NCBI GenBank assembly: GCA_017445425.1
Contig: JAFSUF010000030.1
Location: 1 to 49,802, forward strand
Length of the DNA stretch: 49,802 bases
Origin: Bacteroidales bacterium
GTDB taxonomy: Bacteria > Bacteroidota > Bacteroidia > Bacteroidales > UBA932
Reading direction: 5' to 3'
The position numbers were made by a program, and so were the translations under genes. The notes beneath the pieces were generated by a model that was given only the letters and a program-made list of their open reading frames with translations, was not told where the DNA came from and made no database searches. Positions within the stretch are counted from its first letter, which is position 1, and each line of letters opens with the position of its first letter. Of this stretch, positions 1 to 49,802 are shown one piece after another.

Positions 1-1
1 C

Positions 2-799
2 TCCGGCGCCACAAACAAGGCGGTCGCATGGCGTTCCAGCGACACCGATGTCGTTACCGTGGATGCCAACGGCACGGTGACGGCTCTTTCCACCGGCACG
101 GCAACAGTTGTCGCTGCAGCAAAGAACGGTGGAAAGTCTGCTGTCTGCACAGTGACGGTAAATCCCTCAACCCACGCCTATGTCGATTTGGGACTCCCGT
201 CCGGCGTCAAGTGGGCAACCTGCAACCTCGGCGCAAGCTCTCCCGAGGGGTATGGCGATTATTACGCCTGGGGTGAAACGGCCACCTATTACAGCAGCCT
301 GAACCCGTTGACCTGGAAAAGCGGCAAGTCCGACGGCTACTACTGGACCTCATACAGGTGGTGCGAAGCAGTCAGCGCGTATGACTTTAATATGACCAAA
401 TACACTACATCCGACAACAAAACAGTATTAGAGACGACAGATGATGCTGCGTGTGTTGCCTGGGGAGGTTCCTGGCGTATGCCAAGTGATGCAGACTGGA
501 GCGAATTGTTGAACAGCTGCACTTGGACGGTGTCTACCCTGAATGGAGTAAGCGGCCGTTTGGTTACCGGCACTAACGGCAACAGCATATTCCTCCCCGC
601 TGCCGGAACCCTGTCCGGTACCAACCTCCTGAATTCCGGTTCAGAGGGCCACTACTGGTCTTCTTCCGCAACTACGGTACCATCAACTTCCTATGCAAGG
701 TTCTTGATGTTCGGCTACAACAGTTTTGAAGGAAACGACTATAATTATTGCACAAGCGGTGGACGCGCCAACGGACGTTCCATCCGTCCCGTATTATAA
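2..799 (+). CDS. FISUMP-domain surface protein with Ig-like (Big_2) repeat, 5' partial
   Basis: The frame is already open at the window's left edge, so the N-terminus is missing. The first ~50 residues read as the end of a bacterial Ig-like (Big_2) domain: a W-R-S-S-D core, then V-T-V-D-A-N-G-T-V-T and a G-T-A-T-V-V-A turn. The rest is a Fibrobacter succinogenes major paralogous (FISUMP) domain, recognised by YVDLGLPSGVKWATCN, GDYYAWGET, the SWRMPS block, and the closing YWSSS and GRSIRPV. Such proteins are usually secreted or surface lipoproteins of unknown function in gut and rumen Bacteroidota. A paralogue lies just downstream (1045-1797). The domain call is strong; the biological role is unknown. 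Confidence 0.85.
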   Translation, partial: SGATNKAVAWRSSDTDVVTVDANGTVTALSTGTATVVAAAKNGGKSAVCTVTVNPSTHAYVDLGLPSGVKWATCNLGASSPEGYGDYYAWGETATYYSSLNPLTWKSGKSDGYYWTSYRWCEAVSAYDFNMTKYTTSDNKTVLETTDDAACVAWGGSWRMPSDADWSELLNSCTWTVSTLNGVSGRLVTGTNGNSIFLPAAGTLSGTNLLNSGSEGHYWSSSATTVPSTSYARFLMFGYNSFEGNDYNYCTSGGRANGRSIRPVL

Positions 800-830
800 A
801 AAACTTTATTAACAATTAATAATACTCTTT

Positions 831-956
831 ATGAAAAAATCAATGAAGAAAAATGTTTATGACACTCCTTTATGTGAAGTGCTTTCTGTAAGTACACAGA
901 ATGTAATCTGTGGCAGCGAAACTGAAAAGGTGACCGAGACCCAGGGCGAATGGTAG
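831..956 (+). CDS. Small 41-aa peptide of unknown function
   Basis: An ATG 31 bases after the upstream FISUMP gene opens a 41-codon frame ending in TAG. The product starts MKKSMKKNVYDTP, has two cysteines (in PLCEVL and VICGSE) and a very acidic, polar tail ending in GEW. From memory, short Bacteroidales proteins with a lysine-rich start, a Y-x-x-P motif, a hydrophobic strand and then C-[GS]-S are common beside surface-protein genes but have no assigned role. There is no typical signal peptide. The position between two FISUMP genes argues for a real gene, although no homology search was possible. Confidence 0.55.
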   Translation: MKKSMKKNVYDTPLCEVLSVSTQNVICGSETEKVTETQGEW

Positions 957-1044
957 AACAGGGTAAATAACAGTTTTACCGAGAAAAGAATCATATTATC
1001 AGCCCTTCTGGTTCCGCTCTTGATAAGCAGCTGCCACAAGGTTG

Positions 1045-1797
1045 ATGCAGACAGTGCTGCCTACGCCGACAACCGACAGCCAGGACAACCAGACTGAGAT
1101 TAAAACCAATAAAGCTCAGACCATCACCCGCTCCAACCTCCTCAGGATGCCTGCGGTGACAATCGAGGGCGCTGCGGCCGACGAGCATCAGTATGTTGAT
1201 CTCGGCCTGACCTCCGGCCTGAAGTGGGCAACCTGTAACATCGGTGCGGGCGCTCCTGAAGAATACGGCGATTATTTCGCCTGGGCTGAGACAGAACCGT
1301 ATTACAGCAGCCTGGCACCTCTCGCTTGGAAAAACGGCAAAACCGGATATAGCTGGGGGACATACACCTGGTGCGAAGGCTCTTACAATACCCAGACCAA
1401 GTATTGCGTAAGCAATTCTTTCGGCATCGTGGACAACAAGACTCTCCTTGAAGCGGAGGATGATGCCGCTTATGTCAATTGGGGGAGTAGCTGGCGTATG
1501 CCTACCGACGATGAATGGACAGAGCTGATGACTGAATGCGATTGGACCTGGACCACCCTGAACGGAGTCAACGGCAGGCTTGTCACTGGTCCTAACCACA
1601 ACAGCATATTTCTGCCTGCTGCCGGCAGTTGGTTTGAAACCGACCTCGAGGATACCGGCGCTGTCGGCCTCTACTGGTCTTCTTCGCTCGGTACAACTTC
1701 TGACTACGGATGGTGTACATCCTTAGACTGGTACAGTCTATTCCACACAAGCTACTGCAGATTCTTCGGTCAGTCTATACGTCCTGTTAAAGATTAA
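1045..1797 (+). pseudogene. FISUMP-domain protein whose lipoprotein signal lies in another frame (probably broken)
   Basis: From about residue 49 this frame is a full FISUMP domain (YVDLGLTSGLKWATCN, GDYFAWAET, SWRMPT, YWSSS, QSIRPV), parallel to the gene ending at 799. The N-terminus available in this frame (MQTVLPTPTTDSQ...) is not a signal peptide. In the frame one base back, positions 969-1097 encode a convincing lipoprotein signal (IILSALLVPLL followed by ISSC) that stops with TGA at 1095. That segment has no ATG, GTG or TTG ahead of it after the TAG at 954, but the sequence AATAACAG at 966-973 looks like AATGAACAG that lost a G. Two single-base lesions would explain the layout: a lost start codon and a frameshift around 1045-1090. 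Decay or sequence error are both possible. If expressed from 1045 (or TTG 1042), the protein would stay in the cytoplasm. Confidence 0.6.
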
Positions 1798-1826
1798 CCG
1801 TAACCTTTAATAAGTAGCTGCAAGAC

Positions 1827-1857
1827 AAAGGCCCCGGTGCTGAGCGCCGGGGCCTTT
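1827..1857. terminator. Bidirectional rho-independent terminator
   Basis: A perfect 11-bp stem AAAGGCCCCGG / CCGGGGCCTTT with a 9-base loop sits between the convergent FISUMP gene and the GNAT-family gene. The A-rich and T-rich stem ends let it act in both directions. Confidence 0.85.
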
Positions 1858-1879
1858 GTAATAACGTGTTGTAGCAAAC

Positions 1880-2995
1880 TCAGAATGTCTTCCTGTATGC
1901 GCGTCTGCGCATAAATGGAATCGTCTTATACTCCCCGAACAGCGACTGTACCTTATAGTTCTCTTCAAGCTGTGGATTGAAGATGATGCTCCTGATACCC
2001 CTGCGGATGCAGTTTTCGTGGATATGCTTGAACATCAGCACAGGGACTCCGCAAGCCTGATACTCAGGCAGGACACCTATCAGCAGCGCCTCCAGGGTGT
2101 CGTTGTGGCGCAGGGCCCTCAAGATATGAAAGAGGCCGAACGGGAACAACTTCCCCCTGCCCTTCTTTACCGCCTTGGAGAGCGACGGCACGCAGAACAG
2201 GAATCCCGCAGGGCGGTCGTCCTTATCAACCACCACCGCCACGAAATCCTTATCCAGAATAGGCACGTATGTTCTCAGATAGTTCTTTATCTGTTTGTCG
2301 GTCAGGGGAGAAAAACCCTCCAATGGAGCAAAGGCCTCATTGTAGGCGTGAAATATCTCCATCCCGTACCGGCGGCACATAGCCTGCATACTCAGGCCTG
2401 TGACTATGTGCACCCCAAACCGCTGCTCTACCAGCGGCGCATACTGGAACATAGGCGGCAGCTGGGGAGAGACCTCCAAATAGCGCTGGGTCCAGTCGAC
2501 CTCCTTCTCAAATCCCAGTTTCTCCAGCATAGGGCCATAGTACGGATAGTTGTAAAGGCAGGTGAAAGGACTCAGGTGGTCAAAACCGTCTGTGAGCAAC
2601 CCCTCCTTGTCCATATCGGTGAATCCCCAGGGGCCGCGGATTTCGCTCCGGCCGCGCTCCCTGCCCCAGGCCTGCACAGTCTCTATCAAAGCGCGCAGCA
2701 CCTCTTCATCCTCTATAAAGTCGAGCCAGCCGAAGCGCACGATACCTTCACGGTCGTCGGCCTTATGGTTGATTATGGCAGCCGCGCGACCGACAATCGT
2801 CCCGTCGCGGTATGCCAGGAAACAGTCGGCTTCGCAGAAGTCGTATGCTCCGTTCTTGGCGGGGTTGAAGGTGTCATATTCGTCGCCCTGGAGGGCCGGA
2901 ACCCAGTTGGGGCAATCTTTATAGAGCTTTTCGGGGTATGTGATAAATGTCTTAAGCTGGCGGCGGTTGGCAACCCGGACTATTTCTACTGACAT
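1880..2995 (-). CDS. GNAT-fold acyltransferase, bacterial ceramide synthase-like
   Basis: A 371-residue soluble protein with GNAT-type features: LYKDCPNWVPAL near residue 25, FLAYRDGTIVGRAAAIINH at ~58-77, then RGPWGFTDMDKEGLLTDGFD and YNYPYYGPMLEKLGF at ~120-162, and a C-terminal GNAT half with GVLPEYQACGVPVLMF. This layout matches, from memory, the long GNAT-like family that includes the Caulobacter bacterial ceramide synthase, which N-acylates a sphingoid base. The first codons overlap the end of the acyl carrier protein gene by 10 bases, and an acyl ligase precedes both. An ACP-dependent N-acyltransferase of lipid metabolism therefore fits well. No serine palmitoyltransferase is in the window, so the ceramide assignment is inference; another amine acceptor is possible. 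Confidence 0.6.
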   Translation of the reverse strand: MSVEIVRVANRRQLKTFITYPEKLYKDCPNWVPALQGDEYDTFNPAKNGAYDFCEADCFLAYRDGTIVGRAAAIINHKADDREGIVRFGWLDFIEDEEVLRALIETVQAWGRERGRSEIRGPWGFTDMDKEGLLTDGFDHLSPFTCLYNYPYYGPMLEKLGFEKEVDWTQRYLEVSPQLPPMFQYAPLVEQRFGVHIVTGLSMQAMCRRYGMEIFHAYNEAFAPLEGFSPLTDKQIKNYLRTYVPILDKDFVAVVVDKDDRPAGFLFCVPSLSKAVKKGRGKLFPFGLFHILRALRHNDTLEALLIGVLPEYQACGVPVLMFKHIHENCIRRGIRSIIFNPQLEENYKVQSLFGEYKTIPFMRRRAYRKTF

Positions 2996-3225
2996 ACTTT
3001 CTCTATATAATCAATCACCTCTTTTACCGTTTCAAAGCGGGGAGAACCCTCAAACTTGAATCCGTACTTGTTCTCCACGGCGAGGCTCAGCAGCAAAATT
3101 GTGAGGGAATCCAACCCAAGGTCACGCACCAGTTGGGAATCTTCTGTTATCTTGGTAAGGTCGGTCGAGGGGCGGATCTGCCACACGATGTTTTTCAAAG
3201 ATTCGAAAATGTCGGGTCTTGTCAT
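2986..3225 (-). CDS. Acyl carrier protein
   Basis: A 79-residue acidic four-helix protein with the phosphopantetheine attachment motif L-G-L-D-S-L at residues 36-41 (Ser40). Length and motif spacing are normal for an ACP. It lies 10 bases after the acyl ligase gene and overlaps the GNAT-fold acyltransferase gene by 10 bases, so the three are almost certainly co-translated. The sequence is divergent from a housekeeping AcpP (little acidic helix II consensus after the Ser), which suggests a specialised ACP that carries the acyl chain activated by the ligase and hands it to the acyltransferase. Confidence 0.9.
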   Translation of the reverse strand: MTRPDIFESLKNIVWQIRPSTDLTKITEDSQLVRDLGLDSLTILLLSLAVENKYGFKFEGSPRFETVKEVIDYIEKVCQ

Positions 3226-3235
3226 AGTGCCGGGC

Positions 3236-4726
3236 TTATTGGTTGCGTAAAACTTTCATTGCTCCGCTCCGCTTGAAATCCTCTTTGCGGACGGTGACTT
3301 TGGTCACGCGGTGAGTCGTGGGGAGGGTAGCGTTCACTTCATCTACCAGATTCTCAAAATACTTGACTACATCCTCCCAGGGGGTCTCGCCAAACTCCTC
3401 TATACGGGGATAAATCTCTATCGCTATCACATTGCGTCCGTCCTCTTCTACCTCCTTCACAAGGCAGTCGCGCAGTTTGCTGCACTTATAGAACGGCTCC
3501 TCTATGCTTTCCGGGCTCACGTTCTCGCCATTAGAGAGGATAATAAGATTCTTGATGCGGCCCACGATGTACATGTAGCCGTCCTCGTCAAAGCGCACCA
3601 GGTCGCCGGTCTTGACCCATCCGTCTTCCGTGAGAGTCTCGGCAGTCTTTTCCGGGTCACCGTAGTAGCCCAGGAACACATTGTCACCGCGGTACCATAG
3701 TTCGCCGTCCACGACCTTTATCTCCTGCTCGGGGTAGATTTTACCCACTGAAGTCGGCCGCTCCTTGACGTCGATGTTGCCGGAGGTGAGGTTGGCGCCC
3801 TCGGTCATGCCGTAGCCCTCGAAGAGACTTACGCCGTAGGTATCAAACTCGGCAATCAATTTGGGCGGAACGTTTGCTGCGCCGGAGATGATATATCTCA
3901 GGCGGCCACCGAGGAACTTGGGACTGTACATCTTGACCAGGCCCGACATGATTTCGCAGATACCCGGCACGGCTACCATGCAGGTCGGCTGAATCATAGG
4001 AAGTTTAGAGATGGTGTCCTTGATGTTGGGGCATGCCACCCACTTGGCGCCGATCTGTAGCGGGGTGAGGGTGGAGCATATCAAACCAAAGACATGGCTC
4101 AGAGGCAGCACGTGTGCATATACATGGCAACCAAGGCGGGGGCTGGGAGCGTAGCAGCCGTTAAGCGCGCCGCGCATCAGCGCACGGTGGGGCAGTACAG
4201 CACCCTTGGGGGCTCCGGTGGTGCCGCCGGTAAAGAAGATTGCGGCGGCATCGTTCTTATCTATAGTCGCCACTGGCGCACATTCCTGGGCGCATTCGGC
4301 GATGTCTATCACTTTGCAGGGAACACCTGCGGCGGTCTCCTTATAATCTTTGCCAACTGCGAGAACCTTCACCCGGAACTTTGCGCAGCAGCCTGCGACT
4401 GCCGGAGCCGGGAGTTGTGAAGGGAGCATCAGGGCCACATATCCTGCAGAAGTTATCGCGAGGAACATCTCCACAGCCTCCGGTGTAGTGCCGTCCAGAA
4501 CGGCCACGGTGTCGCCCTTGGCCAGCCCCAAAGAATTTAGCAACGCACGTTTACGCGCCACAATCTGGCACATCTCGCCGTAGTTTACGGTGTTTACAGT
4601 GTCAGAAAGGGCGGGCAGGTCGCGCCACTTTTTCTCAATCCAGGTTACAAAATCTGCAAGTGTAGGGAGATACTCCAACTGCGCGAGTTCCTCGGCAGTG
4701 AGCATACTTTTAAAGTAATCTTTCAT
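3236..4726 (-). CDS. AMP-binding acyl-CoA/acyl-ACP synthetase
   Basis: A 496-residue member of the ANL superfamily. The P-loop-like motif FFTGGTTGAPKG is at residues ~164-175; later come EGYGMTE, WVKTGDL, the hinge region GRIKNLIILSNGENVSPE and a C-terminal RSGAMKVLR whose lysine is the expected adenylation lysine. It activates a carboxylic acid as acyl-AMP and transfers it to a thiol. With an ACP gene 10 bases downstream, the likely acceptor is that ACP, as in acyl-ACP synthetases of bacterial sphingolipid clusters; a CoA acceptor cannot be excluded. It is first in a three-gene operon with a -7 element (4771-4778) 45 bases upstream of the ATG. Confidence 0.85.
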   Translation of the reverse strand: MKDYFKSMLTAEELAQLEYLPTLADFVTWIEKKWRDLPALSDTVNTVNYGEMCQIVARKRALLNSLGLAKGDTVAVLDGTTPEAVEMFLAITSAGYVALMLPSQLPAPAVAGCCAKFRVKVLAVGKDYKETAAGVPCKVIDIAECAQECAPVATIDKNDAAAIFFTGGTTGAPKGAVLPHRALMRGALNGCYAPSPRLGCHVYAHVLPLSHVFGLICSTLTPLQIGAKWVACPNIKDTISKLPMIQPTCMVAVPGICEIMSGLVKMYSPKFLGGRLRYIISGAANVPPKLIAEFDTYGVSLFEGYGMTEGANLTSGNIDVKERPTSVGKIYPEQEIKVVDGELWYRGDNVFLGYYGDPEKTAETLTEDGWVKTGDLVRFDEDGYMYIVGRIKNLIILSNGENVSPESIEEPFYKCSKLRDCLVKEVEEDGRNVIAIEIYPRIEEFGETPWEDVVKYFENLVDEVNATLPTTHRVTKVTVRKEDFKRSGAMKVLRNQ

Positions 4727-4770
4727 CTTTACAGTATCAATAAATTATAAGTTTTTGTCGTTGAATTCCG

Positions 4771-4778
4771 CAAATATA
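4771..4778 (-). promoter_or_regulatory. Bacteroidota -7 element TATATTTG for the acyl-ligase/ACP/GNAT operon
   Basis: On the minus strand this reads TATATTTG, a perfect TAnnTTTG, 45 bases upstream of the ligase ATG. No good TTTG -33 element was seen at the usual distance. Confidence 0.55.
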
Positions 4779-4809
4779 CAAAAAATGTAGCCAGGATATC
4801 TACCCTGGC
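4779..4809 (-). terminator. Rho-independent terminator of the glucan-utilisation operon
   Basis: On the minus strand GCCAGG-(8 nt)-CCTGGC is followed by TACATTTTTTG, about 60 bases after the stop codon of the last operon gene. The T-run abuts the promoter of the next operon. Confidence 0.65.
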
Positions 4810-4870
4810 CTCATAAGCCATTGTGTGGTCCCGGCAGGGCATGATGCCGCAAGCAGCCGGGCATGCGTGT

Positions 4871-6511
4871 TTAATAGCTGAACCCCAGGATATCAAGGCC
4901 GTGGAGGACGTCCGCATCGCGCATGAAGGTGTCCCAGAGGAGGCCGGAGCGGTAGTTTTCTATCATGCAGACGATGGGGCCCTGGTCTATGGCGATGTAG
5001 CTCTTGGCGAACCACTGGTGTTCCAGTGAGAAGGCGTCGTAGAAGCCGTAGTCGCCCCAGATGCGGCTGCCAAGTTTATAGTAGAAATACTCCAGTGCCG
5101 CGATTGATTCTTCCGGGGTATATGGTATGCTGGAGAGCGCTGCGGTGGGGGCTATTGTGCCGGTGTCGTTGGTGGGTGAGGATGCGGTGTATCCGTTCCA
5201 GTAGTCGCTGGCGGTAAGGCCCCAGCATACGTCGCTATAGCCGTAATTGCCCTTGGGGTTGGCAGCGCAGTAGGCGTGGTTGATGCGGGCGTGGGCGGTG
5301 TTCTGCACCCAGTAGTCGGCGTAGACATCTTTCAGGTTGCGGGGGTCGAGGCCCAGGAAAGAGTAGTGGGCAAAGAACAGCGGCCCGCCGTAGTTGGGAC
5401 CCAGCGGCAGGGTGATGTCATAGAACTGCCTGTGGTTTCTGGTACCGGAAGCCCAGCCCTTGTCATAAACCTCTTTCGAAATGGGGTGGGTGGGAGACGA
5501 AGCTGCCAGCACATAAACTATCAGCGCCTCGTTCCAGCCGCGCACCTGCATATTCATCTTCCAGTCGTAGTCGGGCGACCAGTGCCAGTAGAGCACATCC
5601 TGCCCGCTGCGGGTGAAATGGTCCCATTCCACCGCTTCCCAAAGGGAGGTTATGCCGCTGCGGATGGCGGCCTCTGTGTCGTCGCTGCCGTCAAAGAAGG
5701 CGCGCAAGGTGAGCAGCCCCTCCATTAGGAAGGCGGTCTCCACCAGGTCGGCGCCATTGTCGTATGTGCTGAAGGCGATGGTGGCCCCGGTGGTGCCGTT
5801 GATCCAGTGTGGGAAAGCGCCGTGATATGTCACCGCCTTGTCTTTTAAGAAATTGACGATTTTCAAGGCGCGTTCTGCACCCTCCTGGCGCGTTATGAAT
5901 CCCCGGGAAATACCCACCGGTATGGCCATCAGGCCGAATCCGCTGCCGCCGGTGGTCACAGTCTCGCCGCTGCCCAGCCGCTCACGCGCCAGGCCGGACA
6001 CAGGATGAGCGTAGTCCCAGAAATATGCGAAGGTGCGCTCCTGCACCTTGGTGAGCAGTTCGTCTGTGGATATGCGGGGGAAGACATCCACGGTGTCATC
6101 TAACGCGGTGACGAATGAGAAAGAGAAGCCTTCTACAAGATTCACTCCGAATCCTTCGCCCGCAAAGATTGCGAAACTATATTTTGTGAACTCACCAAGT
6201 GCAGATGCTGGTGTGATGATCATAAGCGAGTGGTCACTCTCGTCCAGCCGCACGTCTAACTGACCGCCGGTAAAGGAGAGGCACGTGGCAAGTGACACCT
6301 CGTCCAGGGTGATATCCCGGGAGAAGGAGAGAACTATCTGGGGCTGCAGGCTGACGCCGTTGACATTACCAGACTCCAACGTGGCCTTACCGTCTATCTT
6401 GGCAGACACAACTATGGCCTTGGGCAGGGTTTCGGGGTCAACGTTCCGTTCACAACACAGTGCCGTTGCAATTGCAGCAACGGCAATGAGTAAATATATA
6501 AGTCGTTTCAT
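4871..6511 (-). CDS. GH144-family (glycoamylase-like) lipoprotein with N-terminal Ig-like domain, predicted beta-1,2-glucanase
   Basis: 546 residues from the ATG at 6511; a longer frame to 6670 exists, but the signal peptide MKRLIYLLIAVAAIATALCC fixes this start. C19 or C20 is a probable, slightly atypical lipidation site. Residues ~30-135 look like an SbsA/Big_5 Ig-like domain. Residues ~150-546 are the alpha/alpha-barrel 'glycoamylase' domain: RTFAYFWDYAHP, TTGGSGFGLMAIPVG, YDNGADLVETAF with the acidic cluster D251/D255/E258, LYWHWSPDYDWKMNMQVRGWNEAL and FAHYSFLGLDPR. This family is GH144, whose characterised members act on beta-1,2-glucan. It is last in the operon and probably surface exposed. 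Confidence 0.8.
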   Translation of the reverse strand: MKRLIYLLIAVAAIATALCCERNVDPETLPKAIVVSAKIDGKATLESGNVNGVSLQPQIVLSFSRDITLDEVSLATCLSFTGGQLDVRLDESDHSLMIITPASALGEFTKYSFAIFAGEGFGVNLVEGFSFSFVTALDDTVDVFPRISTDELLTKVQERTFAYFWDYAHPVSGLARERLGSGETVTTGGSGFGLMAIPVGISRGFITRQEGAERALKIVNFLKDKAVTYHGAFPHWINGTTGATIAFSTYDNGADLVETAFLMEGLLTLRAFFDGSDDTEAAIRSGITSLWEAVEWDHFTRSGQDVLYWHWSPDYDWKMNMQVRGWNEALIVYVLAASSPTHPISKEVYDKGWASGTRNHRQFYDITLPLGPNYGGPLFFAHYSFLGLDPRNLKDVYADYWVQNTAHARINHAYCAANPKGNYGYSDVCWGLTASDYWNGYTASSPTNDTGTIAPTAALSSIPYTPEESIAALEYFYYKLGSRIWGDYGFYDAFSLEHQWFAKSYIAIDQGPIVCMIENYRSGLLWDTFMRDADVLHGLDILGFSY

Positions 6512-6555
6512 GGCAACGGCAGGGAGATCCCTCCCCCTGCCGCCGGAAGATGTTG

Positions 6556-7449
6556 TTACAGAAGGGCGATAGCAGCTTCTTCTTTGCGCAGTGCCTGCAC
6601 CTCGGCCTCGGTGAGAACCTTGTTGTAGATGCGCAGCTCGTCGATGCTGCCTGCGAAATAGCTCATCCAATCCTGGCCGCCCTGGTATTTCTCAATCAGA
6701 GAAGCCCAGCCGCCCAGATAGAAGGCATTCGCATCGGCTGGAACACAGCCGCCCCAAGCCATCTTGTCGCCGTATTCGGCATCCTTGACCTTGACACCGT
6801 CAACATAGAGCGACCAAGCGCCGGTGGCAGCCTCATAGGTGAATGCAAGCTGGAACCAGGCGTTGTATTTTGCAAAAGCGGGATCCCAGGTGTCGAGCCA
6901 CATGTTGGTCTCATTGCCCTCTGCATTCTTGAACATCATGCGGCCGTTGATCTGCTGGGTCTTCACGCCGGTGTCATTACCTTCTTCGTCTTTTACGGTA
7001 TTCTTGTTGTCGAACATTACAACCAGCGAAGGCCAGTCCTGGGTGTCGAAATGCTTGCCGTTTACAGAGAAGAATGCGCCTTTCTGGTACTCCTCGATGT
7101 TCTTTGCCCAAAGGGTGATGGTGACATCGGTCAGCTTGTTCAAGGCGTTGCTGGCAGCAAGGTTGAATTTGAGGTATGCTTCGCTGTTGTTGCCGGCGGT
7201 GTTTACATAACCGTTGCCGATGTAGCCGGTGCCAAAGTCTGCTGAGCCCACCTTGTTGGCAAAGGTGAAGCCTTCGCCTACCTTGACTGCGTTGTCGGCA
7301 GCCTCGAGGGGCATGTGCAGAACCAGATACTCTGCGCAGGTCTTTACCTCGGGAGTAGTGTCTTTAGGGTCATCGTTGTTCTTGGGCTCCTTGTGGCAGG
7401 AAACCAGGGCCATCATTGCAGCGAGTGCAAGTACAAATACTTTTTTCAT
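6556..7449 (-). CDS. LamG/concanavalin-like lipoprotein, candidate surface glycan-binding protein
   Basis: 297 residues, with signal MKKVFVLALAAMMALVSC (lipidation at C18) and a Lys/Asp/Pro-rich linker to ~residue 37. The rest reads as a single LamG-like jelly roll (Laminin_G_3 type): an opening LVLHMPLE strand, VTITLWAKN, GAFFSVNGKHF, WFQLAFTYEAATGAWSLYVDGV, FYLGGWAS and a closing SIDELRIYNKVLTEAEVQAL. It sits directly after SusD, where polysaccharide utilisation loci usually encode the SusE/F-type surface glycan-binding protein. No catalytic motif is apparent, so binding of the target glucan is the likely role. A LamG-fold hydrolase is less likely. Confidence 0.75.
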   Translation of the reverse strand: MKKVFVLALAAMMALVSCHKEPKNNDDPKDTTPEVKTCAEYLVLHMPLEAADNAVKVGEGFTFANKVGSADFGTGYIGNGYVNTAGNNSEAYLKFNLAASNALNKLTDVTITLWAKNIEEYQKGAFFSVNGKHFDTQDWPSLVVMFDNKNTVKDEEGNDTGVKTQQINGRMMFKNAEGNETNMWLDTWDPAFAKYNAWFQLAFTYEAATGAWSLYVDGVKVKDAEYGDKMAWGGCVPADANAFYLGGWASLIEKYQGGQDWMSYFAGSIDELRIYNKVLTEAEVQALRKEEAAIALL

Positions 7450-7480
7450 TGTGTTTTTGATTTGTTAGTTGATATTAAGT

Positions 7481-8956
7481 TTAATAAGTGTATCCGGGAG
7501 TTGCGGGTAGGGAGGGATTCAGCTGGCGCTGGGCGGACGGAATCGGGAACACCTCGTTTTTGCCTGCGGTGAAGCCGAGCGGGCCAAGCACTTTGGCGGC
7601 TTTGCCCCAACGTACCAGATCAAAGAAACGGTTCTCTTCAAGCGCCAACTCTGCGCGGCGTTCGTCGTAGATGTTATCCAAGGTGGCGGTTGTGGCGGCA
7701 AGCCCGGCACGTGTGCGCACCTCGTTGAGTGCCATATCGGCAGTGTAGCCGGATGTGGGAGCGATTGCGGCTCCATTGGCCATGGCTTCTGCAAACATCA
7801 GAAGCACATCGGCATATCGTATAATCCTCATATTGTGGTCCAGGCCGTAAGCATTGTACGAACGGTTGTTGGTGCGGGTAGGTACATAAACCTTGCCGTT
7901 GTAATAAGGGTTGGTGCAGGATTCTATCACCACGTCCCCTTCAGCGGTGGTTTCGCCGCGCACAAGCAGGGTCACTTTTTTGCGGATATTGTCGCCACGG
8001 GAGTCCAAGAAGTCGATAAGATTCTGGCTGGGAACCTTGTATCCCCATCCCTGGAAAGGCTCCTTGTTGCCACGGGGACCCTGTATGAATGCGTAGTAGC
8101 ATATTGGCATGCCACCGGTGCTCTGGCCCATGTCGGAACTCTCTATCTCCATCAGAGACTCTGCGCCGCCTTCGTTCTCTACATTGAAGGCATCTTTGAA
8201 GCGGCTCATCAGAGAATAGCGGCCGCTGGCGATAATGAGGTCTGTGAGTCTGGCGGCCTCGTTCCAATCTTCGCGGTAAAGCGCAACCTTTGCCTTGAGC
8301 GCCATTGCGGTATACATGTTATAGCGACCCTTGTAATCGGTATGGGAGTCGGGTACAACGGCTATGGCATCGTCCAGATCTTTATAAATGAAGGCATAGA
8401 CCTCTTCTGGTTTCTTTGCGTTGGCCGTTGCGAGCTCGTCTGCAGTCATGGTGCGGTCAATGACGGGGACGGTGCCGAACAGGCGCACCAGGTTGAAATA
8501 TGCGTAGGCGCGGATTATCTTGGCCTCGCCCCGGCACTCCACCACAGTCTGCCGGCCCGCCTCCGAGGTGATGGCCTCGGCAAACTTGTTCATGGATTCT
8601 ATTGCATAGTTTGCGGCAGAAGAGATGTTGTAGAAATAGTTCCACATTGCCTCAACATTGTTGTTGTCGGGGCCGTAGGTGAACTTGTCCAGCTGAGCTA
8701 CGGTAGGGCCGTCGGTTTCTGTGGAGCCTTTGTCGGCATCGTCGGAAACAATCTCCATCACGCCGACATAGTTCTGGGCCCATCCTTCACTGAGGCGCAT
8801 GCTTGCATAGGCGGCGCTCACGGGGAGGAACACATTCTCCGGCTTGGAATAGTCCAGGCCTGCCGAGGGCATGGAGGCCTCGGTGCGGATATCGAGCAAA
8901 TCGGAGCAGGATATGGCTGCAAGTGCAGCGAGTATTATGATGATACTTTTTTTCAT
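7481..8956 (-). CDS. susD: SusD/RagB family nutrient-binding outer-membrane lipoprotein
   Basis: 491 residues with signal MKKSIIIILAALAAISC (C17 lipidated) followed by SDLLDI, the hallmark SusD N-terminus. TPR-like helices include VEAMWNYFYNISSAANYAIESMNKF and GEAKIIRAYAYFNLVRLFGTVPVI; the C-terminus has EVRTRAGL, IYDERRAELALEENRFFDLVRWGKA and LNPSLPATPGY, all typical. The protein forms the lid of the SusC transporter and delivers oligosaccharide. It lies 4 bases after susC and 31 bases before the LamG lipoprotein in the same operon. Substrate (beta-1,2-glucan or sophorooligosaccharides) is inferred from the flanking GH144 and GH3 genes. The gene symbol denotes family membership only. Confidence 0.95.
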   Translation of the reverse strand: MKKSIIIILAALAAISCSDLLDIRTEASMPSAGLDYSKPENVFLPVSAAYASMRLSEGWAQNYVGVMEIVSDDADKGSTETDGPTVAQLDKFTYGPDNNNVEAMWNYFYNISSAANYAIESMNKFAEAITSEAGRQTVVECRGEAKIIRAYAYFNLVRLFGTVPVIDRTMTADELATANAKKPEEVYAFIYKDLDDAIAVVPDSHTDYKGRYNMYTAMALKAKVALYREDWNEAARLTDLIIASGRYSLMSRFKDAFNVENEGGAESLMEIESSDMGQSTGGMPICYYAFIQGPRGNKEPFQGWGYKVPSQNLIDFLDSRGDNIRKKVTLLVRGETTAEGDVVIESCTNPYYNGKVYVPTRTNNRSYNAYGLDHNMRIIRYADVLLMFAEAMANGAAIAPTSGYTADMALNEVRTRAGLAATTATLDNIYDERRAELALEENRFFDLVRWGKAAKVLGPLGFTAGKNEVFPIPSAQRQLNPSLPATPGYTY

Positions 8957-8960
8957 GGCC

Positions 8961-11960
8961 CTAAAAATTCATGTTGATACCGAAAGAATAAATGGACTGC
9001 ATGGGGTAAACGGAAGAACCGTCAATGCCGTTCGCGGTGGGAGAACCGCCGATCTCGGTGGTGAAGCCGTTATAGCCGAACAGGGTCAGGGGGCGCTGTG
9101 CAGAGAGATATGCACGGATGGAGCCGCTGCCGAATACCTTGTGGAAGGTGTATCCTATCTGGACGTTCTGGATGCGGAACATAGAGCCGTCTTCAACAAA
9201 GAAACTGTTGCTCTGGGCCATCAGCTGCTCTGTGAGCACGCGCGGGGTGGGATATGTGTCGGAGGGTGCGTCCTTGCGCCAAGCGTTCTTGTAGAAGTCA
9301 TAATCGTAGTTACCCTCTGCGAACACCTGCTTGTTGAGGCGCTTGCTGTTGAATATCTTGTTGCCGATGTTGGAGTTGCAAACCACGGAGAAGTCCCAGT
9401 TCTTATAATTGAATCCAAAGTCAAAACCGAGCATCAGCCAAGGCAGGGGAGAGCCGAGATATGTGCGGTCGGCCTCCGTAATCTTGCCGTCGGGGGTGCC
9501 GTCTTCGTTACCGGCAAAGTCGTGGTACTGGAAGAATCCGGCCCCTGTGGAAAGCTGTGTAACGTCGGCCATCTGGGCGTCATATTCATTCTTGAAGATG
9601 CCGTCTACCTGATAGCCCCAGAAGGCTCCGATGGGGTAGCCTACCTGGGTCATGGTTGCGTAAGCACCGTTGGTGAGAGCTCCGGGGATATTGTCCCGTC
9701 CTTCAAGCGCGAGCACGCGGTTGTGGTTGAAGGTGGCGTTCAGGCCCAGGTTGTAGCCAAAGTCGTCGCCGATATTGTCGGCCCACTTGAGGGCCATCTC
9801 GACGCCGGCATTGAGCACCTTGCCGTTATTGGCGAGCAGGGTTGCCACACCGCCGCCGGTGGCTACGGGAGCATGGAACACAACGCGGTCGGTGACGCGG
9901 TAATAGAGGTCTATGTCGCCGGAGAGGCGGTTTTTAAGGAACGCGAAGTCGGCACCGATGTTGGCCTCGGTCACGACTTCCCACTTCAAGTAGTTCTGAT
10001 AAACAGTCTGTGCGCCGATACCGTCCACGAGGGTGTCACCAAACACTGCTGAGGAATCCACTCCGGAGTTGCCGGCAATGTTGATGTCGTTGGCGGGGAC
10101 ATTGTCGTTACCGAGCATACCCCAGCTGGCGCGCAACTTGAGAAAATCGAAGGTCTTGTTGCCCCGCATGAAAGGCTCGTCGGTAACCACCCAGCCCAGG
10201 CCGACGGAGGGGAAGAAACCCCATTTCTCCTGGTATTTGGAGCTGCCGTCGGCACGGAATGTCAGTGTTGCCAGATAGCGTCCCTTATAGCTGTAGGTGC
10301 CGCGGGTGAAGAACGACAGGCCGTTGTAGCGGGAAGCCCCGTCGGTCGCGGTCTGGCTCTTATATGAACCGTTCACCAGATAGCGGGCCTGGTCGTCGTA
10401 GTCGGGCACGTTGCTCACCACGCCGCGCAGCCAGCCGTTGTACTGCATACGCAGCGACTGCCCGGCCATAACAGAGAAGTTGTGGTCTCCTATCTGGTCG
10501 GCGAATGTCAGGGTGTTGTCAAAAATCTGATAAGTGCCGTATGCGTAGGTCTTGTTGAGCGATGATACTGAAGTGCCCTGGGAGCCGCCCACGAAGTGTT
10601 CAGGAGTATAACTCTGCTGGTCGGCAAAGCTGAAGTCAAGGTTGTAGGAAGTTTTGAACTTCAGTTTTTCTGTGATGGTAGCCTCCGCATATATGTTGAA
10701 CACACTCTTCAGACCTTTTTCGCGGCTGTTGGTGTAATATGCAGACGCGGCCGGGTTACCGTAGGAGTTGGGATAACCGTAGCGTTGGGGCGAATCAAAA
10801 GCGACTGGATATGCATCGGTGTTGGCGTCGTTGTAAACTCCGTAAACCGGCGGGTTCACAAATGCCTGGTAATACACCCCGGAGTTGGGGTTGTGCTGGT
10901 TGTGACGGGAAACCACGGTGTTTATGCCCATCTTGAGCCAGTCGGTCATGGTCTGGTCCAGCCTTGCACGCAGGTTAAAACGGTTGTAATTGTTGGTGCA
11001 GTAGTTCATGATACCATCCTGATAGAAGTAGCTCAGGCCCACCGAGTAATTGGTCTTCTCAGTGCCGCCGGACAGGTCAAGCGAATGGCTGTGAGTGAGG
11101 GCGTTGTGTACCAGCTCTTTATACCAGTCAGTGCTGACGCCGTTGTAGTCGGCCACATTCTTCGGGGAGTCGGGATAAACCAGGTTGTACATCTCCACAT
11201 ACTGCTCTGTATTGGCAAGCTTCATAATGTTGGTGGGCACCTGCAAGCCGGCATAACCCTCGTAGCTTACGCGCACCTTGCCCAAATCGCCCTTGCGTGT
11301 GGTGACAATTATGACGCCATTGGCGGCCCGCACACCGTAGATGGCAGCAGCCGATGCATCCTTGAGCACGGTGAGCGACTCGATGTCGTTGCTGGAGAGA
11401 AAGTTAATGTTGTCCATAAAAGCGCCGTCAACTACATATAGAGGGTTGGCATAGTCGCCGATGGAGCCCACGCCACGGATCTTTACGGACGGTCCGGCAC
11501 CGGGGGCGCCGCTCTGGGTAATCTGTACGCCGCTGACCTTGCCCTGGAGGGCGCTCATCGGGTTGGCGGCCGTCTGGCGGGAGAGCTCGTCACCCTTGAC
11601 ATTTACGATGGGGGCGGTGAGGTCCTTTGACTTCTGTGTGCCGTAGCCCACTACGACAACCTCTTCCAGAAAATTGACGTCCTCTTTGAGAAGGATGCTT
11701 GAAGGGACACTGTTGGCCGGGAAGGTCTGGGTGGCATAGCCTATGCAGCTCACCTCAACCATTGATTCCGGCCCCGAGACTTTCAGGGAAAAGTTGCCGT
11801 CAAAGTCGGTCGAGGTACCGTTCTGCGTACCCGCCTCCATTACGGTGGCGCCTACAACCGGTCCCATATCGTCCGAGATGACGCCCTTCACCTGATATTG
11901 TGCCTGCGCACCCAGCGCAAACGACAACAGGATAAGTGTTGTGAGGATAAATTTTTTCAT
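8961..11960 (-). CDS. susC: SusC/RagA family TonB-dependent oligosaccharide transporter
   Basis: 999 residues: signal MKKFILTTLILLSFALGAQAQ, a carboxypeptidase-regulatory-like beta-sandwich (~22-95; VKGVISDDMGPVVGATV...GTSTDFDGNFSL), a TonB-box region EEVVVVGYGTQ, a plug domain with SVKIRGVGSIG and the SusC signature IESLTVLKDASAAAIYGVRAANGVIIVTTRKG, then a long outer-membrane beta-barrel ending in an aromatic-terminated strand (SFGINMNF). It imports oligosaccharides across the outer membrane using TonB energy, paired with the SusD-like lid 4 bases downstream. It follows a GH144 gene by 15 bases. The symbol denotes family only. Confidence 0.96.
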   Translation of the reverse strand: MKKFILTTLILLSFALGAQAQYQVKGVISDDMGPVVGATVMEAGTQNGTSTDFDGNFSLKVSGPESMVEVSCIGYATQTFPANSVPSSILLKEDVNFLEEVVVVGYGTQKSKDLTAPIVNVKGDELSRQTAANPMSALQGKVSGVQITQSGAPGAGPSVKIRGVGSIGDYANPLYVVDGAFMDNINFLSSNDIESLTVLKDASAAAIYGVRAANGVIIVTTRKGDLGKVRVSYEGYAGLQVPTNIMKLANTEQYVEMYNLVYPDSPKNVADYNGVSTDWYKELVHNALTHSHSLDLSGGTEKTNYSVGLSYFYQDGIMNYCTNNYNRFNLRARLDQTMTDWLKMGINTVVSRHNQHNPNSGVYYQAFVNPPVYGVYNDANTDAYPVAFDSPQRYGYPNSYGNPAASAYYTNSREKGLKSVFNIYAEATITEKLKFKTSYNLDFSFADQQSYTPEHFVGGSQGTSVSSLNKTYAYGTYQIFDNTLTFADQIGDHNFSVMAGQSLRMQYNGWLRGVVSNVPDYDDQARYLVNGSYKSQTATDGASRYNGLSFFTRGTYSYKGRYLATLTFRADGSSKYQEKWGFFPSVGLGWVVTDEPFMRGNKTFDFLKLRASWGMLGNDNVPANDINIAGNSGVDSSAVFGDTLVDGIGAQTVYQNYLKWEVVTEANIGADFAFLKNRLSGDIDLYYRVTDRVVFHAPVATGGGVATLLANNGKVLNAGVEMALKWADNIGDDFGYNLGLNATFNHNRVLALEGRDNIPGALTNGAYATMTQVGYPIGAFWGYQVDGIFKNEYDAQMADVTQLSTGAGFFQYHDFAGNEDGTPDGKITEADRTYLGSPLPWLMLGFDFGFNYKNWDFSVVCNSNIGNKIFNSKRLNKQVFAEGNYDYDFYKNAWRKDAPSDTYPTPRVLTEQLMAQSNSFFVEDGSMFRIQNVQIGYTFHKVFGSGSIRAYLSAQRPLTLFGYNGFTTEIGGSPTANGIDGSSVYPMQSIYSFGINMNF

Positions 11961-11975
11961 CAGGTTGAACAGGTA

Positions 11976-13259
11976 TTAATTGTTATAGTAAAATCCGAGT
12001 TTTTCAAGGCCTGCGGCAATTTCAGGGCAGCTGCCGAAAAGGTTCCAGAGCAGACCGCTACGGTAGTTTTCTATCATCACCGCTTCAGGCCCCTGGTCAA
12101 TAGCCAGATAGTGTTCAAGCACCTGCCTGTCTTCCGGCAGGGTATAGTTTATCGCATCATAGAAGCCGTAGGGGCCAAAGGTGCGGTCGTCGCAGAGCAG
12201 GCGGCGGATGACGGCCATACTCTCTTCAGGAGTATAGACTATTGAAGACACCGCTGCGGTGGGGCTCACCGTGCCGTTCTCCTCAAGCGTGCCGGGATAG
12301 TGGCCGGCATAGCCCAGCAGGACGTCGTCGCTGCTGGTGAATCCCCAGAAATCCTCTCCCAGCTGCTTTTCCGGGTGGTCCATAGCATAAGCGCGGTGAA
12401 TCAGGCACTGGTTGCGGTTGCGCTCAAAGTAGTCGGTATGGCCGTCGCTGAGGCCGCGAGGGTCAAGGCCGAGGAAGGAGTAGTGGGTAAAGAACAGCGG
12501 CCCGCCGTAGGGCATCCCGATGGTGAGCGGGATGCCGTAGTACTCGTTGCCATTGTAGTAGTAGGGGCTGGTCTTGTACGACGCCTCGTAGCACTCTCTG
12601 GTGATGGGGAAAGTGGGCGATGATGCCGCCAGAATGTAGGTAATCAGCGTTTCGTCAAAGCCGCGGATGCGGTGATTCATCTTGAAATCGTAGTTCTTGG
12701 ACCAGTGCCAATAGAGACTGTCGGTTTGCTGAGTATACCAGTTCCACTCTATGCCGTGCCAGAGGGTGTCGCAGCGCGCCTTTAGCGATTCGCTGCGGGT
12801 CCATTGACGGGTGGTGAGGATGCCGGCGGTAAGAAACGCAGTCTCCACCAGATCGCCGCCGTCGTCGTATTTGCTGAACGGATAAGCCTCGCCGCTGTCG
12901 CCGTCGTACCAGTGTGCCCATGCGCCGTGGAAGCGCTCTATGCGCTCCAGCGAAGATATTATTTTCTCCAGGCGCTGCTCTCCCTCTTCGCGCGGATAAT
13001 AACCCCGCTCGGCGCCGGCTATTATGGCCATCATGCCGAATCCGGTGCCGCCGGTGGTCACAATGTTGCCGTGTACATCCTCATTGCGCTCGCGCGCCAT
13101 CCCGGTGTTGGGCTCGGCGAACTCTGTGAAATATTTGATGGTGGCCTGCTCAATGCGGTCCAGGATGGCTTCGTCGCTCTCCTGCTTTGGGGCGCAGGCG
13201 GGTGTCAAAGTGGCTATGGCGGTAAGAGCTATGGCTAACGCCGTCAATGGTCGCTTCAT
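11976..13259 (-). CDS. GH144-family (glycoamylase-like) lipoprotein, predicted beta-1,2-glucan hydrolase
   Basis: 427 residues with a lipoprotein signal ending TPAC (C22) and no Ig-like domain, so it is the compact form of the family. Catalytic-domain signatures run through most of the protein: ATIKYFTEFAEPNTGMARER, VTTGGTGFGMMAII, YDDGGDLVETAF (acidic cluster D132/D136/E139), LYWHWSKNYDFKMNHRIRGFDETL, FTHYSFLGLDPRG and IAIDQGPEAVMIENYRSGLLW. It is a paralogue of the operon's last gene, which carries an extra N-terminal domain. The two may divide endo and exo (sophorose-releasing) activity, because both modes are known in GH144; that split is inference. It lies 3 bases after the GH3 gene and 15 before susC. 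Confidence 0.8.
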   Translation of the reverse strand: MKRPLTALAIALTAIATLTPACAPKQESDEAILDRIEQATIKYFTEFAEPNTGMARERNEDVHGNIVTTGGTGFGMMAIIAGAERGYYPREEGEQRLEKIISSLERIERFHGAWAHWYDGDSGEAYPFSKYDDGGDLVETAFLTAGILTTRQWTRSESLKARCDTLWHGIEWNWYTQQTDSLYWHWSKNYDFKMNHRIRGFDETLITYILAASSPTFPITRECYEASYKTSPYYYNGNEYYGIPLTIGMPYGGPLFFTHYSFLGLDPRGLSDGHTDYFERNRNQCLIHRAYAMDHPEKQLGEDFWGFTSSDDVLLGYAGHYPGTLEENGTVSPTAAVSSIVYTPEESMAVIRRLLCDDRTFGPYGFYDAINYTLPEDRQVLEHYLAIDQGPEAVMIENYRSGLLWNLFGSCPEIAAGLEKLGFYYNN

Positions 13260-13262
13260 AAG

Positions 13263-15506
13263 CTATTCGTTATAGGTAAAAGTTACATATTCTTCACAAT
13301 CCGACGCCGGGCCGATAAACAGCCTGAACTCGCCGACCTCGGGGCCGTAGGTCATATCTTTGCGCCAGAAGGAGAGGAGCTCCGGGGTAATCTCGAACTC
13401 CACTTCGCGGCTCTCGCCGGGGGCAAGGGTGACGCGCTCAAAGCCCTTGAGCTGCTTGACGGGGCGGGTTACGCTACCCACCATGTCGCGGATGTATAGC
13501 TGCACAACCTCTGCACCATCGCGGCTGCCGGTGTTTGTGACAGTGGCCTTGGCTGTAATAGAGCCTTCAGGGCCGAACGAATCGACACTCAAAGATGGCT
13601 TGCCGTAGCTGAAAGTGGTGTAGGAGAGGCCGTAGCCAAAGGGATAGAGCGGCTCGTTCTCGCAGTCGAGGTAGCGGCTCTCATATTTGACGCCGGGGTG
13701 CACGTATGGCCTGCCGGTATTCTTCGCATAATAAAATATGGGGACCTGTCCCAAAGTACGGGGGAATGTCACTGAAAGGCGGCCGCTGGGGCTGGCATCG
13801 CCAAAGAGCAGCCGGGCTACGGCCTCTCCGCCCATGGTTCCGGGGAACCAGGCCTCGAGTATGGCGTCTGCCATACCGCTCTCTTCGCTGAGGTCCAGGG
13901 GACGGCCGTTCATCAGTACAATCGTGACAGGTTTGCCTGTGGCGGCTACGGCCTTGAGCAGTTCAGTCTGGATTTCAGGCAGCCTTATGGATGTGCGGCT
14001 GGCCGCCTCTCCACTCCAGTCGCACGATTCGCCCAGCACCATAATCACCGCCTCTGCGCTGCGGGCAGCAGTTACGGCCGCGCCAAAGCCTGTTTTGACA
14101 TCTCCGTCAAGTTCGCAGCCTCTGACGTATATGATTCTGTCAGAATAATCCCTGATGCCGTCCAGTATGCTTTTGACGCCTTCCACCTGGCCGGCGCCGC
14201 GCCAGCTGGCCAGCAGGTCGTCAGCGGAGTCGGCGAGAGGCCCTATTACTGCAATGCGTGCACCCTTTGCCAGCGGCAGGGCGTTGTCGTTCTTGAGCAG
14301 TACGCAACTCTCCTCTGCCAGGGTGCGGGCTGTGAGCAGATTGGCCCCGGTCTTGGTCTCGGCCGCCTCACGCTCTGCGCTGCAGTACCTGAACGGGTCT
14401 TGGAACAGCCCCAGGCGGGCTTTTACGGTGAGCACGCGGCGCACAGCTTCTTCCAGGGTCTTGCGGCTGACCTTGCCCTCTTCCACGGCCTTCTTCAGGA
14501 AATCTGAGTAGCCGCCGCTCTGCATGTCCATATCGTTGCCGGCGTTCAGAGCCTGTATGCTGGCATCCTCCAAATCGCGGCTGGTGCCGTGGTTAATCAT
14601 CTCCATTATGCCGGTGTAATCGCTCACCACAAAACCGTCGAACCCCCACTCGTGGCGCAGTATCTCTGTAAGCAGGTGGGAGTTGGCCGTGGCCGGGATG
14701 CCGTCGTATTCGTTGAACGATGCCATAACCGTCTGCGCTCCTGCATCCACCGCAGCTTTGTAGGGGGGCAGGTAGAACTCGCGCAGCCAGCGTTCGCTCA
14801 TATCCACGGTGTTATAGTCGCGGCCGGCGTGGGGTGCCCCGTACGCGGCAAAGTGTTTCACGCAAGCGGCGATAGTCAGGGGGTCTTCAAGATCCTCCCC
14901 CTGGTATCCATATACCATTGCGCGGGCCACGGCGCTGCCCAGAAAGGCATCTTCACCGGCGCCCTCGCTGATACGGCCCCATCTGGGCTCCACGCATATG
15001 TCACACATAGGAGAATATGTCCAGTGGAGGCCGGCTGCAGCTGCTTCACGGGCGGCCACCCTGGCGCTCTCTTCAATCAGAGACGGGTCCCAGCTGGCGC
15101 TTATGCCCAGATTTATCGGGAATATGGTGCGGAAGCCGTGGATTACGTCGTAGCCAAATAGCAGGGGAATTCCCAGGCGGGTTTCATTCACCGCAATCTC
15201 CTGCAGCTTCCGGGTGTAATCTGCAGTATAGGCGTTGAAGATATTGCCGCATTTTCCGGCACGGATGTCATCTACATAGCCGTGTCGGATGCTGGGACCG
15301 GTGACATCCCAGTCGGAGGTGTAAAGCACCAGCTGGCCGATCATCTCATCCAGCGTCATTACACGAAGCAGGGAGTCGACTATCGGGTATGTCTTGTTAT
15401 AGTTGACAGCTCTTGCCGGGTCGTCTGGCGGGCATACGTCAGGTTTGTTGCCGCAGCATTCTGTCAGCAGCAGGAGAGTCAGGAGGAACAAAAGGATATT
15501 TCTCAT
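13263..15506 (-). CDS. GH3 family beta-glucosidase lipoprotein
   Basis: 747 residues with a signal peptide (MRNILLFLLTLLLLTECC; C17 or C18 may be lipidated). The GH3 N-terminal barrel spans ~35-395, with GYDVIHGFRTIFP, KHF (217-219), a GRD motif ending at D230 and the nucleophile motif FVVSDYTG (Asp296). The GH3 C-terminal domain spans ~400-620 (ARIAVIGPLADS, IVLMNGRPLDLS, EAWFPGTMGGEAVA). A fibronectin III-like domain closes the protein (~650-740, GAEVVQLYIRDMVGSVTRPVKQLKGFERV). GH3 enzymes release glucose from oligosaccharide non-reducing ends; in GH144 loci a GH3 enzyme acts on beta-1,2-linked glucose. It is first in the operon, 2 bases from a strong inverted repeat in the leader. Confidence 0.9.
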   Translation of the reverse strand: MRNILLFLLTLLLLTECCGNKPDVCPPDDPARAVNYNKTYPIVDSLLRVMTLDEMIGQLVLYTSDWDVTGPSIRHGYVDDIRAGKCGNIFNAYTADYTRKLQEIAVNETRLGIPLLFGYDVIHGFRTIFPINLGISASWDPSLIEESARVAAREAAAAGLHWTYSPMCDICVEPRWGRISEGAGEDAFLGSAVARAMVYGYQGEDLEDPLTIAACVKHFAAYGAPHAGRDYNTVDMSERWLREFYLPPYKAAVDAGAQTVMASFNEYDGIPATANSHLLTEILRHEWGFDGFVVSDYTGIMEMINHGTSRDLEDASIQALNAGNDMDMQSGGYSDFLKKAVEEGKVSRKTLEEAVRRVLTVKARLGLFQDPFRYCSAEREAAETKTGANLLTARTLAEESCVLLKNDNALPLAKGARIAVIGPLADSADDLLASWRGAGQVEGVKSILDGIRDYSDRIIYVRGCELDGDVKTGFGAAVTAARSAEAVIMVLGESCDWSGEAASRTSIRLPEIQTELLKAVAATGKPVTIVLMNGRPLDLSEESGMADAILEAWFPGTMGGEAVARLLFGDASPSGRLSVTFPRTLGQVPIFYYAKNTGRPYVHPGVKYESRYLDCENEPLYPFGYGLSYTTFSYGKPSLSVDSFGPEGSITAKATVTNTGSRDGAEVVQLYIRDMVGSVTRPVKQLKGFERVTLAPGESREVEFEITPELLSFWRKDMTYGPEVGEFRLFIGPASDCEEYVTFTYNE

Positions 15507-15507
15507 A

Positions 15508-15540
15508 TACCTATACTTAAATATTTTATAAATATAGGTA
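15508..15540. promoter_or_regulatory. Inverted repeat TACCTATA...TATAGGTA flanking the putative -7 of the glucan operon
   Basis: Perfect 8-bp arms at 15508-15515 and 15533-15540, 17 bases apart, end 2 bases before the GH3 ATG. Between and overlapping them the minus strand reads TATATTTA (15529-15536), a TAnnTTTG match except for the last base. This looks like an operator or a leader hairpin covering the start region. Confidence 0.5.
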
Positions 15541-15547
15541 CAAAAAA

Positions 15548-15567
15548 GAAATATTCCGAAATATTTC
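15548..15567. promoter_or_regulatory. Second inverted repeat GAAATATT-ccga-AATATTTC upstream of the glucan operon
   Basis: Perfect 8-bp arms with a 4-base spacer, lying where a -33 element would be expected relative to the TATATTTA at 15529-15536. It is AT-rich with no T-run, so it is more likely a protein-binding dyad than a terminator for the upstream oxidoreductase gene. Confidence 0.45.
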
Positions 15568-15585
15568 GCGAAGAAAGAGAAAAAA

Positions 15586-16623
15586 TTATCGGTTTACTTC
15601 AACACGGACACCCTTTTCTGAAGATTCAAGGGCGCCGAAGATGGCACGCATAGCGGTGAGGACCTCTCCGCCGCTAACGGGGGGCTGAACGCCTTTTTCA
15701 AGGGCGTCTATGAAGGCGTCCATCACGCCAGATTTGGTCTGGTTGTCGTTGGTCTGGATGCGGTCTATATCCAGCGTCTGGACCGTGCCGTCCTTGCCGA
15801 TAACCTTGAGCGAGCAGGCGGGATCGTCGTAAATTCGGATGATACCTTCTGTGCCGTAAATGATGGTGGAGTTGTCCTCCTGGCCGTAGAAGGTCCAGCT
15901 GGCGGTCATCGTGCCCACGGCACCGCCTGCCATCTCAAAGATGCATATCGCATTGTCGTCCACACCGATGGGGGTGCCGTCGGCGTAGCACTTGTCTATG
16001 GTGGAGATACGCGCAGTTACGGCGGTGATGGTGTCGTCCAGGATATACTGTATCAGGTCGGTCTTATGGATGCCCAGGTCGGCCAGCACGCCCATCACGG
16101 CAGCCTTCTTGTCAAAGAACCAGGTGCCGGGTCCGGGGGTGATGCTCCACGTCTCCGGCCCGGAGTGGCCGAAAGTCGTGCGGAAAGAGACAACCTTGCC
16201 GATTGCCCCCTCTTTTATCCGTTTCCTCGCCTGGGCGTGCGCAAGGGCAAAGCGCTGGTTCTGCCCAATCATCAGATAGCGGCCGTACTGCCTGGAGGCA
16301 GCCACCATCCGTTCGCAATCTTCAATATTGGTGGCCATAGGCTTCTCGCAGAGCACGTGCTTGCCCGCCTTGAGGGCGGCGATGGTGACATCGGCGTGCA
16401 TATTGTTGGCCACGCATACGCTCACGGCATCGATTGCCGGGTCGGCAAGCAAATCTTCCACAGTGTCAAATACTTTTCCGCCATATCTGGCCGCCATCTG
16501 CTCTGCCCGTTCCCGGGCGAGGTCAAAATAGCCCACCAGACGGGCGTTGGGATTGTCAGAATACTCGGGGATATGTCTCACTTGAGAGATTTTGCCGCAG
16601 CCGATAATGCCGATGCCTTTCAT
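15586..16623 (-). CDS. Gfo/Idh/MocA family NAD(P)-dependent oxidoreductase
   Basis: 345 residues. The N-terminal Rossmann fold starts IGIIGCGKISQVRH (GxGxxxxxxH), followed by YFDLARERAE, AVSVCVANNMHADVTIAAL and the diagnostic CEKPMATNIEDCERM (Lys of the EKP motif, ~residue 93). The C-terminal alpha/beta domain holds DLGIHKTDLIQYI and GGEVLTAMRAIFGALESSEKGVRVEV. No signal peptide, so it is cytoplasmic. These enzymes oxidise sugars, sugar acids or inositols; the substrate cannot be told from sequence. It is co-directional with the glucan operon 79 bases downstream but is separated from it by two inverted repeats and a possible promoter, so co-regulation is uncertain. Confidence 0.9.
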   Translation of the reverse strand: MKGIGIIGCGKISQVRHIPEYSDNPNARLVGYFDLARERAEQMAARYGGKVFDTVEDLLADPAIDAVSVCVANNMHADVTIAALKAGKHVLCEKPMATNIEDCERMVAASRQYGRYLMIGQNQRFALAHAQARKRIKEGAIGKVVSFRTTFGHSGPETWSITPGPGTWFFDKKAAVMGVLADLGIHKTDLIQYILDDTITAVTARISTIDKCYADGTPIGVDDNAICIFEMAGGAVGTMTASWTFYGQEDNSTIIYGTEGIIRIYDDPACSLKVIGKDGTVQTLDIDRIQTNDNQTKSGVMDAFIDALEKGVQPPVSGGEVLTAMRAIFGALESSEKGVRVEVNR

Positions 16624-16684
16624 AGAACAGTTTTTGGTTGATTACGACCATAAAATTAATAAAATATTTCCTTACCTTAGTGGT

Positions 16685-17473
16685 ATGAAAAGAATTCTTT
16701 TGGTATTGACGGTGGCGGTGATGACCACCTCCTGCGGTGTCCTTGCGCATGTGGATACCTCCAGAGCCCTTTATGGTGCCACAAAAGCGTTGCAGGCCGC
16801 CACGATAACCGACGAGCAGGTACAATCTTATATGAGGCAGTATGTTGCACAACTGGACGCCTCCAACAAAGTGTGTGCGGCCAGCAGTACCTATGGCCGC
16901 CGGCTGGCGACCCTCACAAAGGGATTGACCGATGTGGACGGGCTGCCGCTCAATTTCAAGGTTTATCAGACAGACCAGGTAAATGCTTTCGCCTGTGCCG
17001 ATGGCAGCGTAAGGGTCTATAGCGGTCTTATGGACCTGCTTACAGACGACGAGGTGCTGGGTGTGATAGGCCACGAGATAGGCCACGTGGCGCTGAAACA
17101 CTCCAAGAAGGAGGTACAGAACGCATACATTACCAGCGCCGTGCTCGACGGCCTGGCATCTACAAGTACCACAATCGCCACCCTGACGGATTCGCAGCTG
17201 GGCGCGCTGGGAGAGGCCGCTCTGAATGCCAGATATTCAAAGAAGCAGGAGAATGAAGCTGATGATTATGGCTATGAATTCCTGAAAACGCACGGGAAGA
17301 ATCCCGTTGCAATGATAAAGAGCTTCCAGAAGATGCTGGCTCTCAAGAATGCCTCCGGTGCGAAATCAAGCAGTGGAGTGAACCAGCTGCTCTCTTCACA
17401 CCCTGAGCTGGAGACACGCATATCCCGCATCACCCAGAAGGCGATAGCTGACGGATATATTAAAGTAAAATAA
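16685..17473 (+). CDS. M48 family zinc metalloprotease lipoprotein
   Basis: 262 residues from the ATG at 16685; an upstream in-frame start at 16592 lies inside the divergent gene and lacks a signal peptide. Signal MKRILLVLTVAVMTTSC gives a lipoprotein (C17). The zinc site is HEIGH (H130, E131, H134) with the third ligand E191 in QENEADDYGYEFL; the LSSHPELETRISRI tail is typical of M48/BepA-LoiP-like periplasmic proteases. It probably degrades or helps assemble outer-membrane proteins. It is transcribed divergently from the oxidoreductase; TACCTTAG at 16673-16680 is a near match to the -7 consensus. It converges on the rubredoxin gene through a shared terminator. Confidence 0.9.
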   Translation: MKRILLVLTVAVMTTSCGVLAHVDTSRALYGATKALQAATITDEQVQSYMRQYVAQLDASNKVCAASSTYGRRLATLTKGLTDVDGLPLNFKVYQTDQVNAFACADGSVRVYSGLMDLLTDDEVLGVIGHEIGHVALKHSKKEVQNAYITSAVLDGLASTSTTIATLTDSQLGALGEAALNARYSKKQENEADDYGYEFLKTHGKNPVAMIKSFQKMLALKNASGAKSSSGVNQLLSSHPELETRISRITQKAIADGYIKVK

Positions 17474-17497
17474 AAAGAGCGTCGCTCTTGTTTTATT
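17473..17497. terminator. Bidirectional terminator between M48 protease and rubredoxin genes
   Basis: AAGAGC-gtc-GCTCTT (17475-17489) is followed by GTTTTATTT on the plus strand and by TTTTTATTTTA on the minus strand. It overlaps the M48 stop and the rubredoxin stop codon. Confidence 0.75.
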
Positions 17498-17654
17498 TGG
17501 CGGGGCTGAAGTCTTCTTTGCCTACGCCGCACAGGGGGCAAACCCAGTCTGCGGGGAGATCTTCGAAAGAGGTGCCGGGAGCGATGCCGTTATCGGGATC
17601 ACCGGCTGCGGGGTCGTATTCATACCCGCAAACGTTGCAAGTATATTTGCTCAT
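17493..17654 (-). CDS. Rubredoxin
   Basis: 53 residues from the ATG at 17654. The longer frame would add an unrelated 26-residue leader, while [15 protein letters not shown] is the classic rubredoxin start. Iron ligands are C6, C9, C39 and C42 (CNVCG and CPLCG), with [22 protein letters not shown] between them. It carries electrons to the flavodiiron protein encoded just upstream (86-base gap), a well-known oxygen or NO reductase pair of anaerobes. The gap contains a 10-bp inverted repeat (17666-17713) that may tune its expression relative to the upstream gene. Confidence 0.97.
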
Positions 17655-17665
17655 TATACCGTATC

Positions 17666-17713
17666 TCGCAAGTTCGGAGTTTTGATTCAGACTGTGCATC
17701 AGGGAACTTGCGA
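17666..17713. promoter_or_regulatory. Inverted repeat TCGCAAGTTC...GAACTTGCGA in the flavodiiron-rubredoxin gap
   Basis: Perfect 10-bp arms at 17666-17675 and 17704-17713 separated by 28 bases, 11 bases upstream of the rubredoxin ATG. There is no T-run after the near arm on the transcribed strand. It could be an RNA hairpin affecting translation or stability, or a DNA operator for a separate rubredoxin promoter. Confidence 0.45.
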
Positions 17714-17740
17714 AATATTGCCTGACGCGCAATCTGTTAT

Positions 17741-18940
17741 CTATTGCAATTTCCCGGCAAACCCGCGACCATATTCTTCACAGGCGGCCAGCGCCGCTTC
17801 GTCGGGAACCCATAGGGTGCGGATGCCTTCGTCAACCACGGTGATGCCTGCCTCGGTGAGCAGCGCGGAGAGCTGTTTGACAGCCTCGCCGCTCCAGCCG
17901 TACGACCCGAATACCGCACCGACCTTCTTTTTGAGTTTCATCCCCCTGACCATCTCCATAAGGCCGGCGATGGCGTAGGAATAACCGTTGTTGATGGTGG
18001 GGGAGCCCACAATCACGGCGCGGGAGTGGAATATCTCTGTGAGGATATCGTTCTTGTCCTCTTTGGCAGCATTGAAGAGCTTCACGGCAGTGCCGTGAGC
18101 TGCGGAGGTGATGCCGCGGGCAATCGCCTCTGCCATCAGGCGGGTGCTGTTCCACATGGTGTCATAGACAATAGTCACCTGATTCTCGGCGTACGCGTCA
18201 GCCCAAAGAATATATTTTTCTATAATTTTTTCCAGATCCTTGCGCCAGATTACTCCGTGGCTGGGGCAGATGAGCGCTATGGGCAGGTTCATGGCCAGAA
18301 TCTCCTTCACCTTGCGGGTCACCATAGGGCAGAAGGGGGCCAGGATGTTGGCATAATATTTCTCCGCCTCGGCCATCATCTCCGCCTCGGGGACCTCGTC
18401 GTTGAAAAGACTTTCGCTGGCATAGTGCTGCCCGAAGCCGTCATTGCTGAACAGTATGCCGCCGCAGCCGTCGTAATAGCTGAACATGGTGTCGGGCCAG
18501 TGGAGCATGGGGGCCTCTATAAAGGTCAGGCTCTCGCCGCCGCCCAGATCCAGCTTGTCACCGGTCTTGACTTTCACAAAGTTCCAGTCCTGATGATAAT
18601 GTCCGCGGATAATTGCCTCTCCCTTGGCGGTGCAGTATATCGGGGTGTCCGGGATTGCGCGCATCAGCTCAACCAGTGCGCCGGAGTGGTCGCTTTCGTT
18701 GTGCTGCATAATCACGGCGTCAATCTGCCCCAGGTCAATCTCCTGCTTGAGCCGTGCCACAAATTCGCGGTCGTAGGGGCCCCACACCGTGTCAATCAAA
18801 ACCGTCTTGGATGCGCCGCGCAGCAGATAGGCGTTGTAGCTTGACCCGCGGCGGGTGCTGAGCTCGTTGCCATGGAACATTTTAAGCTCCCAGTCGGTCT
18901 TGCCGACCCAAGAGATGTTTTCGGTTATTCTCTTTGCCAT
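17741..18940 (-). CDS. Flavodiiron protein (FprA-type oxygen/NO reductase)
   Basis: 399 residues from ATG 18940. A GTG two codons earlier (18946) overlaps the -7 element, so it is not a credible start. The metallo-beta-lactamase-like diiron domain has H80, E82, D84 and H85 (QHNESDHSG), H147 (PMLHWPD), D167 (FSNDGFG) and H228 (CPSHG), all the expected ligands. The flavodoxin domain begins ~255 with the FMN phosphate loop YDTMWNSTR and continues with [10 protein letters not shown] and [12 protein letters not shown]. It is a two-domain class A enzyme without a fused rubredoxin, consistent with the separate rubredoxin gene downstream. It reduces O2 to water (or NO to N2O) in the cytoplasm. Confidence 0.96.
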
Positions 18941-18945
18941 ACCCA

Positions 18946-18953
18946 CAAATGTA
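18946..18953 (-). promoter_or_regulatory. -7 element TACATTTG for the flavodiiron protein gene
   Basis: Minus-strand TACATTTG, a perfect TAnnTTTG, begins 6 bases before the chosen ATG, which implies a very short leader and rules out the GTG at 18946. Confidence 0.5.
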
Positions 18954-18965
18954 AGATATTTTTGT

Positions 18966-18973
18966 TAAATTTG
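18966..18973 (+). promoter_or_regulatory. -7 element TAAATTTG for the nuclease/TBDT operon
   Basis: A perfect TAnnTTTG 37 bases upstream of the ATG at 19011, back to back with the flavodiiron promoter. A TTTG lies immediately upstream but too close to serve as -33. Confidence 0.55.
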
Positions 18974-19010
18974 TAGATAAGCGAAATGAAAACAAAAATC
19001 GATAGCTGAT

Positions 19011-21404
19011 ATGAAACAAATCAAATTATTTGCATTGCTGGCGGTCATTTCTGCCTTTGCAGCGCTTGCCGGATGCCAGCAGAAGGTAGAGGATCCCTTT
19101 ATCAGGATAGAGGGAGAAAGCACTCTTACCATTGGGCAAGACAAGGCAACAATCACAGTTAAGATTCTCTGTAACAGGGATTGGAAAGTGCGTATGGACA
19201 GCAAGTCCAGCGAATGGATGGTAGTTGAGCCAAGCAGTGGCGCGGCCTCTGACAAAGCCATCGAGGTCACCCTCACGGTGGCGGAGAATACCGGTGTCAA
19301 CCGCACGGCGGCCATTGAGTTCTACACCGGGATAGCCACAACGATGCTTACGGTGATTCAACAGGGGCCCAAGGGGGATTCTGACGGGGTGGAGAGCCTC
19401 TCCGTAGAGGATTTTATAAAAGCGGCCGACAAGAGTACATATTTCCGTTTGTCCGGAACAGTTTCCGGCTTCAATTCACAGTTCTGCAGCTTTAACTTGA
19501 CGGATGCCACAGGCACCATCTATGTCTATTCCGTCACGGAAGATTCCAAGCGCGACTGGAGCGACAAGATCAAGAACGGAGGCACCGTCACTATACAGGG
19601 ACAGTATGAATACTACTCCCAGAAGAGCCAGCACGAGGTTGTGAATGCGATAATTGAGTCGTTCACTCCCGGCGAAGAGGTACAGCCCGGCAATCCTGAA
19701 GGCGACGGCACCATGGCTTCACCCTTCAACGTAGCGGCGGCATGCCTGGCCGTTAAAAACCTTACATGGACCTCCAACTCCGACTACCAGAAGGTCGGCC
19801 CGTACTATGTTAAAGGCAAGGTAAGCGCCATCAGCCAGGATTACACCTACAATATCTCCGACGGACGCAGCTACGGCAATGCCCGCTTCAGCATCTCCGA
19901 CGACGGTTCGGCCTCCTCCGAGCAGTTCACGCTCTATAACCTTTATTATCTCGGCAATGCGAAGTTCGCCGCCGGCCAGACAGATATCTCTGTGGGGGAC
20001 GACGTTGTCATTTATGCCGATCTGATGAATTACCATGGCGACACCCCCGAGAATTCAGGCGGCTACCTCTATTCTCTCAACGGCGATACGGGGAGCGGCT
20101 CCCAGGGAGGCGATACCGTTACCGGCACGGTGGGCGATATCGTTGCCGCGGCCGATAACAGCACCGTGGTTATCCCAGAAGCCACCGTGGCGGCGAAGTC
20201 CACCGTCGGAGTGGTTGTGACTGACGGAGCCTCCAACGTATATATCTATTTCGACGGCAAGGCCGGCGAGACCGTGCCGGATGTGGCAATAGGCGACAAG
20301 GTCAAAGTAGCGGCAACCAAGACAACATACGGCGGTGTGCCGGAACTCAAGACGGCCACCGTTACAAAACTGTCTGCCGGAGAGATCACATACCCTGCAC
20401 CAAAAGACATTAATCCGATTGCAACCACCTATGCATCCGGCGTTACGGAGTTTGTCCAGATGACCGGCACGCTCAAGGTGTCCGGCAATTACTATAATGT
20501 AGAGATGGACGGAGTGGATTCCAGTAGCAAAATGGGGTCCGTCTCCTCCCCCCTGGCCTCGCTTAACGTAGCGTCGTTCGACGGCAAGAGGGTCGTCGTC
20601 ACGGGCTATTTCACTGGCCTGACAGGCTCCAACAAGTATATTAATATAGTGGCCACAGAAGTGGCGCTTGCTGATGCTGATGCGAAATACTGCAATGTCA
20701 ACCCCACGACAATCGGCGCCAAGTCGGATGCCACATCTGCAAGCTTCAATATAAGTTCCAATACAGATTGGACGGTTGCCTGCGACAATGCTGCTTTCAC
20801 GGTATCCCCGGCTTCTGGCAACGGTGACGCCACAGTTACGGTAACGTTCCCTGTAAATGAAGGGGACGAAGCCCGGGTTGCAAACATAACCGTGACTTGT
20901 CCGGGTGCATCGGTAGAGACGGTGGTGGTGCTGACCCAGGGCAGGCCTTCGAGCGGGGAAGAGGTCACTATCGACATAGATTTCACATCTGTTATCGCCG
21001 ATCTGCCCCAGGGCAGCGGCGGTGGCCTTGACAACGGTACGTATACTTTTGAGGGTTATACCTTTGTCTTTCATGCTGCCAACAAATTCTATCAGGCAAA
21101 GAATGGCGATAAGGAAGAGTATTATCTGCTGATTGGTAAGACCAATTCGTTTATCCAACTGCCGGTATTGGAGGGTAAGGCACTCACTAAGGTGGCCTTC
21201 CTGACAGGCGTGAGCGCTTCTGAAAACGTCATAGTTGATGTCAGCAAGACAGACGGCACCCGCCTCAATGTCAATGATGCCAAGCTCAAGAAGGGCACCA
21301 GATACGAGTGGGAGGTCAACGGAGAGGCCGGGGTGGCTTACCAGTTGTTGATAGTTAATAACTATAATGCCCAGTTCCAGAATCTTACCTTGATTTATGA
21401 ATAG
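19011..21404 (+). CDS. Large BACON / OB-fold multidomain surface lipoprotein
   Basis: 797 residues with lipoprotein signal ending LAGC (C22). A BACON-type domain spans ~30-118 (CNRDWKVRMDSKSSEWMVVEPSSG). An OB-fold-like domain follows at ~124-215 (VEDFIKAADKSTYFRLSGTVSG...LTDATGTIYVYSV). A second OB-like module covers ~240-350 (YYVKGKVSAIS...RFSISDDG) and a third ~370-550. A second BACON domain lies at ~560-650 (SSNTDWTVACDNAAFTVSPASG). A C-terminal jelly-roll-like module is at ~660-797. No catalytic motif was seen. OB folds often bind single-stranded nucleic acid, and the next gene, overlapped by 8 bases, is a nuclease, so a surface capture role for nucleic acid is inferred. First gene of a five-gene operon. 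Confidence 0.8.
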   Translation: MKQIKLFALLAVISAFAALAGCQQKVEDPFIRIEGESTLTIGQDKATITVKILCNRDWKVRMDSKSSEWMVVEPSSGAASDKAIEVTLTVAENTGVNRTAAIEFYTGIATTMLTVIQQGPKGDSDGVESLSVEDFIKAADKSTYFRLSGTVSGFNSQFCSFNLTDATGTIYVYSVTEDSKRDWSDKIKNGGTVTIQGQYEYYSQKSQHEVVNAIIESFTPGEEVQPGNPEGDGTMASPFNVAAACLAVKNLTWTSNSDYQKVGPYYVKGKVSAISQDYTYNISDGRSYGNARFSISDDGSASSEQFTLYNLYYLGNAKFAAGQTDISVGDDVVIYADLMNYHGDTPENSGGYLYSLNGDTGSGSQGGDTVTGTVGDIVAAADNSTVVIPEATVAAKSTVGVVVTDGASNVYIYFDGKAGETVPDVAIGDKVKVAATKTTYGGVPELKTATVTKLSAGEITYPAPKDINPIATTYASGVTEFVQMTGTLKVSGNYYNVEMDGVDSSSKMGSVSSPLASLNVASFDGKRVVVTGYFTGLTGSNKYINIVATEVALADADAKYCNVNPTTIGAKSDATSASFNISSNTDWTVACDNAAFTVSPASGNGDATVTVTFPVNEGDEARVANITVTCPGASVETVVVLTQGRPSSGEEVTIDIDFTSVIADLPQGSGGGLDNGTYTFEGYTFVFHAANKFYQAKNGDKEEYYLLIGKTNSFIQLPVLEGKALTKVAFLTGVSASENVIVDVSKTDGTRLNVNDAKLKKGTRYEWEVNGEAGVAYQLLIVNNYNAQFQNLTLIYE

Positions 21405-22599
21405 AATAAGATTATTGCTCCTGGCCGTTGCGGCTTTGGCCGTGGCTTGTACCAAGCCCGACGGGGAGACTTTTTCCGTAAGTGTCAAGAATACCGATGT
21501 GGACGGTAGCCGCGGTACGCAGTTCGTCCAGGTGACTGCCGCCGAGGGGGAAGCATGGACCCTGGCCGTAACCGACGAGAACGGAATCAGGGCAGACTGG
21601 GCGGAGGTCGATCCCGCCGGTGGCATCGGTCCCAAAAGGTCCGCTACCGTCACATGGGACAAGAATATGACGGGGGCGGCGCGTACCATGGTGATTCACG
21701 GTACGACCGACAGGCATAGCGACCAGGTACGCATAGTGCAGGCGGCATATAAGTCCGGTACAGAAACCCCGGAGCTGCCATCCCAGATCAAAGCCGATCC
21801 TGTCCCCGGCTGGCTCGAGCTCCCCGCCACGGATGATGCCTCGCTCTACTTTATCACTCATGAGAGCAACAACGCCGCAGGGCGCAATTATTCCTTCTAT
21901 TGGGATACCCGGGCGCTGGTGGCGAACTGGGTGGCATATCCCCTGAACAAGAACCTGATAGGATCGGGCTCCCGTACCAACGAATGGGGTCTGGATCCCA
22001 AGCTGCCGCGAGATGTGCAGCCGGTGCTCTATTCCGGATACAGAAGTTCCACGGCCAGCGGTAACATAGACGGTGGTACCGTCTATTACGACCGCGGCCA
22101 TCAGTTGCCTTCTGCCGACCGTCTCAACCCCAGCGAGAATGTGCAGACCTTCTACGGTACCAATATCACCCCCCAGGTCAATGAACTCAACTCCTATATC
22201 TGGGCCTCCTTAGAGGGGCGCGTACGCGACTGGTCCAAGTCGTTTGACACGCTGTATGTGGTTTCCGGTTGCGTAACCAAGGGCAGCAACGCCTATGCGT
22301 ACGATAACGATGGGAAGAAGGTAACTGTTCCAGTAGGTTATTACAAGGCGCTTCTGGGTTACGACCGCAATCGCGCCAAAGGCATCACGTCGCAGACTTT
22401 GGGATATACTGCCGTTGGATTCTATCTGGAGCAGCGTCCATACAGCGACGAGAATTACCTCGATTGCGCCATGACCATAGACGAACTGGAGAAGAAAGTG
22501 GGCGTGGATCTATTTGTAAATCTGCCCAGTGAGATTGGCAATGCCCTCTATGACAAGGTGGAATCCACCCGTGACTCATACTGGTGGACCGGAAGATAG
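21397..22599 (+). CDS. DNA/RNA non-specific endonuclease (NUC1 family) lipoprotein
   Basis: 400 residues with lipoprotein signal MNRIRLLLLAVAALAVAC (C18). Residues ~25-120 form a BACON-like beta-sandwich (GTQFVQVTAAEGEAWTLAV...ADWAEVDPAGG). The catalytic ββα-Me domain then carries YYDRGHQLPSADR (catalytic His235), followed by TNITPQVNELNSYIWASLEGRVRDW with the Mg-binding Asn and LYVVSGCV. This is the Serratia nuclease/NucA fold, which cuts single- and double-stranded DNA and RNA without sequence preference. Lipid anchoring suggests it acts on the cell surface or in the periplasm. Its ATG lies in an 8-base overlap, ATGAATAG, with the stop of the preceding gene. Confidence 0.93.
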   Translation: MNRIRLLLLAVAALAVACTKPDGETFSVSVKNTDVDGSRGTQFVQVTAAEGEAWTLAVTDENGIRADWAEVDPAGGIGPKRSATVTWDKNMTGAARTMVIHGTTDRHSDQVRIVQAAYKSGTETPELPSQIKADPVPGWLELPATDDASLYFITHESNNAAGRNYSFYWDTRALVANWVAYPLNKNLIGSGSRTNEWGLDPKLPRDVQPVLYSGYRSSTASGNIDGGTVYYDRGHQLPSADRLNPSENVQTFYGTNITPQVNELNSYIWASLEGRVRDWSKSFDTLYVVSGCVTKGSNAYAYDNDGKKVTVPVGYYKALLGYDRNRAKGITSQTLGYTAVGFYLEQRPYSDENYLDCAMTIDELEKKVGVDLFVNLPSEIGNALYDKVESTRDSYWWTGR

Positions 22600-22607
22600 A
22601 CAGGCCT

Positions 22608-23666
22608 ATGAAAAGATTTGTTACAATCGCGTTTATCCTGCTGCTGGCCATCGGTGCCAACGCGCAGAAGCGAACCTATGTGATAGGCTTCTACAATCTG
22701 GAGAACCTGTTTGACATCTACGACGACCCAGCGAAGAACGATCAGGAGTTCCTCCCCGACGGGGCCAACAACTGGACTCAGGCCAAATATGAGAAGAAGC
22801 TCGCCAATATGGCAAAGGTGATCCGTTCCATGAAAGAAGAGAACGGCCGCTATCACACAATCCTCGGGGTGAGTGAGATAGAGAACCGCATGGTCCTCGA
22901 AGACCTGGTAGCGCAACCCGCCATCGCCGAGGCCAACTATCAGATAGTGCATTATGACGGTCCCGACCGCCGCGGCGTGGATGTGGCACTGCTGTACAAG
23001 CCGGAGCAGTTTACCTTTCTTGACTCCGAGTCGATACCTTTCACCTTTGAAGGGAGCGACATTGACTTTTCAGACGTCGACACCGGCTACTTCCGCACCC
23101 GCGACATACTTATGGTGCATGGCACCATAGCCGGCGAACACTTCGCCTTCTATGTGATGCACCTCCCCAGCCGCATCGGCGGCAAGGGGGGCAACCTTCG
23201 CAACAGGGGAGCTGAGATAGCATACAACCACTCCCTGCGCATGATGGAGAAGTATCCGGGCATCAAGATAGTGGCTATGGGCGACATGAACGACGATCCG
23301 TTTGACGAGAGTATCGCCAGTTATTATCATGGTCGCGAAAAACTGGAGGCAGTGGGCACGGAAGATTATTTCAATCCGTTCTACCAGATGGTAAAGGACG
23401 GCCTGGGTTCACTCTGCTACCAGGGCCAGTGGAGCATATACGACCAGATTATCGTCAACCACACCCTTGCTTATGCTCCGGCCGGCGGACTCAAGCTGGT
23501 TAGAATTAACAAGGGTTACTATGGGCGTGTGTTCAAGAAGCATTTCATGGTGACCAAGAGCGGGCAATACAAGGATTATCCCTTGCGCACCTTCTCCAAT
23601 GGCGCTTTTATCAACGGTTTCAGCGACCACTTTCCCACATATATCGTAATTAGCAAAGATGAATAA
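22608..23666 (+). CDS. Secreted endonuclease/exonuclease/phosphatase family protein
   Basis: 352 residues from the ATG at 22608; signal MKRFVTIAFILLLAIGANAQ ends in a normal NAQ cleavage site, so it is periplasmic or secreted. The EEP (DNase I-like) fold is seen as IGFYNLENLFD, GVSEIENRMVLEDL (metal-binding Glu), RRGVDVALLYKP, MHLPSRIGG, GDMNDDPFDES and a closing GFSDHFP (catalytic Asp-His). It hydrolyses phosphodiesters, plausibly trimming oligonucleotides made by the upstream NUC1 nuclease; a sugar- or lipid-phosphatase activity is also known in the family. Paralogue at 46296-47273 lacks a signal peptide. Gap to the upstream gene is 8 bases; the next gene overlaps by 8. Confidence 0.9.
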   Translation: MKRFVTIAFILLLAIGANAQKRTYVIGFYNLENLFDIYDDPAKNDQEFLPDGANNWTQAKYEKKLANMAKVIRSMKEENGRYHTILGVSEIENRMVLEDLVAQPAIAEANYQIVHYDGPDRRGVDVALLYKPEQFTFLDSESIPFTFEGSDIDFSDVDTGYFRTRDILMVHGTIAGEHFAFYVMHLPSRIGGKGGNLRNRGAEIAYNHSLRMMEKYPGIKIVAMGDMNDDPFDESIASYYHGREKLEAVGTEDYFNPFYQMVKDGLGSLCYQGQWSIYDQIIVNHTLAYAPAGGLKLVRINKGYYGRVFKKHFMVTKSGQYKDYPLRTFSNGAFINGFSDHFPTYIVISKDE

Positions 23667-26616
23667 TATGATAAGGAGAATCGCCATTTCTGCAGCACTG
23701 CTGCTGGCTTCGCTCGCCGTGTGGGGGCAATTGCCCACCGGAGGGGTAAAGGGGGCCGTGGTCAGCCGTGCCGGGCGCGAACCCATAGAAGGGGCGTCTG
23801 TCTCCCTTATGAAGGGGGCTGAGAGAATAGCGTCCTGCACCACGGGGCGCGACGGAACGTTTTTGGTGGAGGAGCTCGAAAACGGCGTTTATTCCATGAT
23901 GATAGAGGCCGACGGCTTTGTCCGCTCCAATGTGAATGTAACAGTAGATGATGGCTTTATCAAGGATATGATGACCCTCTCCCTGCTGCCGGAGCAGGTG
24001 GTGGAAGAGGTAGATGATGCCAGCTACACCGAATTTGACATGGATGATTCCGGGTTCACAGACAACCCCACCATCCTGTACAACAGTAACGATGTTTTCA
24101 CTAACGTCGCGGGTTACGGCTTCAGCAACGTCCGTTTCAAAAACCGCGGTTATGAGAGTCAGACCCAGGATGTTTACCTGGCGGGTGTGCGGATGAACGA
24201 TGCCGTTACCGGATACTCCCCGTTCAGCCTCTGGAGCGGCCTGAACGAGGCTACCCGAAGCAAGGAATCCACCATCGGCATGGAGTCGGCGCAATATGGC
24301 ATCGGACATTTCAACGGGATGACCAATATCCTGGGCACACCCTCATCCGTCCGCCCCGGCTGGCGCTTCAGCTTTCTGACAAACAGCGCCCTCTACCGTG
24401 TCCGCCTGATGGCCAACTATGCCTCCGGGATGCTGGATAACGGCTTTGCCTATGCCGTGAACATCTCCCTTAGGGCCGGCGGCAACGACTGGATCAAGGG
24501 TGTCCATTACAACAACCTCTCTTACTATCTTGGCATAGAGAAGAAGTTCGGTGATGACAGCCGCCTGGCTCTCTTCACTTTTGCCAACACCGGCCACCGC
24601 GGGGTGCAGACAGCCTCGACACAGGAGGTTTACGACATGATGGGCGACAATATGTACAACTCCAACTGGGGCTATCAGGACGGAGTGTTGCGTAACGCCC
24701 GCGTCCGAAAGACGTTCGAGCCGGTCACCGTGCTCCGATATTCTGCATCGCCCTCCGACAAACTTGACCTGTCTGCTACGCTGCTGTACCGCTGCGGCTA
24801 CAACGGCTACACCGCCCTCGACTGGTACGATGCTCCCGACCCGCGCCCCGACTACTACCGCAACCTGCCCAGCTATTTCTATATGGACGATGATGATTAC
24901 AACCGTCTGAACGAAGAGAAGGCTGAGTGGGCATATGAGGCGTGGACCACCCATACCAAGGATTTTGCCAATTACCAGCACCTCAACTGGGACAGGATGT
25001 ACCGTGTCAACTACAACTCTGCCGACGGCCGCAGCAAATATGTGCAGGAGCAGAGGCATGTGGACCAGCGCGACCTCAACCTTGCAGTTTCTGCACAATG
25101 GTATGCGACGGAGAATTTCACCTTGAACTCTGGACTTGAAGGCAAGATAAACCGCACGGAACACTACAAGAAGATTGCCGATTTGCTTGGCGGCAGCTAT
25201 TTCCTCAATATAGACCAGTTCGCAGAGCGCGACTTTGCCAGCAACGAGGCGCTGACCCAGAACGACCTCGATTATTTCCTTTCCAACGGCCATGCGGAGA
25301 AGATAGTCAAGGGGGGCAAATACGGGTATGATTATTACGCGCATATCCGCAAGGCCCGCCTTTGGGCTAATGGAATATACACTCTGGGTGATTTTACCGC
25401 ATCTTTAGGCGCGACTGTCGGGTATGAAACATTCTGGAGGGAAGGCTTGGTGCGCAAAGGGCTCTTCGCCGGACTCGACGATGCCGGCAATGAGATTACC
25501 TATCAGGGCAAGACGCTCACTACATATGACTCCCAGGGGCGTCCCATCACCTCCAAGGGTCTCTCAGAGAAACCGGGCTTCCTGACATATTCCGGCAAGC
25601 TGGCTCTGGCATATATGCTGCATGGCGGGCACCGGTTCAGCCTCAACGCGGGCTATTTCAACGATGCCCCCACATTCAGCCAGTCGTTTGTCTCTCCCCG
25701 TACCAGGAACAGCCTGATACACAACCTCACCACCCAGAAGACCATGTCGGCTGACATCAACTACCAGTGGAGCGGAAACGGCTACAGCGTGCGTCTGACC
25801 GGTTTCTGGACCCAGATCAAGGACCAGACCGATCTGATGAGCGTCTATGATGACTCCCAGCAGTCGTTCGTCAACTTTGCCCTGACCGGGATAGATCAGC
25901 GGCACATGGGTGTGGAAATCGGCGCCAAGGTGCCGCTCCCCTTGCAGGGGCTCTCCCTCTCCGGCGTGCTCAGCCTGGGCGAATACATATACAACTCCGT
26001 GCCGCAGATGACCATGACCGTGGACAACAGCTCCGAGATAATATACGAGGACATGGATTTGAACTACTGGATGTCCAGCCCAATCTACCGGCGCGTAAAC
26101 TATAACGGCAGTAGCGTGATAGAGGTTGACGTAAACGGCGACGCCGTAATTGACAGATGGCAGAAGCACCACATCCCTTCGACTCCGTCTGTGGCCGGCG
26201 CCCTCGTGCTCAACTATCGCACCCGTTCCTACTGGTTCTTTGAGCTTAACGGCCAGTATTTTGCCAAGTCGTATCTGGACATGAATCCGCTATACCGCAC
26301 CATGGTGGCCTGCGGAGGCGCCGACGGTATCGCCACCCCGGAAGAGATAGAGTATATGGCCACCCAGGAGGAATTCAGCCCGGCGTTCCTGCTCAACGGC
26401 AGCGTGGGCAAATCGTGGTATATCAAGCGCAAATATAACTTTGGCTTCTCGCTGGATGTGCGCAATATGCTCAACAATCGTGATGTACGTACCGGAGGCT
26501 ACGAACAGAGCCGCCTGATATCCAGTGCAGGCAAGGACCGCTACTACAAATACAACAGCAAGTATTTCTATATGAGCGGAATGAGTTATATGTTGAACCT
26601 CTATTTCAGATTCTGA
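23659..26616 (+). CDS. TonB-dependent outer-membrane receptor of the nuclease operon
   Basis: 985 residues; signal peptide to ~residue 24 (LASLAVWGQ). The N-terminal carboxypeptidase-regulatory-like domain (~28-110) reads GGVKGAVVSRAGREPIEGASVSL...TTGRDGTFLVEEL. The plug and barrel follow, with FKNRGYESQTQDVYLAGVRMND, and the barrel closes YMLNLYFRF with a terminal Phe. It is not a SusC: there is no LKDASAAAIYG motif and no SusD gene. It would import a substrate across the outer membrane; flanking nuclease genes point to oligonucleotides, nucleosides or released phosphate. The start ATG overlaps the upstream stop in ATGAATAA; a second ATG at 23668 is an alternative. Confidence 0.9.
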   Translation: MNNMIRRIAISAALLLASLAVWGQLPTGGVKGAVVSRAGREPIEGASVSLMKGAERIASCTTGRDGTFLVEELENGVYSMMIEADGFVRSNVNVTVDDGFIKDMMTLSLLPEQVVEEVDDASYTEFDMDDSGFTDNPTILYNSNDVFTNVAGYGFSNVRFKNRGYESQTQDVYLAGVRMNDAVTGYSPFSLWSGLNEATRSKESTIGMESAQYGIGHFNGMTNILGTPSSVRPGWRFSFLTNSALYRVRLMANYASGMLDNGFAYAVNISLRAGGNDWIKGVHYNNLSYYLGIEKKFGDDSRLALFTFANTGHRGVQTASTQEVYDMMGDNMYNSNWGYQDGVLRNARVRKTFEPVTVLRYSASPSDKLDLSATLLYRCGYNGYTALDWYDAPDPRPDYYRNLPSYFYMDDDDYNRLNEEKAEWAYEAWTTHTKDFANYQHLNWDRMYRVNYNSADGRSKYVQEQRHVDQRDLNLAVSAQWYATENFTLNSGLEGKINRTEHYKKIADLLGGSYFLNIDQFAERDFASNEALTQNDLDYFLSNGHAEKIVKGGKYGYDYYAHIRKARLWANGIYTLGDFTASLGATVGYETFWREGLVRKGLFAGLDDAGNEITYQGKTLTTYDSQGRPITSKGLSEKPGFLTYSGKLALAYMLHGGHRFSLNAGYFNDAPTFSQSFVSPRTRNSLIHNLTTQKTMSADINYQWSGNGYSVRLTGFWTQIKDQTDLMSVYDDSQQSFVNFALTGIDQRHMGVEIGAKVPLPLQGLSLSGVLSLGEYIYNSVPQMTMTVDNSSEIIYEDMDLNYWMSSPIYRRVNYNGSSVIEVDVNGDAVIDRWQKHHIPSTPSVAGALVLNYRTRSYWFFELNGQYFAKSYLDMNPLYRTMVACGGADGIATPEEIEYMATQEEFSPAFLLNGSVGKSWYIKRKYNFGFSLDVRNMLNNRDVRTGGYEQSRLISSAGKDRYYKYNSKYFYMSGMSYMLNLYFRF

Positions 26617-26619
26617 TCC

Positions 26620-27714
26620 ATGAAAAAGATATTGTCAATAATCGCTCTTTCTGCCCTGATGGTCTCCTGCACCTCTCTCGTGGAGGAGTTCCAGCCTGTT
26701 TTTACGGCAAATTACCCGCAGCCGGCGGCGGATAAGAGCGTTGAGTTGGAGCCCAACATCACCATCGCCGCCCTCTGCGGCATGTACAAGACGGGTTCTC
26801 CCTGGAACATAGACCAGGATCTGATAATCGCCGGCAAGGTGACTACCACAGACAAGCCTGGCAACTTTTATAAATCGCTGTATATCCAGGACGAAACCGG
26901 CGGCATTGAGATCAAAATGGGGAAGAACGGCCTTTACAACTATTATCCAGAGGGGACAACGCTCTACGTACGCTGTTTTGGCCTGACGCTGGGCATGTAT
27001 GGTTACAAAAGTGGTAATTATGGCGGCCAGGGGATGGTACAGCTGGGGTTCGAGGACCCTTCCGGTTCTTACGAAACCTCATATCTGGAGTCATCGTACC
27101 TGATTGATTCGCATATTTTCGCGGGGCCGGCGGGCGATCCGGCGGAGCCTGCGGTAATAAGCGAGAGCGAACTCCCGTCGTCTTTCGACACCCAGAAGAG
27201 CAATCCTTACATAGGCCGTCTGGTGACCCTCAAGGGGCTTAAATATGCCAATCAGATATTCTGCCTTATTTACATCAACTCCAATAAGGACAAGACCATG
27301 TCGGCCAACCGCATCTTCCTTTCGGATGCGACGTGGGGCGTCACCACATGGGCAATGTCAGAGAGCAAGTTCAAGGAGTATCTGGATGCCGGCCTCTGGG
27401 ACGATGTCAAAATAGGCAACTCAGGGAACTATGCCTACGGCACGGTGGGTCATCCGGAAGACCCCGGTTTTGCCACAAGCAGGGCAGATATCCGTGCCAA
27501 CGCCTCTGCGTATTCCGTAAGCCAGTATTTCAAGATGGGTTCGCGCGAGATACAGCTTCGCACCAGCGGCTACTCCAAGTTTGGCGACTACGAAATCCCC
27601 AAGTCCGTGCTGGACGGCACGGCGACGGTGGATATGACCGGCATACTGACCATGTATCAGGGCTCAATCCAGTTCATCGTCAATTCTATTGACGACATCG
27701 TGGTACACGAATAG
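26620..27714 (+). CDS. DUF5689-like OB-fold surface lipoprotein
   Basis: 364 residues with lipoprotein signal MKKILSIIALSALMVSC (C17). The N-terminal half (~45-130) matches the DUF5689-type module seen beside Bacteroidota TBDTs: IDQDLIIAGKVTTTDKPGNFYKSLYIQDETGGIEIKMG, an OB-like barrel. The C-terminal half has IGRLVTLKGLKYA, RADIRANASAY, QLRTSGYSKFGD and ends VDMTGILTMYQGSIQFIVNSIDDI, resembling a second OB-like barrel. It occupies the SusD-like position 3 bases after the receptor gene and may act as its substrate-binding partner. Function is inferred from position; no ligand is known to me. Confidence 0.75.
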   Translation: MKKILSIIALSALMVSCTSLVEEFQPVFTANYPQPAADKSVELEPNITIAALCGMYKTGSPWNIDQDLIIAGKVTTTDKPGNFYKSLYIQDETGGIEIKMGKNGLYNYYPEGTTLYVRCFGLTLGMYGYKSGNYGGQGMVQLGFEDPSGSYETSYLESSYLIDSHIFAGPAGDPAEPAVISESELPSSFDTQKSNPYIGRLVTLKGLKYANQIFCLIYINSNKDKTMSANRIFLSDATWGVTTWAMSESKFKEYLDAGLWDDVKIGNSGNYAYGTVGHPEDPGFATSRADIRANASAYSVSQYFKMGSREIQLRTSGYSKFGDYEIPKSVLDGTATVDMTGILTMYQGSIQFIVNSIDDIVVHE

Positions 27715-27725
27715 GGGAGGGCGGA

Positions 27726-28331
27726 TTAACCTTCCTGGTTGAACACAACGGAATCGGAGTCTCCGTCGATTGTAAATTCGACGGAGATTTCTCTTGCCGC
27801 ACCGGTGGTGTTGGCAGGGATAAAGATGCGCACGGTCTCGTTGCCCGTAATACCAGAATCGGGCTTAACGGTAACGCCGGCAGTGTTGCATGTTGCCTTC
27901 CAGGGGCCGTTGGCGGCAACAATGGCCTCTGCCATACCACCCTCTGCGGGGATTGTTACGGCTTCTGCCGAGACAGATACGTGGGGCTTGTAACCCTGGG
28001 TGATATAAGCGGATTTACTGCTGTAACTGCTACTATTGCTGCGGCAATTTATCTGAATTTTTACACAGGTGGTTGTCCAGTTGTCGGTGGCAGGGACGGT
28101 AATTGTAATCATATCATCGCCGGCTCCGTTGGCTTTGGACACGGTAGCATTGCAGCCCTCTTCCAAGACCACCTTCCAGGGGAGGTCGGTCATAATCTTG
28201 AGATCCACGCTGCCGCCGGTATAGGGGACGCTGGACAGGCTGGGTGTGATTTGGATTGTGGGAGAAAACGTCTCCGAGCAAGCACAAATCAGGGGCAGGG
28301 CCGCAAGCAGTATCAAAAAGGCTTTTTTCAT
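27726..28331 (-). CDS. Tandem BACON-domain lipoprotein
   Basis: 201 residues from ATG 28331; a longer frame to 28625 lacks a signal peptide and crosses the divergent gene. Lipoprotein signal ends LICAC (C18). Two BACON-type beta-sandwiches follow, ~25-110 (SSVPYTGGSVDLKIMTDLPWKVVLEEG...SAYITQGY) and ~112-201 (VTIPAEGGMAEAIVAANGPWKATCNTAG...VVFNQEG). No enzyme domain. BACON modules usually tether or orient catalytic domains or bind mucin or glycan; alone, the role is unclear. It converges on the DUF5689-like gene (11-base gap) and diverges from another BACON gene. Confidence 0.8.
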   Translation of the reverse strand: MKKAFLILLAALPLICACSETFSPTIQITPSLSSVPYTGGSVDLKIMTDLPWKVVLEEGCNATVSKANGAGDDMITITVPATDNWTTTCVKIQINCRSNSSSYSSKSAYITQGYKPHVSVSAEAVTIPAEGGMAEAIVAANGPWKATCNTAGVTVKPDSGITGNETVRIFIPANTTGAAREISVEFTIDGDSDSVVFNQEG

Positions 28332-28339
28332 ATCTACCG

Positions 28340-28347
28340 CAAATATA
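28340..28347 (-). promoter_or_regulatory. -7 element TATATTTG for the tandem BACON gene
   Basis: Minus-strand TATATTTG, a perfect TAnnTTTG, 9 bases upstream of the ATG at 28331 and 12 bases from the divergent -7 element at 28360-28367. Confidence 0.5.
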
Positions 28348-28359
28348 TTAATTTTTGTG

Positions 28360-28367
28360 TAACTTTG
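28360..28367 (+). promoter_or_regulatory. -7 element TAACTTTG for the short BACON gene
   Basis: A perfect TAnnTTTG 19 bases upstream of the ATG at 28387. The two divergent core promoters sit so close that they must share regulatory space. Confidence 0.55.
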
Positions 28368-28386
28368 CTTTGTCAATCTTTTCGGG

Positions 28387-28797
28387 ATGAAAAAGTGGTT
28401 CTTATCTGCGTGTGAGGCGGTTGTCGCAGCTGCCGTGCTGGTGGCGGGCCTCTCTACGGCCTCTTGCGAGAAATATATCCTTCCGCATCTGGATTGCACC
28501 CTCGATACCATCTGGGCTCCCTTGGAGGGCGGTATATATCGCATCTCCATCTCCAGCAACGTCTCGTGGTCGTTTGATCTTCCGAGCATCCCTGCCTGGG
28601 CTTCTGTAGATGTCACTTTTGGCACGAGCGACTATGAGGAGGCTGTTTACCCCATCACGGTTGAGGTGCAGCCCAATGACGGGGATTCCGACCGCAACGG
28701 TTTATTGAAGTACACTTCGCAGACCCTGTCCCGCACCCTGGTAATCAGCCAGAAAGGTCCCTTAACCAGCCAGGATACTGAAACCACAGAGGAGTAA
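28387..28797 (+). CDS. Short single-BACON lipoprotein
   Basis: 136 residues. A probable lipoprotein signal ends LSTASC (C27) after a long hydrophobic stretch. One BACON-like domain (~40-125) is visible: LDTIWAPLEGGIYRISISSNVSWSFDLPSIPAWASVDV...LSRTLVISQKGP. The C-terminus is an acidic, Thr-rich tail (SQDTETTEE). No catalytic residues. It is divergent from the tandem BACON gene through a 55-base shared promoter region. Function unknown; the pairing next to the nuclease operon hints at accessory surface proteins for that system, but nothing in the sequence proves it. Confidence 0.75.
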   Translation: MKKWFLSACEAVVAAAVLVAGLSTASCEKYILPHLDCTLDTIWAPLEGGIYRISISSNVSWSFDLPSIPAWASVDVTFGTSDYEEAVYPITVEVQPNDGDSDRNGLLKYTSQTLSRTLVISQKGPLTSQDTETTEE

Positions 28798-28813
28798 CTC
28801 ATCATGAAAGAGA

Positions 28814-28839
28814 GTGACCAATAATCTCTTATTAGTCAC
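28814..28839. repeat. Hairpin GTGACCAATAA-TCTC-TTATTAGTCAC
   Basis: Eleven-bp inverted repeat with one mismatch (28814-28824 and 28829-28839), 17 bases after the short BACON gene stop. It has no T-run on the plus strand, so if it terminates the gene it is a weak terminator. Confidence 0.5.
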
Positions 28840-28862
28840 CCTCCAAAACTCGCGCCTATAAT

Positions 28863-28923
28863 GACCCCCCGGCAGCTGGCGCTGCCTGCCCCCCAGGGGG
28901 CTTTCGGGGTCGCTCGTGCGAGC
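28863..28923. other. Dense cluster of GC-rich inverted repeats, possible structured RNA
   Basis: An outer stem GACCCC/GGGGTC (28863-28868 with 28906-28911) encloses GGCAGC/GCTGCC (28871-28876 with 28881-28886) and GCCCCC/GGGGGC (28888-28893 with 28896-28901). GCTC-GTGC-GAGC (28912-28923) follows. It lies between the short BACON gene and the tRNA terminator. No open frame explains it. Confidence 0.4.
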
Positions 28924-28945
28924 CTCTGGCTACCCCATAAAGCCG

Positions 28946-28970
28946 AAAAGCAGCCATGAAGGCTGCTTTT
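28946..28970 (-). terminator. Terminator hairpin after tRNA-Gly
   Basis: Perfect 10-bp stem AAAAGCAGCC-(5 nt)-GGCTGCTTTT. Read on the minus strand it begins 9 bases after the tRNA 3' end and the second arm ends in TTTT. Confidence 0.7.
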
Positions 28971-28978
28971 CAACTTTG

Positions 28979-29051
<73 letters not shown>

Positions 29052-29167
29052 AAATGTTCTTTGAAAATTTGCGCTGATTTTGGCGGCGTCTCGGAAAAGA
29101 AAACGGGTTTTCTTTTCGCTCGGCTTGCACAAAATCTCCGCTAATCCAAAGAACTATTCCCGTCGAA

Positions 29168-29202
29168 CGGGACTGCAAATGTAGTAATAAAAATCAGTCC
29201 CG
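29168..29202. promoter_or_regulatory. tRNA-Gly promoter region: -7 element inside an inverted repeat
   Basis: Minus-strand TACATTTG (29176-29183), a perfect TAnnTTTG, lies in the loop of an 8-bp perfect inverted repeat CGGGACTG (29168-29175) / CAGTCCCG (29195-29202). It is about 125 bases upstream of the tRNA, just after the pheS stop. On the plus strand the repeat is followed by CAAATTTTTTT, so the same element could also stop plus-strand transcripts. Confidence 0.45.
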
Positions 29203-29211
29203 CAAATTTTT

Positions 29212-30240
29212 TTATACTACTGTGGCAAATTCCTGCAGGAAACGGACATCGTTCTCAAAGTATTCGCGCAGGTCTTTGACCTGCCACTTGAGCATTGCGA
29301 TGCGCTCTACGCCCATTCCGAAGGCGAAGCCGCTATATTCCTTGCTGTCTATGCCATTGGCTTCAAGCACGTTGGGGTCCACCATGCCGCAGCCCATAAT
29401 CTCCAGCCAGCCGGTCCCCTTGCAGATGTTGCAGCCCTTGCCTTTGCAGATGTTGCAGCTGACGTCAACCTCGGCACTGGGCTCGGTGAATGGGAAGTAG
29501 CTGGGGCGCAGACGGATCTGGGTGTCGGCACCGAACATCTCCTGTGCAAAGAGCAGTACGGCCTGCTTTAAATCAGCAAAAGAGACGTTCTTGTCTATGT
29601 ACAGACCCTCCACCTGGTGGAATATGCAGTGTGCGCGGGCGCTGATGGCCTCGTTGCGGAACACGCGCCCGGGGCATATCACACGGATGGGCAGCTGCCC
29701 CTTCTCCATGGTGCGCACCTGGATAGAAGAGGTGTGCGTGCGCAGCAGGATGTTGTTATCTGTCTGGTTATTGATGAAGAAGGTATCCTGCATATCGCGG
29801 GCAGGGTGCTCCGGAGGAAAATTAAGGGCGCCGAATACGTGCCAGTCGTCCTCCACCTCGGGTCCTTCTGCCACCGAATATCCGAACTTCTTGTAGATGG
29901 AGATAATCTCCTCGCGGGTTATGGAGATGGGGTGGCGTGCACCCAGCAGCATGGCGTCGCCCGGCATTGTAAGGTCCTCAGAAGAAGAGGAGCCCTCTGC
30001 CGACTCCAAGGCCTCGCGCAGGGAGTTGAGCCGTTGTATGGCCTCGTTCTTGAGTACATTGAGCCGCTGCCCGAACAGGCGTTTCTGCTCTGCGGGAACG
30101 GTGCGGAACTCTTCAAAGAGGCGGGTGATATCGCCCTTCTTGCCAAGCAGTTTGACCCTTATATCGTCTATCTCCTGTTCTGTCTGCGCCGAAAGCTCTT
30201 TAATGCGGGCAGACAATTCATCAATAATAGATTCGTTCAT
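29212..30240 (-). CDS. pheS: Phenylalanine--tRNA ligase alpha subunit
   Basis: 342 residues, normal for bacterial PheS. An N-terminal coiled-coil tRNA-binding arm (~1-85) precedes the class II catalytic core. Core motifs are ALNFPPEHPARDMQDTFFI (motif 1/2 region), LLRTHTSSIQVRTME, VFRNEAISARAHCIFHQVEGLYID (motif 2), YFPFTEPSAEVDV and the motif 3 glycine-rich helix AFGMGVERIAMLKW. An insertion CNICKGKGCNICKGTGW gives four cysteines and may bind zinc, a feature seen in some Bacteroidota PheS. pheT is not adjacent. A -7 element lies 23 bases upstream of the ATG, so it is probably monocistronic. Confidence 0.97.
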   Translation of the reverse strand: MNESIIDELSARIKELSAQTEQEIDDIRVKLLGKKGDITRLFEEFRTVPAEQKRLFGQRLNVLKNEAIQRLNSLREALESAEGSSSSEDLTMPGDAMLLGARHPISITREEIISIYKKFGYSVAEGPEVEDDWHVFGALNFPPEHPARDMQDTFFINNQTDNNILLRTHTSSIQVRTMEKGQLPIRVICPGRVFRNEAISARAHCIFHQVEGLYIDKNVSFADLKQAVLLFAQEMFGADTQIRLRPSYFPFTEPSAEVDVSCNICKGKGCNICKGTGWLEIMGCGMVDPNVLEANGIDSKEYSGFAFGMGVERIAMLKWQVKDLREYFENDVRFLQEFATVV

Positions 30241-30262
30241 TAGCGCTTAAAATATGAGACCG

Positions 30263-30270
30263 CAAAGATA
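30263..30270 (-). promoter_or_regulatory. -7 element TATCTTTG for pheS
   Basis: Minus-strand perfect TAnnTTTG in the 37-base gap between the guanylyltransferase stop and the pheS ATG, implying a leader of roughly 15-20 bases. No space exists for a T-box leader. Confidence 0.6.
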
Positions 30271-30277
30271 ATCTTTT

Positions 30278-31375
30278 TTAGAGATATTCTCCTTTGTCAA
30301 GGGCCGTTAAATCAACCAATATCTCTTTTACGGCTTCGTCTCTCCTGGGGCAGACCATCAGGGCGTTGTCGCTGTCCACCACCATGAAATTGTCAAGGCC
30401 CTTCACCACCACAAGCTTGTTGTCATCCTTGCTTATCACCACATTGCCGTGAGAGTTGCCGATTATGGCGTTGGCGTGGACCAGGTTTCCCTCCTCATCC
30501 TTGCCTTTGGCGTAGTCGTAAATAGACTCCCATGTACCCAGGTCGCTCCAGCCGAAGTCGGCGGGGAACACCCATGCCTTGCGGGTTTTTTCCATCACTC
30601 CGTAGTCTATCGATATGGACGGCGAGTTATTGTAGCTGTTCTGTACGAAATCCCTCTCCGCCGCCGTGTTGTAAACGTTCTGCCCCTTGGGGTTGAAGAG
30701 GTCGGTCATCTCCGGCAGGAAACGCTCCATCTCCCCTTTGATTGTTTGCAGGTTGCAGATAAAGATACCGGCGTTCCAGAGAAACTCTCCACTCTCAAAA
30801 AATACTGTGGCCAGGTCAATGTCAGGCTTCTCTGTGAAGGTTTTTACTTGGTAGCCCCGCTTGGCTGTGTCACCTGTATGGGCATCCTTGTTAAACTGGA
30901 TGTATCCGAAATTGGTATTGGGGAAGGTCGGCTTGATGCCTATGGTGAATATCTGGTTGTGGGTGGAGGCATATTCCAACACCACCGACATTGTCTCCAC
31001 AAAGTTGAACTCGTCGGTTATGATATGGTCGCTCGGAGTCACCATTATGGTCGCTTCGGGATCCTTGCTGAACAGCTTGTAAGTGGCGTATGCAATACAG
31101 GGGGCAGTGTTGCGCTTGAAAGGCTCGTAAAGGATGTTCTCGCGAGGGATGCCTTCTGCCTGGCTCTCCACCACTTCCCGATACTTCTCGCTGGTGACAA
31201 TCAGGATGTTCTCGCGTGGTACGATGCGTGCGCAGCGGTTGATGGTCATCTGCATAAGCGACTGCCCGGTGCCGAGAATATCTATGAATTGTTTGGGCAT
31301 CGAGTTGCGGGAAAGGGGCCAGAGACGGCTCCCAACCCCGCCGGCCATAATAACACAGTATTTGTTGCTGTTCAT
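30278..31375 (-). CDS. manC: Mannose-1-phosphate guanylyltransferase
   Basis: 365 residues from ATG 31375; the longer frame adds a 17-residue tail overlapping the promoter. The nucleotidyltransferase signature MAGGVGSRLWPLSRNSMPKQF (split here at G-S) is near the N-terminus, followed by NILIVTSEKY, MVTPSDHII, FTEKPDIDLA, FLWNAGIFI and SIDYGVMEK. It converts mannose-1-phosphate and GTP to GDP-mannose for surface glycan and glycoprotein synthesis. The phosphomannose isomerase domain of bifunctional ManC proteins is absent, so this is the single-domain form. It lies upstream of pheS on the same strand, but each has its own -7 element. Confidence 0.94.
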   Translation of the reverse strand: MNSNKYCVIMAGGVGSRLWPLSRNSMPKQFIDILGTGQSLMQMTINRCARIVPRENILIVTSEKYREVVESQAEGIPRENILYEPFKRNTAPCIAYATYKLFSKDPEATIMVTPSDHIITDEFNFVETMSVVLEYASTHNQIFTIGIKPTFPNTNFGYIQFNKDAHTGDTAKRGYQVKTFTEKPDIDLATVFFESGEFLWNAGIFICNLQTIKGEMERFLPEMTDLFNPKGQNVYNTAAERDFVQNSYNNSPSISIDYGVMEKTRKAWVFPADFGWSDLGTWESIYDYAKGKDEEGNLVHANAIIGNSHGNVVISKDDNKLVVVKGLDNFMVVDSDNALMVCPRRDEAVKEILVDLTALDKGEYL

Positions 31376-31395
31376 ATCAGAAAAGGTGTATTTAT

Positions 31396-31403
31396 CAAAG
31401 ATA
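31396..31403 (-). promoter_or_regulatory. -7 element TATCTTTG for the guanylyltransferase gene
   Basis: Minus-strand perfect TAnnTTTG starting 21 bases upstream of the ATG at 31375, directly beyond the terminator of the upstream receptor operon. Confidence 0.6.
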
Positions 31404-31424
31404 ATAATAAACCGTGAAGACTGC

Positions 31425-31462
31425 AAAAAAGAAGCCGGAACCTTTCTCGGGGCTCCGGCTTC
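31425..31462 (-). terminator. Rho-independent terminator of the Oar-like receptor/OB-lipoprotein operon
   Basis: A 12-bp GC-rich stem with one mismatch (31431-31442 with 31451-31462) is followed on the minus strand by TTTTTTGC. It starts 22 bases after the lipoprotein stop codon. Confidence 0.85.
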
Positions 31463-31484
31463 CTGTAATAATTATAGAAGTAGG

Positions 31485-33500
31485 CTACAGCTCTATACTG
31501 ATGCTTGACAGATATACTGCGTAGTTGCTCTCGTTAACCACTTTGAAGAACTTGCAGCCTTCGGGAACTGCAAATGTCTCGGACTTGCCGTCTTCGCTCA
31601 AAGTGCCTGTGAGGGCATCTCCGGCGGGGTTCTCCGCGTTGCCGGCGTAAACCTTCAGGTTGCCCTGGTAGTAGGTTTTGTCGGGATGGCAGTTTACGGT
31701 GACAGACTTGATATCGGACGGCATCGCCGTCTTGTTGGCGATGAATGAATTCTTCTTGCCCTGCATCTGGATGCCGGTGCCGTAGTTGGCAACCTTGAGG
31801 AAACTGTACTCGTAATCACCTTCGGTGAAAGTGGCTTCTGCCTCGGGGTATGCAGCGGGGAGCTGCGCATCGGTAATCACAACCGCATTGCCGGGATCTT
31901 CTTCAGTGACCAGCTTTTCTATGAACCAGGCCGACTTGACCTGAGGCGTCCCGTTGTGGGAAGAGCGGTAGCCGCGTATCTTTATCACGTCACCCTCCTT
32001 GAGACCCAATGAAGCGAAGCTCTTGTCGTTCTTCGCTCCGTAACCCAGCTCGGTGGCGGTAAGGCCATAGACGTAAACCGTACCGGTCTCGTCGGTCAAA
32101 TCAAAGTTGCCGTAGGTGTTGTTGATGTTGCCGCCCATGGTGCCGGTGAGCACGTAAACCTGTGCGTCGGACTCCTCTGCAGCAAGGAACTCAGCCACCG
32201 TTGCAGCGATGGGGCCGCTGGCAAGCTTCTCTATGAACCATGCAGATTTGACCTGCGGTGTCCCGTTGTGTGAAGATCGGTAGCCGCGAAGTTTGATGAC
32301 GTCGCCCGCCCTGAGTCCCAGAGAGGCGAAGCTCCTGTCGTTGGAGGCTCCATAACCAAGTTCAGTGGCAGTCAGGCCGTAAACGTACACGGTGCCAGTC
32401 GCATCGGTAAGGTTAAAGTTGCCGTAGGTGGTGTTTATGTTACCTTCTATGGTGCCCACAAGTTCGTAAACACCGGAATCAGACTCCTCAGCTGCGAGGA
32501 AATCAGCCACGGTAACGGTCAGTATGTTACCCTCCTGGTTTACAGTAAACTCGGCAGTGGAGGTCTCGCCCTTGGCAGAGGTGGTGGAGAGGGTCATCAC
32601 GGCAGAACGCCCCATACCGGCATTCTCTGCGGCGGTGAATGTGAGTGTCACGTTCTCGCCGTCTTTGACCGCGCCCTTGAAGGTGATCCAGCCGGCTTCA
32701 TAGTCAGCCTTGACATCCTCACCTTTGACAACGGCCTTCACCTCGAAATCGCCACCCTCCTTGGGCAGTGTTACATTGTCGGACTCCAGGTCAAAGAGAG
32801 ACTTTTTGTGGGAAACATAAACTGCGTTGACAATCTCCCAAACTTGATCCTTCTCGTAGAACTGGAGGGTATTGGCCTGTACGGTGAGCACGTCACCCAG
32901 GGCAAGTTCCTTGTCGGCCCAGCATTTCTGCGCCTCCAGCTCTTCGTTGAGCAAGCCATAGACGTAGATTGTACCTGTTTCGTCGGTGAGGTCAAAGTTG
33001 CCGTATTTGGTGTTGGCCACGCGGGTGATGGTGCCGGTGATGATGTACGCGTCGGTATTCGCCCCAAGGGCCAGATAATCTGCAATGGAGATGGTGTTGT
33101 CACCGCTTTGGCCTTCGCCGGCAGCCTGCGTCACCGTGAGTTCCGCAAGCGGAGTGCTCTCTAAGGCGACGGAAGTGCTGGAAACATTACCTACTGCGCT
33201 GTAGAATTTTACGGCATCTGTGCGGGCGCCGCCGTCGTTGGGTGCGACAGTGACCTTTACTGTCTGGTTGCCCTCACCATTTGCAGGGGAGACGCTTATC
33301 CAGTCGGGCGTATCGGCCACCCAGGCGCCGTCGGCGGTTATGGTCGCTTCAAAGGACTGGCCGTCTGTGGCCACCTGCTGGGTGCCGGGAGCAACGGAGA
33401 TGTTGCGGGCCATTTCGCCTACGGGGGTTTCTGGTGTACAAGCGGCAAGGCCAGAGAGGCAAACGGCCGCTGCTATAAGAATTCTAAAATACTTTTTCAT
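31485..33500 (-). CDS. BACON / triple OB-fold repeat surface lipoprotein
   Basis: 671 residues with lipoprotein signal ending LAAC (C21). A BACON domain (~32-130) is followed by an OB-like module (~136-233, TGTITRVANTKYGNFDLTDETGTIYVYGL). A second BACON domain (~240-325) leads to two tandem OB-like repeats (~329-424 and ~433-528) with the same core YGNF[DN]LTD and VYVYGLTATELGYGA. A C-terminal jelly-roll-like module (~535-671) closes with VVNESNYAVYLSSISIEL. The last two OB repeats are ~85% identical over about 96 residues. No catalytic motif. It lies 19 bases after a large TBDT gene and shares modules with the first lipoprotein of the nuclease operon, so it may be a substrate-binding partner. 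Confidence 0.8.
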   Translation of the reverse strand: MKKYFRILIAAAVCLSGLAACTPETPVGEMARNISVAPGTQQVATDGQSFEATITADGAWVADTPDWISVSPANGEGNQTVKVTVAPNDGGARTDAVKFYSAVGNVSSTSVALESTPLAELTVTQAAGEGQSGDNTISIADYLALGANTDAYIITGTITRVANTKYGNFDLTDETGTIYVYGLLNEELEAQKCWADKELALGDVLTVQANTLQFYEKDQVWEIVNAVYVSHKKSLFDLESDNVTLPKEGGDFEVKAVVKGEDVKADYEAGWITFKGAVKDGENVTLTFTAAENAGMGRSAVMTLSTTSAKGETSTAEFTVNQEGNILTVTVADFLAAEESDSGVYELVGTIEGNINTTYGNFNLTDATGTVYVYGLTATELGYGASNDRSFASLGLRAGDVIKLRGYRSSHNGTPQVKSAWFIEKLASGPIAATVAEFLAAEESDAQVYVLTGTMGGNINNTYGNFDLTDETGTVYVYGLTATELGYGAKNDKSFASLGLKEGDVIKIRGYRSSHNGTPQVKSAWFIEKLVTEEDPGNAVVITDAQLPAAYPEAEATFTEGDYEYSFLKVANYGTGIQMQGKKNSFIANKTAMPSDIKSVTVNCHPDKTYYQGNLKVYAGNAENPAGDALTGTLSEDGKSETFAVPEGCKFFKVVNESNYAVYLSSISIEL
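31913..32520 (-). repeat. Tandem ~312-bp intragenic duplication encoding two OB-fold modules
   Basis: Two adjacent copies (roughly 31913-32205 and 32225-32517) encode near-identical OB-like modules. Both end in the same stretch from YRSSHNG through WFIEKL. The DNA differs more than the protein because many changes are at third codon positions, so the copies are not brand new. Confidence 0.85.
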
Positions 33501-33519
33501 AATCTGTGTCCTCCCTTAA

Positions 33520-36500
33520 TTAGAATGTGATTCTTGCACCAAGCTGGCAGCGCCATCTGGAGTAGAAGTCGCTGAGGTTGATGGTGCGGGGATCGTATTG
33601 ATAAGTAGGAGTAGCGTCACCCTTGGAATCAGTGGAAACGCCGGTCACCTTGAGTACCTGGACGGTATAGGAGCTGTTGTAGTATAGGCCCCAGTTGCGG
33701 TTGAAGAGGTTGCCTATGTTCATGAAGTCGGCAAAGAGCTGTACTTTGCGGCCGTGTGTCCTGTCGTAGATGAAATCCTCGCCGACGTGCAGGTCAAAGT
33801 GATGCTCGAAGGGGGCCATGCCGGCATTACGGCTGGACCACTGTCCGCGGTGGCTGCGAAGGTACTGGTCATTGCGGATGTAGTTCTCGAACTTGGCTGC
33901 ATCGCCCGCCTTTGCCCAGGACATCTGCGGAACTTCGCTTTCGGTGGGGATATATAGCAGGGAATTGCCCTTGTATCCGTCGCCGTTGAAGTCGGCAGAC
34001 TCGTTATATGTGTAGCTGTAGCGCTGGCCGCTCTCACCCATATAAGTCAGGGAGATGTTGGTGGCCAGGCGGCCTGCCAGATAAGGCTGGGAGTTCCAGG
34101 AAACGACGCCCATAATCTTGTGGGGCTTGTCAAATCCCGAATAGCTCATCTCGGGAGCGTTTGTATCCACCGAGTAGTTGTACTTCCAGTTGGAATATGC
34201 TACGGAAGAAGTGCCGTCGTTCACGCTGTAGGAGTGTCCCCAGGTGTAGGATGCCATCAGGTTCAGGCCAAAGTCAAAGGATTTCTCCAGTTTGCCGCTC
34301 AGGGAATAGGTGTAGCCCTTGTTGGTATTGCCCAGCGCAACAATAGTGGAATATGCGCTGCTCATCGCATTGTAATAAGGCGCGGTGGGGGTATCGACGC
34401 TGGAGTTTACGGGGTAAACCTTGTTCTCGCTGGTGATGGCAAGGTTCTGGAAGAAGATGTTGTTCAGGGTCTTGGAGAACAGGCCGTCGAAGGTGAAGGT
34501 CCAGCCGCCGTCCCAGGTCTTGTCAAAACCGAGGTTCACGCGGAATACCTGTGGATATTTGAACTTGCGGTTCATGGTGTTGATGGTCATGCCGCTGTTC
34601 TGCGCCTCAACCAGGCCGTTCTTGATGAGAACCTCGTAGGGGTTGCTGGTGAAAGGACTCACGCCCTTGGCCTCTGCTGCTGCGAGCACTTCTTCCCAGG
34701 GATTCACACCGTTTTTGTTCGTCTTGTTCTGGATGTAGACGCTCTTTGCCTCCATGCCGTTGTTGTTGTATGCGTTGGAGAGCCATACGAAAGGCACGCG
34801 GCCGGTGAACAGGCCGGCACCACCGCGGAGAACGGCGGTGTGCCCTTCATCCATGTACCAGCGGAAGCCGACACGGGGAGAGAGCAGGATGGTGGGAGCC
34901 GGAATCTCGCCCACACGGGCATTATAGAGTTCCGGGAAAGTATCCTTGAAGGTCTCAGCATAGGCATTGAAGCCGGGGTTCTCGGTGGGTCTGTTGAGAA
35001 GCACGGGCATATCTGCGCGCAGACCGTAGGTAAGGGTGAAGTCGCGGTTGGGCTTCCACTCATCCTGAGCGTAGAGGCCGAACTGTGCGGCCCATGTGGT
35101 AGCGCCCCATACAGGGCTGCCGCCGGTGAGCTCCGGATCTGCATAATTATAGTAGAACTCGTTCACGTTACCTGCGAAGTAGTCAGCCACGCTATTGTAC
35201 TTATACTCGCCGAATGCATACTGGCGGTAGATGTTGTAGAAGCGGAACAGCTCGTTGTGGGTACCTATGGTGATATTGTGCTTGCCGGCAAGGATGGATA
35301 CGTTGTCGGTAAGGGTATAGGTGTCGGAGTGCATGGCATTCTGGCCGGAAGAGTACTCCGTACCGAGATTAATGGTATAGGTATCGTTGGGGATATAGAT
35401 GTTGGCACCCTGATATGGGATCTCGCGGCGGTCGCGGACAAACACGGCCGTTGCGCGGGCCTCGTTGGTAACCATCTCGCCCAGGCGGCTGTTGAGCTCA
35501 AGCACGAACGAGTTGGTGTAATCAACCATATTGTAGGAAGAGTTGTTGAAGTAATAGGTGTAGTTGCCGCTGCCGTACTTGTCGGAGTTGCCGTGGGCGA
35601 ACTGATATCGGAACATCAGCTTGTTGTCGGTGTTGATGTTCCAGTCCAAGCGTAGCAAGGCGCTGATGTTGAGGTCCTTCTTCTGGTGCTGTCCGTAGCT
35701 CTCTGAATAGCCTTCGCCGGGAGAATAAGTGTCCTGGTAGTGTTTGAGGAAGGCATCGGCCATGGCGGTATTGAAGTGGGAAGCCACGAATTCCGACCGG
35801 GTGAGGTCGGTGGTGACCCCGTTAACCGTCACGGGGAATACCACATCCCTGAAATCCTCTGCACCGTCTATGCCGATGGGCGAGGTGTTGGCCAGGGCGT
35901 TGGTATAGGTATCAAGCGCCGGGCTATATACGCTGGGGTAGCTCTTCTTATAAAACTCGCCGCTGGCAAAGAAGAAGAGTTTGTTCTTGATGATGGGGCC
36001 GCCGAGGGTAAAGCCGGCGCGGGCCACGAGCTCGTCGTCGTATTTGGTGCGGGTCTTGCCCTCTGCTATGGGGCCTGCGGTAGTACCGATGAAGTCCTGG
36101 TTCATGTAATAACCGTAGGCAGAGCCTTTCAGCGAATTGGTACCGGACTTGGTGATGACGTTCATCGCGCCGCCGGTGAATCCGCTCTGGCGAACATCAA
36201 AGGGAGCTACTACAACCTGGATCTCTTCCACTGCGTCCAAGGAGATGGGGTCGGCTCCCGCCTGTCCGCCGTTGGTTCCGGAACTTGCCAGGCCAAAGGC
36301 GTCGTTGCTTATGGCTCCGTCAATCTGGAAGCTGTTGTAGCGGTTGTTGCTGCCGGCAAAAGAGATTCCTCCGTTCTTGCTGACGGTAGCCTGCGGGGTG
36401 TACTTTACAATGTCGTAGATGCTGCGGTCCACGTTAGGCATCGTCTCCACTGCGGTGTGGCCAAAATGGTCGCCGGCACCGGTCTTAGTGGCGTTGAAAG

Positions 36501-36876
36501 ATTTGTCGCTGACCACATAAACTGCGTCTATCGTCTCGGAGCCCTTCATCTTGAGGTTGAGCTCGTAGGGGTCACCCAGTTTGAGCATGACGTCTGTAAT
36601 TTCCACGGTCTCCATTCCGATGAAAGAGATCTCCACCGTGTAAGGGCCGCCGGTACGCATACCGTTGATCACGAAACGGCCGTCGGTGTTGGCGGCAGTC
36701 GCATACTGGGTTCCGGAAGGTGTGTGGGTCGCAATCACAGCCGCACCTGCGAGCGGTTCACCATCGGCATCTGCGATGAGACCGTTCATAGATGAAGTAG
36801 TGACCTGTGCAAAGGCTCCCACACCAACAAAGGCAATCGCCATGACGGCGATTAATCGCTTAAAGAGTTGGTTCAT
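33520..36876 (-). CDS. Oar-like TonB-dependent receptor (1118 aa)
   Basis: Signal peptide to ~residue 24 (VGVGAFAQ), then a carboxypeptidase-regulatory-like domain (~26-115: SMNGLIADADGEPLAGAAVIATHTPSG...TDGRFVINGMRTGGPYTVEISFIGME). The plug follows (RYNSFQIDGAISNDAFG, DPISLDAVEEIQVVVAPFDVRQSGFTGGAMNVITKSGTNSLKGSAYGYY), then a very long barrel ending in a strand closing LGARITF. The FDVRQSGFTGGAMNVITKSGTN block is typical of Oar/OmpA-related TBDTs of Bacteroidota. The substrate is unknown; members are linked to protein or peptide handling and adhesion. It heads a two-gene operon with the OB-fold lipoprotein. It is a clear paralogue of the 38364-41654 receptor. Confidence 0.9.
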   Translation of the reverse strand: MNQLFKRLIAVMAIAFVGVGAFAQVTTSSMNGLIADADGEPLAGAAVIATHTPSGTQYATAANTDGRFVINGMRTGGPYTVEISFIGMETVEITDVMLKLGDPYELNLKMKGSETIDAVYVVSDKSFNATKTGAGDHFGHTAVETMPNVDRSIYDIVKYTPQATVSKNGGISFAGSNNRYNSFQIDGAISNDAFGLASSGTNGGQAGADPISLDAVEEIQVVVAPFDVRQSGFTGGAMNVITKSGTNSLKGSAYGYYMNQDFIGTTAGPIAEGKTRTKYDDELVARAGFTLGGPIIKNKLFFFASGEFYKKSYPSVYSPALDTYTNALANTSPIGIDGAEDFRDVVFPVTVNGVTTDLTRSEFVASHFNTAMADAFLKHYQDTYSPGEGYSESYGQHQKKDLNISALLRLDWNINTDNKLMFRYQFAHGNSDKYGSGNYTYYFNNSSYNMVDYTNSFVLELNSRLGEMVTNEARATAVFVRDRREIPYQGANIYIPNDTYTINLGTEYSSGQNAMHSDTYTLTDNVSILAGKHNITIGTHNELFRFYNIYRQYAFGEYKYNSVADYFAGNVNEFYYNYADPELTGGSPVWGATTWAAQFGLYAQDEWKPNRDFTLTYGLRADMPVLLNRPTENPGFNAYAETFKDTFPELYNARVGEIPAPTILLSPRVGFRWYMDEGHTAVLRGGAGLFTGRVPFVWLSNAYNNNGMEAKSVYIQNKTNKNGVNPWEEVLAAAEAKGVSPFTSNPYEVLIKNGLVEAQNSGMTINTMNRKFKYPQVFRVNLGFDKTWDGGWTFTFDGLFSKTLNNIFFQNLAITSENKVYPVNSSVDTPTAPYYNAMSSAYSTIVALGNTNKGYTYSLSGKLEKSFDFGLNLMASYTWGHSYSVNDGTSSVAYSNWKYNYSVDTNAPEMSYSGFDKPHKIMGVVSWNSQPYLAGRLATNISLTYMGESGQRYSYTYNESADFNGDGYKGNSLLYIPTESEVPQMSWAKAGDAAKFENYIRNDQYLRSHRGQWSSRNAGMAPFEHHFDLHVGEDFIYDRTHGRKVQLFADFMNIGNLFNRNWGLYYNSSYTVQVLKVTGVSTDSKGDATPTYQYDPRTINLSDFYSRWRCQLGARITF

Positions 36877-36904
36877 AAGTATTTGATGTTGGTATAGTAT
36901 TCCT

Positions 36905-36934
36905 GGTTAAAAACCAAATTTAGGTAATTTAACC
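36905..36934. promoter_or_regulatory. -7 element TAAATTTG inside an inverted repeat, promoter of the Oar-like receptor operon
   Basis: Minus-strand TAAATTTG (36915-36922) is a perfect TAnnTTTG 39 bases from the ATG. It is flanked by perfect 7-bp arms GGTTAAA (36905-36911) and TTTAACC (36928-36934), a plausible operator. Confidence 0.5.
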
Positions 36935-36954
36935 GTAATACTGTCAACATCTTA

Positions 36955-38220
36955 TCAACAAGGGCAAATCTTGCGGCAGAGGTCGGTGGCGTCAAGTTTT
37001 TCCCAGGTGAAGAACTCCACCGGCCGGCGGACCTCATGGTCACCCTCATAGAATGTCACCTCCTTTGTGTAGGGCTTGCGGCCAAAGTGGCCGTAGGCAG
37101 CAGTGGGGAGGTAAATAGGGTTCTTGAGGCCGAAGCGGCGTATGATGGCTGCGGGGCGCAGGTCAAAATTGGCGTCGATGGCCTCGGCAATCTCTGCGTC
37201 GGAGAGCTTTGAGTGGCTTGTGCCGAAGGTGTTTACAAAGATGCTGCAGGGGCGGGCGATGCCGATGGCGTAGGATATCTGCACCATCATCTCGTCGGCA
37301 ACACCGGCAGCCACCATATTCTTGGCGATATATCGCGCAGCATAAGCGGCACTGCGGTCAACCTTGCTCGGATCCTTGCCGGAGAATGCCCCGCCGCCGT
37401 GGGCGCTGCGGCCTCCGTAGGTGTCAACTATTATCTTGCGACCCGTGAGACCGGTGTCACCGGCGGGGCCGCCTATTACAAACTTGCCGGTCGGATTCAC
37501 GTGCAGGATGATGTCATCGCCAAACAAAGCTGCAGTCTGGGGGCGCAAACGCACCTTGAGGCGCGGCAGCAGGATGTTCTCCACGTCGCTGCGGATGCGT
37601 GCCGCCATTGCCTCGTCGCTGTCAAATTCGTCGTGCTGGGTTGAGAGTACTATGGTGTGCACCCGTACCGGCCGGCGGGTTTCTCCATCGTATTCGATGG
37701 TAAACTGACTTTTAGCATCGGGCCGGAGGTATGGCATCGGGGAATTCTCCTCCCGGCGTATATCTGCCAGAGTGCGGAGCGTAAGATGGGAGAGGATCAG
37801 CGGCAGGGGCATATACTCGTCGCCCTCGTTGCAGGCATAGCCGAACATTATGCCCTGGTCACCGGCACCCTGCTCGTCTTCGCTGGCGCGGTCCACGCCG
37901 CGGGCAATGTCGCGGCTCTGCTCGTGCAGCGCAAGAAGCACAGAGCAGGAATTGCCGTCAAACTGGTAATCGCTCTTGGTGTAGCCGATGCGGGCTATTG
38001 TTTCCCGGGCGACCTTTTCGATGTCCACGTAGGCGCTGCTGGCCGCCTCGCCTCCAACCAGCGCCAGGCCGGTGGTAACAAAAGTCTCACAAGCCACGTG
38101 TGCAGAAGCGTCGCGCCTTAAGAATTCATCCAAAACTGCATCGGAAATCTGGTCCGCAACCTTGTCGGGATGCCCTTCGCTCACCGACTCTGATGTAAAG
38201 AGATAGTTTTTCTTATTCAT
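36955..38220 (-). CDS. metK: S-adenosylmethionine synthetase
   Basis: 421 residues from the ATG at 38220. The longer frame (to 38310) would translate through the riboswitch-like leader and is not credible. MetK signatures: [37 protein letters not shown], the glycine-rich loop [25 protein letters not shown] and [18 protein letters not shown]. The length is normal. It makes SAM from methionine and ATP. The gene stands alone between two TBDT genes. Immediately before the ATG is a pseudoknot candidate resembling SAM-II/SAM-V riboswitches, which would give feedback control of translation. The pathway partner ahcY lies at 47318. Confidence 0.98.
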
Positions 38221-38273
38221 GATTTTAGCATTTTTTAACGGTGGTTGCAAGCAATGACAAATCTGTCCACCCC
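38221..38273 (-). promoter_or_regulatory. SAM-II/SAM-V-like riboswitch candidate controlling metK
   Basis: In minus-strand RNA sense, P1 pairs GGUGG (38271-38267) with CCACC (38244-38240). The 22-base loop contains GAUUU (38263-38259) and ends UUGCAA directly before the P1 3' strand. P1 is followed by GUUAAAAAAUGCUAAAAUC, whose final AAAUC can pair with the loop GAUUU to make a pseudoknot. GAUUU, UUGCAA before P1 and a purine-rich tail with GCUAAA match what I recall of the SAM-II core. The tail abuts the metK AUG, so ligand binding could hide the ribosome entry site. Confidence 0.65.
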
Positions 38274-38288
38274 GTATGTTATCGGCCG

Positions 38289-38296
38289 CAAAGGTA
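38289..38296 (-). promoter_or_regulatory. -7 element TACCTTTG for metK
   Basis: Minus-strand perfect TAnnTTTG located just upstream of the riboswitch candidate; transcription starting a few bases downstream would include the whole P1 stem. No matching TTTG at -33; one lies 11 bases upstream. Confidence 0.6.
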
Positions 38297-38312
38297 AGAA
38301 TAATCGGCAAAT

Positions 38313-38342
38313 AAAAAAGGGCCCCTGTGGTAGAGGCCCTTT
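38313..38342 (-). terminator. Rho-independent terminator of the second Oar-like receptor gene
   Basis: AAAGGGCC / GGCCCTTT stem (38335-38342 with 38316-38323), extended by inner C/G pairs and followed on the minus strand by TTTTTT, 22 bases after the receptor stop codon. Confidence 0.8.
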
Positions 38343-38363
38343 GATATGTGTCAAGTCAACTGA

Positions 38364-41300
38364 TTAGAAGAAGTAGCGTGCGCTGAAGAGGATGCTCCAA
38401 GTTGACATGGTGTTTGCGTAGGTGTCAAACTTGCACTGGTCTGCGTTGAAGGTGTAAACGCCGTCGTTCATGCTGATGGCGCTGACGCTCTTGATCTGTT
38501 TTACATTGCCCCATTTGGGGTTGAGCAGGTTGCCCACGTTGTTTATGTCGCAGCCCAGGCGCAGGGTATGGTCTCTGCCGGCGATGTTGAAGATAACATC
38601 CTGGGAAACCTTTGCGCTCAGCTGGCCGAACCAAGGCATAACTGCACCGCCGCGTACAGAGTATTCGCCGCGATGTTTGCTCAGATACTTGTCGGAAGCG
38701 ATGAAGCTTTCGTATGCAGCACGGTTGTCATCGCTGCTGAAAGGCATAGCTGCAAGTTCTGAAGTGGTGGGGATGTAGATCAGGTTGGGTGCACCTGCGC
38801 AACCGGTGTAGTCAACATTTGTGACGTAGCTGTAACGGGAAGCTGCAAAGCTGCCTGCGTAACCAAAATTGTATCCCTCATAGAACAGGCCGAGGTTGGT
38901 TGCCAGGTGACGGCCTTCCTTGATTGTGTAGTTTGCATTGGCAATCACACGGTTAGGCGCAACGAAGCTGTTGTAACCCAGTTCGTCGGTATTGGTACCG
39001 TCCTTGGTGAAAATGGTATCGGTGAATGCGGTGGATATCTGGTCGCCGGCACCATCGCCGAGGCTCTTGGATACGGAGTAGGTATATGCTGCCATCAAGC
39101 TCAGGCCCCATGCGAAGTCTTTACGCAGGCTGCCGGTGAGGGATGCATAATAGCCCTGGTTCGTACCCTTTGCGGAATTGGTCACATAATAAGGATGGAC
39201 GAGGCCGTCAATTGCGGTATAGGCTTTTCTTGTGCCGGGTTCGCCGGGGAGCTGCACGGTAGTCTCGTTGTAACCGAGGGTATGGATAACCGTGCTCACG
39301 ATATTTTTGTTGTAGATACCTTCCAAGCTACCTTTGATGCCGCCGGGGAGATTTGCGTCCAACGCCAGGGAAGCTTTAACCGCGGTGGGCATTTTGAGGG
39401 CCTTGTCAAGAATGGTGGCTGCGCTGGGCGCTGCAAGGTCTTCGTTGCGGGTAAATGCGCCGCCGTACAGGTCTTTTGTGATCTCGTCGATGCTTGTGTG
39501 GAATTTAGGGATGTTGACTCCATTAACCTTGCCGTCGGTAGAAGCAGCTATCTGGCTGGCTTTCATGACAACCTGATTCTGCAGGCAGTTGCTGTTGCCG
39601 GCAACGGATACAATCCATACGAAAGGCATACGGCCGGTATATATGCCGGCGCCGCCGCGCAGGATGAGGTCCCTGTTGCCAAGGATATCCCAGTTGAAGC
39701 CGATACGGGGAGATATGTTCAAAGTAGCGGCAGGCATGTCGCTGGTCTTGTAACCGCCGTAGCTTGCGTACATATCGGTGAACTTCTTGTTCTCGTTACC
39801 CTCGATAGAAGGATACATAGGGAGTTCGAAGCGTAAACCTGCAGTGAGTTTGAAGTTGTCGCTGATGTTCATTTCGTCCTGCAGATACAGGGAGAACTGG
39901 TTGAAGTCGAAAGAAGGGAACACCTGCTTGAGTTCGTCGTTGTTGCCGTGGGTGATTGCAAACGAAACCGGAGTGCGGTCGTTTACGAAATCATCCCAGC
40001 TTGCATATACGTACTGACCGGCACCGCCCTGCATGAAGCCGTTCTTGGTGCGGTTATGCTCATACTGCAGACCAACCAGGAAGTTGTTGATACCTGCGGA
40101 GAAGGTAACCTCGTCGGTGAATACGAGTGTTGTTACGTCGCGGAGGTTGCCGTATGTGAACGGGTCGGGACCGAAAGAGGTGAGGACTGTGCCCTCCTGC
40201 ATGATATCAACAGAGGGGAAAGTTTCACCGTAGAAGCTTCTGGGGATATTCTGGTGTGAATATGTGGCACGGAGCAGGTTGTTTACCTTGCCGTCGAACA
40301 GGCGGCTGTTCAACTCACCGGCAAATGAATAGAAGTTATCCTCTGAGAAGTAGTACTGGCTCTCGAAGGGGAGTGCATAGGTGGTTGTGCGGCCACCGTC
40401 GTTGCGTACGTAACCGATATTATTGACACCGTTGCCAATGGGGTTGACGCTGCTTGAAGGGGTGGAGATGGTCTTGCGGGTAACCTGGCTGTAACGGAGC
40501 ATCAAGGTGTTGTTGCGGTTGATGTTCCAGTCGATGCGGCCGAGCAGCTTGACCAGCGGAGTGCCCACGGAGAAGTTCTGGTAGCGACCGGGATCGTAGT
40601 TGTACTTGGAGTCAAGGACAGACTTGAACTCTTCCATCTGGGCCTCGGTGGGACGGTGAACGGTACCGCTGCCGTCTGCACTCCAGCTGCCGTCGTTAAC
40701 CTGCCAGTTGGTGGCGGGGCTTGTCTTGGGCTCGTACTCTACATTCACGAAGAAGAAGAGTTTGTTCTTGACGATGGGGCCGCCCACGCTTGCGCCGATA
40801 GTATTGCTTACAGCGTCAGATTCGGGAAGTTCGCCCACAGAGCCGTCGGCGTTGGCATACTTGCGGCCGCGGACCTTATCAGAAGTGTAATAATCATATA
40901 CGCTCACCTTGAACTCGTTGGTACCGCGTTTGGTCACGGAGTTGACAGCCGCGCCGGTGAAACCGCTCTGGCGGACGTCAAAGGGAGTGATGTTGATGCT
41001 CATCTGCTCGATTGCATCCAAGGAGATGGGGCTTCCGCCTGCAGGCAGGTTGCTGCCGATACCGAATGCATTGTTGAATGCGGCACCATCGACCGTGATG
41101 TAAGAAGAGCGGTAGTTACCGCCGCCGGCTGCAAAACCGCCGACACCCGTGGTAGCCTGAGGGGTGAGACGGAGAACGTCGTTGATGCTGCGGCCAGTGG
41201 AGGTAGGGAGGTTTTCCATGGTCCTCTGGCTCACTGATGTGCCGATGCCGCTGCGTTTGATGTTCATGCCTGACTCTGCGGCGTCTGCCACGAATACGGC

Positions 41301-41654
41301 AGCTTCAAGGTTGAGGGCCTCCTCTTCCAGCTCGGCGTCCACAACGACCGTCTCTGCCAGAGGGGCATATATGCCCTTGTTTTCAACCTCGCGGTAGCCC
41401 ATGATCTCGAAAGAAATGGTGTAGGGGCCACCTGCAGTCACGTTGCTCATACGATAGTTACCGTTTTTGTCGGTAATCGCATAGTAAGAGGTTGCAGTGG
41501 GCTGGTAAACAGCTACAACTGCCACACCGGCAACGGCACCTTCCTTATCGGAGACGTGACCGCTGATAGAGGATGTCGTAACCTGCGCTATTGCGGGCAC
41601 GACAAAAAGCATTGCTGCCAAAGACAACAATAAACTCTTGAAGGTTTGTTTCAT
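38364..41654 (-). CDS. Oar-like TonB-dependent receptor (1096 aa)
   Basis: Signal peptide to ~residue 24 (LFVVPAIAQ), then a carboxypeptidase-regulatory-like domain (~26-120: [64 protein letters not shown]). The plug reads [35 protein letters not shown] and [49 protein letters not shown]. A long barrel ends [11 protein letters not shown], with the terminal Phe expected of outer-membrane barrels. It is paralogous to the receptor at 33520-36876 but has no lipoprotein partner, and a terminator follows it. Substrate unknown. A near-consensus TATCTTCG lies about 60 bases upstream of the ATG. Confidence 0.9.
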   Translation of the reverse strand: [1096 protein letters not shown]

Positions 41655-41762
41655 AATGGTTTTATTTGGTTAGATTGAGTAATAATCTTCAACCGTCAGG
41701 CGTCGCGAAGATACGGTACTAAACCGAAAATAAGAAATAAAATGAAAAATATTATTAAGGCT

Positions 41763-44285
41763 TTATGCGAGTTCTACCACCGTAATCCCTGCACCCCCCA
41801 TCTCAAGAGCCTCGTCGCGTACAGAGACGACTCCCGCTACCGTCTTGAGGTACTTGCGAAGCTCTTCGCGCAGCACTCCGGTCCCTTTGCCGTGCAGGAT
41901 TTTGACCTGGGAGATGCCTATCATGGTGGCGTCATCTATGAACCTTGTGACGATGTTGAGCGCACTCTCCAACCGTTCGCCGCGAACGTCTATCTGCGGC
42001 GAGAAGTTCATCTTGCGCTGAGAGATGGATTCCATCCCCTTGACCGCTACACCGCCGGAGGTGCTGCGGCGCGGAGCGGTGGCCCTGGATGCCTCCTTAT
42101 ACTCTTTGGCGCTGATGCGCTCTACCTTGCCGATATCGGTTTTGGTGGTGAGACCGCCGATGGCCACAGAGACCTTTTTGGTGGAGATTTGGATTATTTC
42201 TCCCACCATGTCGCTCTCCTTTATGCGGACCTTGTCGCCCACCTTCAGGGGGTCCGGCTTTCCTGCCGCCTTGACGGCCGGTTTTTCAATCTGTTCCCCG
42301 GCACGGCGCTCGCGCTGCTCACGGCGTTCGCTCTGGCGCTGCCTGCGGGCCAGAATCTGCTCCATCTTGCGCTCTATCAGGAGGTCATTCGCACTCTTTT
42401 CTGCGGGGTCTTCCTTTTCAAGGGCTTGCTGCAACTCGGTGACCTTTGCCCGGGCCACCTTGGTCTTCTCCTTCTCTGCCTGAGCCTCGCGTATCTCGCG
42501 GATGGTCTGCTCAATCTGTCGGTTGGCTCCGGAGACAATCTCCCGTGCCTCGGCCCGGGCCTCTGCGAGGATGTTATTGCGCAGAGTCTTAATCTCTGAC
42601 AGCTCTTTTTCGTAGCGGTCTGTGAGGCTCTCCAGGGTGCGGTCGGCATTCTTCACGCGGGAAAGCTTCTCGTCCAGCGCCCTGCGGTTGCGGGCAATCT
42701 TTCTCAGCTGCCGCTCCATATTCACAAAGTCACCGCCGGCCTTCTCCTCCGCACTGTGGATTATATCCTCCGGAAGCCCCATCTTGCGAGCCAGCTCAAA
42801 TGCAAACGAATTGCCGGGCAATCCCTGTTCAAGGGTGAATAGAGGGGTGAGGTTGGCCACGTCAAACTGCATTGCACCGTTTATCACGTGCTGCGAGTTG
42901 CTGGCGTAAACCTTGAGATTGGTATAGTGGGTGGTGATTACGCCGTAGGAGCCGCGCTGGGCCAGTGCGTCTAATACCGCCTCTGCAATCGCTCCGCCGG
43001 CGGTCGGCTCAGTCCCGCTGCCAAACTCATCAATCAGCACCAGCGAACGGTCGGTGGCCTGTGTGAGTATGTCACCCAGATTTTTAAGGTGGGAAGAGTA
43101 GGTACTCAGGTCGTTCTCAAGGTTTTGGTCGTCGCCGATATCCACAAAGATGCGGTCGAATACCAGCATCTCTGAGACCTCGCTGGTGGGGATCAGCAAA
43201 CCCCACTGGAACATATACTGCAACAGCCCCACCGTCTTGAGACAGACGCTCTTGCCGCCGGCGTTGGGGCCGGAAATAAGCATGATGCGGCGATTGTCCG
43301 CCAGAGTGAGGGTGAGCGGAACTATCTCTTTCCCCTCTTTGCGGAGGGCACGCTCCAGCAGCGGGTGGCGGGCCTTTCTAAGTGTGAGGCAGCCGTTTTC
43401 CGAGAAGATGGGCATGCCCGCTATCATATCCATGGCCACCAGCGCCTTGGCGCGGATAAAGTCTATCTGTATAAGGAAGTCGGCACCCAGCAGCAAATCG
43501 TCTATATAAGGGCGGACAAAATCGCTGAACTCCATCAGGATGCGCTGTATCTCACGCTGCTCTTCAAACTGCAATTCGCGCACGGCGTTGCCCAGGTTCA
43601 CCACCTCGATGGGCTCTATGAAAGAGGTGCGGCCGCTCGAGGACTCGTCGCACACAATGCCGCTTATCTTGCGCTTGTCGCTGGCGTTCACCGGAATCAG
43701 GGTTTTGCCGTCGCGCACCACCACCTCGGCGTCTTCTGCGGCGATGCCCTCTGTCTGGGCCTTTTTGAGCACGGCGTGGATTACGCGCGAAATGGAGCGC
43801 TCCTTGGCGCGGAGCTCGCTGCGGATACGTGCCAGCTCGGGGGAGGCGTTGTCGCGTACCTCTCCGTTCTTGTTGATTATGGAGTCTATCTTGCGCAGGA
43901 CCTCGGGGTAGAAAACCACAAACCCGGCCATCTTGCCCAGCGAGGGGTAAACCCCCTTGCTCGCTTTGAAGAAAGAAACTATGCGGCGGATAGTGTCCAG
44001 CCCTTTCTGGAGCTGCACCAGATTGTGGAGAGATATGCAGCTGAGCTCGCTGGCAAGAGGCATCAGGAACTCCCTCATATCTACGTAGCCTTCAGAGGGG
44101 AAGGTATCCTCGAACATGCAGATAAGACGCATCTCGTCTGTGAGCCGCAGTGCCTGCGAGATATCCTCGCTGCCGGTCATCATCTCTGCTGAGGCCGTAA
44201 TCCTGCGGGCTGAGGCGGTGGCGCACTTGTCGCTGACCATCTGTCGCACGGCGTCGAATCCTATCTTTCTTTCGAGCTGCTGCAT
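41763..44285 (-). CDS. mutS2: MutS2 family ATPase/endonuclease with Smr domain
   Basis: 840 residues, slightly longer than typical MutS2 (~780). An N-terminal core/lever region (~1-300) precedes the ABC-type ATPase with Walker A GPNAGGKS near residue 340 and Walker B LVLIDEFGSGTEPTAGG. A long charged coiled coil (~520-640) is rich in Glu/Arg/Lys. A KOW-like segment (VGDKVRIKESDMVGEIIQI) leads to the C-terminal Smr nuclease domain, IDVRGERLESALN with ILHGKGTGVLREELRKYL. The mismatch-recognition domain of MutS is absent, as expected. Known roles are suppression of recombination and rescue of collided ribosomes. It lies 1 base after cdaA and is surely co-transcribed with it. Confidence 0.95.
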   Translation of the reverse strand: MQQLERKIGFDAVRQMVSDKCATASARRITASAEMMTGSEDISQALRLTDEMRLICMFEDTFPSEGYVDMREFLMPLASELSCISLHNLVQLQKGLDTIRRIVSFFKASKGVYPSLGKMAGFVVFYPEVLRKIDSIINKNGEVRDNASPELARIRSELRAKERSISRVIHAVLKKAQTEGIAAEDAEVVVRDGKTLIPVNASDKRKISGIVCDESSSGRTSFIEPIEVVNLGNAVRELQFEEQREIQRILMEFSDFVRPYIDDLLLGADFLIQIDFIRAKALVAMDMIAGMPIFSENGCLTLRKARHPLLERALRKEGKEIVPLTLTLADNRRIMLISGPNAGGKSVCLKTVGLLQYMFQWGLLIPTSEVSEMLVFDRIFVDIGDDQNLENDLSTYSSHLKNLGDILTQATDRSLVLIDEFGSGTEPTAGGAIAEAVLDALAQRGSYGVITTHYTNLKVYASNSQHVINGAMQFDVANLTPLFTLEQGLPGNSFAFELARKMGLPEDIIHSAEEKAGGDFVNMERQLRKIARNRRALDEKLSRVKNADRTLESLTDRYEKELSEIKTLRNNILAEARAEAREIVSGANRQIEQTIREIREAQAEKEKTKVARAKVTELQQALEKEDPAEKSANDLLIERKMEQILARRQRQSERREQRERRAGEQIEKPAVKAAGKPDPLKVGDKVRIKESDMVGEIIQISTKKVSVAIGGLTTKTDIGKVERISAKEYKEASRATAPRRSTSGGVAVKGMESISQRKMNFSPQIDVRGERLESALNIVTRFIDDATMIGISQVKILHGKGTGVLREELRKYLKTVAGVVSVRDEALEMGGAGITVVELA

Positions 44286-44286
44286 A

Positions 44287-45078
44287 TTACTTATAGGAGG
44301 CCTCCAGCGCTATCCTGAGTTCTGTTATGCTGCTCAGGGTTTTTATCACACCATCCTTTACATATGATATCTCACCAGTCTCTTCAGAAACCACGACCGC
44401 TTCCGCATCGGATGCTTCTGTAATGCCGGCTGCGGCGCGGTGCCTCATCCCGTAACGGGGAGGGATGCCCTGGTTGTCACTTATCGGCAGGGTGCAGCGG
44501 GCGGCTATTATGCTCTCGCCCGTCATTATCACCGCCCCGTCGTGCAGCGGGGAGTTCTTGAAAAAGATGTTCTCTATCAGGCGGCGGTTGATGGCGGCGT
44601 TGATGGTGTCTCCCGTCTCAATATACTGTTCAAGGGAGGAGTTGTGCCTGAACACCATAAGGGCGCCGGTTTTGTTCTCCGACATCCGCCAGCAGGCGCT
44701 GGTAATCTCTTCGAGGGCGGCGGAACTTATCTCGGATGTGGGGTTGTACTTGCCAAAGAAGCGGCGCAGCCAGCCGTCTCCCTTCTTGCGGACAGAGAAC
44801 ACCTCGGTGCCGATCCTGATAAGGAAGCGCCTCAGCTCAGGTTGGAATATCACGATGATGGCAATCAGCCCCACGTCCAACACAGCCCCGATCAAGTTGG
44901 TGAGCAGCTGCATGTTGAGGGCACCAAACACCGCCCTGGCGGCGTAGAGCAATATGATTGCTATAAAGATACTCATCGCCTGGGTCCCCTTTATCAGTCT
45001 GTAAACCTGATAAATGAGGAACGCTACCAGAATGATGTCCAGTATGTCTGCGAAAGAAATATTCAGAAAATCGAACAT
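44287..45078 (-). CDS. cdaA: Diadenylate cyclase CdaA (c-di-AMP synthase)
   Basis: 263 residues. Three N-terminal transmembrane segments (~13-30, 33-54, 58-78) are followed by the DisA_N/DAC catalytic domain. The DGA motif is NSPLHDGAVIM and the RHR motif is RHRAAAGITEASDAEAVVVSEETGEISY, both intact. It condenses two ATP to c-di-AMP at the inner membrane, a signal for osmotic and cell-wall balance. In many Bacteroidota cdaA follows folP; here mutS2 is the partner instead, 1 base downstream. A -7 element lies 7 bases upstream of the ATG, back to back with the comF-like promoter. Confidence 0.95.
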   Translation of the reverse strand: MFDFLNISFADILDIILVAFLIYQVYRLIKGTQAMSIFIAIILLYAARAVFGALNMQLLTNLIGAVLDVGLIAIIVIFQPELRRFLIRIGTEVFSVRKKGDGWLRRFFGKYNPTSEISSAALEEITSACWRMSENKTGALMVFRHNSSLEQYIETGDTINAAINRRLIENIFFKNSPLHDGAVIMTGESIIAARCTLPISDNQGIPPRYGMRHRAAAGITEASDAEAVVVSEETGEISYVKDGVIKTLSSITELRIALEASYK

Positions 45079-45084
45079 AACTCA

Positions 45085-45092
45085 CAAATATA
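45085..45092 (-). promoter_or_regulatory. -7 element TATATTTG for cdaA-mutS2
   Basis: Minus-strand perfect TAnnTTTG that begins 7 bases upstream of the cdaA ATG, 5 bases from the divergent -7 element. Confidence 0.55.
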
Positions 45093-45097
45093 ATGAT

Positions 45098-45105
45098 TAT
45101 CTTTG
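45098..45105 (+). promoter_or_regulatory. -7 element TATCTTTG for the comF-like gene
   Basis: Perfect TAnnTTTG overlapping the TTG at 45103. That makes TTG an unlikely start and supports the ATG at 45124. Confidence 0.55.
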
Positions 45106-45123
45106 AATTCAGAAGCGAATGAT

Positions 45124-45873
45124 ATGGGGGGTAAGTTTTCAAACGGGTTGTGGTGTCGGATTGGGTGCGGGTTGCGGTTGGCCTTGGCGGGGCTGCGCGA
45201 CCTTTTTTTTGTGCGCGAATGTGCGGTATGCGGGACTGTCCTGGATTCCTGTGAGAGGCACCTGTGTCGTGGCTGCCTTGAAGACATCCCCCTGACATAT
45301 TATTGGAATTACAGTGAGAATGGTGCAATGGAGACCATAGGCGGGCGATGTCACGTACATAATGCGGCTGCGATCTTCTTTTACCGGCACGACAGCGCCT
45401 ACTGTGAGATTGTGCGGCAGTTCAAATATGGCGGTGACAAGGCCCTCGGCCTCTGGGCGGCACATCTGCTGGGGGATTATCTGGCTGCCGGCGGGCTGTA
45501 TGACGGGGTGCAGGCGGTGGTGCCGGTGCCGCTTCACTGGAGAAAGCGGTGGAAGCGAGGCTTCAACCAGGCAGAAATCATCGCCCGGGGGGTCGCGCAG
45601 CGGTTGGGGAATCTCCCGGTGACGCCCGGTCTGCTGCGCCGGCGGCGCTACACCGCAACCCAGACCCGCAAAGGTGCAGAACAGCGCGCCGGCAACGTCT
45701 CGGGTGCGTTTGCCTTGAACAGACGGGAAGCAGAGAGGCTTAGGTCGGCGGGAGTGAGGCATATACTTCTGGTAGATGACGTCGTTACCACCGGCGCCAC
45801 CATCTCAGAATGCGTCCGCCTCCTTGAACCCTGCTTCACCGTCTCGGTCGCCACCCTTGGTTTTGTGGAATAA
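45124..45873 (+). CDS. ComF family phosphoribosyltransferase-like protein
   Basis: 249 residues from ATG 45124 (an in-frame TTG at 45103 overlaps the promoter). An N-terminal four-cysteine motif, CAVCGTVLDSCERHLCRGC, probably binds zinc. After it come YCEIVRQFKYGGDKALG, VVPVPLHWRKRWKRGFNQAEIIARG, LLRRRRYTATQTRKGAEQRAGNVSGAF and the PRPP-binding loop ILLVDDVVTTGATISEC, all in the order typical of ComF/GntX. ComF proteins assist DNA uptake in naturally competent bacteria, but the family is widespread in non-competent Bacteroidota and its biochemical reaction is unproven. It is followed by a small lipoprotein gene 18 bases downstream. Confidence 0.9.
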   Translation: MGGKFSNGLWCRIGCGLRLALAGLRDLFFVRECAVCGTVLDSCERHLCRGCLEDIPLTYYWNYSENGAMETIGGRCHVHNAAAIFFYRHDSAYCEIVRQFKYGGDKALGLWAAHLLGDYLAAGGLYDGVQAVVPVPLHWRKRWKRGFNQAEIIARGVAQRLGNLPVTPGLLRRRRYTATQTRKGAEQRAGNVSGAFALNRREAERLRSAGVRHILLVDDVVTTGATISECVRLLEPCFTVSVATLGFVE

Positions 45874-45879
45874 TGTAGA

Positions 45880-45887
45880 TAGATTTG
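45880..45887 (+). promoter_or_regulatory. -7 element TAGATTTG for the small lipoprotein gene
   Basis: Perfect TAnnTTTG ending 4 bases before the ATG at 45892, so transcription would be nearly leaderless; co-transcription with the comF-like gene is the alternative. Confidence 0.4.
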
Positions 45888-45891
45888 CAGT

Positions 45892-46293
45892 ATGAAACGA
45901 ATTCTGATTGCGGCATTCCTCGCCTTTTTTGCACTATACGGATGTGCTCCCAGGGCCGATAAGGCGGCTTCTGTGGCAAACGGCTTCCTTACAAGTTTCT
46001 TCAATATGGATTATGAAAGTGCCGCTGCCTTCTGCACCCCCGATATCGCCGCGGTATTGTGCGACACCATTGCTGCCGGCGATTATCCCAGCGAGGAGAT
46101 CCGTGCAAAGGTTGCAGAGGCTTCCAGGAAGACCACTTTCAAGATTGTCTCTTCCCAGATAGAGGAGGAGAGCGGTGCCGCAGTGGTCGATTATGAAATC
46201 CATCCCTACGGTGCTGTGGGGAACGGTTCCATTCCCCGCACGATGCGGCTGGAGCGCATCGACGGCGACTGGATAATCACCTCCCTGGAATAG
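45892..46293 (+). CDS. Small DUF4878/NTF2-like lipoprotein
   Basis: 133 residues with lipoprotein signal MKRILIAAFLAFFALYGC (C18). The mature part has the NTF2-like pattern of DUF4878-type proteins: an N-terminal helix ASVANGFLTSFFNMDYESAAAFC, a mid-region FKIVSSQIEEESGAAVVDYEI and a closing MRLERIDGDWIITSLE strand pair. No catalytic residues are recognisable, and such proteins have no defined function. It converges on the next gene with only 2 bases between stops, and no terminator hairpin was seen there. Confidence 0.75.
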   Translation: MKRILIAAFLAFFALYGCAPRADKAASVANGFLTSFFNMDYESAAAFCTPDIAAVLCDTIAAGDYPSEEIRAKVAEASRKTTFKIVSSQIEEESGAAVVDYEIHPYGAVGNGSIPRTMRLERIDGDWIITSLE

Positions 46294-46295
46294 GA

Positions 46296-47273
46296 TTATT
46301 TAGAAGTAAGCCTGATGAGTATCGGCAGGTGGTCGCTGTAGCCGCCCGAGAAGGTATTGCCGTCCCAGCTGCGGAAGGGTTTGCCGCCGCGCATCATGAA
46401 GTTGCGCTGGAAGATGTTGGCCCAGAAGCGTTTATCAAACTTGTTCAGTACCAGCCCTTTCGCATCGGCGTAGCCCGCCTCGGCAGGGAGCAGGTTGCGG
46501 CTCACGATTATGTTGTCGAAAAGTATCCAGTTGTGGCTGTGGATGCTGGTGCCCAGCCCGGCCTTGTGCATGGCCCACATAGGGTTGAAGTAATCCCCTT
46601 CTGCCACCCCTTCTATGCGTTCGCGGGCCCGCAACAGTCCGCTCAGGGACTCTTCATCAGGGGTGTCGTTCATGTCGCCCATAATCACAACCTTGATGCC
46701 GGGGAACTTTGCGCGCATCTTTTCTGCGTGGTTGCGGACCGTTTCTGCCCCGGCGCGACGGAATCCCTGTGAAGCGAAAACCCCGCCCCGGCGCGAGAGA
46801 AAGTGGCACACATAAAAGCAGAACATCTCGCCGTCCAGCCTGCCCCACACCGCCAGTATATCCCGGCCGATATATTCCCGGCCGCTGCGCAGCTGCAGCT
46901 TGACCGGCTCGCTCCCCTCCAGTTTGAAGCGGTCCGGGCGGAAGAACAGCGCCACGTCCACCCCGCGGGCATCTTTGCTGTCGTAGTGGACATAACGGTA
47001 GTTGGCCGGCTGCAGTCTATGCTGCGAAAGAAGATCTTCCAGAACCCGGTCATTCTCTATCTCCGATACCCCGACTACGGCGGGAAAACCGCCCGGCAGA
47101 GATGAAACCGCAGCGAATACGTTGCTCAGGTTCTGCAGTTTTGTCTGATACTTGATTGTGGTCCAGCGCTTTGCTCCAAGGGGGGTGAACTCTTCGTCGT
47201 CTATCGTCTCGTCTTTGTTGGTGTCGTATAGGTTCTCCAGATTATAGAACATTATGTTGAGACTCGCCGCCAT
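46296..47273 (-). CDS. Endonuclease/exonuclease/phosphatase family protein without signal peptide
   Basis: 325 residues. DNase I-like fold signatures: IMFYNLENLYDTNKDETIDDEEFTP, VVGVSEIENDRVLEDLL (metal Glu), DARGVDVALFFRPDRF, CHFLSRRGG, VIMGDMNDTPDEESL and GGYSDHLPILIRL. It is paralogous to the secreted enzyme at 22608-23666 over its full length, but it begins MAASLNIMFYN with no signal peptide. It is therefore probably cytoplasmic, or exported another way. An upstream start is unlikely because the promoter region follows directly. The substrate may be nucleic acid or a phosphoester metabolite. Confidence 0.88.
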   Translation of the reverse strand: MAASLNIMFYNLENLYDTNKDETIDDEEFTPLGAKRWTTIKYQTKLQNLSNVFAAVSSLPGGFPAVVGVSEIENDRVLEDLLSQHRLQPANYRYVHYDSKDARGVDVALFFRPDRFKLEGSEPVKLQLRSGREYIGRDILAVWGRLDGEMFCFYVCHFLSRRGGVFASQGFRRAGAETVRNHAEKMRAKFPGIKVVIMGDMNDTPDEESLSGLLRARERIEGVAEGDYFNPMWAMHKAGLGTSIHSHNWILFDNIIVSRNLLPAEAGYADAKGLVLNKFDKRFWANIFQRNFMMRGGKPFRSWDGNTFSGGYSDHLPILIRLTSK

Positions 47274-47286
47274 TGAGAAAAAATCG

Positions 47287-47294
47287 TAACTTTG
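47287..47294 (+). promoter_or_regulatory. -7 element TAACTTTG for ahcY
   Basis: Perfect TAnnTTTG 23 bases upstream of the ahcY ATG. The remaining leader is too short for an SAH riboswitch. Confidence 0.6.
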
Positions 47295-47296
47295 AG

Positions 47297-47304
47297 CAAA
47301 TTTA
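47297..47304 (-). promoter_or_regulatory. -7 element TAAATTTG for the divergent EEP-family gene
   Basis: Minus-strand perfect TAnnTTTG, only 2 bases away from the ahcY -7 element, in a 44-base divergent gap. Confidence 0.5.
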
Positions 47305-47317
47305 AGAATTATCTCTT

Positions 47318-48550
47318 ATGTCTGAAATAAAGGATATCAATTTGTGGGAGTCGGGGCAGCGCAAGATAGACTGGGTTCGCGCGCACATGCCTCTGCTGAA
47401 CGATATTGAAGAGCAGTTTGCCTCTGAAAAACCCTTCAAGGGGGTCAAGGTTGCAGTATCTGTGCATCTGGAGGCCAAGACCGCCTATCTCTGCCAGACT
47501 CTGGCGGCGGGCGGTGCCGAGGTTTATGCGGCTGCCAGCAACGTGCTCTCCACTCAGGACGATGTGGTAGCGGCTCTGGTAAAGGGTGGCGTGAATGTAT
47601 TTGCGGTACACGGCGAGAGTCCGGCAGATTATGACCGCCATATCCGCTGCATAGTGGAGCCGGGCCCGAATGTAATAATTGACGACGGCGGCGACATAGT
47701 GAGCATGATTCACAGCGAGTATCCGCAACTTATATCGAACGTCTGGGGCGGCTGCGAAGAGACCACTACCGGCATCAACCGCCTGCTGGCGCGTGCCCAG
47801 CGCGGAGAACTCAAATTCCCCATGGTGATGGTTAACAATGCCGAGTGCAAATATCTCTTTGACAACCGTTACGGCACCGGCCAGAGCGTGTGGGACGGCA
47901 TAATGCGCACCACCAACCTGATTGTTGCATCCAAGACTGTGGTTGTGGCCGGCTACGGCTGGTGCGGCAAAGGGGTGGCAATGCGTGCCAAAGGGCTGGG
48001 AGCCAGCGTTATCGTCACAGAAATTGACCCTATCCGGGCGATGGAGGCGGTGATGGACGGCTTCAAAGTGATGACTATGGACGATGCCGCGTCTCTGGGC
48101 GATATCTTCATAACCGTCACCGGGTGCTGCGACATAATTGTAGAGCGCCACTTCCGTGCCATGAAAGAGGGGGCAATCTGCTGCAACGCAGGACATTTTG
48201 ACGTTGAGGTGGATGTGGCCTGCCTGCGTTCCATAGCCACGGAGAGCAAGGTGGCGCGAGCTAATATAGAAGGCTTCAAGGTAGATGGCAAATGGATCTA
48301 TCTGCTTGGAGAGGGGCGTCTGGTGAATCTCGCCGCTGGAGACGGCCATCCCGCAGAGATTATGGATATGAGTTTCGCAATCCAGGCACTTTCGGCCGCA
48401 TATATTGTCCGCAACAAGGGTATGCTCCCCTCCACAATGCTGGTGGTGCCGGAAGAAATAGACAAGTTCGTAGCCCGCAGAAAGCTGGCGGCCTGGGGTG
48501 TTACCATAGATACCCAGACAGAGAAGCAGAAGGCATATCTGGAGAGCTGA
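47318..48550 (+). CDS. ahcY: Adenosylhomocysteinase (short form)
   Basis: 410 residues. It has the N-terminal substrate domain (HLEAKTAYLCQTLAAGGAEVYAAASNVLSTQDDVVAAL, IIDDGGD, GGCEETTTGINRL, VMVNNAECKYLFDNRYGTGQSVWDGI) and the NAD-binding fold (VVVAGYGWCGKGVAMRAKGLGASVIVTEIDP, TVTGCCDII, CNAGHFDVEVDV). It hydrolyses S-adenosylhomocysteine to adenosine and homocysteine, completing the cycle fed by metK. Many bacterial enzymes are ~430-480 residues with an extra insert and a C-terminal tail reaching the partner's NAD site. This one ends KQKAYLES and matches the compact type found in Thermotoga and archaea. The stop overlaps the next ATG by one base. Confidence 0.95.
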   Translation: MSEIKDINLWESGQRKIDWVRAHMPLLNDIEEQFASEKPFKGVKVAVSVHLEAKTAYLCQTLAAGGAEVYAAASNVLSTQDDVVAALVKGGVNVFAVHGESPADYDRHIRCIVEPGPNVIIDDGGDIVSMIHSEYPQLISNVWGGCEETTTGINRLLARAQRGELKFPMVMVNNAECKYLFDNRYGTGQSVWDGIMRTTNLIVASKTVVVAGYGWCGKGVAMRAKGLGASVIVTEIDPIRAMEAVMDGFKVMTMDDAASLGDIFITVTGCCDIIVERHFRAMKEGAICCNAGHFDVEVDVACLRSIATESKVARANIEGFKVDGKWIYLLGEGRLVNLAAGDGHPAEIMDMSFAIQALSAAYIVRNKGMLPSTMLVVPEEIDKFVARRKLAAWGVTIDTQTEKQKAYLES

Positions 48551-49176
48551 TGCGTTACACACACATAGCATTTGACATTGACGGTACCCTGATCGACACT
48601 CAGGATACCTTTACATACTCCTTTTCCAAGACCATTCTGGAGTTGAAGGGTGAGGTTGTTCCCCCGGATGATTTGGTGCGTTACTTTGGCCTGCCCAGCA
48701 GTGTGGGCATAGATATGGTGGGCTTCACGGACCCGGAGAAGGCCCTGGAAGTGTGGGAGAAGTATTACCGGGAGATGGCGCCGGAAAAGAGCGTACCTTA
48801 CCCGGGTGTTCACGAGGCGATAGAGAAAATAGTCGCTGCCGGCATCAAGATTGGGGTAATTACCTCCCGCAGCCGCGACGAGTTTGAATATGACCGCAAC
48901 CTGAATCCCTGGCGGCCATGGCTCAAGACAGTGATATGTGCCGACGACACCGTGCTTCATAAGCCCGACGGCGAGCCGGCTCTGGCTTTTGCCGCCAAAG
49001 CCGGGGTGGATGTATCGCAGTGTCTATATATGGGCGACACCATAATGGATTCCCGCTGCGCTGCCAATGCCGGGATGGATTTTGCCCTGGCCACCTGGAA
49101 CGGTGCGCCCACAGAAGGTATCCCGTCGGACTACCGCTTCTCCTCGGCAGAAGAGATGCTTAGAATAATATTATGA
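48550..49176 (+). CDS. HAD family hydrolase (phosphoglycolate phosphatase-like)
   Basis: 208 residues from the ATG at 48550 that shares its A with the ahcY TGA stop. HAD motif I is FDIDGTLIDT (catalytic Asp pair), motif II Ser/Thr lies in IGVITSRSR, motif III Lys in HKPDGEPALAFAAKAG and motif IV is YMGDTIMDSRCAANAG. The helical cap (~15-90) makes it subclass I, like phosphoglycolate phosphatase and beta-phosphoglucomutase. It probably dephosphorylates a small metabolite; the exact substrate is not readable. It overlaps the downstream kinase gene by 4 bases (ATGA), so the two are translationally coupled. Confidence 0.92.
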   Translation: MRYTHIAFDIDGTLIDTQDTFTYSFSKTILELKGEVVPPDDLVRYFGLPSSVGIDMVGFTDPEKALEVWEKYYREMAPEKSVPYPGVHEAIEKIVAAGIKIGVITSRSRDEFEYDRNLNPWRPWLKTVICADDTVLHKPDGEPALAFAAKAGVDVSQCLYMGDTIMDSRCAANAGMDFALATWNGAPTEGIPSDYRFSSAEEMLRIIL

Positions 49177-49802
49177 AAACCAATTGCAAATACGCTCTTC
49201 TCGTGCCCACGAGTATGGGCCTCAGGCTCTGTCCCGATGCCGGGCAGCCAGTAGCAGCTTCCGATTCTTTCCGCCTGCAGGCGACCAGTGCCGAGACCAA
49301 CGTGGCCAGCATAGTATCTTATCTGGGTCTGCCGGTCAAGGTGCTCACGTCTTTTGTGGCGGGCAGTCCTTTTGCCGCCTTCATCAAGCAGTCGCTACGT
49401 TCGCGCGGGATGGACTTCGAGGGTCCCGATGTTCCACAGGGAGGCCCCTGGGGTTATCGCCACCAGATAAATGTGGCCGACAGCGGCTACGGCAGCCGCG
49501 GGCCTCGTGTATGGAACGACCGTGCCGGAGAGGTGGGGCGCACCCTGTCCTCCTCTGATTTTGACCTGGAGCGCATATTTGGCACAGAAGGGGTGCAGAT
49601 AGTGCATCTCTCTGGCTTGGTGGCGGCGCTCAGCGAGCAGACAGGGCAGTTTTGCCTGGATATTGTCCGCTGCGCCAAAAGGCACGGCACGCTTGTGAGC
49701 TTTGATCTGAATCACCGCGCCTCCTTCTGGGAGGGCCGTGAGGCAGAACTACGCGCAATCTTTACGGAGATATGCTCACTGGCCGATATCCTGATAGGCA
49801 AC
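49173..49802 (+). CDS. PfkB family carbohydrate kinase, 3' partial
   Basis: 210 codons are visible before the window ends. The reading MKTNCKYALLVPTSMGLRLCP starts a ribokinase-fold protein. ATSAETNVASIVSYLGLPVKVLTSFVAGSPFAAFIKQSLRSRGMDF is the N-terminal PfkB region, and VSFDLNHRASFW with SLADILIGN are the motifs before the ATP site. The combination of F-D-x-N-x-R and D-I-x-x-G-N is typical of 2-keto-3-deoxygluconate kinase-like members. The catalytic GxGD motif lies beyond the edge. It is coupled to the HAD phosphatase by a 4-base overlap. Sugar substrate uncertain. Confidence 0.88.
   Translation, partial: MKTNCKYALLVPTSMGLRLCPDAGQPVAASDSFRLQATSAETNVASIVSYLGLPVKVLTSFVAGSPFAAFIKQSLRSRGMDFEGPDVPQGGPWGYRHQINVADSGYGSRGPRVWNDRAGEVGRTLSSSDFDLERIFGTEGVQIVHLSGLVAALSEQTGQFCLDIVRCAKRHGTLVSFDLNHRASFWEGREAELRAIFTEICSLADILIGN

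Follow-up and report, generated by a model that had tools for sequence, protein, structure and literature searches.

A five-gene Bacteroidales operon as a candidate outer-membrane DNA uptake system related to a natural transformation gene pair of Riemerella anatipestifer

A five-gene operon in the window (the whole 49,802-nucleotide stretch of Bacteroidales contig JAFSUF010000030.1 that was analyzed) is, taken as a whole, best explained as an outer-membrane DNA uptake machine, a reading to which we assign a probability of roughly 0.6. The core of the operon consists of a receptor and a DUF5689 lipoprotein. Clean deletion of either of the two corresponding genes of Riemerella anatipestifer abolishes transformation, and we therefore favor, for this core, the import of DNA across the outer membrane.

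Reading of the open reading frames in the window placed the five genes in close succession (Table 1), with overlaps or gaps of no more than 8 bases, namely, 8-base overlaps between gene 1 and the NUC1 gene and between the EEP and receptor genes, an 8-base gap between NUC1 and EEP, and a 3-base gap between the receptor and DUF5689 genes. The five-gene run was confirmed as real, domains were assigned by Pfam scan, and the parts list given in an original prediction for this DNA proved correct for all five genes. Signal peptide and lipobox readings are based on a loose pattern. Promoter and terminator scans returned signal near shuffled levels, and a search of viral contigs for relatives gave 90 pattern matches, 0 of which were confirmed.

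Table 1. Genes of the operon (positions 19011-27714 of the window)
Feature	Position	Strand	Basis
BACON/OB-fold lipoprotein (gene 1), 797 aa	19011..21404	+	BACON Pfam, lipobox-like start
NUC1 (Endonuclease_NS) lipoprotein, Serratia-nuclease type	21397..22599	+	PF01223
EEP-fold (Exo_endo_phos_3) secreted or periplasmic enzyme	22608..23666	+	PF19580
SusD-less TonB-type outer-membrane receptor, 985 aa, RA0C_RS04915 orthologue	23659..26616	+	profile + tree
DUF5689 lipoprotein, RA0C_RS04920 homologue	26620..27714	+	PF18942, 136 bits

The receptor carries an N-terminal CarboxypepD_reg domain (42.3 bits; cut-off, 32.3). Its barrel (19.2 bits; cut-off, 27) and plug (14.1 bits; cut-off, 23.9) both score below threshold, so it is from sub-threshold matches that we infer a TonB-dependent receptor; an alignment of 16 family members at E 0.001 recovered the plug in 3 and the barrel in 1. 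Comparison of the receptor profile with solved structures gave matches confined to the carboxypeptidase-like N-terminal domain. The DUF5689 protein is a putative capture lipoprotein of this receptor: 8 of 14 DUF5689 proteins show a weak OB-family match, comparison with solved structures returned nothing convincing, and a single-sequence structure model (mean pLDDT, 33.1) was discarded. A putative surface capture role likewise falls to the product of gene 1, in which BACON scores 51.8 bits (cut-off, 25) and BACON_2 is also matched. Its OB fold (PF01336) reaches 22.8 bits, under the cut-off of 27, and exceeds that cut-off in orthologues (34.3 bits in L031 and 46.2 bits in L028). In three other scanned genera of the family, the first gene combines BACON with one to three DUF5689 stretches. 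Solved structures gave a single weak match to this protein, in its C-terminal BACON part, and a single-sequence model of the OB region (mean pLDDT, 30.5) was discarded. A second OB/BACON lipoprotein lies elsewhere in the window (31485-33500), away from any nuclease, so the OB/BACON part counts for little toward a nucleic-acid role.

For the NUC1 protein, the PF01223 domain scores 129.5 bits (cut-off, 23), the protein aligns to the Serratia nuclease structure 1g8t (3e-16), and the active-site residues R233-G234-H235 and N265 are invariant in 14/14 homologues, with the exact motif DRGH in 11 of them; domain and RGH/N active site together place it in PF01223. It shares both features with NUC1 endonucleases such as Serratia nuclease, but unlike that enzyme it is a lipoprotein with a weak BACON-like N terminus and sits in a receptor operon. 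Pneumococcal EndA is another NUC1 endonuclease. The EEP enzyme matches PF19580 at 313.7 bits, and its SDH motif is present in 54/54 collected homologues; the reading frame opens at 22584 (GTG), the likelier start being the ATG at 22608, which is followed by a signal peptide. No match to it was found in NCBIfam at E 0.1 or among solved structures. The ExeM/NucH extracellular DNases (NF033681) also have an EEP domain, and the Riemerella EEP homologue scores 21.8 bits on NF033681, far under the family cut-off of 300. Elsewhere in the window, positions 46296-47273 give a weak match to the same family (30 bits).

The experimental anchor for our reading comes from R. anatipestifer, in which a screen of 3000 mutants identified the adjacent genes RA0C_RS04915 and RA0C_RS04920 as essential for natural transformation, the former described as an outer membrane protein with a carboxypeptidase-like domain and the latter as a DUF5689 protein (PMC8459023). 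In clean deletions of either gene, transformation fell from 5.4e-5 to an undetectable level (detection limit, about 4e-10). In the portion of that report available, pilus homologues are stated not to have been detected in R. anatipestifer, the EEP neighbor is not named among the hits, homologues of the receptor are reported solely from Flavobacteriaceae, and Flavobacterium johnsoniae is described as possessing homologues yet being untransformable in a published test (PMC8459023). Within the open-licence literature, no later paper on this gene pair was recognized, and the word DUF5689 itself was found in PMC8459023 alone, as was the tag RA0C_RS04915 among the 20 papers listed of 61.

We used R. 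anatipestifer strain CCUG25054, located via a published primer, as comparison genome. It contains a single full-length match to the window's receptor (721 bits with the A1 profile), and its sole DUF5689 match lies directly after this orthologue. Identity between the window and Riemerella proteins is 26% over 1020 aa for the receptor (2e-86, blastp), 26.5% over 249 aa for the DUF5689 protein (4e-15), and 34% over 317 aa for the EEP enzyme (1e-56); with the pair at about 26% identity, function is transferred here from a distant relative. The Riemerella gene order (recA, four genes, comEC, two genes, EEP in divergent orientation, receptor, DUF5689) fits the tags RS04870, RS04895, RS04915, and RS04920 counted in fives, tag RS04915 being assigned by gene order; all four are listed as essential transformation genes (PMC8459023). 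Two features of the Riemerella pair recur in the window, i.e., (i) a receptor orthologous to RS04915 and (ii) a DUF5689 lipoprotein directly downstream, and in both places the two genes are adjacent on the same strand with an EEP homologue beside them. The Riemerella arrangement differs in that its EEP gene has a divergent orientation, the stretch read contains neither a NUC1 nor a BACON/OB gene, its lipoprotein has a choice-of-anchor J domain, and comEC and recA lie within 10 genes of the pair, whereas comEC of the window's genome is on a different contig from the operon. The Riemerella-type transformation set also counts the HHH protein RS02645 and the DUF1343 protein RS09020.

To what extent the operon is conserved was addressed by searching for the receptor in 60 relatives. 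Full-length orthologues were found in 7/25 congeneric genomes. All five genes occur in order at seven of the eight congeneric loci, the window included, and only the eighth, whose start coincides with a contig edge, falls short; with so many loci complete, chance does not account for the five-gene order. The same layout recurs in four other genera of the family. A survey of 296 genomes of the phylum turned up 45, not counting the window's own, with a receptor scoring at least 390 bits, every one from the same class or order, and four genomes outside the class were matched by paralogue-like receptors (231-245 bits). We fetched loci from 38 of the 45 high-scoring genomes and from two of the four outside the class. 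Linkage was counted at 59 orthologous receptors of at least 500 bits (the window, L028-L047, and L090-L127). At 56 of these 59, one of the next two genes downstream is a DUF5689 gene, which in 53 cases is the immediate neighbor. EEP is directly upstream in 46 (32 divergent and 14 co-directional), with 3 more loci cut by contig ends, and NUC1 is found within three genes upstream in 14. At 17 lower-scoring, paralogous receptors, the corresponding counts were 0/17 for DUF5689, 0/17 for NUC1, and 0/17 for EEP in the directly upstream position, although a single EEP gene occurs nearby. Fisher tests of linkage in orthologues versus lower-scoring receptors gave p values of 3e-14 and 1e-9, which overstate independence, as the rows are related. 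The exceptions comprise six loci of one genus plus L098 and L127, which are missing EEP; L046, which has no recognized DUF5689; and L040 and L100, which have neither. Conservation of the gene order, for which the original prediction had asked, is thus borne out both among congeneric loci and in the wider DUF5689 and EEP linkage. With these five families set aside, the largest clusters of other neighbors (within six genes) reach at most 10/59 loci; among them are a loosely defined oxidoreductase-like group at 10 loci and, downstream, a lipoprotein-like group at 6.

A receptor tree of 73 rows, built by a quick method from 58 orthologues, the Riemerella receptor, and 14 paralogues (L047 was excluded as too short), separated the orthologues, Riemerella included, from the 14 paralogues with a support of 100. 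The 14 NUC1 loci, drawn from two families, form one receptor clade (support, 100), which is consistent with the NUC1 version having arisen once. Divergent EEP genes occur on the remaining branches of the tree, and given this distribution together with the single NUC1 clade, the nuclease and the additional lipoprotein seem to have joined a module of EEP, receptor, and DUF5689 that already existed. Within this bacterial class, the pairing of receptor and DUF5689, in most cases accompanied by EEP, appears ancient.

The window's genome encodes a ComEC core domain (383 aa, without DUF4131), DprA, and multi-HHH proteins, all of which also occur where the operon is absent. The window itself has a ComF-like gene (45103-45873), which scores below its family cut-off. 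comEC is not beside the pair in the window's genome (comEC is on contig C32 and the operon on C94), and it is distant from the receptor in G340 as well, so linkage of comEC to the pair is not general. ComEC was matched in 56/60 relatives, with or without the operon, and in 28/28 further receptor-bearing genomes, Riemerella included. Of the 4/60 relatives in which it was unmatched, two bear the module, one as the full five-gene operon (G010; 89% complete) and one as EEP-receptor-DUF5689 (G037; 99% complete). In these two, the known route into the cytoplasm would be closed to DNA. Two candidate observations were rejected: a 613-aa gene at L090 considered as a ComEC beside the receptor (f29 loci) looks like Rho, and that genome's ComEC lies elsewhere; and a short ComEC is no sign that gene uptake has given way to feeding, since the two f26 NUC1 genomes have frames of 708 and 731 aa.

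The principal alternative, which is the reading that the original prediction had given, is a feeding operon in which NUC1 and EEP digest DNA or RNA outside the cell, oligonucleotides or nucleotides enter through the receptor as a source of phosphorus, nitrogen, or nucleosides, and long DNA stays outside. Such an operon would suit a NUC1 enzyme of the nonspecific Serratia type that is tightly operonic, as well as the description of Bacteroidota as extracellular DNA degraders (PMC8289736); moreover, if the ComEC loss is real, the module of the nearly complete G037 works without ComEC, which favors feeding there. Against this alternative, the orthologous pair is essential for transformation, so that DNA of recombination length must enter, and 45/59 loci have no NUC1 within three genes upstream (3 of these being cut by contig ends). 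Nor does a nucleotide-catabolic group stand out among the 14 largest neighbor clusters listed; a loose 5'-nucleotidase motif fits 1 of the 643 genes within six genes of the 59 orthologues, and that gene, which adjoins EEP in L046, speaks for feeding. In our assessment, the Riemerella genetics favor polymer import over a plain digestion operon, and feeding as the sole function appears unlikely, while the NUC1 enzyme and the ComEC-less genome favor feeding in some lineages. What the original prediction had named as the likely substrate, nucleic acid, gains support from the essential role of the orthologous pair in natural transformation.

An indirect effect must also be weighed, in which some other scarce solute is the receptor's cargo, or the pair stabilizes the envelope, and the nucleases serve separately, e.g., in clearing biofilm DNA. 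Transformation of Riemerella depends on iron, phosphate, and peptone (PMC8383284). Furthermore, the Riemerella DUF5689 lipoprotein belongs to the M949_1556 family (590.8; cut-off, 475), for which a paper's title reports antigenicity and pathogenicity phenotypes of the mutant, so the transformation defect may arise indirectly, through the envelope. The nuclease-free OB/BACON lipoprotein in the window also fits this alternative. Both clean deletions, on the other hand, cause a drop of >100,000-fold to below detection (PMC8459023), in a pair that lies near comEC and recA, and the EEP linkage extends across the class, which together make an indirect effect quite improbable. Finally, a polysaccharide utilisation locus of the SusCD type, which the operon resembles in joining a TonB-type receptor, lipoproteins, and secreted enzymes and on which the original prediction had modeled it, is rejected, because SusD is absent from the five genes and four scanned flanking genes (encoding a flavodiiron-type protein, an M48 peptidase, and two BACON proteins), no regulator was found among those four, and the enzymes are NUC1 and EEP rather than glycan enzymes. 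Elsewhere in the window (7481-15506), a genuine SusCD pair does occur, together with a GH3 enzyme.

Under the DNA uptake reading, the surface DUF5689 and BACON/OB lipoproteins would hold DNA, NUC1 and EEP would cut or trim it before or during passage, and the TonB-driven receptor would pass it across the outer membrane. We infer this passage, the surface exposure, the enzyme activities, and the fate of the DNA, whether eaten or recombined. Transformation is lowered in tonBA and tonBB mutants of Riemerella, of which tonBA has no iron defect; the tonBB effect was ascribed to iron by the authors (PMC8383284). Besides the Riemerella orthology and the gene linkage, the tonBA result, the DUF5689 stretches in the first gene of other genera, and the ComEC core, DprA, multi-HHH, and ComF-like genes of the window's genome speak for the DNA uptake reading. 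Counting against it are the low identity to the Riemerella pair, the two module-bearing genomes with no ComEC match, the untransformable F. johnsoniae, the iron-linked tonBB effect, the M949_1556 phenotypes, the EEP neighbor's absence from the named hits, the lack of DUF4131 in the window's ComEC, and the sub-threshold barrel and plug. Since this lineage appears to have gained NUC1 and an extra capture lipoprotein, the DNA brought in is probably used as food and may also be recombined. A broader proposal, which we advance tentatively and at somewhat less than even odds, is that an ancestral, pilus-free, TonB-driven receptor with DUF5689 imports polymeric DNA, and that its nuclease-armed form in the window's lineage makes of that DNA both food and genetic material.

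If true, these proteins would form a TonB-dependent transporter class whose substrate is a nucleic acid polymer, and would bear on how DNA crosses the outer membrane in bacteria such as Riemerella, in which pilus homologues were not detected. Beyond the published Flavobacteriaceae, receptor orthologues with DUF5689, and usually EEP, are traced here to the window's order and to other families of the class, with the nuclease-armed form in two families. The window's bacterial group is common in gut and marine communities, and the module is a candidate, open to experimental test, for how that group takes up genes or feeds on DNA.

The association of OB and BACON domains proved not to be specific to nucleic acid operons, because a further lipoprotein of this kind, paired with an outer-membrane barrel protein, lies elsewhere in the window with no adjoining nuclease. 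The window also holds a true SusCD-type locus and a riboswitch (see table).

Features of the window and of related loci
Feature	Position	Strand	Remarks
SusCD-type locus	7481-15506	-	SusD, receptor and GH3 enzyme; upstream
BACON/OB lipoprotein, barrel protein beside it	31485-36876		PF01336 over cut-off
SAM-II riboswitch	38215-38276	-	start of S-adenosylmethionine synthetase gene
ComF/GntX-like phosphoribosyltransferase gene	45103-45873		79.6 bits, below cut-off
Second EEP gene	46296-47273		no obvious signal peptide
Host ComEC	L152:2187-3338		only 383 aa, without DUF4131
Split receptor orthologue	G281 C19:401297-404102		two overlapping frames
Riemerella DUF5689 protein	L140:15387-16796		NCBIfam M949_1556 lipoprotein family

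The second EEP gene of the window adjoins the ComF/GntX-like gene. At two relatives' receptor loci (L035 and L037), an EEP gene that again lacks an obvious signal peptide follows the DUF5689 gene as the sixth gene.

Short ComEC frames (about 350-480 aa) recur in the host's genus and in several genera of its family; in other families, the frames are mostly 500-770 aa. No ComEC match was found in G037 (99% complete; locus L045) or G010, two genomes that both carry the receptor-DUF5689 module. The split of the receptor orthologue may mean that the gene is broken, or it may stem from an error in sequencing.

The literature links the M949_1556 lipoprotein family, to which the Riemerella DUF5689 protein belongs, to antigenicity and pathogenicity. 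A single gene may lie behind both the transformation and the virulence literatures.
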